DNA of 50,830 bases, from the IMG/VR virus record IMGVR_UViG_3300023179_007745, positions 1 to 50,830 of that record. One strand, given 5' to 3'. The stretch is from a virus. The notes under the pieces were generated by a model, which was given only the letters and a program-made list of their open reading frames with translations, ran no database searches and was not told the origin of the DNA. The translations under genes were made by a program, and so were the position numbers. This document shows positions 1-50,830 of this stretch, one piece after another. The first letter of the stretch is position 1. Each line of letters begins with the position of its first letter.

Positions 1-178
1 TATCGCCTTGATAGCGAATACTTTTGTGACTTTTACGACTGGTAATTATATCAAAATTTTTTGGTTGGTAAACCTTACAATCAATATTGTATTTTTTAAA
101 TCGATTTACTAAAGAGCTTGTTTCTGTGTCTTTTTCAACAGAAAATGCATCATAATGAAATATCCAAACAGATTTCAT
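1..178 (-). CDS. RimK/glutathione-synthase-like ATP-grasp protein (N-terminal part)
   Basis: The reading frame starts with ATG and runs off the left edge, giving 59 visible residues. The N-terminus (MKSVWIFHYDAFSV), then a segment ending near SHKSIRYQG, resembles the pre-ATP-grasp domain of RimK-like ligases. In those proteins a short helix-strand unit is followed by an 'I-Y-G' strand before the ATP-grasp fold. Such ligases add amino acids to peptide or protein ends; the substrate here is unknown. The start codon overlaps the stop of the upstream 45-residue ORF as ATGA, which suggests translational coupling. The catalytic part lies outside the window, so the family call is tentative. Confidence 0.4.
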   Translation of the reverse strand, partial: MKSVWIFHYDAFSVEKDTETSSLVNRFKKYNIDCKVYQPKNFDIITSRKSHKSIRYQGD

Positions 179-312
179 TCGGTATTTAATTCTTCTATAT
201 CAAAATCTTGAGGATCTTCGTAATCTATATCTGCATGATTTTGACCATAAACTAAATCTTTTGATTCTAACAATAAATTATACCAGTAAAAAGGATTATA
301 AAAATTAAACAT
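175..312 (-). CDS. Small acidic hypothetical protein (45 aa)
   Basis: ATG is preceded by a good ribosome-binding site (GGGAG, 6 nt away). The 45-residue product begins MFNFYNPFYWYNLLLESK and ends in a strongly acidic tail. It overlaps the end of the upstream phosphoesterase gene by 8 nt, and its stop overlaps the next start as ATGA. This is the tight packing expected of a real phage gene. No family is recognised. The aromatic N-terminus and acidic C-terminus suggest a small binding partner, which is inference only. Confidence 0.55.
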   Translation of the reverse strand: MFNFYNPFYWYNLLLESKDLVYGQNHADIDYEDPQDFDIEELNTE

Positions 313-1072
313 TGTTATCTCCCATATTTTCAACCTGTTTAACCCAGTAAATTATTTCCCATCTTCCATTATAATGTTCTACTAATGCACTGCAACTTTC
401 CACCCAGTCGCCATCATTCATGTAAATTATACCATTTATTTCTTTAATTTCTGGTTTATGAATGTGACCACATATAATTCCGTCGAAACCACGCTTGCTG
501 CAGTAGTCAACTAGATTACGCTCAAAATGGAAAACAAAATCTACGGCTTTTTTTACACGCTGCTTAAGAAATTGAGAAAGCGACCAATATCCAAATCCGA
601 GCCTATGTCTAATTCTATTAAAATTAGTATTTAATACGAGCAGTAAATCATATGCCTTATCACCAAGAAAACTTATCCAAGGAGCAAGTCTTGTAATACC
701 ATCAAACATATCTCCGTGTATTACTAGATATTTTTTACCATCTATTCCTATATGTATTATTTGATTTGCTATTTCTATTCTACCAAATGATATTCCATAT
801 GGAATCATTGGTCTAAGAAATTCGTCGTGATTACCAGCAATGTAATAAACATTAGTACCTTGCTTAGCATGTCCTAATATCCTTCGGACAACGTTAGAGT
901 GAGATTGTTTCCAAGCCCATTTGTTTTGCTGAATTTTCCATCCATCAACTATATCACCTACGAGATATAATTTTTCTGCTGTATTATTTTTCAGAAAATC
1001 TACTAATATTTCTGCTTGACAACCTTTACTACCCAAATGTAGATCTGATATAAAGATTGATTTATATTGCAT
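305..1072 (-). CDS. Calcineurin-like metallophosphoesterase, LpxH-like (UDP-2,3-diacylglucosamine hydrolase family)
   Basis: The 255-residue product has the complete metallophosphoesterase motif series: SDLHLGS near residue 9, GDIVDGW near 40, GNHDE near 81, HGDMFD near 119 and GHIHKPE near 202. The two-metal site is therefore intact. The ISDLHLG start and HGD/GHTH-type spacing match the LpxH/YbbF group, which removes UMP from UDP-2,3-diacylglucosamine in lipid A synthesis. Substrate specificity cannot be read from these motifs. The gene follows a tRNA and a structured inverted repeat, and it heads a short overlapping run with two downstream ORFs. Its proximity to sugar and LPS-type genes fits a cell-envelope role. 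Confidence 0.75.
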   Translation of the reverse strand: MQYKSIFISDLHLGSKGCQAEILVDFLKNNTAEKLYLVGDIVDGWKIQQNKWAWKQSHSNVVRRILGHAKQGTNVYYIAGNHDEFLRPMIPYGISFGRIEIANQIIHIGIDGKKYLVIHGDMFDGITRLAPWISFLGDKAYDLLLVLNTNFNRIRHRLGFGYWSLSQFLKQRVKKAVDFVFHFERNLVDYCSKRGFDGIICGHIHKPEIKEINGIIYMNDGDWVESCSALVEHYNGRWEIIYWVKQVENMGDNNV

Positions 1073-1081
1073 ATTTTTAGA

Positions 1082-1172
1082 GGGTCAGGTATTCATCCCT
1101 AATTAACAATCCCATTTTGGGAGAATATTCATTACAAGTAATGTTGGCAATCGGGGAGTTACCTGATTTTTT
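1082..1172. other. Structured inverted repeat with inner hairpins in the leader of the phosphoesterase gene
   Basis: TCAGGTA (1085-1091) pairs with TACCTGA (1160-1166), and CCC (1097-1099) pairs with GGG just inside. The enclosed stretch has two further perfect hairpins, CCCATTTTGGG and ATTACAAGTAAT. Read as plus-strand RNA, the outer stem extends by G-U pairs and is followed by six T. Read as minus-strand RNA, it is the 5' leader of the phosphoesterase gene, ending about 10 nt before its ATG. It could be a leader regulatory element, a small terminated plus-strand RNA or a boundary terminator. No known riboswitch class was recognised. Confidence 0.45.
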
Positions 1173-1259
1173 AAATAAAAGTATATATTATATTTATGTT
1201 TAAAATTAGTAAAACAATATTAAGTTTTAATGTATTATCTTAAAGTAAAATATTAAGAA

Positions 1260-1337
1260 TGGTGATGATGGCGAGGTTCGAACTCACGGCTTTAGGGATT
1301 TACAGCCCCTTGCATTGGACCACTCTGCCACCTTCAC
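1260..1337 (-). tRNA. tRNA-Tyr (anticodon GTA), atypical acceptor stem and short variable loop
   Basis: The 78-nt minus-strand element has a D arm (GCA...TGC, with GG in the loop). Its anticodon arm has a 5-bp stem and loop CTGTAAA, giving anticodon GTA. The T arm is a perfect 5-bp stem with loop TTCGAAC. The 3' end is encoded as ACCA. The predicted acceptor strands (GTGAAGG and CATCATC) pair poorly in the standard register. A slipped register, two bases further towards the 3' end, pairs 6 of 7. The variable loop is only 6 nt, whereas bacterial tRNA-Tyr normally has a long variable arm. It may be a diverged or partly degenerate tRNA. Confidence 0.7.
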
Positions 1338-1342
1338 ATTAT

Positions 1343-2182
1343 TCAACTATTATACACTCTAATAAACAATTCTCTCCATTGATTGCTAATTGTTTGGGGG
1401 CTAAATTTTTCTCTAATATAATCTTGACCATTTTTTACTTTACTTATTGCTTCTTCCTTATTAGTCAACGCCCATTTAATTCCTTCACTGACATCTCCCC
1501 GCCAAATAAAATCTTTAAGCTCATTCCAACTTTCAATATTAGTATTTGGTGTGATAACAAATCTACCTGCTCTTAAAGCTCTGATAATTCTGTTACCATT
1601 AGTTAATGGATTATTGCTAGTAAGTAAAACTAAACCACATTCTTCTAATAATTGTAGTTCATTAGATATACTAAAAGGTACTAAATTAGGTGCATCGAAA
1701 CTTTTAGAACATACAATTAAATTTTCTAATTTGATGTATGGTTTTAAACTATCATAATTTGATTGATGACCAAACCATAAAATTTTATTGTTATTAATTG
1801 AGGGTTGTAATTCTTCATTGGTATAACAATCTTCAATTACTTCACAATTAATTCTATAATGTTTATATATTTTTTCTTTTAATTTTTTAGATGATACTGT
1901 AGTTACTGTAGCATGAACTATTGCAGCTCTTTGCATACTTCCAATTTCATTATTTTTATCTAAATGAAAATCGGTAATATCAAAAATAGATTTAAAATTT
2001 GTATTTTTTAATCTAATAAAATTTTCAGTATTAATAGTTCTAAATATTACAGTAACATCAGCAACGCCACCCATAGCGTAATCTAATCCATGTAAATTCT
2101 TTGTAGCCTCTACTCGGTATCTGTATCCAGCATGTCCAGAAAATAGATCGCCGATATATCCAATAACAGGTAATTTATTCAC
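1343..2182 (-). CDS. GT-B fold glycosyltransferase (family 1-like)
   Basis: From the GTG start the product is 279 residues. It opens with a Rossmann-like strand (KLPVIGYIGDLFSG). The C-terminal half has the GT-B pattern: KILWFGHQSN, then LVLLTSNNPLTNGNRIIRAL and AGRFVITPN, the usual nucleotide-sugar-binding loop and helix of GT4-like enzymes. A longer frame with a TTG start at 2239 exists, but its extra N-terminus overlaps the upstream ORF and looks untranslated. Neither start has a clear ribosome-binding site. The acceptor is unknown. The nearby epimerase and RfbH-like genes suggest transfer of a phage-made or host sugar to a surface glycan or virion. Confidence 0.65.
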   Translation of the reverse strand: MNKLPVIGYIGDLFSGHAGYRYRVEATKNLHGLDYAMGGVADVTVIFRTINTENFIRLKNTNFKSIFDITDFHLDKNNEIGSMQRAAIVHATVTTVSSKKLKEKIYKHYRINCEVIEDCYTNEELQPSINNNKILWFGHQSNYDSLKPYIKLENLIVCSKSFDAPNLVPFSISNELQLLEECGLVLLTSNNPLTNGNRIIRALRAGRFVITPNTNIESWNELKDFIWRGDVSEGIKWALTNKEEAISKVKNGQDYIREKFSPQTISNQWRELFIRVYNS

Positions 2183-2192
2183 TAAAAAATTT

Positions 2193-2378
2193 TTATATTT
2201 GTTTAAGATAACTAGATAACAAAGTCCAATCAATATCAAACTTTATCTTTTCACCGTCTTTATTGTAAACAGAGTAACTGTAATTACCTAAATATAATTT
2301 GTCGCCGTTTGGCTCTGTTTTTAAAAGTTGACCACCAGGTTTTGAAACAGATTTTGTTTTTTTAATTTTTTTATTCAT
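2193..2378 (-). CDS. Small hypothetical protein (61 aa)
   Basis: ATG is preceded by GGAG at 6-7 nt spacing, a good ribosome-binding site. The product has a lysine-rich N-terminus (MNKKIKKTKSVSKPGG), followed by a probable small beta-sheet segment (KLYLGNYSYSVYNKDGEKI). No family is recognised. It lies between the epimerase gene and a glycosyltransferase in the same direction. The basic tail could bind nucleic acid or another protein, but nothing here decides that. Confidence 0.5.
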   Translation of the reverse strand: MNKKIKKTKSVSKPGGQLLKTEPNGDKLYLGNYSYSVYNKDGEKIKFDIDWTLLSSYLKQI

Positions 2379-2417
2379 AATATTCTCCGTAAAAGCTATA
2401 GTTATAAAAAATATTTT

Positions 2418-3242
2418 TTAAAAAGTTTTAATTAACTCTTTTACGATTGCCCTGATACTTTTTCTTGGTTTATAGCCTAACTTCTTTAATTTGCTGTTAT
2501 CCATATACATCGATTTTACTTGTACTAGCTTATGAAAGTCAGCCTGTGGAACTTCGATGATTTCAGACTTAGATTGTGTGTAACCGATAGCATACATGAT
2601 GATTGTATAAAAATCTGTCTTTGTCATATTACCGACATTGTAGATCTCATTCACTTTGCCTCGAGTTAGAATCAATGCAATAGCACCACACAAATCGTCA
2701 ACATGAATATAATCGCGAATGAATTCGCCTTTATCATATAAGTTGATTGGACGATTGTTCTTTATTTCACCCAACAAATAAGTCAATGCATTTTTCTTCT
2801 TTGATACTTTTTTATCACCCGGACCAAGGACATTTGCAAACCTTAAGATTCTATACTTTATATTGAATGTTTCACAATATGAAATTAGCAATTGTTCTGC
2901 TGCACGCTTAGTAATTGAATAGAATCCTTTTGGATTACAATAAGATGTTTCTTTAGCAGGTAGATCTGTATCACCGTAGACAAACCAAGAGCTTGCAAAG
3001 TTAAATACAATATCTTTACCCTTACATTGTTCTAATATTTTGATTAAAGTAGTTAGATTAGTATCTATATCAATATAAGGATTCTCTTTCATACTATAAT
3101 TGTCAACCGTTGAAATCAAGTAAAGGATTTCTCCCTTATCGATCTTCACTTCATAGTCATCTCGATCATTTACAATCGTTTCATAGCAAAGTTGACAAAA
3201 ACGACTTCCTATAAAGCCGTGTCCACCAAATACATTTACCAC
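2418..3242 (-). CDS. NAD(P)-dependent sugar epimerase/dehydratase (extended SDR)
   Basis: The 274-residue product has the nucleotide-binding motif GGHGFIGS at residues 6-13. The catalytic YxxxK is YSITK near residue 127, with a SSWFVYG segment upstream supplying the catalytic Ser region. The late segment RDYIHVDDLCGAI is typical of UDP/GDP/CDP-sugar epimerases and 4-ketoreductases. The start overlaps the end of the RfbH-like gene by 7 nt, so the two are probably co-translated. That pairing suggests it acts on the 4-keto-3-deoxy product of the dehydrase, for example as a 4-ketoreductase or epimerase. The exact reaction is inference. Confidence 0.8.
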   Translation of the reverse strand: MVNVFGGHGFIGSRFCQLCYETIVNDRDDYEVKIDKGEILYLISTVDNYSMKENPYIDIDTNLTTLIKILEQCKGKDIVFNFASSWFVYGDTDLPAKETSYCNPKGFYSITKRAAEQLLISYCETFNIKYRILRFANVLGPGDKKVSKKKNALTYLLGEIKNNRPINLYDKGEFIRDYIHVDDLCGAIALILTRGKVNEIYNVGNMTKTDFYTIIMYAIGYTQSKSEIIEVPQADFHKLVQVKSMYMDNSKLKKLGYKPRKSIRAIVKELIKTF

Positions 3243-4516
3243 GATTGGATTACTCCAGAAATATAGTTTAGAACCTCATCTGTGTAGGTGGGTGTACAAC
3301 CAATAAAGAACACATGTGAAAGAGCTTTATTAGCATTTGGAAAATCTCTAAAATCACCTAAATGCTTATATCCAGGATGAAGTAGGATGTTACCAGCAAA
3401 GTAGCTTCTTGTTTGAATCTTATTAGCTTCAAAGTGTGCGACGAGCAATTCTTTCAAGTCTTGTGATTCGCAAATAATTGGTACACCAAACCAAGATGGA
3501 TCTGCATTATCAAGTTTAGAGGCAACTCTTACACCATCAAGCTGATTCAAACTATAGCTAATTGACTTAGTATGCTCTCTTCTTTTCTCGTCAATAAACT
3601 TAATCTTAGTCAATTGAACTAAGCCAATCGCACCCTGTAAGTCTAGTGGCTTTAGGTTATAACCCATATTAGTAAACACATACTTGTGATCAATCACACC
3701 ATCATAATCTTCAAGCCATTCTGAAAATCTCTTACCGCATGTTCCACATGATAGTTTATTATTTTTACCAACACAATAACAATCTCTACCCCACCACGAT
3801 ATCGAGCGAATCAACGGGATCAATTCATCGTGATTAGTACAAACCATTCCACCTTCACCAGTTGAAATGTGATGAGCTGGATAGAAGGAGCAAGACCATG
3901 CATCATATAACTTGCAAAGATGTTCGCCTTTCCACCTTGAACCAAGACTATCACAATTATCACCAATCAGCCTAAGATTGTGTTGCTCACATAATGCGAC
4001 CAATCTATCCATATCAGGAGGATTGCCAAGAACTGGCGAGACGACAATTGCTACTGTCTTTGGTGTGATTGCTTTCTCAATCAAATCAACATCAAAGTTT
4101 AGGGTGTTCATTTCAATATCAACGAACACTGGCTTCATATTGTTTTGAACAATAGGTGCGATTGTAGTAGGAAAGCCTACAGGAGATACAATAAGCTCTG
4201 CACCATCTTGCCACCCATAAAACTTCTTAAGAGATGTAAACATTACAAGATTTGCGGATGAGCCAGAATTTACCATATGAGCATGTTTTACTTCAAACAT
4301 TTTTGCAAAAGCTTCCTGGAATTCTGCAATTTTTTCACCGGTAGTGATCCATTCTCCATTAATTAAAGCATTAATGGCAGCTTGAATCTCTTGATAATCC
4401 CACACTGGACCTGAGTAGTATACCGGGGTGGTTCCAGGTATAAATTCATCATATTTGTTAATATAACCAGGCTTAGCACTTAAAGCCAATGCATTTATAA
4501 TACTTTGCTGAATCAT
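3236..4516 (-). CDS. rfbH: CDP-4-keto-6-deoxyglucose 3-dehydrase, E1/RfbH-type PMP iron-sulfur enzyme
   Basis: This 426-residue protein belongs to the DegT/DnrJ/EryC1/StrS aminotransferase fold. The usual PLP lysine is replaced by histidine (YPAHHISTGEGG, His216), the hallmark of E1/RfbH dehydrases. The [2Fe-2S] cysteines are present: Cys188, then exactly 57 residues to Cys246, then Cys248, with Cys257 and Cys260 before GKRF. Known E1 has C-X57-C-X-C-X7-C, so the last spacing is slightly longer here. E1 removes the C3 hydroxyl of CDP-4-keto-6-deoxyglucose together with an E3 reductase, leading to 3,6-dideoxyhexoses. No E3 gene is visible in this window. The gene overlaps a basic 44-residue ORF upstream (ATGA) and an epimerase downstream. 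Confidence 0.88.
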   Translation of the reverse strand: MIQQSIINALALSAKPGYINKYDEFIPGTTPVYYSGPVWDYQEIQAAINALINGEWITTGEKIAEFQEAFAKMFEVKHAHMVNSGSSANLVMFTSLKKFYGWQDGAELIVSPVGFPTTIAPIVQNNMKPVFVDIEMNTLNFDVDLIEKAITPKTVAIVVSPVLGNPPDMDRLVALCEQHNLRLIGDNCDSLGSRWKGEHLCKLYDAWSCSFYPAHHISTGEGGMVCTNHDELIPLIRSISWWGRDCYCVGKNNKLSCGTCGKRFSEWLEDYDGVIDHKYVFTNMGYNLKPLDLQGAIGLVQLTKIKFIDEKRREHTKSISYSLNQLDGVRVASKLDNADPSWFGVPIICESQDLKELLVAHFEANKIQTRSYFAGNILLHPGYKHLGDFRDFPNANKALSHVFFIGCTPTYTDEVLNYISGVIQSW

Positions 4517-4647
4517 TTACCTTGACCTCGATATTTTTTATATCCATGTCTTTGCGATTTATTCATGCTACTAGTTTTTGGTTTACTGCCGCCTTGTCTA
4601 GTACGTTTTTCAATTGTTTGTTTTCTTCTATCACTTTCACTTGCCAT
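4513..4647 (-). CDS. Small basic hypothetical protein (44 aa)
   Basis: ATG is preceded by AAGGAT at good spacing. The product is very rich in Lys and Arg (starts MASESDRRKQTIEKRTRQGG, ends YKKYRGQGK). Its stop overlaps the RfbH-like start as ATGA. The composition suggests a disordered, nucleic-acid-binding peptide. No family is recognised, and its place just before a sugar enzyme does not explain its role. Confidence 0.5.
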   Translation of the reverse strand: MASESDRRKQTIEKRTRQGGSKPKTSSMNKSQRHGYKKYRGQGK

Positions 4648-4664
4648 AATGTATATCCTTAAAA

Positions 4665-4973
4665 TTAAACTGGATGAAAGGCCACTTTATTATCTTTGGG
4701 TACAACAATTCCAGATCCAAACACTGAATTATATTGATTATAAAGTTCTTTAACGGGCTCCGATTGCCAAATCAAGAACTCAGCTGCTATTTCAATTAAA
4801 TGTTCCTTTGTATGAACAGCATAAGGAAGCATTGCCATGGTGGGATCGCCTCCAGCTTGTCTGGGTGGCATTAAGGTAAGAAGGCATGGTTGTTTAATAG
4901 AGTATCCATCATCAGTTGGATTTACATCGCCAATAATTTCTTCCCCCGTGGATAATTTTACAATTTTAATCAT
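4665..4973 (-). CDS. LSm/Sm-like domain hypothetical protein (paralogue A)
   Basis: The 102-residue product starts MIKIVKLSTGEEIIGDV, a strand-turn-strand with a 'KL-x-G-E-x-I-x-G' signature like the first strands of Sm/Hfq-type barrels (VxLxNGxxIxGxL). It ends with a short helix and an aromatic-poor tail. It shares this layout (KLS.GE.I at the start, a 'P..L..P' segment, a 'YNQY.S' helix) with the protein at 31228-31662. They are therefore paralogues by eye. An RNA- or protein-binding small barrel is inferred; no function is established. It overlaps the preceding ORF by 8 nt. Confidence 0.55.
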   Translation of the reverse strand: MIKIVKLSTGEEIIGDVNPTDDGYSIKQPCLLTLMPPRQAGGDPTMAMLPYAVHTKEHLIEIAAEFLIWQSEPVKELYNQYNSVFGSGIVVPKDNKVAFHPV

Positions 4974-5136
4974 TAATTATTTTCTCCAAAAATTTTTCAA
5001 CTTCATTTTCATTATAGCATATTTTAATAAAAGAATCAAGAGACGCTCGATTAAAACCTGCAATAATCGTTTGGTCACAAAGGACGCTAACTTTAATAAT
5101 CCAATAATCATAAAATACAGCGTCCAGACTTACCAT
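4966..5136 (-). CDS. Small hypothetical protein (56 aa)
   Basis: The ORF starts two bases after the stop of the 39-residue upstream ORF, and its own stop overlaps the LSm-like start. It begins MVSLDAVFYDYWIIKVSVLC and ends with a short amphipathic helix rich in Glu and Lys. No family is recognised. The only support is gene packing and an uninterrupted frame between flanking genes; a clear ribosome-binding site is missing. Confidence 0.45.
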   Translation of the reverse strand: MVSLDAVFYDYWIIKVSVLCDQTIIAGFNRASLDSFIKICYNENEVEKFLEKIIND

Positions 5137-5137
5137 A

Positions 5138-5257
5138 TTATTTTTTTATTTCCTTAATAGATTCTGCTATTTTTCCATTATGTGCAAAAATAGCAGCTGC
5201 TCTTGCTTGTCCATACATTTCTAACCATTCAAAAATTTTTTTAAAAAACTTTTTCAT
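5138..5257 (-). CDS. Very small hypothetical protein (39 aa)
   Basis: The start overlaps the stop of the DUF3563-like gene as ATGA. The peptide begins MKKFFKKIFEWLEMYGQARA and forms a likely amphipathic helix with a basic face. It could lie on a membrane or pack on a partner protein. The gene is in a chain of four tightly coupled small ORFs downstream of Hsp20. No family is recognised. Confidence 0.45.
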   Translation of the reverse strand: MKKFFKKIFEWLEMYGQARAAAIFAHNGKIAESIKEIKK

Positions 5258-5460
5258 AGTAGTCCTTTATACTTAAGCTGACGTTCGCGATATTCAAAAT
5301 CAGCTATATCTACACTCTTGGAAAGATAAAATTCTGCCTCTGATTGATATGAAATACTAAACCAGTTTCTGATTTTGTTCCACACCGACTTTTGTGAAGA
5401 TGGTGTCGGTACACCACCTGGGGCTACTTGTGATAGCCCCATGGCGGTAAATTTTTGCAT
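5254..5460 (-). CDS. DUF3563-like small protein (68 aa)
   Basis: The C-terminal half (WNKIRNWF, then EAEFYLSKSVDIADFEYRER) matches the pattern of DUF3563 proteins: an aromatic helix followed by E-x-Y-L-x-x-(S/A)-x-D-x-A-D-x-E-x-R. The family has no known function; it occurs widely in proteobacteria. The gene starts at the last base of the Hsp20 stop region, so it is probably translated from the same message. A proteobacterial origin is suggested by the family, which is inference. Confidence 0.6.
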   Translation of the reverse strand: MQKFTAMGLSQVAPGGVPTPSSQKSVWNKIRNWFSISYQSEAEFYLSKSVDIADFEYRERQLKYKGLL

Positions 5461-5957
5461 TATTCTGTCTTTTCCTTCTCAACCAAAAATTGTTTTTCTG
5501 TTTTTTTGGATTTAGTAGAAGTATCAGCAACTTCAATTTTGCGAGGTTTCTTGTGCTCAGGAATAATTTTTTCCAGGGCAATCTTCAACATACCGTTAAT
5601 CATTTCTGCATTATGAATTTCAATATGGTCATCTAATGCAAAAGTGCGGGTAAAAGCACGGTTTGCAATACCTTTGAACAAAAAGTTATCTTGGTCATCA
5701 GCTGAAGCTCCGCTAATTACAAGTTTGTTATCCTCAAAAGTAATTTCAATATCTGATTTAGAAAAACCAGCAACGGCTAATTCGATAACATACTTGTTAT
5801 CTTCTACCTTGCGGATATTGTATGGGGGATAGTTAGGAATATTTTTGGTCAAATCATCGTGTAGCTTAGCCATACGATTCCAATTATCATCGAAACCCAC
5901 ATAGAACTTATCCAAGTCCTTAAACATATCCAAAACAGTACGAGGTACTAGAGTCAT
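5460..5957 (-). CDS. hsp20: Small heat-shock protein Hsp20 (IbpA-like)
   Basis: The 165-residue product has a short N-terminal arm and an alpha-crystallin domain at about residues 43-140 (YVIELAVAGFSKSDI, then NRAFTRTFALDDHIEI and NGMLKIALEK). A C-terminal PRKIEV motif serves as the usual I-x-I/V anchor for oligomerisation, followed by a charged tail. Such holdases keep aggregating proteins soluble and are common in marine T4-like phages. A good ribosome-binding site (AGGAG) precedes the ATG. A TATAAT hexamer lies about 27 nt upstream of the ATG (5984-5989) without a clear -35. A TATAAATA box lies about 105 nt upstream, so expression could be host-type or late. Confidence 0.9.
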   Translation of the reverse strand: MTLVPRTVLDMFKDLDKFYVGFDDNWNRMAKLHDDLTKNIPNYPPYNIRKVEDNKYVIELAVAGFSKSDIEITFEDNKLVISGASADDQDNFLFKGIANRAFTRTFALDDHIEIHNAEMINGMLKIALEKIIPEHKKPRKIEVADTSTKSKKTEKQFLVEKEKTE

Positions 5958-6021
5958 TTTAATTCTCCTATTAAGCGAGTTAAATTATAAACCAACCCAA
6001 ATGGCGTTGGCAGGCAGTTTT

Positions 6022-6041
6022 ACTAGGTTACCTAGCCTAGT
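6022..6041. repeat. Small nested inverted repeat upstream of hsp20
   Basis: ACTAGG and CCTAGT flank an 8-nt loop, and a second perfect hairpin, CTAGG-TTA-CCTAG, lies inside. A further CCATC/GATGG hairpin follows directly. The cluster sits between the end of the GT gene and the hsp20 leader. There is no T-run on either strand, so a simple intrinsic terminator is unlikely. An operator or RNA-processing site is possible. Confidence 0.4.
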
Positions 6042-6060
6042 TCCATCACGATGGATGTTA

Positions 6061-7194
6061 TTATTTATATTCTATAAGCTCATTTACTACTTTGTCAACA
6101 GAAATTTTCCAGTCTGCCGCTTGAAACTGCTTAACAACAGTAACATCTTCATAAAATCTAGACTTACCAACATGGCCTTCAATAAACCAGGGAAAATATA
6201 ACCTTCCATTACAAAGTACAAATGTCTTTTTACCCATTGCACCCGCAGCATGCGCAACACTTGTATCACAAGATATTATAACATCACAGGTTTCTATGAT
6301 AGCAAGTAGCTCTTCATAATTATCTAATTTAGGATATAAAATTTTTTCATTTCTTTTTTCCTTGATTATACCAGTATTTCTTCCCTTATAATAAGTATAA
6401 TTTCCATAATATAAATTGACTATTTCTGCTCTATTTCCAACTTGATTAACGATAAAATCTCTAGGAATTGATAGAAGACCCCTTAACTTACTTTTTAAAT
6501 TACCGTGATGGCACAAGCCAATTCTGAATTTAGATTTATCTAAGTAATTTTTAACTATTTCTGGGTTAGAAAAAAAGTATTTTTGATTAGGGATGTTAAA
6601 TCTTACATCCAAAAGATAAGGTAATTTAAAAATACTAATTAGAGAATATTTCTTTTTGGGGTTGTATTGTATACTTTTTATATCTGGAAATATTCTAAAA
6701 AGAGTATTATCTAAAATACCATCACTAAGATAATATACATCACCCTTTATTGTTTTCTTGAGTTGATTATACCACCTTAAGAAGATAATCTCATCACCAG
6801 TCCCCCCTTGTTTATAAAGATAAACATTATCTATATTTTCAAGATTTGTTGGTTGATCGACATTCTTTAATCGTCGTAGTACTTTTAGATTATCATTAAA
6901 CTCTTTAGGTGATACTTTATCATGTTTGTTAAAGTATATTTCCCATAATTTTGGATAATTGCCTTCAAAATATTTTAAAATAAAAAGATTAGTATGATTT
7001 ATACTAGGATATTTTTTAATTATAACATCCCTAAGATCAATAGCTTTTTGATATTGAAGAGTATGTGCATAAAGACTATAAAGGCACATATAATCATTTA
7101 TATCAACTTTATCTTCCTTTACACTATCCTCAATTAATCTTATTACCTTTAAAGGGTCGTTAAAGTCAAGAATATGACAATATTTATCATACAT
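6061..7194 (-). CDS. Glycosyltransferase, heptosyltransferase (GT9)-like with helical N-terminal repeat region
   Basis: The 377-residue protein has a helix-rich N-terminal third reminiscent of TPR-type repeats (DYMCLYSLYAHTLQYQKAID). The C-terminal GT-B domain carries the GT9/GT41-type motif CDVIISCDTSVAHAAGAMG near residues 303-321, where Asp-Thr-Ser-x-Ala-His contacts the nucleotide sugar. A glycine-rich motif, YKQGGTGDEI, lies mid-protein. GT9 enzymes add heptose to LPS core; TPR-GT41 types glycosylate proteins. Either is possible. The start overlaps the RegA stop by one base (TAATG). The gene is an insertion between RegA and Hsp20. Confidence 0.7.
   Translation of the reverse strand: MYDKYCHILDFNDPLKVIRLIEDSVKEDKVDINDYMCLYSLYAHTLQYQKAIDLRDVIIKKYPSINHTNLFILKYFEGNYPKLWEIYFNKHDKVSPKEFNDNLKVLRRLKNVDQPTNLENIDNVYLYKQGGTGDEIIFLRWYNQLKKTIKGDVYYLSDGILDNTLFRIFPDIKSIQYNPKKKYSLISIFKLPYLLDVRFNIPNQKYFFSNPEIVKNYLDKSKFRIGLCHHGNLKSKLRGLLSIPRDFIVNQVGNRAEIVNLYYGNYTYYKGRNTGIIKEKRNEKILYPKLDNYEELLAIIETCDVIISCDTSVAHAAGAMGKKTFVLCNGRLYFPWFIEGHVGKSRFYEDVTVVKQFQAADWKISVDKVVNELIEYK
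6062..6069 (-). promoter_or_regulatory. Possible T4-type late promoter TATAAATA upstream of hsp20
   Basis: An exact TATAAATA octamer on the minus strand overlaps the last codons of the preceding GT gene. The hsp20 ATG is about 105 nt downstream, longer than the leaders of the other late promoters in this window. Because the motif partly encodes the final Tyr-Lys-stop, it may be coincidental. Confidence 0.35.
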
Positions 7195-7619
7195 TATTCA
7201 ACGCGTTTCTTTCCAATATTATATTTTGTTTGTAAACTCCATTCTGATTTTTCTTTGAAAGAAAGAACCTTTATCTGTGATAATGGTGCCATAAGTGAAT
7301 GTTTATTGGGATCAATTATTTTAATTAACTCCCAGTCTGCTAATAATTTTGTAATAGTATTACGCCTTTCTATATCATTATCAGTTAGTTCAGCTTGCTT
7401 CCCATCAAGCGCAAATAATTCCTTAAAATGAACAATGAAATATCTACCTTGTTTATGTAAAATATGACAAGATTGATATAAAATTTTATCTTTTCTTGAA
7501 GATACACCAATACGCGTTAATGTTTCTCTTACCTTTAAAAAATCATCCGGATGATTTAAAGTAACTTCTAACGGTAAATAACCTGGCATATCGATTTTGA
7601 AGAAATCTTCAGTTGCCAT
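7194..7619 (-). CDS. regA: RegA translational repressor of early mRNAs
   Basis: From ATG at 7619 the product is 141 residues and matches T4 RegA along its length (ATEDFFKIDMPGYLPLE near the start, RKDKILYQSCHILHKQGRYF in the middle). RegA binds ribosome-binding sites of early phage messages, including the clamp-loader genes. The SD AGGGG lies within the end of gene 62, which overlaps it. The order 45-44-62-regA is the T4 order. A GTG two codons upstream is a possible alternative start. Confidence 0.92.
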   Translation of the reverse strand: MATEDFFKIDMPGYLPLEVTLNHPDDFLKVRETLTRIGVSSRKDKILYQSCHILHKQGRYFIVHFKELFALDGKQAELTDNDIERRNTITKLLADWELIKIIDPNKHSLMAPLSQIKVLSFKEKSEWSLQTKYNIGKKRVE

Positions 7620-8058
7620 GACCACCCCTATTCAATTTTGTTTTTATTATTTGGATTTGTTCATCGGTCAACAAAGGCATAATTTGACGTGCTTTTTCAT
7701 TACTATAACCATAGTATTGTTTAACTATATCAATCGCCTCAATCTTGGATGCTTTGATCCATTTATTGAACCTTTTTCTAGGTCTTATTGTATTTATTAA
7801 AAATTGAAATTGGAGTGTTTTCTCGATATGTGGTCTCGAGTTCATCTCGTTTGCTTGAATTATAGTATCTGAACCGTATGATAACCCTTTATTAACGATG
7901 TATGGTTGATACTGTCTTTCAGACCATTGATCTACAATCAATTGCTCTTTAGTGTAATTGATTGCGCTAAGAAAATCAAAAGGAGATATAGAAGGGATCT
8001 TATATGTTTCTTCTTCCTCCGCTTTGACGAATTGGTTGTTATCCTCGAAGAACGCCAT
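7609..8058 (-). CDS. 62: Clamp-loader small subunit gp62
   Basis: From the internal ATG (MAFFEDNNQF) the product is about 149 residues. It sits immediately after gene 44 and a small ORF, and just before regA, as in T4. The sequence carries the family's IRPRKRFNKWIKA segment and the C-terminal MPLLTDEQIQIIKTKL helix. Gp62 joins four gp44 subunits to load the gp45 clamp. The longer frame starting at 8106 overlaps the upstream ORF and is not favoured. Its end overlaps RegA by 11 nt. Confidence 0.85.
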   Translation of the reverse strand: MAFFEDNNQFVKAEEEETYKIPSISPFDFLSAINYTKEQLIVDQWSERQYQPYIVNKGLSYGSDTIIQANEMNSRPHIEKTLQFQFLINTIRPRKRFNKWIKASKIEAIDIVKQYYGYSNEKARQIMPLLTDEQIQIIKTKLNRGGHGN

Positions 8059-8260
8059 ATACAAAGTCTTCAGCAAGATGACTTGCTTGAGCCATATGTT
8101 TTGCAATTAGAATAGTATGATCTCGATGACCATGCTGCGTTTCCGCATAACAATGAACCTGCAAAGTTTCATTACCATATTCATTTAATAATTCAATTAT
8201 CGCAGTTTTTTGCTTATCATCGGAATAATATCTTGCAAGTTCTTTAATTTGTACTTTCAT
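8039..8260 (-). CDS. Hypothetical protein between gp44 and gp62 (73 aa)
   Basis: The ORF starts in an ATGA overlap with the gp44 stop and overlaps the gp62 start by 20 nt. It begins MKVQIKELARYYSDDKQKTA and holds a His-rich stretch (HCYAETQHGHRDH) that could bind metal. T4 has no gene at this place, so it is an insertion in the clamp-loader operon. No family is recognised. Confidence 0.6.
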   Translation of the reverse strand: MKVQIKELARYYSDDKQKTAIIELLNEYGNETLQVHCYAETQHGHRDHTILIAKHMAQASHLAEDFVYGVLRG

Positions 8261-9198
8261 TTTAACTCCACTGAAGCCATAATTTCTGTTAGACAGGCTG
8301 CTAGGTTAATTTCTTGGTCTGCCACAAAAGCAGATTTATATTGATAATCGGCAATAATTAATACTAATTGAGGTATTTGTTGTGTGTTGGTTGTTAAAGT
8401 ATCATATATTTTACGAAATAAAGTTGTGGGGTCGTTATCCAGATTATTAACAACCCAGGTACGCATCTTTTTCCAATCTTTTTCCTTAAGTGCTTCTAAT
8501 AATTGATTCATATTTACATCAGCAATAGATGTTAATAATCCTTCATCAATAGAACCTGAAACACTATAGCGCTGAAGCTCATTAAGCGTGCGTCTATAAT
8601 CTGGAAAATATTTTTCTACGAGTTTAGCTACTACTTTTGGATCAAATGTAATATTTTCATTATTAAGTATTTCTGTAATTCTCTTAAAGAATCTATTTGC
8701 AATCTTAGGCTTTTCTTCTTTAGCAATCTTAAATTCTATCACAGAACATCTGCTATGTAAAGGTTGAATAATCCTATTTTTATAGTTACAAGTAAAGACG
8801 AATCTACAATTCTTACTAAACTCTTCAATAAACCCACGCAATGCAGGTTGAGTGGAGTTGGGGTTAAGATAATCAGCTTCATCTAGAATTACTACTTTTA
8901 GTCCTCCATTAAAGGATACGGTTGATGCAAATTGTTTGATCTTGGTTCTTAGAACATCAATACCAGACTCTTCAGAACCGTTGATAATTATATAATCAAT
9001 TCCTAGTTCTTCACATAAAGCTCTTGCAACAGTAGTTTTTCCTACACCTGCTCCTCCACAAAATAACATATTTTGCAATTGATGTTCTTCAAGCATTTTC
9101 TTAAAGATATTCTTTTGCTCATTAGGTAAAATACAATCATCTAGCTTCCTCGGTCGATATCTTTCTACCCAAAGAAATTGATCTTCATGAAATTCCAT
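8257..9198 (-). CDS. 44: Clamp-loader large subunit gp44 (AAA+ ATPase)
   Basis: The 313-residue protein has Walker A (GGAGVGKTT, about residues 48-56), Walker B (VILDEADYL, near 108), sensor 1 (FTCNYKNRI) and the clamp-loader SRC motif (HSRCSVIEF) with the arginine finger. The N-terminus (WVERYRPRKLDD) is the RFC/gp44 hallmark. It loads the gp45 clamp with gp62 in an ATP-dependent way. It is followed by overlapping small ORFs and gp62 and preceded by gp45, the T4 order. Confidence 0.97.
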   Translation of the reverse strand: MEFHEDQFLWVERYRPRKLDDCILPNEQKNIFKKMLEEHQLQNMLFCGGAGVGKTTVARALCEELGIDYIIINGSEESGIDVLRTKIKQFASTVSFNGGLKVVILDEADYLNPNSTQPALRGFIEEFSKNCRFVFTCNYKNRIIQPLHSRCSVIEFKIAKEEKPKIANRFFKRITEILNNENITFDPKVVAKLVEKYFPDYRRTLNELQRYSVSGSIDEGLLTSIADVNMNQLLEALKEKDWKKMRTWVVNNLDNDPTTLFRKIYDTLTTNTQQIPQLVLIIADYQYKSAFVADQEINLAACLTEIMASVELK

Positions 9199-9204
9199 AA
9201 TAAT

Positions 9205-9396
9205 TCACTTATTTAGTTGTTGTAATCCCCAAAACTTATTTTGATCTAAAAATCCTGTTTGTTCGAATAACAGGATATAATCCCAGGCATGACCAAGATA
9301 TTGTTCCCAATTGTTTTGGTCACCTGTCTTTCTTTCTGCTATAATTTTTGCTAAATAGACTCCATTTTTTTTACCAATTTCAGTCATACTATTCAT
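9205..9396 (-). CDS. Hypothetical protein between gp45 and gp44 (63 aa)
   Basis: The start overlaps the gp45 stop as ATGA, and the stop lies 6 nt before gp44. The product (MNSMTEIGKKNGVYLAKI...) has a Trp-rich centre (NNWEQYLGHAWDYILLFEQ). An alternative start is the second Met (residue 4). Its place in the clamp operon suggests a replication-related accessory, which is inference only. Confidence 0.55.
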   Translation of the reverse strand: MNSMTEIGKKNGVYLAKIIAERKTGDQNNWEQYLGHAWDYILLFEQTGFLDQNKFWGLQQLNK

Positions 9397-10052
9397 ATTA
9401 CACTCTCCGGATCACATGCAAGCCAATATTCTAAATCCTTTAAGTGATGTTTAAAATGAATAAGTTTTTTCTTAGATACAGTTACTGTGTATGCATCTGG
9501 AATAACCTTAAATAATTCAACACCAATAAACACATCAAAATCGACCATACAAGTCCCAACCTGTTTTGTATATGAGTTTGCTGTTTTATTCTTGCGATCC
9601 GCAACAGAAATCGTTACCGATTGATTTTTACTTGTGATAAAGATATGAGGGGCGCTTGTGATTGCCGCCGCTTTAACGATAATCTGAACATCTTCTGCAG
9701 ATAGTTTAAATTGAAAATGCTGGTCAAATTCTATACTTTTGCCCGCAGGGGGAGCAACAATAATTTCTGGCCTTGAATAAAAATATTCAAACTTACCACT
9801 ATCTTTTGTGATTAAAAGGCTATTTTCTCCAAATTCAATCTCTTGATTTTCCATCAACGTTAGCAAACCAAGTAATGAATTTAGATCATAGATAGCTATT
9901 TCTTTTGGGAATGTTTCAGCCACTTTTGCTACAGCAAACACTGTCTTTACCGATGACATAGTAGATATCGTACTACCAGGTCTAAAAATAATATTTGTAT
10001 TAATACTTGCAAAGTTTTTTAACAATCCAAGTGTCTCATTACTAAGTTTCAT
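9393..10052 (-). CDS. 45: DNA polymerase sliding clamp gp45
   Basis: The 219-residue length and the sequence (MKLSNETLGLLKNFASIN, then NSLLGLLTLM and LIHFKHHLKDLEYWLAC) match T4-type gp45 clamps, which form a trimeric ring on DNA. In T4 it is also the mobile enhancer for late transcription with gp55 and gp33. The presence of gp55 and TATAAATA promoters in this window fits that role. A ribosome-binding site (AGGAGTAAGGTGA) precedes ATG. The region directly upstream is a GT2 gene, not another replication gene. Confidence 0.95.
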   Translation of the reverse strand: MKLSNETLGLLKNFASINTNIIFRPGSTISTMSSVKTVFAVAKVAETFPKEIAIYDLNSLLGLLTLMENQEIEFGENSLLITKDSGKFEYFYSRPEIIVAPPAGKSIEFDQHFQFKLSAEDVQIIVKAAAITSAPHIFITSKNQSVTISVADRKNKTANSYTKQVGTCMVDFDVFIGVELFKVIPDAYTVTVSKKKLIHFKHHLKDLEYWLACDPESVI

Positions 10053-10087
10053 TCACCTTACTCCTATCAAAACATCATTATATCATA

Positions 10088-10819
10088 TTATGCAGCTTTT
10101 CTCCACGGGTATGCGCCAGAATACTGTTTATGCATTGCTGCATTTCCTTTTAAGAAGAAATTAGATTGAACTGAATCTGCTCTATTCCCTACTCTGTAGT
10201 TTAATGTGTACTTTCCGGTGCAATCGTATTTAAAATTATTACCCATCAAGAATGAACTAATGATTCTATCTACTTCTGGCTGATCTTCTGGATGCCTAGC
10301 TCTACGGTACCAAAACGGTGACATCATCAAGGCAATGTCTTTAGGTACAAACCAACAACCAACATCAATAAAGTTATCATTTAAAACTGATTTCCATTTG
10401 CCAAGTGATTCACAATCATCTTTGCAAACAAATTGATCAAGCCTATCGACTATATTCCTTAGACTGTATGCCCAATTATTTCCTTCTTTGATTACATCGA
10501 CAAGAGATTCGACATGATTTGGTTGTATCCAATTATCTTCATCAAGGAACATTAAGTAATCGCCCTTTGCTAAGAACGTACATGCTCCGTAAATCTTGTG
10601 GCCATTATATCCACCAGCTCCTGTATTATAAGGAAGTGAGATTAAATCTCTAACCGGATAATCTTTTAATGTTGATAATGAATCTGATAGTTTTTCAGGT
10701 CCATCGATTACAACTAAGTGTTGAATGTTAGAATATGTTTGTTTATTGACTGAATCCATTGCTTTGCCAAGCTTTGGATGTCCTGTGGTAGGCGTAATAA
10801 TTGTAACTAATGGATTCAT
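10088..10819 (-). CDS. Family 2 glycosyltransferase (GT-A)
   Basis: The 243-residue protein begins PLVTIITPTTGHPKLGKAMD, the classic GT2 N-terminal strand and loop. It has a metal-binding-type acidic motif, LMFLDEDNW near residue 95. A short C-terminal half with aromatic residues ends in a Trp-Arg-Lys tail. Its start overlaps the stop of the upstream GT-methyltransferase gene as ATGA. It probably transfers a hexose to a glycan or protein. Donor and acceptor are unknown. Confidence 0.8.
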   Translation of the reverse strand: MNPLVTIITPTTGHPKLGKAMDSVNKQTYSNIQHLVVIDGPEKLSDSLSTLKDYPVRDLISLPYNTGAGGYNGHKIYGACTFLAKGDYLMFLDEDNWIQPNHVESLVDVIKEGNNWAYSLRNIVDRLDQFVCKDDCESLGKWKSVLNDNFIDVGCWFVPKDIALMMSPFWYRRARHPEDQPEVDRIISSFLMGNNFKYDCTGKYTLNYRVGNRADSVQSNFFLKGNAAMHKQYSGAYPWRKAA

Positions 10820-12381
10820 GGCTGATATACTACAGGATGGTTAGGATCAAGTCTGCAATATATTTCGAAATATTTGCTGCTAATGTTTCTTGCCTCTTTT
10901 GTAACTTTAATCTCTACCTTTGAATCTCCAAATAATTCGAATTTTTGTACTAAATCAATATGGGGAATATCATTACTCCAAAGAATTTGAAGTTCGTGTT
11001 GATTGCCTGACTGATCAATAGGATATCCTTTATACTCAAAATGACCCATCTTTTGAATGACACAAATTTTATTATCATCGGTGGGATGATAAACAAATCG
11101 ATGGTGATCATATCCCTTAGACATCTGGCCCCTATCACCCTTATCCATTTCTCTATGCATAGATGGAACTGCAATCAATCCTCTCTTTGCAATCCTTGGA
11201 AACATTTCTAAAGCTAAGAAAGGATAATATAAATCTTCTAATGTATGTGAACAAATACAAAAATCAAATTTACCGTGTTGATAAACATGATCCATTAATT
11301 GTTGCCAGCCACTTTCTCTTTCTAAATTAAGCGAAAAGTGTTTTTTACTTCCCGGATTTGGAAAATAAAAATCCGCAGTGGCATCTGCTATACTTCTTGT
11401 CCAAAAATCTGCTCCTGCTCCAATATCAATAACATTATAATCTCCTTTTCGTTTTTGTTCAGAGATATACTCGATAATTGGATGTCGTGTGTGTAGTCTA
11501 GTAAATCTAAACTCTAATTGATCTGAATCTTTACTATAATAATCATTATAAATTTGTGTACTTATCATATTATTTTCTTGTCCTCTGTACTTTATATTAA
11601 GTGCATCAACTAATTGCTTATGTCTATCATACTGATGAATCATAGCTGGGACAACAGCTGGTTGTTTATTTAAGTTAACAACCAGACCATCTCTTAAAGA
11701 CATTGTACCTAGTGAATGACCAATCGTTGCTACCAATTTATCACCTGTATAATTTATATTTGTTTTCGGTAATTTTCCTAAAGCGTAAAATACATTTAAA
11801 GTGGCCTGATCAACAAATATTGGAGGTACACCAGGATCTGGAATAGGATACTTATCTCCTTCCTCAATCATTACATCACATAACTTAATGATAGCATCCC
11901 TTTTGCCAGCCATCATTCCACCACATAGAACATGTTGATCTTTCACTTGTTCTAATACTTTATTACCGTACATCTGTCTTATCCACTTACTATTCCATTG
12001 CTGACATTGATCAATAGTTATAGTTTCTGCAGATAGCTCAAGATCACAACCACTAAAGTATAAAAAAGGATTATCTTGATAAACCATGTCTCTTGTATCA
12101 GACATTATAACTTTATCTACATCTGGATATAAAGATAAAATAACTTCTCTTGGTTTAATCCATCTTTCTCTCATAATTTTTTCAACAGTAATTTTTTCTT
12201 GTATTCTTACTGTATCAATATCAAACGATTCCAAGTATTGATAAAAATCTTCATCTTCACTATCTGAAATAATACAGATATCCCCTTTGTATACACGTCT
12301 GACAGAAATAGCAAAATTATCGATGTTATCAATAGAGCCACAAAAGCCAGTAGCCATTCCAATAATTAAATTGTTTTCCAT
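10816..12381 (-). CDS. Bifunctional protein: N-terminal glycosyltransferase-like domain fused to SAM-dependent methyltransferase
   Basis: The 521-residue protein has two parts. Residues 1 to about 270 look like a GT-A-type domain: KVIMSDTRDMVYQDNPF near residue 90 holds the acidic DxxD site, and VLCGGMMAG and VDQATLN follow as in nucleotide-sugar transferases. From about residue 310 a class I methyltransferase follows: motif I VIDIGAGADF, then FDFCICSHTLEDL (as in motif IV-type methyltransferases) and RGLIAVPSMHRE. The linker is short. Together these could add and then methylate a sugar. It lies in an overlapping run with a GT2 and a 4,6-dehydratase. The GT assignment is weaker than the methyltransferase one. 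Confidence 0.7.
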   Translation of the reverse strand: MENNLIIGMATGFCGSIDNIDNFAISVRRVYKGDICIISDSEDEDFYQYLESFDIDTVRIQEKITVEKIMRERWIKPREVILSLYPDVDKVIMSDTRDMVYQDNPFLYFSGCDLELSAETITIDQCQQWNSKWIRQMYGNKVLEQVKDQHVLCGGMMAGKRDAIIKLCDVMIEEGDKYPIPDPGVPPIFVDQATLNVFYALGKLPKTNINYTGDKLVATIGHSLGTMSLRDGLVVNLNKQPAVVPAMIHQYDRHKQLVDALNIKYRGQENNMISTQIYNDYYSKDSDQLEFRFTRLHTRHPIIEYISEQKRKGDYNVIDIGAGADFWTRSIADATADFYFPNPGSKKHFSLNLERESGWQQLMDHVYQHGKFDFCICSHTLEDLYYPFLALEMFPRIAKRGLIAVPSMHREMDKGDRGQMSKGYDHHRFVYHPTDDNKICVIQKMGHFEYKGYPIDQSGNQHELQILWSNDIPHIDLVQKFELFGDSKVEIKVTKEARNISSKYFEIYCRLDPNHPVVYQP

Positions 12382-12385
12382 ATCA

Positions 12386-13330
12386 CTACCAAATAAAATT
12401 ATGTTTGTAGTATTCTACTATCTTTGAAATCTCGTAATCAAAATTAGCCTTAGGTTCCCACCCCAACGTTTTTAATTTACTATCATCTATTGAATATCTA
12501 ACATCTTGACCTTGTCTGACCATATCGGTAATGTAATCATCAATGTTCGTGTTGCCGTTAAAATGGAATAAAATCTTTTTCACTACTTCAATGTTTGATT
12601 CTTCGTAGTTACCTGAAATATTATAGATTTGATTTTTAACATTACTGTTAATCATTGAAATTACAGCATTGGCAGTATCTGAAACATGTAACCATGTTCT
12701 TCTTGGCAATCCTCTTTCATGTAAGTCTATCTTTCTTCCGATAGATAGGTACTTGATAGATTTAGGTATAAGTTTTTCAACATATTGACCAATACCATAA
12801 TTATTTGTTGGTCTTGCAATAATGTAAGGTATATTATAAGTTCTTGCCCAAGCTAATATCAACATATCAGCTGCAGCTTTAGTTGCACTGTAAGGGTTGC
12901 TTGGTTTAAGCAAATCTAATTCGGAATGACTACCTTCAATGATATCACCATATACTTCATCTGTTGAAAAATGGAGTAAGGTTGGAATTTTGTATATACT
13001 TTTTTCTTGGATTAATCTCAGTAAATGATGAACACCGTTGATGTTACTTTTTAAAAATACATCGTTGCTAACAATACTATTGTCAACGTGTGTTTCTGCT
13101 GCGGTATTAATTACATAATCACAATCATAAAGACGGTCCAAATCATTGATATCTGATTTTATAAACTTAAACCCCTCACCATAAGTCTCTAAATTTTTTA
13201 ATAGATTTTCGTTAGCAGCATATGTAATTTTATCTACACCTATTACATACCATCCTTCATCTAAACACTGTTTAGCGACATGAAATCCTATAAATCCAAG
13301 ACATCCTGTGACATAAACTATTCTTGCCAT
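12386..13330 (-). CDS. dTDP/CDP-glucose 4,6-dehydratase-type SDR
   Basis: The 314-residue protein has the SDR nucleotide motif TGCLGFIG near residue 9. It also carries NTAAETHVDNS, the catalytic STDEVYGD near residue 124 and the YSATK motif near 148 (Tyr/Lys). RPTNNYGIGQ and EKLIPKSI follow, a pattern typical of RmlB and close 4,6-dehydratases. The reaction gives the NDP-4-keto-6-deoxy sugar that E1/RfbH-type enzymes use next. The nucleotide (dTDP or CDP) cannot be told from these motifs. It overlaps the neighbouring SDR gene by 13 nt. Confidence 0.85.
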   Translation of the reverse strand: MARIVYVTGCLGFIGFHVAKQCLDEGWYVIGVDKITYAANENLLKNLETYGEGFKFIKSDINDLDRLYDCDYVINTAAETHVDNSIVSNDVFLKSNINGVHHLLRLIQEKSIYKIPTLLHFSTDEVYGDIIEGSHSELDLLKPSNPYSATKAAADMLILAWARTYNIPYIIARPTNNYGIGQYVEKLIPKSIKYLSIGRKIDLHERGLPRRTWLHVSDTANAVISMINSNVKNQIYNISGNYEESNIEVVKKILFHFNGNTNIDDYITDMVRQGQDVRYSIDDSKLKTLGWEPKANFDYEISKIVEYYKHNFIW

Positions 13331-14109
13331 AACTCTATTCCTTTTTCCAACCCAATCAATGGCACATTCAATTGATTTAAATTTTTACAACTTCCTGTAT
13401 AGGAAAGACCTTGTTTTTCGACAACTACAGGTATATTATAACCTTTTATATTCTTGAATAACAATAGAATTTCATCTAGAAATAGCTTTTCTTCGTAAAC
13501 ACAATTGATATCAGTGCCATTAAATATTTTATTATTGACTATAGTGTCTACAACAGATGTAAAGTCTTGGATGCTGAAATAATCAAAGAGTCGATTGTTT
13601 AAATAAAATTCCTTACTAGAAATATATCTTTTGAAAAGTCTGCTGTCCAACTCTCTAGGACCAAAACAACCAAACAGTCTAAGTGTACAAAATTTTTCTT
13701 GATATGTAATGTCTCTTGCAATTAAATTTTTAGCTAGTCCGTAACTTGAAGATGGTGTTCTATCAAAAATTAATCTTTCATTGGCAAACGATATTTCTTT
13801 GGTCATATCAAATTCTGCGCCAGAACCAATATTAATTATTCCATCAACATATTCGCTTGCTTCTTTGAGTATATTATACCAAATTAAATTATTTGCTAAG
13901 TCTTGATGATTGGTATCGTGTGGTGTTTTATTACCGAAAGAAACACAGTTGATGATGATTTTTGGTTTGACGTTAATAACAAAAGCCAAAAAACTATTTC
14001 TATCTAATATATTGAAATCTGAACGAAGGATTGGAATGACATCATTCAGATGATTTGTAAGATATGAGCCAACAAATCCTCTTGCGCCAATGATTGCTAT
14101 CTTACTCAT
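13318..14109 (-). CDS. SDR-family nucleotide-sugar reductase/epimerase
   Basis: The 263-residue product begins SKIAIIGARGFVGSYL, the NAD(P)-binding Gly-rich loop of extended SDRs. It also has NIGSGAEFD and SSSYGLAKNLI, giving the catalytic Tyr and Lys in YGLAK. It overlaps the TPP-enzyme gene upstream by 8 nt and the dehydratase downstream by 13 nt. A 4-ketoreductase acting on the product of the TPP enzyme or dehydratase would fit; this is inferred from neighbours only. Confidence 0.72.
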   Translation of the reverse strand: MSKIAIIGARGFVGSYLTNHLNDVIPILRSDFNILDRNSFLAFVINVKPKIIINCVSFGNKTPHDTNHQDLANNLIWYNILKEASEYVDGIINIGSGAEFDMTKEISFANERLIFDRTPSSSYGLAKNLIARDITYQEKFCTLRLFGCFGPRELDSRLFKRYISSKEFYLNNRLFDYFSIQDFTSVVDTIVNNKIFNGTDINCVYEEKLFLDEILLLFKNIKGYNIPVVVEKQGLSYTGSCKNLNQLNVPLIGLEKGIELWQE

Positions 14110-14863
14110 AACCTAGAATTTTTCTAGCTTCATCAATCTCTTCATGTGATAAAAATGGATACATATCATCTAGTGCTGGTTGAATCTTCTTACCATCAAC
14201 TTCCTTTAACATTTGCGTAGGTAATATTTCTTGATCAGCCTGGCAAATTACTTCAACTATCATTGGAGTTTTTTTGTTTAAAATGTATTCAATATCAATT
14301 TGTAATTTTTTATTACTATCTATCAACAAATAGTCGAGGCTATATGCTTTAGCTATATTGGATATTTCAGGGAACCACAATCCGCTTTTAGCATCTACTC
14401 CATATACTCTATTTTCGAAAAATTTCTTTTGGGTGTTTTTTATACTTAAATATCCATCATTATTCAACACAATTACTTTAATCGGTGTAGGTGCAGAATG
14501 AAGATTAGCTAATTCTTGAATATTAGAGTTGAAACTTCCATCACCTGTAATCACCACTATATTTTTATCTGGTGCAGCATGTGACACTCCAATGCCAGCT
14601 GGAACTGCACATCCCATATCTGCTTGCGATGAAGAAAATACAAACCTTTGATTTATTTTTGATTTTAAATTTTGAGGAAGTGCATAGGATGGTGAGCCAG
14701 CATCTGTTACTATAATAGTTTCAGAAGACATATGATCATTAAAGACTTCTAACAACTGATAAAGATTGATTGGACCTTCTTTAGTATAATAACTTGAATT
14801 GTATACAGGCCACTTTTCTTTAAGTTTTTTAACTCCACTGACCCATGAAAAGATTTCACTCAT
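14102..14863 (-). CDS. TPP-dependent acetolactate-synthase-like enzyme, C-terminal (TPP/Mg-binding) half
   Basis: The 253-residue protein carries the C-terminal TPP-binding domain of acetolactate-synthase-type enzymes. The motif GDGSFNSNIQEL (residues 107-118), ending at NN (134-135) about 25 residues later, binds Mg and TPP diphosphate. It lacks the N-terminal pyrimidine-binding domain, which is encoded by the gene just upstream. ATG overlaps that gene's stop (ATGAGTGA), and the upstream frame ends with TAA one codon before this ATG. Reading through is therefore impossible, and re-initiation is likely. Together the two make about 606 residues, the normal family length. Confidence 0.82.
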   Translation of the reverse strand: MSEIFSWVSGVKKLKEKWPVYNSSYYTKEGPINLYQLLEVFNDHMSSETIIVTDAGSPSYALPQNLKSKINQRFVFSSSQADMGCAVPAGIGVSHAAPDKNIVVITGDGSFNSNIQELANLHSAPTPIKVIVLNNDGYLSIKNTQKKFFENRVYGVDAKSGLWFPEISNIAKAYSLDYLLIDSNKKLQIDIEYILNKKTPMIVEVICQADQEILPTQMLKEVDGKKIQPALDDMYPFLSHEEIDEARKILGYE

Positions 14864-15917
14864 TTACTTGTCTCCAAGCTTCATAGTTTTTAGATGATTT
14901 GATGTATTGTTCAGTATAATTAAAAAAAGATGTCAAGTTACAATGATAAAATTTATCTATTTTGACATTATTTTTTAAATATTCATTAGAATCAATATCA
15001 ATCATAATTTTTTTAGAGTAGGGAGAAAATTGTTTTTCGTCATAACCGGTATGAGTGGAATTAAGCGAACATCCTAGTATTAAAAGAAGTTCGCAATGAT
15101 GCATTACAAAATTACCTACCCTACTTCCTTTAATTCCAATTGTTCCAATATTTAACTGCCGGTATGCAGGTATTAAATCTCTTGCCAAATAAGTAGAAAC
15201 ATAAGGTATATTAAAGTTCTGTATAAAATTAGAAAATTGATCACGTTGATTGCTCATATGAATACCATTACCAACTAACACTAGAGGTCTTTTACTCATC
15301 TTTAAGGAATCAATAATCTCTTTAAATTTATATTGATTTTCAGTGTTTAGAGGAGGAATAAACTCAAGACAATCTTCTGGCATAACTGCAGTTTGAACAT
15401 CACCTGGAATATCTAACCATACAGGACCCTTTCTTCCATCCATAGCATAAAACACAGCTTCACCCAACATTCTTTTAATTTGCGAAGGATGTTCAACTAC
15501 TTTATGGTACTTTGTAATATTAGATATAGTGTTAATAATGTCGTGTTCTTGGACACCATATTTACGTAATGTAACTTGTTTTGTTTTATTTAAAAAATTA
15601 CTAGTATGATGCAATCTAACATTACCTGAAATTATAAGCAAAGGAACTCCATCTTGCCAGGCATTTAATACTGGTGTAATTACGTTTGTTCCTCCGCATC
15701 CAGTAGTAGGATTTAAAACTGTAAGTTGATTGGTATATTTTCCTTCTCCAAAAGCAGCGTATCCAGCACCTTGTTCGTGGTGATGGCAAATGTATTTAAT
15801 TTTACCATGCTTAATAAAACCATCATTTAGACCAGATGCACCTCCTCCCATTAACCCATATACACGTTGAACGCCGTGGTCGTATAAGAATTTTGCAATA
15901 TAGTCACATACTCTCAT
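14856..15917 (-). CDS. TPP-dependent acetolactate-synthase-like enzyme, N-terminal and central half
   Basis: From ATG at 15917 (GAGG 6 nt upstream) the product is 353 residues: a TPP pyrimidine-binding domain and a central domain. The catalytic Glu is in HHHEQGAGYAAFGEGKY, Glu48. LLIISGNVRL and GPVWLDIPGDVQ are typical landmarks. The TPP-binding C-terminal domain is on the next gene. The best functional analogy is YerE, an acetolactate-synthase-type flavoenzyme that attaches a two-carbon unit to CDP-3,6-dideoxy-4-keto-glucose in yersiniose synthesis. The E1/RfbH gene nearby makes that analogy attractive but unproven. Confidence 0.82.
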   Translation of the reverse strand: MRVCDYIAKFLYDHGVQRVYGLMGGGASGLNDGFIKHGKIKYICHHHEQGAGYAAFGEGKYTNQLTVLNPTTGCGGTNVITPVLNAWQDGVPLLIISGNVRLHHTSNFLNKTKQVTLRKYGVQEHDIINTISNITKYHKVVEHPSQIKRMLGEAVFYAMDGRKGPVWLDIPGDVQTAVMPEDCLEFIPPLNTENQYKFKEIIDSLKMSKRPLVLVGNGIHMSNQRDQFSNFIQNFNIPYVSTYLARDLIPAYRQLNIGTIGIKGSRVGNFVMHHCELLLILGCSLNSTHTGYDEKQFSPYSKKIMIDIDSNEYLKNNVKIDKFYHCNLTSFFNYTEQYIKSSKNYEAWRQVNE

Positions 15918-16683
15918 TCCTAACCTCATTTAAAATTTCTTGAATATCATCTCTAACCTGCATACTCGTATCAACGTATCTGCTATGGCCAGGTTGTACG
16001 GTCTCATACATTCCGTTTTGCGATCCTTGTGCAACGATTGGAGGTTCTAACCAATAAACATTCATATTCAACACCTTCATCCAGAATCCTAATTCAGGAT
16101 CAGGATTAAAACAGATCTTATTTGCTTCCATGTGTGAATAAATTTGAAGTGCAGATTCTTTCTTCATTACTACAGAATCTGCACAACGATCTGCAGGATG
16201 TCCCTTGAGATACCAATGTGTGTCTGGGTGCGTGCCTTGAATTCTTTTTCCACCACCCTGACCGATAAATGCAACATGCCAATTAGTTGGAATCGATTGC
16301 ATATATCCTAAGAATCGTTCTACAAAATTATTGCAAATAATTGCATCATCTTCAAACATAATTCCGTATGGTGCATCACCAAACGCTATTCTTCTAAACG
16401 CTTCTTTTTGTTTGAATGATAGTGAGACCATTGCTGGTTGTAGAGGGTAATGAGGAAAGAATTCGTTTGGATCCTGTCCTCTTCTTTGATACTCGAGATG
16501 ATCAGCTTGAAATGATTTAGTATACATTTCATAACTAATCTCTTCTTTATCGAAGTCTGTAATCCATGTTACATTGGTTAGTTGTTCTTTGTTATGGATT
16601 GCTTCAAGAATCTTACGCCTTTCGACGTTAGGCTTATAATGAACAACATATGATGGAATATCTTTATTCAAAGAACACCTCAT
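15904..16683 (-). CDS. Family 25 (LPS-type) glycosyltransferase
   Basis: The 259-residue product has the GT25 pattern: a short N-terminal strand (IPSYVVHYKPNVERR), SFKQKEAFRRIAFGD, then the metal-binding EDD in GIMFEDDAIICN near residue 123. Family 25 includes LPS beta-1,4-galactosyltransferases. The ATG lies within the upstream GT gene's end, with no SD before it. A TTG five codons in has GAGG about 6 nt before it, so MNKDIPSYVV may be the true start. Confidence 0.75.
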   Translation of the reverse strand: MRCSLNKDIPSYVVHYKPNVERRKILEAIHNKEQLTNVTWITDFDKEEISYEMYTKSFQADHLEYQRRGQDPNEFFPHYPLQPAMVSLSFKQKEAFRRIAFGDAPYGIMFEDDAIICNNFVERFLGYMQSIPTNWHVAFIGQGGGKRIQGTHPDTHWYLKGHPADRCADSVVMKKESALQIYSHMEANKICFNPDPELGFWMKVLNMNVYWLEPPIVAQGSQNGMYETVQPGHSRYVDTSMQVRDDIQEILNEVRNESM

Positions 16684-17605
16684 TAAAACGTTTCATAACT
16701 AGTTCTGGTTTAAATTCTTCTACTCGCTTGCTCCAGTCTTCTTGTTTAAGATCTTTAAACGATTGCAGCATTTCTTTTACATTAGATTGATTATACAGCA
16801 AACCAGATCCTTCCAGCATATCTAAATGATTCTTATCAATACCATCTTCCCATGCCATCACTGGTTTATTTTGTGATAGAAATTCTGCTACAGATAGACC
16901 AAAACTCTCACCCCTCTGCCTTGCATGCAACATCATATCACAGGCGTTGATGTAATTACTTTTCAATTGTCTATCGACAAAGGGCTGTAAGTAGATCATG
17001 TTCTTGTGTTGAATGAATTGTTGTGTATTAGCAAACAAGAATACAAACCTATCATCTGAATCTAATATCTCAATTACTGCTTGCTTGACAAATGGAAGAT
17101 CGAATGTATGGAAACCACCAAGTCTACCAACAACAATCTTATCTTCCGGTATCTGCAGCTGTTGTCTGAGATTTTTAGTTGGTTCTGGAAGATCTACAAT
17201 ATGTGGAACATATGTGTGACCATTATTCATTTCATCTGCAAGCCATCTAGAGATGTATGCGTAGCGTGTACCATGAGGATCGTTGGCTTGAAACACAGCA
17301 TGAATTGCAGTTCTTGTTATTGGTAAGAACTCATTGTTAAATCCATACTTTATAAAGTAAGAGATATCTGCTTTATCGCAGTGTTCTTGAAGTTCTTCAT
17401 CATTATTATCATGTGAATATACTTCAAACCTTTGCCTGAACATATCCAATGCTTTTTCTTCAGATTTATCTTCTTCAATAAATCCAGAATTATAACAAAT
17501 GATACTTTCATTGCCAAGTATTTCTTCATTGTAGCGAGCATAGTCATATACGGCTACTGCAGTGCCACGAAAGTTAATTGTATGAGTATGGAATAATACT
17601 TTCAT
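16664..17605 (-). CDS. GT-B glycosyltransferase (family 4-like)
   Basis: The 313-residue protein begins MKVLFHTHTINFRGTAVAVY, resembling a GT4 donor/acceptor loop with the Gly-Thr pair. GRLGGFHTFDLPFVKQAV near residue 165 and RQRGESFGLSVAEFLSQNKP near 250 are the nucleotide-sugar-binding motifs, with the E-x7-E type EFLSQNKPVMAWED. It overlaps the following GT25 gene by 20 nt. It probably acts in the same glycan assembly as its neighbours. Confidence 0.78.
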   Translation of the reverse strand: MKVLFHTHTINFRGTAVAVYDYARYNEEILGNESIICYNSGFIEEDKSEEKALDMFRQRFEVYSHDNNDEELQEHCDKADISYFIKYGFNNEFLPITRTAIHAVFQANDPHGTRYAYISRWLADEMNNGHTYVPHIVDLPEPTKNLRQQLQIPEDKIVVGRLGGFHTFDLPFVKQAVIEILDSDDRFVFLFANTQQFIQHKNMIYLQPFVDRQLKSNYINACDMMLHARQRGESFGLSVAEFLSQNKPVMAWEDGIDKNHLDMLEGSGLLYNQSNVKEMLQSFKDLKQEDWSKRVEEFKPELVMKRFNEVFFE

Positions 17606-17672
17606 AGTAAATTAACGACCTTTTTTTTCATTTCAATCTCTGGTTGAAAACATGATACCTTTCCTCTAAACC

Positions 17673-18338
17673 CTAACAGGTCTGTAGATGAGAACATGCC
17701 GTTTGTGTTAAATGTTCCATAACGACCTGCTTACATCTCTTTGCAAATAATTGAGCATTCTCTTTCATACGACCTTGAAAGAGGTGATATACTTTATCCC
17801 CATATGTGGTTCCTACTCCATACAAAGCAAGATTGTGTAAACGCCAGACTCCTTCAACCGGTTCTCTTTCGAAGTGTGTAGGAAAGAATGTGTGATATCT
17901 AATTCCCTTTGCTTCAGCTTGATAGCAAATCTCTTCACACACATCCGATCGTTGTGTCTCCATCAATGGAGGACGACCAAGCGCTTCATACAACTTGCGC
18001 CAGATAAAGAAGTACCCTGGCCCACAAAAGACGTGGGTCATTGGTGGAATGTGATTAGTAGCTTGTGCAATGCCACATATGCTTCTATGCGCTGCACAAA
18101 TCCTAATTGTTTCTGTGAATGTATCTTGACGAAGTGGAATGCAATCAATATCTACAAATCCTACAATATCAGATGTCTCATTATCCAAGACTTCTTGCAT
18201 CCATAGGCCATGGCGGATTGTCTTAGTATGATATTCAACTGGAAGGTTGAAGTGGTTGATTACATTTCTGTGAGAGTTCACGATATCGGGATCAGAGTTT
18301 TCCCAATACAAGGTATGAATAGTTGCTGTTATAGACAT
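17673..18338 (-). CDS. GT-A-like glycosyltransferase
   Basis: The 221-residue protein has a short N-terminal strand-rich domain and the metal-binding motif FVDIDCIPLR near residue 60 (DxD). CGPGYFFIW then lies where GT-A enzymes have the acceptor loop. No close family is certain. It has a TATAAATA box 27 nt upstream and an SD (AAAGG), so it is expected to be expressed late. The C-terminus (ACSHLQTC) looks non-canonical and might be shortened by mutation. Confidence 0.6.
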   Translation of the reverse strand: MSITATIHTLYWENSDPDIVNSHRNVINHFNLPVEYHTKTIRHGLWMQEVLDNETSDIVGFVDIDCIPLRQDTFTETIRICAAHRSICGIAQATNHIPPMTHVFCGPGYFFIWRKLYEALGRPPLMETQRSDVCEEICYQAEAKGIRYHTFFPTHFEREPVEGVWRLHNLALYGVGTTYGDKVYHLFQGRMKENAQLFAKRCKQVVMEHLTQTACSHLQTC

Positions 18339-18364
18339 AGATCACCTTTACATTTCAACATAGA

Positions 18365-18372
18365 TATTTATA
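18365..18372 (-). promoter_or_regulatory. T4-type late promoter TATAAATA before the GT-A gene
   Basis: There is an exact minus-strand TATAAATA, 27 nt before the ATG of the downstream gene. Its leader (about 20 nt) and AAAGGTGATC ribosome-binding site match other late promoters in this window. T4 late genes are read from TATAAATA by gp55-bearing RNA polymerase. Confidence 0.72.
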
Positions 18373-18406
18373 ATTATAGTATATAGCTTCTCAAAGATGC
18401 AACAAA

Positions 18407-18428
18407 TAAAAAAGGACCCGAAGGTCCT
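18407..18428 (-). terminator. Rho-independent terminator with UUCG tetraloop
   Basis: On the minus strand AGGACC-TTCG-GGTCCT forms a perfect 6-bp stem closed by a UUCG tetraloop, followed by a run of T. It ends the operon finishing with the hypothetical gene at 18450-18788. It also separates it from the late promoter 35 nt further on. Confidence 0.9.
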
Positions 18429-18449
18429 AAAACTTAAACTTTTTAAGAA

Positions 18450-18788
18450 TTATTCCTTTACAACAGAGAACGAATTTCTTCGTTCTTGTGCCTTGAATTC
18501 ATTTTTGATTGATTCAATCTTCCCCTCACGGTCTCCAGATTCATTGATCATCTGCTGTGCATTTTCTTTACAATCATCAATGTCAATATAATTAGTCGCT
18601 ATACAGATGGAAACTAGGGCATTCAATTCATCAATGTGAAGTGATACTCTCTTATCATTACCAAAATCTAGATCAAACCCTTCTCCATTCCACCATTCAC
18701 TAAAATGGATATACCCATCATCAAGACCTGCATACTCAAACAGACCAACAATACCATCTTTACGTAAATTCTTCACTTTCTTCATCAT
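18450..18788 (-). CDS. Hypothetical protein (112 aa)
   Basis: The ATG at 18788 (or the ATG 3 nt later) follows AAAGGAAAT. The product begins MMKKVKNLRKDGIVGLFEY and includes HFSEWWNGEGFDLDFGND and a C-terminal acidic and basic helix. It lies just after the DUF932 gene and before a UUCG terminator, in an early-type operon. No family is recognised. Confidence 0.65.
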   Translation of the reverse strand: MMKKVKNLRKDGIVGLFEYAGLDDGYIHFSEWWNGEGFDLDFGNDKRVSLHIDELNALVSICIATNYIDIDDCKENAQQMINESGDREGKIESIKNEFKAQERRNSFSVVKE

Positions 18789-18795
18789 ATTTCCT

Positions 18796-19782
18796 TTAAG
18801 CGACTTCAGCGTATTCAATTGCAAGTTCAAGAGCTTTTTCTTTCTTAAGGCGATTCATACCAAACCACGACGAATGTAAGCGCGTATCTCTACTGCGTCC
18901 CAAGGTATGATCTGCCATATAGGTAACAGTATTAAAAGCTTGCCACCAACTGCCTTCTGCAAAAGATGCACCCGGCTGTGTATGAATTACTGCCATAGCT
19001 TCTTCGGCTTGACGACTTTGTGGAACTGTACAGATAGTTGCAATAGAGCTCTTTGCATCATCTTTAGACAGTGTAGGAAAGACACGATTAAAATATTCTG
19101 TTAACGTCTCTTTCTTATATTTACGCTTACCAAGAAACTCGGCTTGCTCTTTATAAGCCTCTAAACGATCTTTTGCAATACCCAACGTTTGCTTTACCTG
19201 ATCACCATTAAATACCGAACGATGATTTACTTTTACCGAATGAGCAGTGCTATTTTTTAAAGCAATGGTCATAGTATTGTTACATACGACGCGAATATGT
19301 GTAAAGCGAATATCAATAGAACGACCGAACTCATGAGGATTTGAAAAAAGTAGATATCCTTCAACCGTATCCCCACCAAACACTTCGAAGCTGTCTTTAA
19401 TTTTTGCCAGTGCCCAGACCATCTTGCCACCCTTAAGAGAGCCAGCTGTATGCATTTCCATGTCACCAGCATGTACAAATTCATTAAAGAAATTAAATGC
19501 ATCGATGTTCTGAACAGGATTCCATTTATCTGAAACAACGGTAAGAACTTTTTCATCCGTAGACCTCACTAGGACAGTAGATTGTGTAAGAACCCGATTG
19601 CCTTTAGCATCCTCAAAAAACAAGGGACGCCTTTCAACGGTCCAATCAAGGTTAGCCGCAACTAACATTTGCTCAGGTGACAGGTCATTTGGAACTCTCT
19701 TACCTAAGCCATGCCAAGGGGTTTCGCCAGCATATGCCATCGACACTGTACCGTTTTCATTAATTTCAATTTCGTGTGCCAT
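18796..19782 (-). CDS. DUF932 / TIGR03299 phage-plasmid protein
   Basis: The 328-residue product opens MAHEIEINENGTVSMAY, followed by GETPWHGLGKRVP and LVRSTDEKVLTVVSDKW. These are the signature segments of the DUF932 (TIGR03299) family found on phages and plasmids. The function is unknown, but the length and full set of motifs are canonical. It is preceded by a strong sigma70-type promoter (TTGATA-17-TATAAT) and AGAGGAATTTAAT, so it is probably an early gene. Confidence 0.88.
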   Translation of the reverse strand: MAHEIEINENGTVSMAYAGETPWHGLGKRVPNDLSPEQMLVAANLDWTVERRPLFFEDAKGNRVLTQSTVLVRSTDEKVLTVVSDKWNPVQNIDAFNFFNEFVHAGDMEMHTAGSLKGGKMVWALAKIKDSFEVFGGDTVEGYLLFSNPHEFGRSIDIRFTHIRVVCNNTMTIALKNSTAHSVKVNHRSVFNGDQVKQTLGIAKDRLEAYKEQAEFLGKRKYKKETLTEYFNRVFPTLSKDDAKSSIATICTVPQSRQAEEAMAVIHTQPGASFAEGSWWQAFNTVTYMADHTLGRSRDTRLHSSWFGMNRLKKEKALELAIEYAEVA

Positions 19783-19808
19783 ATTAAATTCCTCTAAATT
19801 AAAAATTC

Positions 19809-19837
19809 ATTATATATCAATCAAACAAAAATATCAA
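19809..19837 (-). promoter_or_regulatory. Strong sigma70-type promoter (TTGATA, 17 nt, TATAAT)
   Basis: On the minus strand TTGATA is followed by exactly 17 nt and then TATAAT, 27 nt before the DUF932 start. This matches a host RNA-polymerase promoter, as used for early phage genes. Its -35 overlaps the end of the metallopeptidase gene. Confidence 0.85.
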
Positions 19838-20325
19838 CCGTTACTGAAGTATTTTTTATTCATTATTTTATTTACCTCTTTGGCGATCCCTGCCTGCCTA
19901 TCATAAGCTTCTTGCTCCCACGGCTGTGCCCGGTACTTTTCGTAGTTTGAATTAGTGTAAGGTAATATCTTACCATTCCACATCATACTCCTTAAACCTT
20001 TGTGGACGAGCCTGCCTTCATAGAATTGTTCAGCATGTACAAGTTCATGAGCTACGACCTCGAGAAAGTTCCTATAATCGAGCCTAGGAGTAATTGTTAC
20101 CGCGTTATTTCTAACACTGTAATTCCCCCACCACTTGCGGATAGTTGCCATGCGAAAAATAATGTCATCGGGCAAATTCAAGAGTTCTCTGAAAGCAGGG
20201 GTAGTAATACGAATCATGGTTGCCAGATTCCTAATCTTTTCTTTTCCTATCAAATTACTCTTGTTGTATGTAGCAGCTGAGACATAGATATTATCAAAAA
20301 GCTTTTTATCACTACGATAAATCAT
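19834..20325 (-). CDS. Zinc metallopeptidase, SprT-like HExxH protein
   Basis: The 163-residue product contains VVAHELVHAEQFYEGR with HELVH at about residues 98-102. A possible third ligand is Glu in YRAQPWEQEAYDRQ. The layout matches small, single-domain zinc proteases such as SprT or phage WSS1-type proteins. A DNA-protein crosslink or late-protein processing role is inferred from context (next to an AAA ATPase), not shown. Confidence 0.72.
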   Translation of the reverse strand: MIYRSDKKLFDNIYVSAATYNKSNLIGKEKIRNLATMIRITTPAFRELLNLPDDIIFRMATIRKWWGNYSVRNNAVTITPRLDYRNFLEVVAHELVHAEQFYEGRLVHKGLRSMMWNGKILPYTNSNYEKYRAQPWEQEAYDRQAGIAKEVNKIMNKKYFSNG

Positions 20326-20327
20326 AA

Positions 20328-21227
20328 TTAAGCACCCTGTGTCAAAACATACTTAGCAAGCGATTTCCAATCATCGCCTGTAGCAGCAATCTTAATTGTA
20401 GAGATTAAAGAACGTAGAGTCAAGTTTACAGCCTTACCAAACATTTCCTCTTTAAGGAACTTTAGAGCTTCTTCTTTAACCGCAGTGTCATACTCTTTAA
20501 GGAACGAAGGCTCCTTAACAATGACATCCATGCGCTCAAGCTTCTGCTCCTCTGTCATCGACAAGTCTACACAAAGACAACGCGAACGAATGGCTTGGTC
20601 GATACGCTCAAGATCCATGTTCGTAATAAAAACAACTTGGCCTGTAAACTTAAATGAGCGAGGCAAATCCTCATCACGCATATCCGCATTCCAGCTGATG
20701 TATCGATCAGAGTAAGAATCTAAGGCGCCTTTAAGGATGTTAAGAGCAATTGGATCCTTAAGCACAGAATCACAATCGTCAAAGACAACTACCATGTTGT
20801 TGCATTCAAATAGAGTACGATACAAGCCTTTAGCAGTACTGTAGCCTTTTACAACTCGATAGCATTTTGAAAGAAAAAGGCGAGCCCCTTCTTCGAATTC
20901 ATCCAAGTCAGTTATATTGACAAGGCCAGCATTGTTTAGGGTAGACAATACAGAGTGTGTTTTTCCAAGACCACCTTGACCAGCAATTACAGCTGAAGGC
21001 AGCACTTTAGAGGCAACCATACCAACCATCTTATTAAGAAACTCAAAGCGCTTATTAATACCGAATTCATCAGAGCACTTTGGTGTGGGAACAAAAGCAG
21101 TAACAGCCTCGGTGTAAGAAGCCATCTTACGCTTAACGTAATATTGATTGGTAGATTTTACTACGACCTTGCCGTTAAAAGAACCAACATACTTACGGCT
21201 TACTTTATCAAATTCAATGTGTGTCAT
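20328..21227 (-). CDS. AAA+ ATPase (299 aa)
   Basis: The start is ATG at 21227 with GAGGAAACACAC directly before it; a longer upstream start overlaps the promoter. Walker A is GQGGLGKTH, Walker B FDDCD near VVVFDDCDSVL, and arginine-finger-like IDQAIRSRC follows. Similar ATPases occur in T4-like marine phages, but the partner is unknown. It is led by a near-consensus promoter (TTGACG-17-TATAAT). It may act with the following metallopeptidase. Confidence 0.78.
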   Translation of the reverse strand: MTHIEFDKVSRKYVGSFNGKVVVKSTNQYYVKRKMASYTEAVTAFVPTPKCSDEFGINKRFEFLNKMVGMVASKVLPSAVIAGQGGLGKTHSVLSTLNNAGLVNITDLDEFEEGARLFLSKCYRVVKGYSTAKGLYRTLFECNNMVVVFDDCDSVLKDPIALNILKGALDSYSDRYISWNADMRDEDLPRSFKFTGQVVFITNMDLERIDQAIRSRCLCVDLSMTEEQKLERMDVIVKEPSFLKEYDTAVKEEALKFLKEEMFGKAVNLTLRSLISTIKIAATGDDWKSLAKYVLTQGA

Positions 21228-21252
21228 GTGTGTTTCCTCAATTGATAAGTCA

Positions 21253-21281
21253 ATTATAGAGGAAAACACATATTACGTCAA
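21253..21281 (-). promoter_or_regulatory. Strong sigma70-type promoter (TTGACG, 17 nt, TATAAT)
   Basis: The minus strand has TTGACG, exactly 17 nt, then TATAAT, 26 nt before the ATPase ATG. This is the best host-type promoter in the window. A 9-bp inverted repeat ends 3 nt upstream. Confidence 0.88.
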
Positions 21282-21283
21282 GT

Positions 21284-21308
21284 AATCCCTACCAAATTAG
21301 TAGGGATT
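21284..21308. repeat. Perfect 9-bp inverted repeat between deformylase and ATPase genes
   Basis: AATCCCTAC and GTAGGGATT flank a 7-nt AT-rich loop. It lies 60 nt after the deformylase stop and just before the -35 of a strong promoter. It could be a weak terminator (no U-run on either strand) or an operator. Confidence 0.5.
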
Positions 21309-21368
21309 AATAAATTGTTAAAAATCAATAGGTTAGAGATCTATGTCTGGGAGATAAATAGGATCTTT

Positions 21369-21962
21369 TCAAATTAAGTCTCGATTTTCAGCAATCTTTG
21401 CCTCGTTGTAGATGTCTATTAGAATTTTATCTGAATACTTCTTCACGAGCTTTTGCTTAACATGATTTTTCTTTTTGACAGCCAAGTTCCATTTTAGTTG
21501 AGAAACATGACTTTTGAAAGTCTTACCAATCATGTGATCATACTCATGTTGGAATACTCTTGCTGATAACCCTTCAAATCTATTTGTGAATTCCTTGCCT
21601 TTTGAATCTTTGTAGGTAGCAACAATGGAGCCTGGCCTTTTGATGTTTAATGACATACCAGGAAAAGACAGACAACCTTCATCCATATTTTCCAGTTGAT
21701 CGCTGTACTCTACTATTACTGGATTGAATATACCGAACATGATTTCATCTAAACCCATTACAAATACTCTTGTATTAATACCAACTTGATTTGCTGCTAA
21801 CCCAATTCCACCTATTTCCTTACATCTATCACAGAGAAGATTAAAAAGACGATCTGCCATACCAACACCTTCTTTAGCAAAATCAAATTCCTCGGGCGGA
21901 TTATGTAGGATAGGATCATCGCTTGGAACTAACTTAAGTTTATCTTTACGTAAAACAATCAT
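21369..21962 (-). CDS. def: Peptide deformylase
   Basis: The 197-residue protein has the three deformylase motifs: GIGLAANQVG near residue 52, EGCLSFPG near 93 and QHEYDH near 139 (Cys and two His bind metal). It removes formyl groups from nascent proteins. Phage deformylases in marine phages are thought to process abundant host or phage proteins. The C-terminus is longer and lysine-rich. It overlaps gene 46 by 4 nt (ATGA). Confidence 0.95.
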   Translation of the reverse strand: MIVLRKDKLKLVPSDDPILHNPPEEFDFAKEGVGMADRLFNLLCDRCKEIGGIGLAANQVGINTRVFVMGLDEIMFGIFNPVIVEYSDQLENMDEGCLSFPGMSLNIKRPGSIVATYKDSKGKEFTNRFEGLSARVFQHEYDHMIGKTFKSHVSQLKWNLAVKKKNHVKQKLVKKYSDKILIDIYNEAKIAENRDLI

Positions 21963-23674
21963 ACAACCATCCTCGAGAAATTCTGAACCTTTTCGAATTT
22001 AATTAATGATGTAAACTTATCGAATAACTGATCGCCCTTATGGCTGATTACAAATACATTCGTATCATCACCAATTGTATGCAGCAAGTTCATTACAAAT
22101 TCTGTACCGTTTGCATCGAGGCTACTATCAAATACTTCATCAAGCAGCAATAAGTTTGTGCTTGCGCTATTTTTCATTTTAGCAATTGTTCTCCAAGTAA
22201 AAATTAGTGCAAGATCAATGCGTTGCTTTTCACCCTCACTAAATGATGCATAACTAAAGTCATCTCTATGTCTTGATTTAATCTTTTCGTTAAATGCTTC
22301 ATCTAACTCAAATGAGACAAAGAAATCCATAGCTGACAAATATTTATTAACCAGTTTATTAATTGCTGGTAAGTACTGCTTTATAATTTTTGTCTTGATC
22401 CCAGTATCTTTAAGCAATGTGGCAGCGGCTTCAAGATAAAACGAGTTCTGTTTTTGTTTACTCTTATCGTCTGACAGCTGTACAACTTCTTTTGCAATAC
22501 TTTTGAGTTCCGCTTTGGCAGTCTCAATGCTTGCTGCATCGCCAGAAACTCTTTCACTTTCTTCTTTGAGTTTTTTGATATAGTTTTGGTCGCTGATGAT
22601 GTTGGCGTTGGTTGCAACCATTTTTGATTGAATATTAGCCATTTCCGATTTGATATCAGTGATTGCATCAATTCTCGCCTCAGCTTCATTGATTTTATCG
22701 TTGAGCGATGTAATTGCATCGTTGATTTCTTCGATCTTGTGTTCATGTTTATTAATTGCATGATCCTTAATGTCTCTATTGATTGCTTGAGCGCATGTTG
22801 GACAATTGTCGTGTTCTTGATAGAAGGTGATTTGCTCTTTAGCAGTCTTGATCCTATTATTAAGTGACTTAAGTAATCCCGCCATCTCCGTTCGTTTTGC
22901 ACTGACTTGCTCTTCGTCCGAGATAGAATCTTTGAGCTCTTGAAATTCTTTTCCCAAACGATCAGCATCTTTTGAGAGTTCTTGAATTCTTGCTTCTGCT
23001 TCCATGATAAGTTGCTGAACATCATCACTCCTCTTCTTTTGCTCCTCTTCCAATTGCTTGATGTAGTTTTGTTGCAATTGGACTTTTTGTTTACCCACTT
23101 CTATCTTACTATCGATATCTCTGATGATATCCTTGATTGTATTAAGTCTAGATTTTAGAATAACATTCATTACAGAGAATATTTGAATGTCAAGGATATC
23201 TTCAATTACTTCTCTTCTATGCGCAGCAGGTAATTGCATAAAAGGTGTAAATGATGCACTACCTAGTATAACAATCTGTGTGAATGACTTATAGTTAAGT
23301 TTGAGGATATGCTCTTCAAGATATTTTTGGTAATCCCTTGCTGCAGCATCCTGATTAAGTAATTCACCGTTACAATGAATCTCGAATATAGCTGGCTTAA
23401 CGCCCCTTACAATTTTATACTCTTTTCTACCAATATCAAACTCGATCTCAACAACAAGATGTTTTTCGTTGATGCTATTAACTAACTGTGGTTTGTTAAT
23501 GTTGCGGAATGCCTTACCGAACAATGAAAAGCAAATAGCATCAAGAATAGTACTCTTGCCAGCACCATTCTCACCAACAATTAATGTAGTGGGGGATAGG
23601 TCGAGTTTTACTTCAGTAGATTGTGCACCAGTAGATAAGAAGTTTTTCCATCTGACATATTTAAATTTTATCAT
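21959..23674 (-). CDS. 46: Recombination nuclease subunit gp46 (SbcC/Rad50-like)
   Basis: The 571-residue ATPase has a Walker A (GENGAGKST, near residue 34) and coiled-coil arms around a Cys-x-x-Cys zinc hook (DNCPTC, near 292). The ABC signature SEGEKQRIDLAL and Walker B LLLLDEVFDS follow near the C-terminus. With gp47 it processes DNA ends for recombination-driven replication. It overlaps gp47 upstream and deformylase downstream by 4 nt each. Confidence 0.97.
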   Translation of the reverse strand: MIKFKYVRWKNFLSTGAQSTEVKLDLSPTTLIVGENGAGKSTILDAICFSLFGKAFRNINKPQLVNSINEKHLVVEIEFDIGRKEYKIVRGVKPAIFEIHCNGELLNQDAAARDYQKYLEEHILKLNYKSFTQIVILGSASFTPFMQLPAAHRREVIEDILDIQIFSVMNVILKSRLNTIKDIIRDIDSKIEVGKQKVQLQQNYIKQLEEEQKKRSDDVQQLIMEAEARIQELSKDADRLGKEFQELKDSISDEEQVSAKRTEMAGLLKSLNNRIKTAKEQITFYQEHDNCPTCAQAINRDIKDHAINKHEHKIEEINDAITSLNDKINEAEARIDAITDIKSEMANIQSKMVATNANIISDQNYIKKLKEESERVSGDAASIETAKAELKSIAKEVVQLSDDKSKQKQNSFYLEAAATLLKDTGIKTKIIKQYLPAINKLVNKYLSAMDFFVSFELDEAFNEKIKSRHRDDFSYASFSEGEKQRIDLALIFTWRTIAKMKNSASTNLLLLDEVFDSSLDANGTEFVMNLLHTIGDDTNVFVISHKGDQLFDKFTSLIKFEKVQNFSRMVV

Positions 23675-24729
23675 GTTCCCTCAAAGTCCTGCGCCTCCAC
23701 ATATAACTCTCGCATGATGTTCTTGAGACGGTCTTTATCAGCATCCGTATCAAGACTATCAACATACTTAGATAGCAAGGACATTGTATCCTCAACATTA
23801 ACATCTGAGTCATCTAAGGCATCGTTTTCAAATTCAGATAAGTCTTCAATAATCTTTAATTCTACTGGATTTCTCTTGTAAAGTCTATCAACAAATTCAT
23901 CAAACTTCTTAAAATCTTTCTTCTCGATAACAATCAGTTTAACGTGCTTGTTTTCTGCAAAGCTAGTGTCTATCCCTCTAGGATCAAATTGACTATCGTT
24001 ATAGTAATGTTTAACAAACATCGTAAATGGATTAGCAACAAACTCTAACTCTTTAGTATTGGAATCCCAAATATGAAATCCTCTTGGGTCTTCAAAATCA
24101 GACCACGTTAACTCATAAGGGTTACCAAGATACGTGATGTTTCCTTGGGTTGATCTGTGGTGAAAATGGCCACTAAAGACACTATCAAACCTACTAAAAA
24201 TATTACTTTCCATACCATGATCGTTCACATGCCCTTTATACATTTGAAAACCAGCAATCTCGAAATGACCAAATACGTGCTTAGATGAAGCTATCTTTAG
24301 TGCATTTAGACTTTCTTCATAGTTCTCACTACAGATCCATGGCATCAGTAATATCGATGTTCCGCCTATAGAATACTCCATAGGAGCAGTATAACACACG
24401 ACATTAGAATAATCGCGAAGTAGTAAGCCAGGACTATTAACTTTGTTAGTATTTTTAAAAAAAGTGTCATGATTGCCTGCGATCATTACTAGTTTAATGT
24501 TTCTTTTCTTTGCCTGGTCAAAGAAATATTCTCGGCATGTAGTAAGTGTGTTAAAGTTTATATACTTTCTTCTATCAAAACAATCGCCAAGATGGAATAT
24601 AGTTTCTATTCCTTCTTCATCAATCTTAGGCCAGAAGCATTCTTCGTAAAACTTTCTAAAAAAGTTATCGAATGGAATAGAATCTGACCTAGCACCAAAG
24701 TGTGTATCAGTAATTAATGCCGCTTTCAT
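23671..24729 (-). CDS. 47: Recombination nuclease subunit gp47 (SbcD/Mre11-like)
   Basis: The 352-residue metallophosphoesterase has the full motif set: DTHFGARS, GDCFDRR, AGNHDTF, FGHFEIAG and SGHFHHRS. The C-terminal region is acidic. It is the Mn-dependent nuclease partner of gp46. The order and 4-nt overlap with gene 46 match T4-type phages. Confidence 0.97.
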   Translation of the reverse strand: MKAALITDTHFGARSDSIPFDNFFRKFYEECFWPKIDEEGIETIFHLGDCFDRRKYINFNTLTTCREYFFDQAKKRNIKLVMIAGNHDTFFKNTNKVNSPGLLLRDYSNVVCYTAPMEYSIGGTSILLMPWICSENYEESLNALKIASSKHVFGHFEIAGFQMYKGHVNDHGMESNIFSRFDSVFSGHFHHRSTQGNITYLGNPYELTWSDFEDPRGFHIWDSNTKELEFVANPFTMFVKHYYNDSQFDPRGIDTSFAENKHVKLIVIEKKDFKKFDEFVDRLYKRNPVELKIIEDLSEFENDALDDSDVNVEDTMSLLSKYVDSLDTDADKDRLKNIMRELYVEAQDFEGT

Positions 24730-24730
24730 A

Positions 24731-24919
24731 TTACCAGTGCCTAATCACGTTAGCTATAATAAAGAAACAGGTCACCACGTGAATGATGACCCAAAATGTT
24801 TTTAATGCAAGAGCAGTGTGAGCTTCCTTAATAGTAAGAACAGGTACCTTTGGTCTATCAGTATCTGTTTCTCCCATCAAGTGGCCAGTTGCTCTTGACC
24901 AGATTCCCCATATATTCAT
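24731..24919 (-). CDS. Small membrane protein (62 aa)
   Basis: The peptide has a polar N-terminal half with a THTDRP-like acidic stretch (GETDTDRPKVP). One strong transmembrane helix (TFWVIIHVVTCFFIIANVI) lies near the C-terminus. Its start overlaps the dUTPase-like gene as ATGA. A single-pass inner-membrane protein is predicted; its role is unknown. Confidence 0.6.
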   Translation of the reverse strand: MNIWGIWSRATGHLMGETDTDRPKVPVLTIKEAHTALALKTFWVIIHVVTCFFIIANVIRHW

Positions 24920-25407
24920 GTATACTTTTTATCGTGTTGTTTACCTACGCCATAATCACCATCATACGATGAAAGGCTCTCGGCATTAAAACTTATGTAT
25001 TGTCCAATACGTGTACCTTGCTTTATATAAGCATTACCTACGGTCACGTGGAGGACAGCAGCCATAACCCCGTGATAACCAGTATCGTATAGGCCAGAGG
25101 TGAGGAAACAGCCGTTACGATTAAGAGTAGAGCGAGTAATAACCCATCCAGCTTCTCCTTCACCGACGTGGATAATGTTTTCCATGACGACTTCGTAGTG
25201 TCCTGGTGTAAGCTCATAATAACCATCCTTACTTACATTTAATTCTTCTGATTCGCGGTGCTTCTTGCTATCATTACTAATCCAGAAATGATTGTGTAAT
25301 ATCTTATAAATCTTACCTACTCTTAAGTCGACGGCATTAGGTTGACTATCACCATCTTGTACATTAGTTAATGTTGATCTGCTATCTGCTCCTAAAATAT
25401 GTTTCAT
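24916..25407 (-). CDS. dUTPase/dCTP deaminase-fold protein
   Basis: The 163-residue product has NAVDLRVGKIY near residue 24 (like the 'DLR' motif of dCTP deaminases). GWVITRSTLNRNG then leads into LYDTGYHG, matching the trimeric dUTPase/dCTP deaminase RS-x-L-x-R-x-G and YDxGYxG signatures. It likely converts dCTP or dUTP to limit dUTP. Which activity is present cannot be decided by eye. Confidence 0.75.
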   Translation of the reverse strand: MKHILGADSRSTLTNVQDGDSQPNAVDLRVGKIYKILHNHFWISNDSKKHRESEELNVSKDGYYELTPGHYEVVMENIIHVGEGEAGWVITRSTLNRNGCFLTSGLYDTGYHGVMAAVLHVTVGNAYIKQGTRIGQYISFNAESLSSYDGDYGVGKQHDKKYT

Positions 25408-25417
25408 ATGTTATCCA

Positions 25418-25717
25418 TTATAAAAGTGATTTTTGTTTTGTTTCTTCTAATAACCCATCAGCATACATCGTTAGTATGATATAATGGACAGCTTTCATCA
25501 AATCCTTCTTATTCTTTCCTTCCTTCTTACCATAACGCATCAAATACTTTAGAGCAGTATCGATAGCAGTAGTAGATAAGGATCCACGTGCATGCCAAAT
25601 ATCAATTACTTGCAATTTACCGTCATTAACATAATGCTCACCGTAAGTGCTATTAATGTACTGTGTAAATTCATTCAAGAATACATCTTCTTTATAATTA
25701 TAGTCTATTGCCACCAT
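25418..25717 (-). CDS. DUF3310 protein (99 aa)
   Basis: The C-terminal half shows TALKYLMRYGKKEGKNKKD followed by LMKAVHYI, the 'L-K-Y-x-x-R-(Y/W)-x-x-K-x-G-x-x-D-L-x-K-A-x-x-Y' signature of DUF3310. The family occurs widely in phages and is sometimes called a nucleotide kinase without proof. It overlaps the DpdA-like gene by 20 nt. Confidence 0.75.
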   Translation of the reverse strand: MVAIDYNYKEDVFLNEFTQYINSTYGEHYVNDGKLQVIDIWHARGSLSTTAIDTALKYLMRYGKKEGKNKKDLMKAVHYIILTMYADGLLEETKQKSLL

Positions 25718-26570
25718 TCTCTCCTATCAACCGATTAATGTATTGGCAATTATATATTGCTTTATTAATTTTAGACAATTCAGCATCATTGATATTAAAG
25801 TTTACTTCTTTTTCGAACTTACCGTAACGTAATCCAGTAGGAGAGTTATCAAACTTAATTCCATTCAATCCAGCCCAAATAGCTGCGCTTGAATCCCACG
25901 AAAAGATATGCTTATGCCACGGTGACAACAAATCAATCTCCTTAGGACCATCAACCATTCCAAGACAATGAAATTTTTTCTCAGTAAACACGTTGATCAG
26001 ACCTGCACTTTCCATTTCAGTAAAGACACGCCAGCGAGATAAGAACCTTTGCATCTTGTACGCATCGTCCCTATTTCCTTCGTGATGACTGGTTTCATTA
26101 ACACCACAAGCAATAGGACACGAAAGAATAGATAAACCTATCAAATCAATGGCTTCCTCGTTCAAAGCCCAAGATATCGATTCGATCAGCCCGTTCATAT
26201 CACCCAACTCACTCTGTGGACAATAGAACGTGCCGAATCCAGCTTCCTTCAAAGTAGGAATCATTTCTATAGCTTTATCTTTTGTTTTCGTCCAATGCTC
26301 TTTTGGATAGTCTGTCATCACTATATAATCTGCTTTGACTTTGTTACCCAGATCAACCAACATCTCGGAAGGATACATCGGCATACCTAACTTAAACATC
26401 TCAAACGCTGAGTTGTCCATGATCTTGGGTTTATTATCGTCTAAGTTCAGGTAGAAATTTCTATAATTTTCATCAGTCTCTACCAGATGAGCAAGTATCA
26501 AATGCACACCATTTAGATGTGCAAATTTTTTCAAATATGGTGTAGGGGAAATATGACAAAACTTAATCAT
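25698..26570 (-). CDS. dpdA: DpdA-like 7-deazaguanine transglycosylase (TGT fold)
   Basis: The ATG at 26570 (AAGGA at about 11 nt) gives 290 residues. The TIM-barrel pattern of TGT/DpdA is visible: KIMDNSAFEMF (like DSGGFQ), IDLIGLSILSC (like GLSVGE), FHCLGMVDGPKEIDLL (like YLMGVGTPEDL) and FSWDSSAAIWAG, where the nucleophile Asp of TGT lies. TGT swaps guanine for a 7-deazaguanine base; DpdA does this in DNA. The order QueE-QueD-FolE-(...)-DpdA supports DNA modification. The upstream in-frame ATG at 26633 overlaps the PTPS-like gene and is not favoured. Confidence 0.72.
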   Translation of the reverse strand: MIKFCHISPTPYLKKFAHLNGVHLILAHLVETDENYRNFYLNLDDNKPKIMDNSAFEMFKLGMPMYPSEMLVDLGNKVKADYIVMTDYPKEHWTKTKDKAIEMIPTLKEAGFGTFYCPQSELGDMNGLIESISWALNEEAIDLIGLSILSCPIACGVNETSHHEGNRDDAYKMQRFLSRWRVFTEMESAGLINVFTEKKFHCLGMVDGPKEIDLLSPWHKHIFSWDSSAAIWAGLNGIKFDNSPTGLRYGKFEKEVNFNINDAELSKINKAIYNCQYINRLIGENGGNRL

Positions 26571-26958
26571 AACGAACTGATTCCTTTGGGAAGTAAATAC
26601 GACATCCGTTTTCACCATCCTCTGCAACTTCAATTACGTAATCACGATCAGGCCATGTCTCAATGCATTTTTTATAAAGATCATTTGCCATCATTTCACA
26701 TGATTTGTAGTCGAGCATCAACGTTCCATCAGAATACCACCTCTCTAGGATTCGCTTCAGTTGAATAAATTCAACATCTCTATCTGAATGAAACACTTCC
26801 ATCTCCACTCTCATGTGGAAAACATGACGATGTGGTGTACTAAGAAATGATACATCTAACCAATCCCCTGTGGCTAGCTTAGGATCTGTAGCTGCTGCTG
26901 GATATTTGTGAATGCCTTCTTTCCGAAATGTCACCCAAATAAAACTCTTATTTTCCAT
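26563..26958 (-). CDS. PTPS/QueD-fold protein, possibly inactive
   Basis: The 131-residue product aligns by eye with PTPS enzymes. PHRHVFHMRVEMEVF matches the His-rich strand, VEFIQLKRILERWY matches 'DFxxLK', and SCEMMANDLY matches the 'xCExLA' Cys-Glu of QueD. The metal-site pattern is altered, and the usual 'DHxxL' (DH pair) is replaced by LDYKS. It may be a degenerate QueD paralogue or a partner of the true QueD at 28386-28856. It lies directly upstream of DpdA and overlaps it by 8 nt. Confidence 0.55.
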   Translation of the reverse strand: MENKSFIWVTFRKEGIHKYPAAATDPKLATGDWLDVSFLSTPHRHVFHMRVEMEVFHSDRDVEFIQLKRILERWYSDGTLMLDYKSCEMMANDLYKKCIETWPDRDYVIEVAEDGENGCRIYFPKESVRYD

Positions 26959-27340
26959 TGTATTTCCTTACAATATGTGATACTTTATTCTTTACTTGTT
27001 TAAACTTTGCAATCATCCCATCTTCTTCACTTTCTTCAATAACAAAAAACTCAGTTATCCCTGATAGTTGATCAAACACATTATCCTCTGTTTTAAAATG
27101 TTCTTCAAGTCTAAAGTTCTTTGGATATAATCCTTGTAATGCTGCTTCTATTAGTTCTGAGCACATCCTAGCTACTCTCGCATCTTGATGCTCGATGTAA
27201 ATGTCATCAACTATAGAGACGTTGTCAAATACATTATACTGCTCTTCTTCAAACCTTTTTATTGACTTAAACCATTTGGTATGGCCAATCTTATACGCTG
27301 TCTGACCATTCTTTTCAAACTTTGCAAGATAAACTTTCAT
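26948..27340 (-). CDS. T5orf172/GIY-YIG-like small protein
   Basis: The 130-residue product starts MKVYLAKFEKNGQTAYKIGH, which resembles the GIY-YIG/T5orf172 (MUG113) N-terminus ('VY-x8-KIGxT', then RF). The nuclease catalytic residues are not clearly complete (IKRFEEEQYN follows, but no obvious Arg/Glu pair). It overlaps FolE (ATGA) and the PTPS-like gene. An inactive or specialised GIY-YIG domain is possible. Confidence 0.45.
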   Translation of the reverse strand: MKVYLAKFEKNGQTAYKIGHTKWFKSIKRFEEEQYNVFDNVSIVDDIYIEHQDARVARMCSELIEAALQGLYPKNFRLEEHFKTEDNVFDQLSGITEFFVIEESEEDGMIAKFKQVKNKVSHIVRKYNGK

Positions 27341-28362
27341 TTTGATAACTGAAGTTTGACATTATTGAAGAACTCAGCCTTCACCGAATCGTTATGGAAT
27401 AAGCCATGGACTACCGAAGTTTGAGTTAGACTTGAATGAGCTTCAACTCCTCGATTCTCCATACACCCATGAGTCGCTTGAATATATACTGCTACGTTCT
27501 CTGTATCTGTTGCATGCATGATTTCTTTGGCAATCTGATTGACTAAGTCCTCCTGTAGTTGACCACGACGTGCACACCATTGTATGATACGAACATACTT
27601 CGATAATCCAATAACACGACCAGTTGGAATGATACCAATTATTACCACACCACTAACTGGTTGGTGATGATGTGAACACATTGAAGTTATCTCTGCTCTT
27701 ACACATAGCATACCTTCAAATCTATCTGAACCTTCATTAGGAAATGATGTTACATCTGGTCTATTTGTATACCGACCATCCATCAATTCATATATGTACA
27801 TCTTTGCAAGACGCTTTGCTGTATCCTTACTATTTGGATCATTTACACGGTCAATTACCAATGTATCAAGTACACCTGCAAACTTTCCTGTAAGCTCTTC
27901 AACAAGTAATTCTAATTCACCATCTTTGATAAACTCTGCAATGTTATCATTAGCATTAAAACGCTTGTTAGCTTTAAGTAAGCGTCCTTTAATCTTTTCA
28001 CTAATTGCTTTTGATTCTTGAAACACAGCACCCTCATACCCAGGATGATATGGAGCCTCTTCAACTAAAGTACTCCAGCTTTTTGAACTAATTGTATCGG
28101 CTCCTTTATTATACCAATCTGCATCTTTATAATTTTTCCATATTCCGTTATTAGTATGCCAAAAATTATAATGATCATCTTCTCTCAAATTAATTCCATC
28201 TTCACTGGGAGATAGAATAATAAAATCTGAAATGTCATTATGTTCACCTAAATCTAGGCGTAATTGGCCGTCACTCTCACCTGTGACGTTGAGAATAGTA
28301 ATTGTATCTGCGCCCACACTGCTCTCTGGCTCAGTAATGTATACTTTGTTTTTTCCTGTCAT
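27337..28362 (-). CDS. folE: GTP cyclohydrolase I (FolE) with long N-terminal extension
   Basis: The C-terminal 190 residues are FolE: DTAKRLAKMYIYELMDGRY, the zinc site CSHHHQPV and the HGCMENRGVEAHS motif (Cys, His, Cys ligands). It forms dihydroneopterin triphosphate from GTP, the first step to 7-deazaguanines. About 150 N-terminal residues are not FolE. They are polar and glycine-poor, with aromatic clusters (HYNFWHTNNGIWKNYKDAD). The start chosen is MTGKNKVY; an earlier ATG (28407) overlaps QueD and seems less likely. The extension may be a fused partner or regulatory domain. Confidence 0.9.
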   Translation of the reverse strand: MTGKNKVYITEPESSVGADTITILNVTGESDGQLRLDLGEHNDISDFIILSPSEDGINLREDDHYNFWHTNNGIWKNYKDADWYNKGADTISSKSWSTLVEEAPYHPGYEGAVFQESKAISEKIKGRLLKANKRFNANDNIAEFIKDGELELLVEELTGKFAGVLDTLVIDRVNDPNSKDTAKRLAKMYIYELMDGRYTNRPDVTSFPNEGSDRFEGMLCVRAEITSMCSHHHQPVSGVVIIGIIPTGRVIGLSKYVRIIQWCARRGQLQEDLVNQIAKEIMHATDTENVAVYIQATHGCMENRGVEAHSSLTQTSVVHGLFHNDSVKAEFFNNVKLQLSK

Positions 28363-28385
28363 AGTTATATTCACTTTCCTAATGT

Positions 28386-28856
28386 TTATACATGATCCGC
28401 AACCCACATTGCACTGTTGCTAGGTGTCTCCACCACTTTGACCATACGAAGTTTTACACGACCATCTCCGTAACCATTCTCTTCCATCCAAATCTCTTGG
28501 ATATAATCAGCAAGCCATTTAGATAGACCTTCACATCCTGTACGCTCAACTACCACCATCTTACAGAGTTTCCTTTCGTGCAGCATCTTAAATGTTTCAA
28601 ATTCTGGGTCGTCTTCAGCCACGAGTAAAGTATGGTCAAACCAGTCATCTAATTTTTCCTTCAAAGATTTATAACCACCAAAGTCAACACACCAATTCCT
28701 ACGATCGAGTTTATCTTCATCACATTCAAATTCAAAATGGAATGCAAGAGCATATCCATGAATAAGATTACAATGCGTGTCAGCTCTCCACTGCCTATAA
28801 GCCACAGCATATCCACGCTCGTGACCATATGTTTTTGTTGAAATAAATTTACCCAT
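28386..28856 (-). CDS. queD: 6-carboxy-5,6,7,8-tetrahydropterin synthase QueD
   Basis: The 156-residue protein has the catalytic/metal motif THCNLIHGYALAF (Cys29, His33; HGY replaces the common HGH). DHTLLV follows near residue 74, and TGCEGLSKWLADY contains the C-terminal catalytic Glu region. QueD converts the FolE product to 6-carboxytetrahydropterin. It lies 24 nt upstream of FolE and next to QueE, as in preQ0 clusters. Confidence 0.88.
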   Translation of the reverse strand: MGKFISTKTYGHERGYAVAYRQWRADTHCNLIHGYALAFHFEFECDEDKLDRRNWCVDFGGYKSLKEKLDDWFDHTLLVAEDDPEFETFKMLHERKLCKMVVVERTGCEGLSKWLADYIQEIWMEENGYGDGRVKLRMVKVVETPSNSAMWVADHV

Positions 28857-28858
28857 TG

Positions 28859-29575
28859 TTACTCCATTAAATTAGCTTTGATCTCTTTAAGTATGGTTGT
28901 TTTAATTTTAGATTGTGTAAATTTGTCATACACTTTTTTAAGGTAAGTGTTTAAATTTTTATCATTAAACAACCTACTATTCATATTTGTATCGAGAATG
29001 TGTGTAAGAACATGTGATATGTAAAACTTCTTAAATTCTATCTTTTCGTTATTAAAAAAATCAAATTTAAAAGATAGAAGTGGATCACCTTTTTTAAATT
29101 CAATTGAATTATATTGATTCTTTAACATAAAGGCAACACTAGTATTTCTAAACCAACGACTTATATCAACACTACCTGGAATAAAATTTACTCTCGATGA
29201 AAATTCCGAATGAGTAAAATAGGGTGCTGTGGAAAACATATTGCAAGGTTGCTCGGTAAAGAAAATATATCCGATATTAAACTGAACAAACCCTAGATCA
29301 ATGTCCTCAACAGTTATCATCTTATCAAATACATTTTGATTGTATTTCTTACTTGATACTGTTTTTGTTTCACTATCAAAAACTAATTCATAATCAAAAG
29401 GTGCAAGTATGTTATAAGTTTTTTGTGCTTCAAGATAATATGCAGGACAGAGATTAAAATTAGATCTTTTCTGATGGAAATTCATCTCCTTAGATAGATC
29501 TTTAATATTTTGAAGTGGCTCAAAATCAATAATACTTAAATCCTTATCTACTACTGACCAGTAAATTGTATTCAC
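28859..29575 (-). CDS. Hypothetical protein in the preQ0 cluster (238 aa)
   Basis: The GTG start directly follows the QueE stop. The protein has aromatic-rich strands (YIFFTEQPCNMFSTAPYF) and a C-terminal helical region (LKEIKANLME). No family is recognised. Its tight position between QueE and QueD suggests a function in or beside 7-deazaguanine chemistry, but nothing in the sequence proves it. Confidence 0.7.
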   Translation of the reverse strand: MNTIYWSVVDKDLSIIDFEPLQNIKDLSKEMNFHQKRSNFNLCPAYYLEAQKTYNILAPFDYELVFDSETKTVSSKKYNQNVFDKMITVEDIDLGFVQFNIGYIFFTEQPCNMFSTAPYFTHSEFSSRVNFIPGSVDISRWFRNTSVAFMLKNQYNSIEFKKGDPLLSFKFDFFNNEKIEFKKFYISHVLTHILDTNMNSRLFNDKNLNTYLKKVYDKFTQSKIKTTILKEIKANLME

Positions 29576-30427
29576 TTAGGTTCCCCATTCATTCTTGAAT
29601 AAAGGCACCTGCAATCGATCTGAATATCTCCAACCTTTCTTCATTGCAAGTAATGCTACATTTTTGTTATTCATTGCATAAACTGACTCTACACCACCAC
29701 ATGGCATAATATAAACAGGTCCTTTGAATCCATGCTTTCTATATTCGTTGACGGCTTGTTCTGCTTCTTCGACATCCTGTTCTGTTGCAACAACCATCTT
29801 CAAATACGTGTAGCCTAGGCTTTGATACTCAACAACAATATCAGGCTTAATAGCATCTTCCCATTTCTCACCAGAGATTGATAACTTAGGTGATACAGAA
29901 AATGTTAAAGAACTATACTTGCGCCTCTTTAACCATTCAAAGTCTATGAATTGTTTTAACTCTTTAGTTAGTCTTTGTGTTCCATTTGTCTCGAACGTGA
30001 TTTCTTCAAGGCCGACCATGTCTTTGTGTGATAAAAGTGCCGGGTACGCTTTTTGCCATCCAAGGAGTGGTTCTCCTCCCGTAATAACAAGATGTTCACT
30101 TGTCCACTTGCCATGAGGTAGCATCCGTAAAATGGCATCAACAATACCATCAATAGTAAGCAGAGGGCTAAGATGCTTAAACCTAACATCCCAGCTAGCG
30201 TAACTATCACACCCTGTAGTAACAAGAGGAAGAGATTTATAATCAGTGTATTGATCCGAATTGATCGCAATGATGTTTCGTTCGTCACTCTTTTCTCCCT
30301 TTGGCATACCAAAGCCATCACACGTAAAGTTACAACCAAAGGTCCTAAGGAATACACTAGGTACACCCATGTATCTTCCTTCTCCTTGAATGGAATAGAA
30401 TAATTCTGAGATTTTAATTTTTGACAT
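29576..30427 (-). CDS. queE: 7-carboxy-7-deazaguanine synthase QueE (radical SAM)
   Basis: From ATG at 30427 the product is 283 residues. It starts ISELFYSIQGEG, as QueE enzymes do. The cluster cysteines are Cys32 and Cys36 (GCNFTCDGFG) and Cys73 (TGCDSYASWD), the C-DS-x-x-SWD of canonical QueE. Thus about 36 residues are inserted between the second and third Cys. THLTITGGEP-type glycine motif (VITGGEPLL) is present. QueE makes 7-carboxy-7-deazaguanine from the QueD product. Three in-frame codons earlier is an alternative ATG. Confidence 0.85.
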   Translation of the reverse strand: MSKIKISELFYSIQGEGRYMGVPSVFLRTFGCNFTCDGFGMPKGEKSDERNIIAINSDQYTDYKSLPLVTTGCDSYASWDVRFKHLSPLLTIDGIVDAILRMLPHGKWTSEHLVITGGEPLLGWQKAYPALLSHKDMVGLEEITFETNGTQRLTKELKQFIDFEWLKRRKYSSLTFSVSPKLSISGEKWEDAIKPDIVVEYQSLGYTYLKMVVATEQDVEEAEQAVNEYRKHGFKGPVYIMPCGGVESVYAMNNKNVALLAMKKGWRYSDRLQVPLFKNEWGT

Positions 30428-30656
30428 AGGTTTTCTCAATTGGATTATATGTAAATGATTCTACAAATGGGAATTTTTGATCAATATAGGTTTTTCTATA
30501 TTTCCTATCACCATATGTTGTAATTGTAATAATATCAATCTCTCTACCATCTTTCTTGCGAGCAAGATACCTTATTTTGTCTGTAGAGGCATCAGTGCCT
30601 GGGTGATATAAGGATTTGAGATTGTTTTTCTTATCAAAATAAAATATTTCAATCAT
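30414..30656 (-). CDS. Hypothetical protein (80 aa)
   Basis: The ORF (MIEIFYFDKKNNLKSLYHPG) has a strand-rich composition and a lysine-rich C-terminus. AAAGGAGAAATT precedes ATG, a strong ribosome-binding site. It overlaps QueE by 14 nt. No family is recognised. Confidence 0.6.
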   Translation of the reverse strand: MIEIFYFDKKNNLKSLYHPGTDASTDKIRYLARKKDGREIDIITITTYGDRKYRKTYIDQKFPFVESFTYNPIEKTYVKN

Positions 30657-30683
30657 AATTTCTCCTTTAATGGAGATTATACA

Positions 30684-31280
30684 TCATCTATCGTCAAATT
30701 CCAACGTGTTATTATCTTCTAATTTAGGTTTTACTATACTAACGGGAAATGGTATAATTTTTTTATCCATCTCCATATTATCAACCTGTCTCTTTAGGTA
30801 GTCGATAAATTGATTAGTAAATTCACCAGAGTTCTGATCCTGTGTAATAATACTATCAATATCCATACTTTCGATAATTTTATACTTGGTCTGTTGTTGT
30901 TTCTTTTCTTTTTGGATACGTCTTACAAATGCAAAGAATACAATCTGTGTATAGTATGCAAAAGGATTAGAAGATTTTTCTGGATCAAATTTATCAGCAG
31001 CAACAAGACAGTTTTCTATACCATCACTTATCATATCATCTTTAAAAGTATAGTTAATAAAATTAGACTTATATGATAAATGTGTTGCAATCTTTAAAAA
31101 ACATTCACCAATGTAGTTAGTTATCATAGGTTTTTCTAAACCTTTTTCACTAGCTTCATCGCATTGTTTTTTATAATCTATAAGTGCTGCTAAAAATTTT
31201 TTATTATCTACGTAATGCGCAGGAGCCTTAATGGACAATTCTTCTTCCGCTTCCAATAGTAATTTCTTGTTCTTCTTCAT
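30684..31280 (-). CDS. 55: Late-transcription sigma factor gp55
   Basis: The product (198 residues from ATG at 31280, SD AAGGA 10 nt before) matches T4 gp55. It has a region-2-like core (DGIENCLVAADKFDPEKS, then FAYYTQIVFFAFVRRIQKEK) and a C-terminal tail. Gp55 directs host RNA polymerase to TATAAATA late promoters together with gp33 and the gp45 clamp. Exact TATAAATA boxes in this window support its activity. The upstream LSm-like gene overlaps it by about 50 nt. Confidence 0.92.
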   Translation of the reverse strand: MKKNKKLLLEAEEELSIKAPAHYVDNKKFLAALIDYKKQCDEASEKGLEKPMITNYIGECFLKIATHLSYKSNFINYTFKDDMISDGIENCLVAADKFDPEKSSNPFAYYTQIVFFAFVRRIQKEKKQQQTKYKIIESMDIDSIITQDQNSGEFTNQFIDYLKRQVDNMEMDKKIIPFPVSIVKPKLEDNNTLEFDDR

Positions 31281-31662
31281 AACCTTCATTTCCTTCGGTT
31301 AAAAATTCTTGTATTTCTTGAGATGTTTGCTCAGAAATGTTTCCTTTATCTCCACTTTCTGCAGTTTCAATATAACTTTCATATTGTTGTTTAAAATCTT
31401 CAACAACATTTGTAGCCATTATAATACAATTTGTTGAAATTACAAACACCTTTTCCTGTGAAAATGGGACCCATGGTTGCATAATAAAGGTTTCTACTAT
31501 TTTAGTGCCTCGAGGAAATCTAAAAGGGGTTACTAATACTGGTTCTAGAACATGGATCACTTTCTTTTTACATAAATTTTCACAATCATCATTAGTCATA
31601 CAAAGAATATTTTCTCCATTTGATAATTTTATATACTTGTAATTTAAACGTTTATTATCCAT
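31228..31662 (-). CDS. LSm/Sm-like domain hypothetical protein (paralogue B)
   Basis: The 144-residue product has YIKLSNGENILCMTND near its start, the same 'KLS-G-E-x-I' strand pair as the protein at 4665-4973. A mid-region 'PVLVTPF...P' and a 'KQQYESYIE' helix align too. A long acidic, disordered C-terminal tail (EEEQEITIG) distinguishes it. Location between UvsW and gp55 hints at a nucleic-acid-linked function, which is inference only. Confidence 0.6.
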   Translation of the reverse strand: MDNKRLNYKYIKLSNGENILCMTNDDCENLCKKKVIHVLEPVLVTPFRFPRGTKIVETFIMQPWVPFSQEKVFVISTNCIIMATNVVEDFKQQYESYIETAESGDKGNISEQTSQEIQEFLTEGNEGYEEEQEITIGSGRRIVH

Positions 31663-33142
31663 ATAGAGGTACCTTTGCTAGTTTGTAATCGAGATGTTCA
31701 TCATTATAAATTTTAATGCGTTCAATCATGTGAAGAAGGGTATAATTCTTTCTGCTTTTCCAGGATAAATTATCTCCGATATCATACAACTTACAAGTAT
31801 CTTTGGATTCACCTAAACGTAAACCCCTTCCAATTGATTGGAGATTTCTTATTCTGGATTTAGAAGGAGATGCAAATATAATGTTATGAAGGTTTCTAAT
31901 ATTTATCCCCGTAGAAAAAGTGCCGTAGGATGCAACAATAATAGCATCACTTTCTTTTTCTACAATATGTCTTATTTCTTCTCTTTGTGCCGTTTCGGTA
32001 CCACCAAAGACAAAGAATACCCGCCTATCTTTTGTCTTTGATTCAATCATATCAAATAACATCTTTCCGTGCTTTTCTACATATTGAAATAAGACAAGCG
32101 TATTGCCTTTTTGATAGATTGCAAGATTTCTAATAAATTTGTTTCTTGCGTCATTGGTTACTAGGAAGTCCATTTCTTCTTGATACTTAAGAGTCTTAAC
32201 CGACTTTCTTATTTCATCTGGATATTCTAATAAAATTGAATATATTTTAAGATTGGCTAATTGGTTACTATCTATTAATTGTTTAGTTGTGATTACTTTA
32301 TATAACGGACCAAACAAACCTTCAAGGATAAGTTTGTGTGTTTTAGTACCATCAAGGGTACCGGTAGTTCCTATTCTGTAGGGGGTATTAGTACACTTAT
32401 TAAAAATAGTGGTTAATGACTTGGATTTAAATAAATGTGCCTCATCGCCAAACATTGTTTGAAACTCAGCAAAGAATTGTTTTGGTAATTTATAGATTGA
32501 TTGCCACGTACTAATAACTACATCATAGTCGTTAGACTTTTCAGAACCACCATAGATCTTATGACAATGCTCTACAGTTTTCCATCCATTCAAGCACGAG
32601 TAATCTTGGAAGTCAGAATACATTTGCTCAACAAGGCTTGTAGTTGGCACAATGATAAGCTGCCTTCTTCCAAACGTTTCATGCCATCTGATGAGGCAGT
32701 AAATAATAAGAGATTTTCCCGAACCAGTTGGCGATAATAACAGGCGTCTTCCTTCGATAATTGCTTGATAGATTGCATCTAATTGATATTCCCTGATTAA
32801 TAACGGTTCACCTTTTGAACCTAAGTTTAAATTATTACAAAAATCAACTACTTCTTCATAGGTAACAGCATGTCCTGATTTATTATAGTTAGACTCATCA
32901 ATCGTGTATGCATTCTCTTCAGCAAACTTTCTAAGATAACCTAGTAAGCCAACATATAACTCTTTCGTCATTAGTGAGTAGAGTCTAACCTTACCATCCC
33001 ACATCTTGCTTCTATAAAGTGGTGTAAACTTAGCACCAGGAACATCAAACGAAAAGTATTCATTCATTTCTTGTGCTATAGAAGGATCTGCATCCACCTT
33101 TACATGTACATGATTTTTAAAGCTTACAGTAATATTACTCAT
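31655..33142 (-). CDS. uvsW: UvsW helicase
   Basis: The 495-residue SF2 helicase starts at ATG (33142), overlapping the UvsY stop (TGATG). Walker A is SPTGSGKSL near residue 131, DEAH box GDEAHLF near 232 and motif VI IQSIGRGLRLG near 447. UvsW unwinds branched DNA and regresses forks in T4 recombination and late replication. The UvsY-UvsW order is conserved in T4-like phages. Confidence 0.95.
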   Translation of the reverse strand: MSNITVSFKNHVHVKVDADPSIAQEMNEYFSFDVPGAKFTPLYRSKMWDGKVRLYSLMTKELYVGLLGYLRKFAEENAYTIDESNYNKSGHAVTYEEVVDFCNNLNLGSKGEPLLIREYQLDAIYQAIIEGRRLLLSPTGSGKSLIIYCLIRWHETFGRRQLIIVPTTSLVEQMYSDFQDYSCLNGWKTVEHCHKIYGGSEKSNDYDVVISTWQSIYKLPKQFFAEFQTMFGDEAHLFKSKSLTTIFNKCTNTPYRIGTTGTLDGTKTHKLILEGLFGPLYKVITTKQLIDSNQLANLKIYSILLEYPDEIRKSVKTLKYQEEMDFLVTNDARNKFIRNLAIYQKGNTLVLFQYVEKHGKMLFDMIESKTKDRRVFFVFGGTETAQREEIRHIVEKESDAIIVASYGTFSTGINIRNLHNIIFASPSKSRIRNLQSIGRGLRLGESKDTCKLYDIGDNLSWKSRKNYTLLHMIERIKIYNDEHLDYKLAKVPLYG

Positions 33143-33582
33143 CACATTAATCCGTTAGTAAACTTAGTCCACTCAATGCTATTTTTGATATCCCATGTTC
33201 TTGAGTTTAGCGAACGTAGGATTTGTTCTAGATGTTGAACTACTATCTTAAAGTATTCAACCTTGTCTTGAAGGTCAATAAGATCTTTATCATTAGATAA
33301 GAATTCATCCATCTCATTTTTTAAAGGTTTATTGCCTTGCCATTGAATCCATCCTAGTTCATCTAACTCATCTCGTGTCATTTCGCCACGATAGTATCTG
33401 TACTTAGAACGGCGGGTATTGAGGTATTGTGATTCTGCTTTACGAAGATTGAGGCGGGAAGATGAAAGTAAGTTTAGGTACTTTGCATGGAGAAGGGGAA
33501 CCTTCGCAGCTTCCCCTCCTAAGTTTGTTTCATTAACTTTACAATCAACTGCCCAAGCCTCTTGAAGCTCAGATAGTTTCAT
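33142..33582 (-). CDS. uvsY: UvsY recombination mediator
   Basis: The 146-residue protein matches T4-like UvsY (MKLSELQEAWAVDCKVN and YLNTRRSKYRYYRGEMTR). UvsY loads the UvsX recombinase on single-stranded DNA coated with gp32. Position next to UvsW is typical. It lies 6 nt downstream of the glycosyltransferase gene. Confidence 0.93.
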   Translation of the reverse strand: MKLSELQEAWAVDCKVNETNLGGEAAKVPLLHAKYLNLLSSSRLNLRKAESQYLNTRRSKYRYYRGEMTRDELDELGWIQWQGNKPLKNEMDEFLSNDKDLIDLQDKVEYFKIVVQHLEQILRSLNSRTWDIKNSIEWTKFTNGLM

Positions 33583-33588
33583 TTTTCA

Positions 33589-34503
33589 CTATGGTTGCAT
33601 TTGAATAATGGCAGCGGGGTTACCAACGAAACAGAAGCTACCAAAATGGTTTAGCGAAATAGATGGATCTAACCAAATGTCTCCACCCATATCCTGCCAA
33701 CGTCGACAGAATGTATAATCCTCTGACAAATAACGACGATCGACAGGATCAATCATGGTGTCAAACAAGGCAAAAAACTTGCCCTTCAATTCATCACCGA
33801 TGTTTAAGTCGTTATTATACGCCAATTCCGGATAAGCTTCAATCATCTTAAGAATGGCTTCACGCTTGATCATCATAAAGCCAGTTCCTGCATCATGTAA
33901 CTTTACTGCACCATTCTCAATTGCAATAGTCTTTGCCTCACGATTGACAAACTTAAAGTTCACTGCATAATCAGAACCAAATGCTGCAACTTCACCGTCT
34001 GACATTGCTTTATCTGGACCTGCTGCGGATGTTGCTTGTTTGATGCGTTGCCAGTTGACGCCTTTCTTTGGATAGGCACCAACAACGACATCTTTGTCGT
34101 GAGCGTAAAGTTTTAGAATATCCTCAACTTTAAACTCAATATCTGCATCGATGAACAACAAGCGATCGTAGTTGCTTTGTAAGAAATATGCAACAAGCAC
34201 ATTACGTGCACGGGTAACAAGGGATTCATTTGCAATCGTACCAAACGCCAATGGAATCTGGTGTTGATTGAAGAATGTCATCATCTTGATTGTTGAGCGG
34301 AAGTAAGGCTCTGTTAATGCACCACCATAACATGGTGTAGCAATGAAGAACTTTGTTTGTCTCAACTTATCAATGTTGATCTGGATTTGACCAGGTTGTG
34401 GAGGAGGTGCCTCTTGAGGAGGTGCAATTTGTAAGGGAGGTGCAATTTGTAAGTCTTGTTCAGGTGCCGAAATTGTCAAACCAGGTTTTTTTTCTTTAGC
34501 CAT
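33589..34503 (-). CDS. Glycosyltransferase-like protein (GT-A type)
   Basis: The 304-residue protein has a proline- and glutamine-rich N-terminal leader (QIAPPQEAPPPQPG). A GT-A-like domain follows: FFIATPCYGGALTEPYF near residue 50, LLFIDADIEF near 113 (DxD) and LHDAGTGFMMIKREA. ISLNHFGSFCF is near the end. Similar proteins are common in marine T4-like phages next to the capsid gene. The leader may bind a protein partner. Acceptor unknown; a virion protein or host glycan is possible. Confidence 0.72.
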   Translation of the reverse strand: MAKEKKPGLTISAPEQDLQIAPPLQIAPPQEAPPPQPGQIQINIDKLRQTKFFIATPCYGGALTEPYFRSTIKMMTFFNQHQIPLAFGTIANESLVTRARNVLVAYFLQSNYDRLLFIDADIEFKVEDILKLYAHDKDVVVGAYPKKGVNWQRIKQATSAAGPDKAMSDGEVAAFGSDYAVNFKFVNREAKTIAIENGAVKLHDAGTGFMMIKREAILKMIEAYPELAYNNDLNIGDELKGKFFALFDTMIDPVDRRYLSEDYTFCRRWQDMGGDIWLDPSISLNHFGSFCFVGNPAAIIQMQP

Positions 34504-34521
34504 AATAACTCCAAGTTATAA

Positions 34522-35106
34522 TTAGGTCTCAACGTCAAAATATTTAAATTTGAAAGAAGCAATTCCTACAAAATATTCTATGGTTGAAGGGGTGATATTA
34601 AAATCCAATGCTTGCAATGATATTGGAAATAAATCTCTAAACACTATTTTGGTAGATGCTACATTAACTGAATTAAGAATATGTAATGTTGCATCCGAAT
34701 AAGCAATAGTGTCATTGCTTGTAAACTTATTCTGTACAAACGGAAAACGGTTCATTCTTTTCTGAATATAATCTGGAAATTGATTATAACTCTTTGGAAA
34801 GCCAATGGCAACAAGCCAAGCGTATAATTCCAAATAATTAGCCATATCCTCATTGATCAAGAATGTAATAGTAAAGTCGCCAAAATTAACCTTATCACCA
34901 ATTACTGGAACATCAACAAAAGGTGTAGGCTGTGTTGCAAATCCTACATCGATCAATGGTATGTTGGCAGATTGACAAGTATAAGAAACATGAGGCAAAT
35001 CCTGGATAGTAAATCTAAATCCATTAGGTCGCAAATAATCGTACGTTGTCGGACGACTATTTTCATATGCATTCTGTAATAAATCAACGTTTGCGGTAAA
35101 AGCCAT
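34522..35106 (-). CDS. Tail-tube-fold structural protein after gp23
   Basis: The 194-residue product has PNGFRFTIQDLPHVSYTCQ, then DFTITFLINEDMANYLELY. These resemble the strand-turn pattern of T4-type tail tube/baseplate-tube proteins (gp19/gp54 fold), but no T4 gene can be assigned. It has its own TATAAATA promoter 19 nt upstream of ATG and lies behind the gp23 terminator, so it is made separately and late. A tail or baseplate part is likely. Confidence 0.55.
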   Translation of the reverse strand: MAFTANVDLLQNAYENSRPTTYDYLRPNGFRFTIQDLPHVSYTCQSANIPLIDVGFATQPTPFVDVPVIGDKVNFGDFTITFLINEDMANYLELYAWLVAIGFPKSYNQFPDYIQKRMNRFPFVQNKFTSNDTIAYSDATLHILNSVNVASTKIVFRDLFPISLQALDFNITPSTIEYFVGIASFKFKYFDVET

Positions 35107-35124
35107 ACTTGTCTCCTTATCACA

Positions 35125-35132
35125 TATTTATA
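35125..35132 (-). promoter_or_regulatory. T4-type late promoter TATAAATA before the tail-tube-fold gene
   Basis: There is an exact TATAAATA on the minus strand with a leader of under 20 nt and AAGGAG before ATG. It sits 5 nt downstream of the gp23 terminator, so termination and new initiation are paired. Confidence 0.9.
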
Positions 35133-35136
35133 CAAT

Positions 35137-35163
35137 AAAAAAGGGGGTTTTCAACCCCCTTTA
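35137..35163 (-). terminator. Rho-independent terminator after gp23
   Basis: On the minus strand AAAGGGGG, a 7-nt loop, CCCCC and TTTTTTA form a strong GC-rich hairpin with a U-run. It lies 45 nt after the gp23 stop and ends the major capsid message. Confidence 0.95.
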
Positions 35164-35207
35164 AATCCCTTTCGGGTACCGATCTTAGTGTCGGCTTAAT
35201 GCTAATA

Positions 35208-36540
35208 TTACATTAAATTAGCAACTAACGTACGACGATAGTACTGGTTACGGTTAGCCGTAAATGTATCTGCATCGTTAGCATTTGTCAATGTATCGGT
35301 AGTAACGTATGGGTTAGCAATCATACCATAACGTGTCTTGAAACCGATCTTTGGTTGAAAGCTGTTTGGATCAACGGCGCGAACCATTTGGAGGGGAATA
35401 TATGGGCAGTAAAAAATACCTGCATCATATGGGCTAGAACCCTTATAACCTACAAGATAGAACTGGCTTGCGTTGCCAAGGTTTGCAGAATATGGATCGA
35501 TATAAACACGGAAACGACCATTCAACACACCAGCAAATGTATTACCTGTGTCATCAACATTCAAATTGGTTGACAATGCTGGTGCATAGTCAAGAACACC
35601 AGACATTGCTAAAGCACTTGCAACGTCTGCTGAGCAAACGAGGAAGTTACCTTTTCCACGACGTGTGTCTTGTGCAATGTGGTTAGCATCACGCTCGATG
35701 TTAAACAATAGACCCTTGAAACGCTCAACTGACCAACGGCCGTTTGAATCGATGTCTAAGTCGAATGTACCTGCAGTAGCTGTAGCTGGTGAACCTTGCT
35801 TTGCAACTTTGTAAATTGTACGGACAACTTCACGGTTAATTTCAAACATGAATTCTTGTGAAAGGATGTTTGAAAGCTCTGCTTCTGCATCAAGGCCGTG
35901 AATTGCTTTCAAGTCTTGTGCAAGTTCAACCGTGTACTCTGCCTTCAATGCACGGCTACGAGCTGTAACAGTTGTCTTGTCGATGCTGAAAGACATTTGG
36001 CCAAATGCATTGGTAGATGCATCACCAAGAGCTTCAGCAAATGCTGTAGCAGCAGCGTTAGCAGTTGTATATGTGCCGCTAACTGGGTTTGAACCAACGT
36101 GAGTTGGGTTAACTGTACCCTGAACACCAGAAGCATTGTAAGATGCTGCTGAGAAGTTTGTATTTGCTTCATTATAAAGTGCTTCAGCGCGCGTGTAGGT
36201 ATTTCCACGCTCTGAACCATACATAGAACGCATTGCAAAAATAAGACCAGTAGGACCGGTCATAGGCTGCACGCCACAAATATCATATGCCATTAAGTTT
36301 GGCATAGCACGGCGAACAAGACCGATCATGATTGGATCATACTTGTCAATACCAGTTGTTGCGTTAATATTGTTCGCAGGAGCTGCCTCGAAAAGTGCTG
36401 AACGCTCTTCGCGAAGTGCTTTTTCCTGGTTCTAGAAGAACAGTAGTAACTGCCTTTCTATAGTTGTCTTTGATTTGTGGAAGATCGGGATGCTCGACAA
36501 CTGCTTCCCACTTCTTTGATAGATGTTCATTTAAAAACAT
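35208..36540 (-). CDS. 23: Major capsid protein gp23, with an apparent frameshift near codon 37
   Basis: The start (ATG at 36540, AAGGAG 9 nt before) gives MFLNEHLSKKWEAVV, the usual gp23 N-terminus. That frame hits a TAA after 58 codons, at 36364-36366. A second frame opens right after a TAG at 36432-36434 and continues NQEKALREERSALFEAA, then the full gp23 core (MIGLVRRAMPNLMAYDICG onward) to the stop. Restoring two A's between 36430 and 36429 would give the conserved ENQEK and one 445-residue gp23. The core frame has no start before 36329. The break looks like a 2-nt deletion (real mutation or sequencing/assembly error), not two genes. Gp23 is cleaved by gp21 during head maturation. Confidence 0.9.
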
Positions 36541-36562
36541 GGTTGGTTTCTCCTTGCCTTAA

Positions 36563-37732
36563 TTAGGCTCTTTTAATAGATCTTGAAAGTGCTCTAGCGT
36601 ATTCTGAAATTAATGTATTATCCTCAACAATTGGCTTACTGTCTTCTACACTTTCAATAAGGGTATTAGAAACTGGAGCTAGAACTTCAGTCAAAGTTTG
36701 TCTGTTGGATGGGAAATAATTCTCTCTAACTACATTAAGTTTTTCGCGATAGAGGTCCTCGTTTTCAAAGTCAATACCTTCTACCAAGCGCTTAAACTTC
36801 TCAACCTCGGTATCGGCAAGACCTTTAGATTCTTCTTGAACAATTCTGTCTGCTCTGAGTTCTTCAACTTCTTTGGCAAGCTTGATAGCAGATGTCATGC
36901 TTTCATCAAGTTTGCTTTGCAATTCATCAGCTTTATTTTGAAGTTCAGCCATTACGTCATATTTTTCATCTGGTACTTCAACGTAATGTTCTTTAAATAA
37001 AGTCTTCATGCCGTGAATGAAATCTTCTGCAATTTCAGTACGAAGTCCTTGTTCAACAGCAAGCTGGTTCTCAGTCATCCAATTTTCTACAACATAATTC
37101 AAATAAGAATCAATTTTATCAACCAAACCTGATTTAAATTCTTCTAATTCGGTTTGGTTTTCTTCTTGAAGCTTAACTGCAATTTTTTCCATTTCATCAT
37201 TTACACGTGCAATTACTGCTGCTTCAAAAATAGATGTTGCTTTTTGTTTAAACTCCTCAGAAATATCGGAACCAAAAATAGAACCAATATCCATGTTATT
37301 TTGTTCTTCCTCAGATACAACTTCCTCTTCATTGTAGGTTTTGTCTTCTTCTTGTTGAACATTACCTTTATTGCTACCTTGATTAACAGCATTTTTTGGT
37401 TGCATAGCTGTATCTGTAAAATTAGGAGTTGCACCTGGTGTAGATTTCATCTTTATATCATTTTTAGATACTGACGCGGAAGCCTTTGCGCCTTGGTTTT
37501 CTTCGTCCTCATCACGCACAACAACAGGCGCGTCTTTAGAACTACCTTGTTTTGGTTGTGAAACATCTCCTGAAATTGCTGCCTTCCTTGAAGTATCCTT
37601 TTTGGCTTGCGAAGCAGCAGCCATTCCGACCTTACCAGAGCCACCGGCAGAAAGTTCAGTAGCTGACTCTTCATTAATATCTTGGGGGGTCACCTTCCCA
37701 ATCAATTCTCTGATTTTAGATTCTACTGACAT
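36563..37732 (-). CDS. 22: Prohead core scaffold gp22
   Basis: The 389-residue protein lies between gp21 and gp23. It is highly charged, with a disordered N-terminal half (SGGSGKVG, DEDEENQGAKASAS) and long coiled-coil helices (KADELQSKLDESMT). It is much longer than T4 gp22, as usual in cyano- and pelagiphages. It forms the scaffold inside the prohead and is degraded by gp21. A TATAAATA box is 29 nt upstream of the ATG, and AGGAGACGTAA precedes it. Confidence 0.85.
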   Translation of the reverse strand: MSVESKIRELIGKVTPQDINEESATELSAGGSGKVGMAAASQAKKDTSRKAAISGDVSQPKQGSSKDAPVVVRDEDEENQGAKASASVSKNDIKMKSTPGATPNFTDTAMQPKNAVNQGSNKGNVQQEEDKTYNEEEVVSEEEQNNMDIGSIFGSDISEEFKQKATSIFEAAVIARVNDEMEKIAVKLQEENQTELEEFKSGLVDKIDSYLNYVVENWMTENQLAVEQGLRTEIAEDFIHGMKTLFKEHYVEVPDEKYDVMAELQNKADELQSKLDESMTSAIKLAKEVEELRADRIVQEESKGLADTEVEKFKRLVEGIDFENEDLYREKLNVVRENYFPSNRQTLTEVLAPVSNTLIESVEDSKPIVEDNTLISEYARALSRSIKRA

Positions 37733-37760
37733 TTACGTCTCCTAAATTAGGTTATAAGTA

Positions 37761-37768
37761 TATTTATA
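37761..37768 (-). promoter_or_regulatory. T4-type late promoter TATAAATA before gp22
   Basis: There is an exact minus-strand TATAAATA just downstream of the gp21 stop, with a short leader to the gp22 start. The scaffold and capsid genes can thus be read from their own late promoter. Confidence 0.85.
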
Positions 37769-37769
37769 A

Positions 37770-38414
37770 TTATTTGATTTTTGATAAAAATTTCTCAAAT
37801 AATTTCAATTTCTCTTCATCAAGTCTAGCCGTTGGAACTTTTTTGAAATGTTCTTTTGCCTGGTCTACTTGAACTTGTGTCCATACACCATTGTTACAAA
37901 TCCATTCAGCATTTTCTAAAATACCTTCAACAAAAGCATCAGGTGCTGATGGATCAGCAACAATATCGACTGTGGCTAAATGAAAATCAGGTTGTACTAT
38001 CTTTATTCCGTCTTTTCCTTCCCCCAATGAACCAACACCTCGCGATGAAACGCCAAGGCGAACTCCTTCTTCAATAAAATTTTTGGCAATTTTACCCATA
38101 GGGGTATCTAAAATTTTTGCTTCACCCATAACATTATTTCCATCCCAATCCAACTTAGTAATTAAATGTGAAACTTGATTGAGATTTAATGTTGGGTTAG
38201 GAGGATGACCGAGTTCACCAAGTGAACGCTTTTCTGCAATCATTTGCTGATAACGTTCTACTTCTTTTTCTAAAGTACCTTTTGGATACATGCGACCGTT
38301 TTTATTAGCTTTTTCAGCTTGCATAAAAGGCCCACGTATGTAAACGCCTTTTTTACCTGTATTTTCCTCGGTAATATATTCTAAATCTTGGCTAATTTCT
38401 TTTATTAGCTTCAT
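37770..38414 (-). CDS. 21: Prohead core protease gp21
   Basis: The 214-residue protein has the T4 gp21/U9-type protease signatures: RGPFMQAEKANKNGRMYP near residue 27, the catalytic His in LGELGHPPNP and the catalytic Ser in VSSRGVGSLG, followed by HLATVDIVADPSAPDA. It cleaves gp22, gp23 and other head proteins. The order gp20-(core proteins)-gp21-gp22-gp23 is T4-like. Confidence 0.93.
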   Translation of the reverse strand: MKLIKEISQDLEYITEENTGKKGVYIRGPFMQAEKANKNGRMYPKGTLEKEVERYQQMIAEKRSLGELGHPPNPTLNLNQVSHLITKLDWDGNNVMGEAKILDTPMGKIAKNFIEEGVRLGVSSRGVGSLGEGKDGIKIVQPDFHLATVDIVADPSAPDAFVEGILENAEWICNNGVWTQVQVDQAKEHFKKVPTARLDEEKLKLFEKFLSKIK

Positions 38415-38415
38415 C

Positions 38416-38805
38416 TTATAGCCTATTATAGAGTGGTGTAGTTGTATACCCGGTTGTTTTAGATAAACCTAAATAAACAGTTCCGCCAGGTGAAGGGATT
38501 ATTACTACAATGTTTGCATTGGCATTTGCCCCATCAGAAAATCCTTGAGATTGAGCAAGATACCAATTATCATTACCAAATAATTGTAAAATTAATGTAT
38601 TGTTACGGTAAATTAAAATTGGGTTAGATGAACTACCGTTACTATAAGTTATAGAATTAATGGTGACATTTAAATTACCTGCCGCAACTGTTTCATCAGA
38701 TAATTTTATATCACTATACAAATCAACGTTGGAAGTTCCATCACCAACGAATTTGACTATGGACTGACCATAAACTTTTTTAGTAATATTTTTTGTTATA
38801 GCCAT
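38416..38805 (-). CDS. Hypothetical protein before gp21 (129 aa)
   Basis: The product (MAITKNITKKVYGQS...) has many short beta strands, Asn/Gly-rich turns (NANANIVVIIPSPGG) and no charged clusters. This suggests a small virion or head protein. It stops one base before gp21. No T4 counterpart is recognised. A decoration or core component is a possible role. Confidence 0.55.
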   Translation of the reverse strand: MAITKNITKKVYGQSIVKFVGDGTSNVDLYSDIKLSDETVAAGNLNVTINSITYSNGSSSNPILIYRNNTLILQLFGNDNWYLAQSQGFSDGANANANIVVIIPSPGGTVYLGLSKTTGYTTTPLYNRL

Positions 38806-38813
38806 TTTTTATA

Positions 38814-39497
38814 TCACTTGTATTTACCGGCAGTGATTTTGTGCATGGTGTCAGCATTCATTCTGACTTCCCAATCCTTGCCCTGAATATTTACTGAGGA
38901 TGGCATTTGTCCGGTCTTTTTATAATGCTGAAGAGCTTTATGTGCAATAGCTACATGAATCTTTTCTTCTAACTCTTCTTCAGACATCTTATTTTTCTTG
39001 TGCATGTGATATTCATTGATCATCACTTCGACATCTTCAGTAAATACTGTCTCTTCACCGTGATCAAATTGAACTGTATACCATGCAATATTTCCATCTT
39101 CATCAGGATCAGCATGCTTACCTTCAACAACCATACCTTCGCCATAAACATCAGAATAAACATGTTTTGCGCAAAGATGTTCTTCTTCCTCTTCATTTAC
39201 CTCTTCAACAAAAAAATCTACCCACTGCTCACCAAACTTTTCTTCTAGCTTTGCTTTAGCTGTAGCCACAGAAGAGGCAAACCCTTCAGTGATTGTTGTC
39301 TTACCTAAAGACTCCATCACGATCTTTGCTAGTCTTGCATCAAATTCTGTGACTCTCATCTCTACTCCTTCTTTTCTAAGAATTGATTTAGCAATCTTGT
39401 GTGCTTTTTTAATGGTTGTTTTTTCCAATGGAGGTGTGTCTCCGGTGCTTTTCATAGCACTTTTCATGCCAGTTGCATATGCCATCGACTTATTCAT
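38814..39497 (-). CDS. Hypothetical protein with SH3-like segment between core protein and gp21 (227 aa)
   Basis: The protein has a basic N-terminal region (KTTIKKAHKIAKSILRKEG) and a central barrel-like stretch (VYGEGMVVEG, then WYTVQFDHGEETVF) resembling SH3/KOW domains. A helical C-terminus (HVAIAHKALQHYKKTG) follows. It sits where T4 has prohead core proteins gp67/gp68. A core or DNA-packaging accessory role is inferred. It overlaps the small core protein gene by 8 nt. Confidence 0.55.
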   Translation of the reverse strand: MNKSMAYATGMKSAMKSTGDTPPLEKTTIKKAHKIAKSILRKEGVEMRVTEFDARLAKIVMESLGKTTITEGFASSVATAKAKLEEKFGEQWVDFFVEEVNEEEEEHLCAKHVYSDVYGEGMVVEGKHADPDEDGNIAWYTVQFDHGEETVFTEDVEVMINEYHMHKKNKMSEEELEEKIHVAIAHKALQHYKKTGQMPSSVNIQGKDWEVRMNADTMHKITAGKYK

Positions 39498-39654
39498 CTT
39501 TTCCTCCGTAAATAGCGCCAGCTAATTCTAATTTTTTGAGATCTAAGTAATCAGAAACCTTTGAAGATAAAATGGAGTTAAAAGTTTCTGAGGCTGACGT
39601 ATTTTCATCACCAACAATCTGGTCAATTAATGAAACAATTTGTTCTTTATCCAT
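39490..39654 (-). CDS. Small prohead core-like protein (54 aa), gp67/gp68 position
   Basis: ATG has GAGGATAAT before it, and a TATAAATA box lies 31 nt upstream. The peptide (MDKEQIVSLIDQIVGDENTS...) is acidic and helical, like the small core protein gp67, and lies just downstream of portal gp20, as in T4. Size and position support the call, but sequence similarity by eye is weak. Confidence 0.6.
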   Translation of the reverse strand: MDKEQIVSLIDQIVGDENTSASETFNSILSSKVSDYLDLKKLELAGAIYGGKDE

Positions 39655-39661
39655 ATTATCC

Positions 39662-41212
39662 TCATTGATTTTGTTGCTGATTATTATTTATAGGTTGTTC
39701 AAATGGCATATTTTGTTGTGAGTCTTGAACTGGATCCTCTTGATTTTGATTTTCAATCTCTTCTATTTCTTCGTCGCTAAAACGAAGAATTTTCTTTCTA
39801 ACATATTCTTTGCTAAAATAAGTTCCAACATAAGGTTGCAATTGATTGAGTAAATCAATACGATTTCTGATATTCTCAGCATCTTTCATTTCTTCAAAAT
39901 ACTGATCTTGAGCATATTCGTATTGAATAAGCTCTTCTAATGTTTCCCAATCAGACTCGACAATAATTCCTTTAAGAACTAATTGCGTCTTTAATAAATC
40001 ACTAAACAACACATTAAACTTCTTACGAAGTCTTGATATAAACTTAGCAAATTTTAATTCATCTCTTGTGATTTCAGCCTGTCGACCAAAATTTAATCCT
40101 GACTCTTGTTGCAATCTACTGATAGGAACATTTAGAGATTGGTATACTTTATTTAAAAAGTAATTAATATCATCAATCTGCCCTAAGTTTTCACCACCAG
40201 GTAAAGTAGTGATTTCAGTACCTCTTCCACCTTCTCTTCTTGGAAGCCAGAAATCTTCTAACATCGACATCATCTTTCTATCGTCTCGAATCTCACCAGT
40301 AGAAGAATCATAAACAATCTTATTTCTATAGCGAGCCATAATATCTTTAAGGTATTGCTCTGCCTTAATTTTAGGCAAATTACCTACATCAATATAAAAT
40401 ATTCTTCTTTCTGGAGCTCTTGCTAATCTATAAATTACCAAAGAGTCTTCCATCATCTTAAGTTGATTTACTGGCTTTACTGCCTTATGTAAGTAACTTA
40501 ATACTACGTTTTTATCATAATCTACAATACCAGAAGAAACAAATGTGATAGAGTCTTTGGTAATCTTTATGCCGGTATTTTGCGACTGTACTGGAACCTG
40601 TGCACTGATGTAATTAATACCTTGTTCATTGTAAATAAAATATTCTTCAATACTCTTTACAAGATCAACGCCAGTCTTAGGATCTTTCTCTTTTTTTACT
40701 TCTCTAACTTTTTTAATCTTGCGCGGATCAATTTGTCTTAATTCAACAATGCCACGTCTTGGTTGTTTAACATCAATTACTTTTTGATAATATAAACGAC
40801 CATCAATATACCAACGTCTAAAAATATCATGAGATTTATAATTAAAATCAAGTTTTTTTAATATATTATTAAATTCTTCAGTAATACTTTTTTTAATATT
40901 ATCTGGTAATTTAACTTTATCTAAATTAATTTGTATTGCTTTTTCATCATCAACTGCAGCGATTGCCTCAGTAACTATCTCATCGATAGCAGTAGAGGTT
41001 TCAGGATGCATTGATGTTTCTCGATACCGATTAATTAATTCACTTTCAGTCTTTGAGGTGGCGTCTAAATCGACATAGGTGCCAAAATAGCCACCACCTT
41101 GAAGTGTAGTTGCACCATCTTCTGGTGTAGGAACTACGAAAGACTGAGAGCGTAACGATTTATCTTCACTTTCGTTACGCGAAATGGTAAAACCAAATAG
41201 ATTAATAGGCAT
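39662..41212 (-). CDS. 20: Portal vertex protein gp20
   Basis: The 516-residue protein matches T4 gp20: FTISRNESEDKSLR at the N-terminus, MHPETSTAIDEIVTEAI near residue 68 and RAPERRIFYIDVGNLPK near 268. NVPISRLQQESGLNFGRQ follows near 355. It forms the dodecameric DNA entry ring. The C-terminus is Gln/Asn-rich. A late promoter motif for the next gene lies within its end. Confidence 0.96.
   Translation of the reverse strand: MPINLFGFTISRNESEDKSLRSQSFVVPTPEDGATTLQGGGYFGTYVDLDATSKTESELINRYRETSMHPETSTAIDEIVTEAIAAVDDEKAIQINLDKVKLPDNIKKSITEEFNNILKKLDFNYKSHDIFRRWYIDGRLYYQKVIDVKQPRRGIVELRQIDPRKIKKVREVKKEKDPKTGVDLVKSIEEYFIYNEQGINYISAQVPVQSQNTGIKITKDSITFVSSGIVDYDKNVVLSYLHKAVKPVNQLKMMEDSLVIYRLARAPERRIFYIDVGNLPKIKAEQYLKDIMARYRNKIVYDSSTGEIRDDRKMMSMLEDFWLPRREGGRGTEITTLPGGENLGQIDDINYFLNKVYQSLNVPISRLQQESGLNFGRQAEITRDELKFAKFISRLRKKFNVLFSDLLKTQLVLKGIIVESDWETLEELIQYEYAQDQYFEEMKDAENIRNRIDLLNQLQPYVGTYFSKEYVRKKILRFSDEEIEEIENQNQEDPVQDSQQNMPFEQPINNNQQQNQ
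39685..39692 (-). promoter_or_regulatory. T4-type late promoter TATAAATA within the end of gp20
   Basis: There is an exact minus-strand TATAAATA, 31 nt before the small core protein ATG and inside the last codons of gp20. The leader length fits the other late promoters here. Confidence 0.75.
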
Positions 41213-41227
41213 AATATAAGTTGTTTT

Positions 41228-41791
41228 TTAAGTGCTAGGAAATAATTTTACACCAGTAATATTAGTAGGTGTGAAGGATTGATACTGCCAAGTTACCGTA
41301 AAGTTAGAAATCGTATCATTAGCACCAAAGTCAAGAGCGATTGGACTAATATCAACAGGAAATGCCTGTATTAATTTATAAGCTTTCAAAACGCCGCCAT
41401 TTCTATCCAATTGAAAAATTTCTTGATCGGTTTGATAGTTGTCAGGAGATAAAACACCCTCTTTTACTTGAAGATCTTCCATCCCATTCATCCATTGTTC
41501 TAAAGCATTTCTTACAACAAATCCTGTATCATTAAGAACAGAAATTGTCCAGGGGGCAAATACCCTGTCTCCTGCAAATTTCACTTCCCTGCCACGATAA
41601 AATACAGGTGCAACTCCTAGTGATTCGCCGGGCATTTCAGCAACGTTAATCATATAAGTACCAAGTTCTTTTGCCGCTCTACCTAATGATACGTAATTTG
41701 GAAAACCTAATCTAATAGCAAACTGATTAGGTCTTGCACCACCACCAGTTAGCTTAGATTTAAAGGCATATACATCAAATAAGTTTGACAT
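41228..41791 (-). CDS. 19: Tail tube protein gp19
   Basis: The 187-residue protein has PVFYRGREVKFAGDRVFAPW near residue 62, then ISVLNDTGFVVRNALEQWM and SNFTVTWQYQSF near the end. This is the T4 gp19 tube pattern. It builds the inner tail tube within the gp18 sheath. It lies 16 nt after gp18 and before gp20, as in T4. Confidence 0.95.
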   Translation of the reverse strand: MSNLFDVYAFKSKLTGGGARPNQFAIRLGFPNYVSLGRAAKELGTYMINVAEMPGESLGVAPVFYRGREVKFAGDRVFAPWTISVLNDTGFVVRNALEQWMNGMEDLQVKEGVLSPDNYQTDQEIFQLDRNGGVLKAYKLIQAFPVDISPIALDFGANDTISNFTVTWQYQSFTPTNITGVKLFPST

Positions 41792-41807
41792 CTTTTTCTC
41801 CCTTTAA

Positions 41808-43520
41808 TTAGGCGCCAGCCTCTTCAAAGCTAATGCCAGTTCTTGTAGCAATGAAGTTCAATGTAATAAAGTTGATTGAGCGCGCAGGCTTAATGAAGAT
41901 GTCTGCAACAAATTCATTTCTATCAATCACTGCAGAAGTATTGTTTGTTTCATCACAAACAATTTTGTAATCAATAATACCACGACGACCCTGTACATCA
42001 CGTAAGAATGGTTCTACAATATTAATGAATTGTGATCGTGTAAATGCATCGTTAAGCTCAAACAACTGAAATTTTGCAGCCGTAGAAATTGCTTTTTCCA
42101 AAACTATAAACAATCTGCGGACATTAATGCGGTCAAATGCAGAAGGCTTGCTTTGCATAGTCTTATCTCCAAACAACACAACACCTTGGCCAGGCTGAGA
42201 AACAACTGGATTGATATTGTTCTTGTAAAGAGTATCTCTTGCTGCTTTGCCTGGATTCCATGCAAGTTTAACAACATTCTTAAGACCACCACGATTGTAG
42301 CCAGCTGGAGAGAACCATGGATCTGCAACAAAGTCTGTTCTAACACATAGACCAGCGATATCACCGTTTAATGGAACCCAACGATACACATCATTATAAC
42401 GATCGTATTGATACTTCCATCCAGAATCCATCACTGCGTAGCTTGATGAACCAATTGTATTTCTATATGATTGAACACTTGATAAGGCTGTTGATTCAGA
42501 AACGTTATAAACATCATCTAATTCAGGAGATACGAATACAACAACATCATTTCTCTTAGTTTCGAAATCGCCTGTCAACAAACCAACAATTGATTGAGCA
42601 GTAGATGCTGCAACATTACCAGTTGGAACTAAACTTACATCAACAATATCTTCGTTAACAAACTGTGTATATGCACCAAGGATATTACCTTGTGTTACAG
42701 CAACATCAGTACCACCTGTCATGCTAATAGATACGTTAGATAATAGATTGGTATTAGCAGAACCACCAGTGTAGCTAGATGCAATTGAACCCCATGATCC
42801 ATATGCATTTGCATTTGCCTGCCCATAACTTGGATGGCTTGCGAATCGAATATACCTAGATTGCTGATTAATAGCTTCTTTGTAATAAATTACTGAGCCA
42901 TCTGTTGCCTTAGCATCAGAAGCTTTTGATAAGAATTGATACTTTTCTAAGATTGTGCCAGCTGTTCCAGAAATTAGACCATCTTCATCGATAACTAGAA
43001 CATGAAGTTCGTCGTGCCTTCCACCCCTATCTGCAGCATATGCTGATGTAACTGGTGAAGATGTAAATGCTGATTTGTATGCATCATACCATGCACTCCA
43101 CGTTGCAACGTCAGCCATTGCAACTTTTAAGGAATTGCCAAGTGCTCCAGGATATCTTGCTAAAAAGATATCACCAGTAGAAACAGTGGTTGAATTATCG
43201 TAATCATCATCATTACCAATTCTAAGTGTAGCACGACTGTTTGCTGATGCGTTGGTAGACGCAGTAGCTGCTCTTACTAAACGTAAGTTATTTCCATAAG
43301 AAAGGAAATTTGCAGCAGTAAAGAATGATTCATAAGTGTTGGCATCAGGCTTGCCGAATTCAGTAACGAGCTCTTGTTCGTTTGTTACAAGAACTGCAAC
43401 ATTACTAGGGCCCCATGCAAAATTTCCAGCAAATCCGCCTGCGGTCGTAGCAACGGCTGGAACAATCGCGGTAAGGTCCTTCTCAGTTACTAATACGCCT
43501 GGTGATAGCTGAAAGGCCAT
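41808..43520 (-). CDS. 18: Tail sheath protein gp18
   Basis: The 570-residue protein starts AFQLSPGVLVTEKDLTAIVP and ends in the conserved sheath core (FLRDVQGRRGIIDYKIVCDETNN, then NFIATRTGISFEEA). It contains variable beta-rich inserts in the middle. A TATAAATA box lies 48 nt upstream and an AGGAG sits before ATG. The contractile sheath assigns the phage to myovirus morphology. Confidence 0.96.
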   Translation of the reverse strand: MAFQLSPGVLVTEKDLTAIVPAVATTAGGFAGNFAWGPSNVAVLVTNEQELVTEFGKPDANTYESFFTAANFLSYGNNLRLVRAATASTNASANSRATLRIGNDDDYDNSTTVSTGDIFLARYPGALGNSLKVAMADVATWSAWYDAYKSAFTSSPVTSAYAADRGGRHDELHVLVIDEDGLISGTAGTILEKYQFLSKASDAKATDGSVIYYKEAINQQSRYIRFASHPSYGQANANAYGSWGSIASSYTGGSANTNLLSNVSISMTGGTDVAVTQGNILGAYTQFVNEDIVDVSLVPTGNVAASTAQSIVGLLTGDFETKRNDVVVFVSPELDDVYNVSESTALSSVQSYRNTIGSSSYAVMDSGWKYQYDRYNDVYRWVPLNGDIAGLCVRTDFVADPWFSPAGYNRGGLKNVVKLAWNPGKAARDTLYKNNINPVVSQPGQGVVLFGDKTMQSKPSAFDRINVRRLFIVLEKAISTAAKFQLFELNDAFTRSQFINIVEPFLRDVQGRRGIIDYKIVCDETNNTSAVIDRNEFVADIFIKPARSINFITLNFIATRTGISFEEAGA

Positions 43521-43567
43521 TGTAATCTCCTATATTAGACTTTTTAGTCAATTTACATTAACTTTTA

Positions 43568-43575
43568 TATTTATA
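43568..43575 (-). promoter_or_regulatory. T4-type late promoter TATAAATA before gp18
   Basis: There is an exact minus-strand TATAAATA between the gp17 stop and the gp18 start. It gives tail genes a late start separate from the terminase genes. Confidence 0.9.
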
Positions 43576-43586
43576 AATAACGAAAT

Positions 43587-45263
43587 TTACACATTTTCTA
43601 GCCAATTCTTCTTCATCTTAGCCATTGCTGTTTTTGGTTGTTCAGTAAACCAAACATCTCCACCCCATACTTCTTTTTCCACTTCTTCTTGATGACCACC
43701 AGTAATAAATCCAAACGGAGTCAATTCTTCTTCCATTTGTTGAATTTGTTGCTCATACATTGCCTGACGAATATTAGTATTAGTCAAGTCTCTAAAGAAT
43801 GGATCAACTGCTGCCCATGCAAATAACACGAGTGTCATCACCAAATCATCATGATAACCTTCATCTGCTTTAAATGTATTTCTAACTTCTACAAATGTTG
43901 AGAATTCTGAAATAGTATCTGCATCATGGATCAATAACTTCTTACTTTCCATTAAGGCCTTAAGACTTGCACATCCAATCCTCTTGACTAATGTTGATGT
44001 CTTTACACCTGGCATAGCAGATGTAAAGCCTCCTGATAAGAATTGACCTTTCTTTCCGCTTCCAACATAAAGAAGGTTTTCATATTCATGTTCTGATCTG
44101 ATGATATCAGCAACTTGTTGACCTACATCATTGACTTCTACTAACACATAAGCGTTATTATATGTCTTTGCTGCATTATAAACTACAGTAGAATATAGAA
44201 TTGGACTAATTGTATTATTTCTATACTTACCAACCATCGTGTAAGGTGCTTGAGATACATCTATAATAGAGAATGCAGAATAATCTCCACCTACACCTCG
44301 AGATACATCTGCAACAAGCATATAAGTTTTATTTTTAGATGGCTCTTCATATAAATCTAGACCATCTTTACTAAAGATAGGTCTCTTAGATGAAAGTTGC
44401 TTTAATGTCGTTGCATTTATTAGTGTATTAGATGAACCAAGGAATTCACATAATACTTCTTGGTTAAATTTGAGTTCACCAAGTGTTGCTCTTTGTTCAG
44501 CAAGCCATTTTTCATCTCTACCTGGAATTCTATGGTAAGGTATGAACATAGACACAAATCCATTTAGATTTTGTTCAGCATCATTCCAGAATTTCCAGAA
44601 ATGATTGTATCCTAATGGAGTAGAAGTTAGAAGAATCTTTGTTGTTTGACCAGAAGAAATAGTAGGATAAACTGATGTAAAGAATTCTTCTGCAACATTA
44701 TTTGGAATAATAGCTGCCTCATCGATGTATAGCCAATTGACTGACTTACCACGAATACCAGAACTTGTTGTAGCTGCACAAAATATTTTACTTCCATTTT
44801 CTAATTCTACAGAACCCTTATTCCATTCTAAGATTCCTGATTGCATCCAGATTGGCAAATTTTCATACATTAGCTGATAACGAGATAACACTTCACGTGC
44901 GGCGGCTGCCTTGTTAGCTAAGATGGCAACTGTTTTGCTTTCTTGAAATAAAGTATACCAAAGTATACATGCTGCAGATGTAATCGTCTTACCTTGCTGA
45001 CGACCTTCCATTAAGATCACACGTCTATTATTTAATATAGTATTTACTTTTTCTTTTTGGCATTCATAGAGCTTAAACTTAACCAAACCGTGATCAAGGT
45101 TAACAATATAACAATAGTTTTCTATAAAATAAATTGGATCAAGAATACAACGTTGAATCTCCCTGATTTGTTCTGCTTCAAATTGAACAACAAAACCAGG
45201 TTTCTTTAGATTCGAATTACCGTTATACGAATGTCTAGTTATCGATTGTTTTTGAATTATCAT
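43587..45263 (-). CDS. 17: Terminase large subunit gp17
   Basis: The 558-residue packaging motor has the ATPase Walker A (MEGRQQGKTI), Walker B (LYIDEAA), coupling motif TSTPLG and a C-terminal nuclease with VADVSRGVGGDYSAF (acidic catalytic residues). It cuts and pumps DNA into the prohead. Its start lies inside gp16's end (overlap 29 nt). Confidence 0.97.
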   Translation of the reverse strand: MIIQKQSITRHSYNGNSNLKKPGFVVQFEAEQIREIQRCILDPIYFIENYCYIVNLDHGLVKFKLYECQKEKVNTILNNRRVILMEGRQQGKTITSAACILWYTLFQESKTVAILANKAAAAREVLSRYQLMYENLPIWMQSGILEWNKGSVELENGSKIFCAATTSSGIRGKSVNWLYIDEAAIIPNNVAEEFFTSVYPTISSGQTTKILLTSTPLGYNHFWKFWNDAEQNLNGFVSMFIPYHRIPGRDEKWLAEQRATLGELKFNQEVLCEFLGSSNTLINATTLKQLSSKRPIFSKDGLDLYEEPSKNKTYMLVADVSRGVGGDYSAFSIIDVSQAPYTMVGKYRNNTISPILYSTVVYNAAKTYNNAYVLVEVNDVGQQVADIIRSEHEYENLLYVGSGKKGQFLSGGFTSAMPGVKTSTLVKRIGCASLKALMESKKLLIHDADTISEFSTFVEVRNTFKADEGYHDDLVMTLVLFAWAAVDPFFRDLTNTNIRQAMYEQQIQQMEEELTPFGFITGGHQEEVEKEVWGGDVWFTEQPKTAMAKMKKNWLENV

Positions 45264-45651
45264 TCTTTAACATTTTCAAAAGATCAGTCGTTGAACCAGC
45301 AAACATGATATTATTTTGTGTGCCAATCGCTTGTTTTTCTTCTGGCTTATCTTGTAGGTCTTTTACTTGTTTTTGGAGACCTATTAGGTCTTTTGCAACT
45401 TCTGACATTGTCTTAATTAATTGACCAGTTACTTCAAAAGATCTAGGATGTTCAGAGTTTCTAGCAAGATCTATTATATCATCTAAGGTAGCCTCACCTT
45501 TAATCAGTAATTTTCTCATTGTAGTTCTAGCTAACTGATAATCATCCTCCTGATCATTTATTTTAGAAGAAGTAATAGAGGATAAAGGATATTCTTTTAT
45601 AGATTGTTGATCTATTGAAGAAATATCAAATATTTGGTCTAGTTTTTTCAT
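45235..45651 (-). CDS. 16: Terminase small subunit gp16
   Basis: The 138-residue product lies directly upstream of gp17 and has the T4 gp16-type helical core (MRKLLIKGEATLDDIIDLA, then RSFEVTGQLIKTMSEVA). It forms a ring that regulates gp17 nuclease and ATPase activity. It starts one base after the gp15 stop region. Confidence 0.85.
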   Translation of the reverse strand: MKKLDQIFDISSIDQQSIKEYPLSSITSSKINDQEDDYQLARTTMRKLLIKGEATLDDIIDLARNSEHPRSFEVTGQLIKTMSEVAKDLIGLQKQVKDLQDKPEEKQAIGTQNNIMFAGSTTDLLKMLKNDNSKTIDN

Positions 45652-46400
45652 TAAAAATCTTCAAAAGTTTCAGTGAAGTCTATTGTATCACCTGGTACAG
45701 CTGTACCAGGGCTTGGCTCTACAGTATATTTTTGTATTTGTTCTGAGAGATCAGGGTTATTATATGTAGTAGCAATAGATTTTCTAATATAACCAGATTT
45801 TGTAATAGGTCCAAAGAAGTTTAGTTTAACTGTAAATGATAATGTCCAAAGTATTGATCGTCTTGTATAAAGTTCGCCTTCAAAGTCGTCTTCGTATGAA
45901 ATATTGTCTAGTATAATTGCAAGATCGTGTTTTAAATTCAAATCAGGAATTGCTTTTATGGTTAAATTAAAATCAGGATTAAAATAAGGTAAAATTTGTT
46001 CAATTATTTGTAAAGCATCATCCTGGTTTTTTGAATAAATGTATAAATTGATGGCCATATTGTATGGAGTCGGTGCATATTGTGTATTTAACTTATAGCC
46101 ACCCGTCACTGATCTATTTTGTTGTATAACATTGATCCTTCTTCCTGGATCGTATTGTAATCCAACCATTTCAAACGCCATTCTTGGCAATACTACTTCA
46201 ACTAAACCAGTATCTGCGTTAGGTTGTTGTTGAATTCTCGCAATAAACTTTTGTCTTGGTGCATAGCTTAATGGAACACGAATTGTTTTTTCGGCCTGAC
46301 CTTCGGTACCAATTCTATCAATAATAATTCCATTAAAAATATTGCCAAAAGCAATAATACTTTTTCTAATAGTAGAATGATAAAATTTTTGGTTAAGCAT
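45651..46400 (-). CDS. 15: Tail completion/sheath stabiliser gp15
   Basis: From ATG at 46400 (GGGGAGG 6 nt upstream) the product is 249 residues, beginning MLNQKFYHSTIRKSIIAFGN, the T4 gp15 hallmark. It caps the tail and joins it to the head. A GTG/ATG five codons earlier overlaps gp14. The gp15-gp16-gp17 order is T4-like. Confidence 0.93.
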   Translation of the reverse strand: MLNQKFYHSTIRKSIIAFGNIFNGIIIDRIGTEGQAEKTIRVPLSYAPRQKFIARIQQQPNADTGLVEVVLPRMAFEMVGLQYDPGRRINVIQQNRSVTGGYKLNTQYAPTPYNMAINLYIYSKNQDDALQIIEQILPYFNPDFNLTIKAIPDLNLKHDLAIILDNISYEDDFEGELYTRRSILWTLSFTVKLNFFGPITKSGYIRKSIATTYNNPDLSEQIQKYTVEPSPGTAVPGDTIDFTETFEDF

Positions 46401-47142
46401 TAAATACCTCCCCAAAAGGATTTCTATCGGTAAAGTCTAAGATATCTCTAATATTTGTATCGTAGTCTTCGTTGCTTGCACCAGCATCTCTAGATGTAAT
46501 TACATACTGTTCTAATATCATTGCAGATGGTGTAAAATCTTCTAATGCAAATGTTGTTCCATCTTCAAGTAGGAACTGATAACTAAGCATATCGAGGGTT
46601 GTATCTTTAATTTGGTCATCAATCTCAGCAATACCTGTATCAATGGTCTCAGAAGCGTATTGGAATAATTCACAATTAAGCTTGAAAACGTATAGTTTAC
46701 CAACCTGGAGAAAAGGATCTCTTGCTTCTACAAACTTAATTTCAAAGAAAGACTTAGTCATTGGAAAATATAAGAGGTCACCTTCAGCTGGTCTATCTGC
46801 TAGAATGGTTCCACCATCTTTTCCAATTAAATCCTGCCATCTTCTTCTCGAAACAACAAAGTTTGCCGTGTCTCTAATCTCAAGACCAAACTTTGACATG
46901 AATTCACCATCGCCACCAAATCCATCAATATTTTCCAAATACATTTCAATTGGATAAGCGCTTGTAAATTTACTCAATGGATCCTCTCCAAGGATTAAAT
47001 CCTCTTTGACAGCAGATCTTGGTAAGTAGTAAACATCAAATCCATATATCTTTAGACATTCGATAATTAGCCCTTCCATGAGTTCGCTCTCTGAACGACG
47101 ACCCATAGGAATTCCTGATTGAAAATAAAAATTAGTAGGCAT
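46393..47142 (-). CDS. 14: Neck protein gp14
   Basis: The 249-residue protein matches gp14 (MPTNFYFQSGIPMGRRSESE, then LPRSAVKEDLILGEDPLSKF and FVVSRRRWQDLIG). With gp13 it forms the head neck. It overlaps gp15 by 8 nt. The 88 nt before it, up to gp13, carry no clear feature. Confidence 0.94.
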   Translation of the reverse strand: MPTNFYFQSGIPMGRRSESELMEGLIIECLKIYGFDVYYLPRSAVKEDLILGEDPLSKFTSAYPIEMYLENIDGFGGDGEFMSKFGLEIRDTANFVVSRRRWQDLIGKDGGTILADRPAEGDLLYFPMTKSFFEIKFVEARDPFLQVGKLYVFKLNCELFQYASETIDTGIAEIDDQIKDTTLDMLSYQFLLEDGTTFALEDFTPSAMILEQYVITSRDAGASNEDYDTNIRDILDFTDRNPFGEVFNA

Positions 47143-47230
47143 AATTCATCGAATTCTTATTGATTTCTTGTTGGTTTGTCTCTATAATTCTCTATGTGGC
47201 CGGTTGAGAAAAGGATTCTATATTACTATA

Positions 47231-48184
47231 TTAACCAACAAACATATCTGGTGGTAATTCAAATCTTGATTGCATTTCTTCTTCTAGTGTTTGTATTTCC
47301 TGTAATGCTTCATCAAATATTTGTTGGCCATTTAAAAGAACACCGCCAGGTAATTGGACTCCTTGAAACTTCTTCATGTTCTCACCCCATTGCTTCTTAA
47401 TTAGTGCTGTTGCATATCTCTTAAGAAACCTATCGTTATAGACATCTGTAAACGTATCTGGATCAAGTATTCTATAACATTCAACAATCATATAAGAACC
47501 AATATCTACATCTGCAGCCCAATCCATATCAACATAAAGACGATTCATGTGTCTATTGAATCTTATTGGTTTAACGCCAACTAGCAACTGATTGATTAAT
47601 TCAATTTGTGTCTTTACTTGTGTATAATAAATTAGATCAGTTGACATTAGACTATAAAGATCATTAATTAGAATCTGATATCTAATATCAAAAATGTTGA
47701 TACCAGTGCTTCTATTAGAGAATGGTAGTACTCTAGTAACACCAACCACTGCATCAGGAATATCAAAGTATCTATTATCGTAATTTCCAATCGTGACAGC
47801 ATTTACAATAGCATTGCTATTAGATCTAGAACCAGTAACTAATTCACCAGAGGCAAAGGTTCCAGTTACACCAGCTAGAACTAAATTAGCAGTGTCTGAT
47901 GTAGAGCTTATTGTAGCTGTAGCACCTGAATTTGCACCAGTAATAACATCACCAACTACAAAAATATTTGCCTCTGCATTTGCAAGAATAGCAGTTGATG
48001 GGGTTACCTGAACTTTTAAGTAAACCATCTCCACAGCATCATAGTGATACTCTCTATAGAACTGAAATGCATCATCAATTCTATCTTCTATTTGATCTTC
48101 ATCAATGTTAATTTCAATGACAGGATGGCCTAACCTTCTTAGGCAATAATCGATTAATCCTTGTCTACTACTTGGATTTGCCAT
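47231..48184 (-). CDS. 13: Neck protein gp13 with a beta-rich insertion
   Basis: The 317-residue protein begins ANPSSRQGLIDYCLRRLGHP, as in T4 gp13. The core resumes with RYFDIPDAVVGVTRVLPFSN. Between these parts (about residues 62-135) lies a glycine/serine-rich insert with TGANSGATATISS and ASGELVTGSRSNSNA. This type of repeat module is common in marine phage structural proteins. It may be exposed on the neck and bind fibres or host sugars. Confidence 0.9.
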   Translation of the reverse strand: MANPSSRQGLIDYCLRRLGHPVIEINIDEDQIEDRIDDAFQFYREYHYDAVEMVYLKVQVTPSTAILANAEANIFVVGDVITGANSGATATISSTSDTANLVLAGVTGTFASGELVTGSRSNSNAIVNAVTIGNYDNRYFDIPDAVVGVTRVLPFSNRSTGINIFDIRYQILINDLYSLMSTDLIYYTQVKTQIELINQLLVGVKPIRFNRHMNRLYVDMDWAADVDIGSYMIVECYRILDPDTFTDVYNDRFLKRYATALIKKQWGENMKKFQGVQLPGGVLLNGQQIFDEALQEIQTLEEEMQSRFELPPDMFVG

Positions 48185-48194
48185 GAGTTAATCC

Positions 48195-48527
48195 TTAAAA
48201 TGTTCCACCATCAATGTTTCCATTAAACACACCTATTATATTATTAGCTGTAATTGTATTAGCAATAAAACTTCCAAAAATATCTCTTATAACTATAGTA
48301 TTTGCGATTGCATTAGCATTTGCATTGTCAATAGTATCAGTATAATATTTTCCCCCAATCTTGTGAATAATTGCATTTGCATTAGAACCAATAGCTTCAA
48401 TATAAAGAATGGCGTTGGCGCCGTCATTGGATGAATCTTGACTATATGCCAGTTCGCCTTCGGCTAATATTGAAGTAGTAGGAGGGTCGCCTAGGGTACT
48501 TCTCTTAATTTGTATAACCGTTGCCAT
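48195..48527 (-). CDS. Small structural/fibre-related protein (110 aa)
   Basis: The product starts TVIQIKRSTLGDPPTTSILA then EGELAYS, the N-terminal motif of many phage tail-fibre and tropism-determinant proteins. A repeat of Asn-Ala units (NANANAIANT) and ANTITAN-type repeats follows, ending in NIDGGTF. It likely is a short fibre or neck appendage protein. Confidence 0.6.
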   Translation of the reverse strand: MATVIQIKRSTLGDPPTTSILAEGELAYSQDSSNDGANAILYIEAIGSNANAIIHKIGGKYYTDTIDNANANAIANTIVIRDIFGSFIANTITANNIIGVFNGNIDGGTF

Positions 48528-48536
48528 AACAAGCTG

Positions 48537-48836
48537 TTAGTAATTGCCACCATCTAGATTATTTGGTTCGTTTGGCGCAGCTACCCATTTATCTGTTGTA
48601 GTATCGTAAATCAAGGCATATCCATCTTGTAAATCTAATGCATTAACATTTCTAATACTTTCTAATTTATTAATATCAGCACCACCTCTTCTAATTAATA
48701 ATCCAACCGTAGTTTCAATAGAGTTCTGATCAACAATAATTCCTGAAGATGCTCTCTTTGAAACTATGACTTTAGCAGTTTCAGGTCGATCGATAATAAC
48801 TCGAGGTGCAGTTCTCTTAGTGACTACTACGCTCAT
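48537..48836 (-). CDS. Small structural protein (99 aa)
   Basis: The product (MSVVVTKRTAPRVIIDRPE...) has basic strand repeats at the N-terminus (VIVSKRASSGIIVDQNS). It ends NNLDGGNY, a tail like the NIDGGTF end of the next gene. The parallel suggests a shared structural role, perhaps a neck/whisker base. It overlaps the upstream gene as ATGA. Confidence 0.55.
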   Translation of the reverse strand: MSVVVTKRTAPRVIIDRPETAKVIVSKRASSGIIVDQNSIETTVGLLIRRGGADINKLESIRNVNALDLQDGYALIYDTTTDKWVAAPNEPNNLDGGNY

Positions 48837-49174
48837 CTCGTTACTCCTGGCATAATGGTTGCAATACCTTCTACAAGTCTAGTATAACTATTAGCATTGT
48901 TAGAGTTATTATGAACAACTAAGTCATACACATATCGACCTGGTTTTAAGGCGCCAGTAACATGGGGTGCAAGAGTCAAAATAATTTCGCCATTTGCAGA
49001 ATCAGAAATGTTTGCTACAAATGGAGTAGAATTAGATGAATAATAAGATTTGCGTAATTGTGCGTTCGCCGTACAATTAGCTAGACTGATATAAGTGCCA
49101 TCATCAGATTGCCAATTAATGGTTACACTGAAGTTTGCACCTTGATCGATTAGAAGATTATTGATGATAGCCAT
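48833..49174 (-). CDS. Small beta-sandwich structural protein (113 aa), BppU-like
   Basis: The product begins AIINNLLIDQGANFSVTIN and has alternating strands (ANAQLRKSYYSSN, GRYVYDLVVHN), resembling the N-terminal domain of BppU-type baseplate/receptor-binding upper proteins. Its ATG lies inside a perfect 13-bp inverted repeat, which may hide the start codon. No clear Shine-Dalgarno is visible beyond GGGAT. Confidence 0.55.
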   Translation of the reverse strand: MAIINNLLIDQGANFSVTINWQSDDGTYISLANCTANAQLRKSYYSSNSTPFVANISDSANGEIILTLAPHVTGALKPGRYVYDLVVHNNSNNANSYTRLVEGIATIMPGVTR

Positions 49175-49204
49175 AAATATCCCGTTTTATTGGATATTTA
49201 TGGC
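49170..49204. repeat. Perfect 13-bp inverted repeat over a start codon
   Basis: GCCATAAATATCC (49170-49182) and GGATATTTATGGC (49192-49204) are perfect complements with a 9-nt AT-rich loop. On the minus strand the ATG of the next gene is in the 3' arm. Both arms carry CATAAATA, one base from the late TATAAATA. It may be a hairpin that controls translation, a weak late promoter pair, or both. Confidence 0.7.
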
Positions 49205-49222
49205 TTGAAGATTTTAGTTATT

Positions 49223-50830
49223 TTAGCTTGGAATTATCAAACATCCAGAACATAAGAAGCAATAAACTCTCTGACCTGATACTGTAGAGCATGTTCCCCC
49301 GCATAAAGTTGTAGCTTCCAGCCCTGTAGTTGGATATGATATATAAACAGCACCACTGCCGCCAGACACGCCCAACGCCGATGATCCTAATTCTCCACCA
49401 TGACCTGAATTTGCAGCACCAGCACAATTTGGAGCTGCTATTCCTCCACCCCCACCTTTAGATAAATACAAATTAGCTCCAGTTATAGTAGTGTAGCATC
49501 CAATTCCACCTGTAGCAGTAGGACCTGCTACACCGGAGCCACCAGCACCACCTCCTCCACCTCCTCTTCCACCCCAATTATCGATACCTTGGCCAGCACC
49601 ACCTGGATTACCTTGCCCTGGAATTCCGGATCCTTGAGTAGCAGCTGGAAAAGTTGAGCCTCCTCCACCAGATCCGCCTGGTTGGGATGTACAATTTCGC
49701 CAATTTGCTCCACCACCACCACCGCACGATTTAAGTGATATGGGGGTAGGGTTATTACTTCTGACTATACAAGATGGGGATCCAGGAGTACTAAGTATTG
49801 ATGGGAAATATTGACCACCACTTCCACCGGTTCCAACTGTAACTGTATAAGTGCCACCACCATATGGTATTAAACAACAAAGAAAACCGCCAGCACCACC
49901 ACCTCCACCCCATGTTTGACCCCATTCAGCCATTCCAGCACCAGAACCTCCACCTCCAGCTACTAACAATACCGTAATTGATGCAGGCAAGGGCCCAGCC
50001 AAAAGACAATAATAACATGATAATATATTAGATGATTCAGTTGTGTTGGCAGTATACACAGAGGTTATTAAAACAGCTGATGGTGTTTCATTGGATATAG
50101 TTCCAAAAACGTAACCATTAGAACAGATACTTGTTCCACAAGGGACACAATTTGCCGCATATATGAGTGGAAACCCTGATAGATTATTTGCAGATAGTCT
50201 CAAAGAATAGAAATTTGATGGCGGCAAAATGCATGCACAAGTACTCGATGGGTTGTTCCATGTTATCGGATCATTTAAAGTAGTATACGAAAATGCCCTT
50301 GTTGTATTTTGAAGTTCTTGATCAGTTGCATTAATTGTAAAGTTATATGTTGTATTTGACCCAACACTTCCAATATTACCAGAAATAATACCAGTGTTAG
50401 CATTTAATGATACATTGGCTGGTAAAGACCCGCTTAGCAGTGTATACGTGATAGTCGTATCACTAAATGCATTAACAGCAATATTAACTGGTGTGCCTTC
50501 ATAATTAATGCCAGCATTTCCTGCTGCTGGATAAAAAATAGGCGTGCCTGATATACTCAGTCCGCTTGGCCTCGTAGCAGTAGCTCCATCAGAATTAATA
50601 ACATATACAGCGTATGTACCAGCTGATAATACAGGTAAAGATGCTCTTAACCTTGAAGAATTAACGAATGATACCGTTGATGCTGTTAAAGAACCAATGA
50701 TAACAGTAGCTCCGTTATCAAAATTAGCTCCATTGATTTCAATATATCCTTGACTATTAGCTGCAGTATCATCTAAATAATTATAAGACGAATCAGTTAC
50801 TCTAACATTTGCAATTCTTGGAGTTACGCT
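49223..50830 (-). CDS. Glycine- and cysteine-rich tail fibre/adhesin (C-terminal part)
   Basis: The frame is open to the right edge, so the start is outside; 535 residues are visible. From the N-terminal side: an IPT/TIG-like domain (GYIEINGANFDNGATVIIG), an Ig/cadherin-like domain (TYTLLSGSLPANVSLNANTG), then a long glycine-rich region (ITVLLVAGGGGSGAGM onward) with PGII-helix-like Gly repeats. About two dozen cysteines occur, clustered around SNIL-x-CYYCLLA and GGTCS-x-V. Such Gly-rich modules occur in T4-like adhesins (gp38 of S16) and in marine fibre tips. It is a host-recognition candidate. A shorter TTG start at 50227 is not needed. Confidence 0.75.
   Translation of the reverse strand, partial: SVTPRIANVRVTDSSYNYLDDTAANSQGYIEINGANFDNGATVIIGSLTASTVSFVNSSRLRASLPVLSAGTYAVYVINSDGATATRPSGLSISGTPIFYPAAGNAGINYEGTPVNIAVNAFSDTTITYTLLSGSLPANVSLNANTGIISGNIGSVGSNTTYNFTINATDQELQNTTRAFSYTTLNDPITWNNPSSTCACILPPSNFYSLRLSANNLSGFPLIYAANCVPCGTSICSNGYVFGTISNETPSAVLITSVYTANTTESSNILSCYYCLLAGPLPASITVLLVAGGGGSGAGMAEWGQTWGGGGGAGGFLCCLIPYGGGTYTVTVGTGGSGGQYFPSILSTPGSPSCIVRSNNPTPISLKSCGGGGGANWRNCTSQPGGSGGGGSTFPAATQGSGIPGQGNPGGAGQGIDNWGGRGGGGGGAGGSGVAGPTATGGIGCYTTITGANLYLSKGGGGGIAAPNCAGAANSGHGGELGSSALGVSGGSGAVYISYPTTGLEATTLCGGTCSTVSGQRVYCFLCSGCLIIPS

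Follow-up and report, generated by a model that had tools for sequence, protein, structure and literature searches.

A split YerE-like enzyme and a probable phage-encoded route to a C-branched dideoxy nucleotide sugar

Can a T4-like phage build its own branched-chain deoxy sugar? The question is raised by a linear IMG/VR record of 50,830 bases, analysed here in its entirety and called the window, in which a first-pass annotation noted an E1/RfbH-type dehydrase, several SDR enzymes and a complete but split ThDP-dependent enzyme. These genes are present as claimed; their open reading frames are all intact with coordinates as first given, and their products match the corresponding families. As the record is linear, the window is probably a fragment. 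It comes from a T4-like phage, in which genes for the sliding clamp (9393-10052), clamp-loader subunits (8257-9198 and 7609-8106) and RegA (7194-7625) were recognised by eye. We consider it probable, at roughly 0.7, that the window encodes a route to a C-branched 3,6-dideoxy nucleotide sugar, judging from gene content, catalytic residues, family placement and the conserved linkage and split of the genes. The earlier proposal that this phage could make a dideoxy or branched sugar is thereby strengthened, chiefly by the YerE-like placement of the ThDP enzyme and its linkage to E1.

The sugar genes had been described as a group running in one direction. All of them do lie on the minus strand, but they do not form one block, as about 8 kb with replication and other genes separates the E1 gene of the window (E1b) from the ThDP group. 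The sliding clamp, clamp loader, RegA, Hsp20 and other genes are found between 4.6 and 10 kb, and clamp, clamp-loader and RegA genes also adjoin the module in other viral contigs. The Hsp20-like small heat shock gene (5460-5957, minus strand; identified by eye) sits between RegA and E1b and is kept in close relatives.

The ThDP enzyme is encoded by two minus-strand frames. TPP_N (14856..15929) carries the N-terminal and middle domains (PF02776 and PF00205), the middle one being of the FAD type, and TPP_C (14102..14863) carries the C-terminal ThDP-binding domain (PF02775). The catalytic Glu48 of TPP_N and the GDG...N site of TPP_C are invariant across the viral set, and the GYLSIKNTQ signature of TPP_C is common to bacterial YerE-like proteins. 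With its subunits joined, the window enzyme matches a Sulfurospirillum protein (locus L165) at 462 bits and 41% identity, and scores 265 bits against JanthE, a YerE-like enzyme from Janthinobacterium, versus 213 against PpYerE and 200 against AHAS I. A fused viral copy (L139) ranks the solved proteins in the same manner, namely JanthE (8rph, 256 bits), 5ahk (209 bits) and then AHAS I (184 bits). Solved structures exist for PpYerE and JanthE, and their donors and acceptors have been described (PMC12247030); we take 5ahk, a P. protegens protein, to be the PpYerE structure mentioned there. The first six PDB matches of the predicted TPP_N structure (mean pLDDT 82) are all JanthE chains. JanthE is thus the best solved match in both sequence and fold and shares the signature in the form GYL-IK-TQ, although it is fused, carries CDG in place of GDG, and is 28% identical to the window enzyme over 534 columns.

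A quick tree, built without bootstrap, groups all sampled viral rows as a single clade (SH-aLRT 100) nested among the bacterial ones. PpYerE itself is placed next to AHAS, so the YerE-like group may be paraphyletic. Taken together, sequence, predicted fold and tree show that the nearest kin of the split enzyme are the ketone-branching carboligases of the YerE type and not plain acetolactate synthase. The YerE relationship suspected in the first-pass annotation therefore withstood a comparison that could have overturned it, and it is further favoured by an E1 gene neighbouring the ThDP enzyme in 78 of 84 viral loci.

Known YerE-like carboligases are single polypeptides, and the window enzyme and most of its viral relatives differ from them in being split. 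The two frames of the window overlap by 8 nt (14856..14863, minus strand) with GGAG just upstream of the second start, an arrangement from which translational coupling of TPP_N and TPP_C is predicted. Among the 84 viral loci 79 are split and five fused; a 4-nt ATGA overlap joins the two frames in 62 of the 79 split loci, and a Shine-Dalgarno-like stretch precedes the second start in 66. A frameshift or sequencing slip can be dismissed as the cause, because so many loci are split and the ATGA-type overlap is conserved. All 78 bacterial relatives examined are single open reading frames of 586-698 aa. Since the fused viral rows sit within the split rows of the tree, either re-fusion or several independent splits must be assumed.

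Relatives of TPP_N are encoded by 117 viral contigs. The 84 loci examined, which include near copies of each other, contain an E1 of a second subfamily (E1') in 78 cases, an RmlB-type dehydratase in 74 and a reductase-like SDR in 78; where full flanks were available the corresponding figures are 61/64, 60/64 and 64/64. A class I/II aminotransferase occurs in 29 of the 84 loci and PanB in six, never both, but this exclusion is statistically weak because of the near copies and the close kinship of the PanB loci. Neither gene is in view in the window. In bacteria, where one genome per species was scanned, an alignment that included JanthE brought up 575 relatives of up to 40% identity. An earlier scan with viral-only patterns had found no bacterial relative, a blank that the later result shows to be a limitation of the patterns. 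Matches at about 30% identity in phage records were set aside, as they look largely like bacterial DNA. Three bacterial loci (L166, L168 and L172) hold RfbF-RfbG-RfbH-aminotransferase-YerE-like clusters, with scores of 411-466 for RfbF (cut-off 300), 461-500 for RfbG (cut-off 278) and 726-747 for RfbH (cut-off 423). They share their E1, aminotransferase and branching-enzyme families with the phages, the aminotransferases being about 53% identical, and in some an SDR follows. They differ from the phages in their CDP front end, where phages have an RmlB-type one, and in their uniformly fused enzyme.

YerE-like enzymes are thus encoded by more than 100 viral contigs, mostly as two subunits, and are accompanied by another kind of sugar-nucleotide front end. 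Viruses are named as unexplored ground in a 2025 review on this enzyme group (PMC12247030), and our literature searches turned up neither a viral YerE-like enzyme nor a two-subunit form. For enzymology, these proteins would be new, split ketone-branching catalysts.

The route that we favor would begin with host NDP-glucose, probably dTDP- and possibly UDP-linked, which the RmlB-type enzyme (12386-13330) would convert to NDP-4-keto-6-deoxyglucose. O-3 would then be removed by an E1 dehydrase that draws its electrons from a host reductase; the dehydrase would be the adjacent E1' in relatives and most likely E1b (3236-4516) in the window. The two-subunit YerE-like enzyme (15929-14102) would decarboxylate a 2-oxo acid, by default pyruvate in the window, and join the acyl unit to C-4 to give a tertiary alcohol. 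SDR_C may subsequently reduce the new side-chain ketone, and phage glycosyltransferases would transfer the sugar to a target of the phage or of the host. The scheme resembles yersiniose A synthesis in Yersinia pseudotuberculosis, which likewise combines an E1 dehydrase, an acetolactate-synthase-like branching enzyme (YerE) and a reductase-like SDR. Unlike that system, in which YerE is one polypeptide and CDP sugars are made for LPS, the phage has two subunits and an RmlB-type front end, and RfbF, RfbG and E3 were not found. The donor may vary among phages. ErwE, the enzyme of the erwiniose system of Pectobacterium, uses 4-hydroxy-2-oxo acids (PMC12247030), and since homoserine transamination or the action of PanB on pyruvate could give 4-hydroxy-2-oxobutanoate, the viral aminotransferase and PanB variants might supply such hydroxylated donors, for which the window has neither gene in view. 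We tentatively extend this to a virus-specific, two-subunit YerE-like lineage that branches dTDP- or UDP-linked rather than CDP-linked 3,6-dideoxy sugars, with an aminotransferase in some phages and PanB in others tailoring the donor 2-oxo acids, so that phages would have diverse branched sugars of their own for glycans on virion or DNA; we rate this broader proposal at somewhat less than even odds.

E1 enzymes act on 4-keto-6-deoxyhexoses. E1b (3236..4516, minus strand) is a PMP/2Fe-2S-type NDP-4-keto-6-deoxyhexose 3-dehydrase, as indicated by its DegT family match (262 bits), its residues and its nearest solved protein, Y. pseudotuberculosis E1 (3bcx, 259 bits, E 5e-76). His216, in SFYPAHH, replaces the PLP lysine, and the cysteines follow the pattern C188-X57-C246-X-C248 with C260 as the fourth aligned cysteine. 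Neither the histidine nor any of the four cluster cysteines varies among 73 E1' and 81 E1b proteins from viruses; the substitution and cysteine spacing reported from the sequence at first reading were borne out. Against the NCBIfam RfbH model E1b scores 379 bits, below the equivalog cut-off of 423, which an E1' protein (L100) exceeds with 452 bits. A relative of E1b is encoded by the isolated Synechococcus phage S-H68, so phage E1 genes have already been annotated.

The position of E1b speaks against the favored route. Relatives carry E1' directly before the ThDP genes, where the window and its closest relative, L001, have a GT25-like gene instead. As E1b belongs to the other subfamily, lies 8 kb downstream and occurs elsewhere without the ThDP enzyme, it may serve a separate dideoxy sugar, and E1' may lie outside the fragment. 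Either E1b has replaced E1' in the window or two pathways coexist. In the second case, E1b, SDR_A and perhaps the RmlB-type enzyme would make a linear 3,6-dideoxyhexose, and the ThDP enzyme with SDR_C would branch another 4-keto sugar or use an off-fragment E1'. E1b and SDR_A (2418..3242, minus strand; PF01370), a predicted 4-keto reductase or epimerase, form a near-strict pair, found together in 78 of 80 viral loci with E1b (L014-L093) that do without the ThDP enzyme. The ThDP enzyme is absent from all 24 sampled viral records with E1b, and the 20 viral ThDP records checked carry only the E1' type. S-H68 encodes E1b, RmlB, RmlC and several SDRs, and the phage search revealed no ThDP enzyme of S-H68; its genes and those of other cyanophages resemble the window in combining E1b with an RmlB-like dehydratase in T4-like phages, but the branching enzyme was not found there. 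Against this stands the lack of any E1' in the 50.8-kb record, as well as in L001 at the corresponding place. We regard two coexisting pathways as a serious possibility, though the less probable one. In several loci (L053, L061) a 394-aa gene that resembles a sugar C-methyltransferase by eye precedes the E1b-SDR_A pair.

With regard to the nucleotide front end, the first-pass annotation needs revision. Of the two SDR genes that could be read as 4,6-dehydratases, the clear one is SDR_B (12386..13330, minus strand), and the product of 2418-3242 is a shorter, weaker relative. SDR_B scores 287 bits on the RmlB model TIGR01181, under the NCBIfam cut-off of 365, against 59 bits on the CDP model; the window SDRs match the CDP-glucose 4,6-dehydratase model weakly at best. 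Its catalytic T-D-E (STDEVYGD) and YxxxK are invariant in 75 viral relatives. No cytidylyltransferase (RfbF) or CDP-glucose 4,6-dehydratase (RfbG) exceeded its cut-off in 50 viral records of up to 222 kb or in the window, nor was an E3-type ferredoxin domain seen in them, an absence that is provisional in records that are fragments. The earlier remark that E3 and the cytidylyltransferase were not in view thus extends to the rest of the window and to these records, and the CDP route first envisaged finds no support in the same searches or in the RmlB-type dehydratase. A dedicated nucleotidyltransferase was likewise not found in the viral records. These absences hold for canonical members only, because whole-record screens miss divergent ones: L008:14752-15861 matches PF00483 at 38 bits, yet was missed by the screen of its contig. 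From the two model scores and the missing RfbF and RfbG, dTDP or UDP appears likelier than CDP, and NDP-glucose and the electrons for E1 probably come from the host.

Judged by its RmlB motifs alone, SDR_B might also be a decarboxylase like EvdS6, in which case the acceptor could be a different 4-keto sugar, for instance a UDP-4-ketopentose as in everninomicin. EvdS6, which is an RmlB-like decarboxylase and shares the TDEVYG motif, is indeed the second-best solved match of SDR_B (192 bits), but the best is 2hun (236 bits), annotated as a dTDP-glucose 4,6-dehydratase, and the module is accompanied by E1 in 78 of 84 loci; we consider this acceptor unlikely. SDR_C (13318..14109, minus strand) is a small extended SDR, by motifs and fold a predicted ketoreductase of the branched product. 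Its GxxGxxG, Ser96 and Tyr123-xxx-Lys127 are invariant in 14 relatives, and its predicted structure best matches 4-keto sugar reductases and an epimerase. Its weak RmlD match (20 bits) might suggest that it joins the RmlB-type enzyme in making rhamnose or a related deoxy sugar with the ThDP enzyme incidental, but this is most improbable, as RmlC was not found in the 50 viral records, window included, and the ThDP, SDR and RmlB genes travel together.

Equally little weight can be given to the reading as an ordinary acetolactate synthase with which the phage would boost branched-chain amino acid metabolism: the NCBIfam and Pfam names are acetolactate-synthase-like and a published table of auxiliary metabolic genes includes viral ilvB together with rfbG, gmd and fcl (PMC8226683), but the enzyme scores 171 bits on the curated IlvB model (cut-off 538), and tree, predicted fold and linkage to E1, RmlB and SDR genes all speak against it. 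Some of the viral auxiliary genes named "ilvB" may thus be sugar genes that were misread. In the unverified record of Campylobacter phage A11a (L245, MG065691.1 84777-93676), the acetolactate synthase matches E. coli AHAS I at every one of 506 residues (100% identity) and probably stems from contaminating host or laboratory DNA.

In the window, as in relatives, the module is bordered by genes of glycosyltransferase type. Those on the minus strand of the window include a GT2 glycosyltransferase (10088..10819; PF00535), a candidate user of the sugar with relatives near the module in several loci; a 521-aa protein beside the 4,6-dehydratase (10816..12381), by eye a glycosyltransferase plus methyltransferase with no family match, kept beside the module in L001; the 259-aa putative GT25-like glycosyltransferase at the E1' place of relatives (15904..16683; by eye, no family match); and a GT4-type glycosyltransferase (16664..17605; PF00534, 27 bits, cut-off 26.4). 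As neither a Wzx-type flippase nor a sugar-phosphate transferase was found in 26 viral records, a target in the cytoplasm (virion protein or DNA) or a core sugar of the host may be favored over O-antigen. It now becomes testable what sugars are produced by aquatic T4-like phages and on what they are placed.

FkbM methyltransferases, a GT10 fucosyltransferase and GDP-mannose dehydratase-like genes surround the module in other contigs (L008:4636-5391, L116:11757-12449, L003:6196-7068), and the phage sugar loci around it amount to large phage-encoded glycan gene sets. Elsewhere in the window, GTP cyclohydrolase, QueD-like and QueE-like genes stand in a row (27337-30439, minus strand), a preQ0-type 7-deazaguanine pathway that suggests modified DNA or tRNA bases. 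The frame at 25698-26633 looks DpdA/TGT-like by eye and matched no family. A calcineurin-type phosphoesterase (305-1072, minus strand) has weak LpxH similarity (57 bits, cut-off 134) and is possibly a lipid A related gene.
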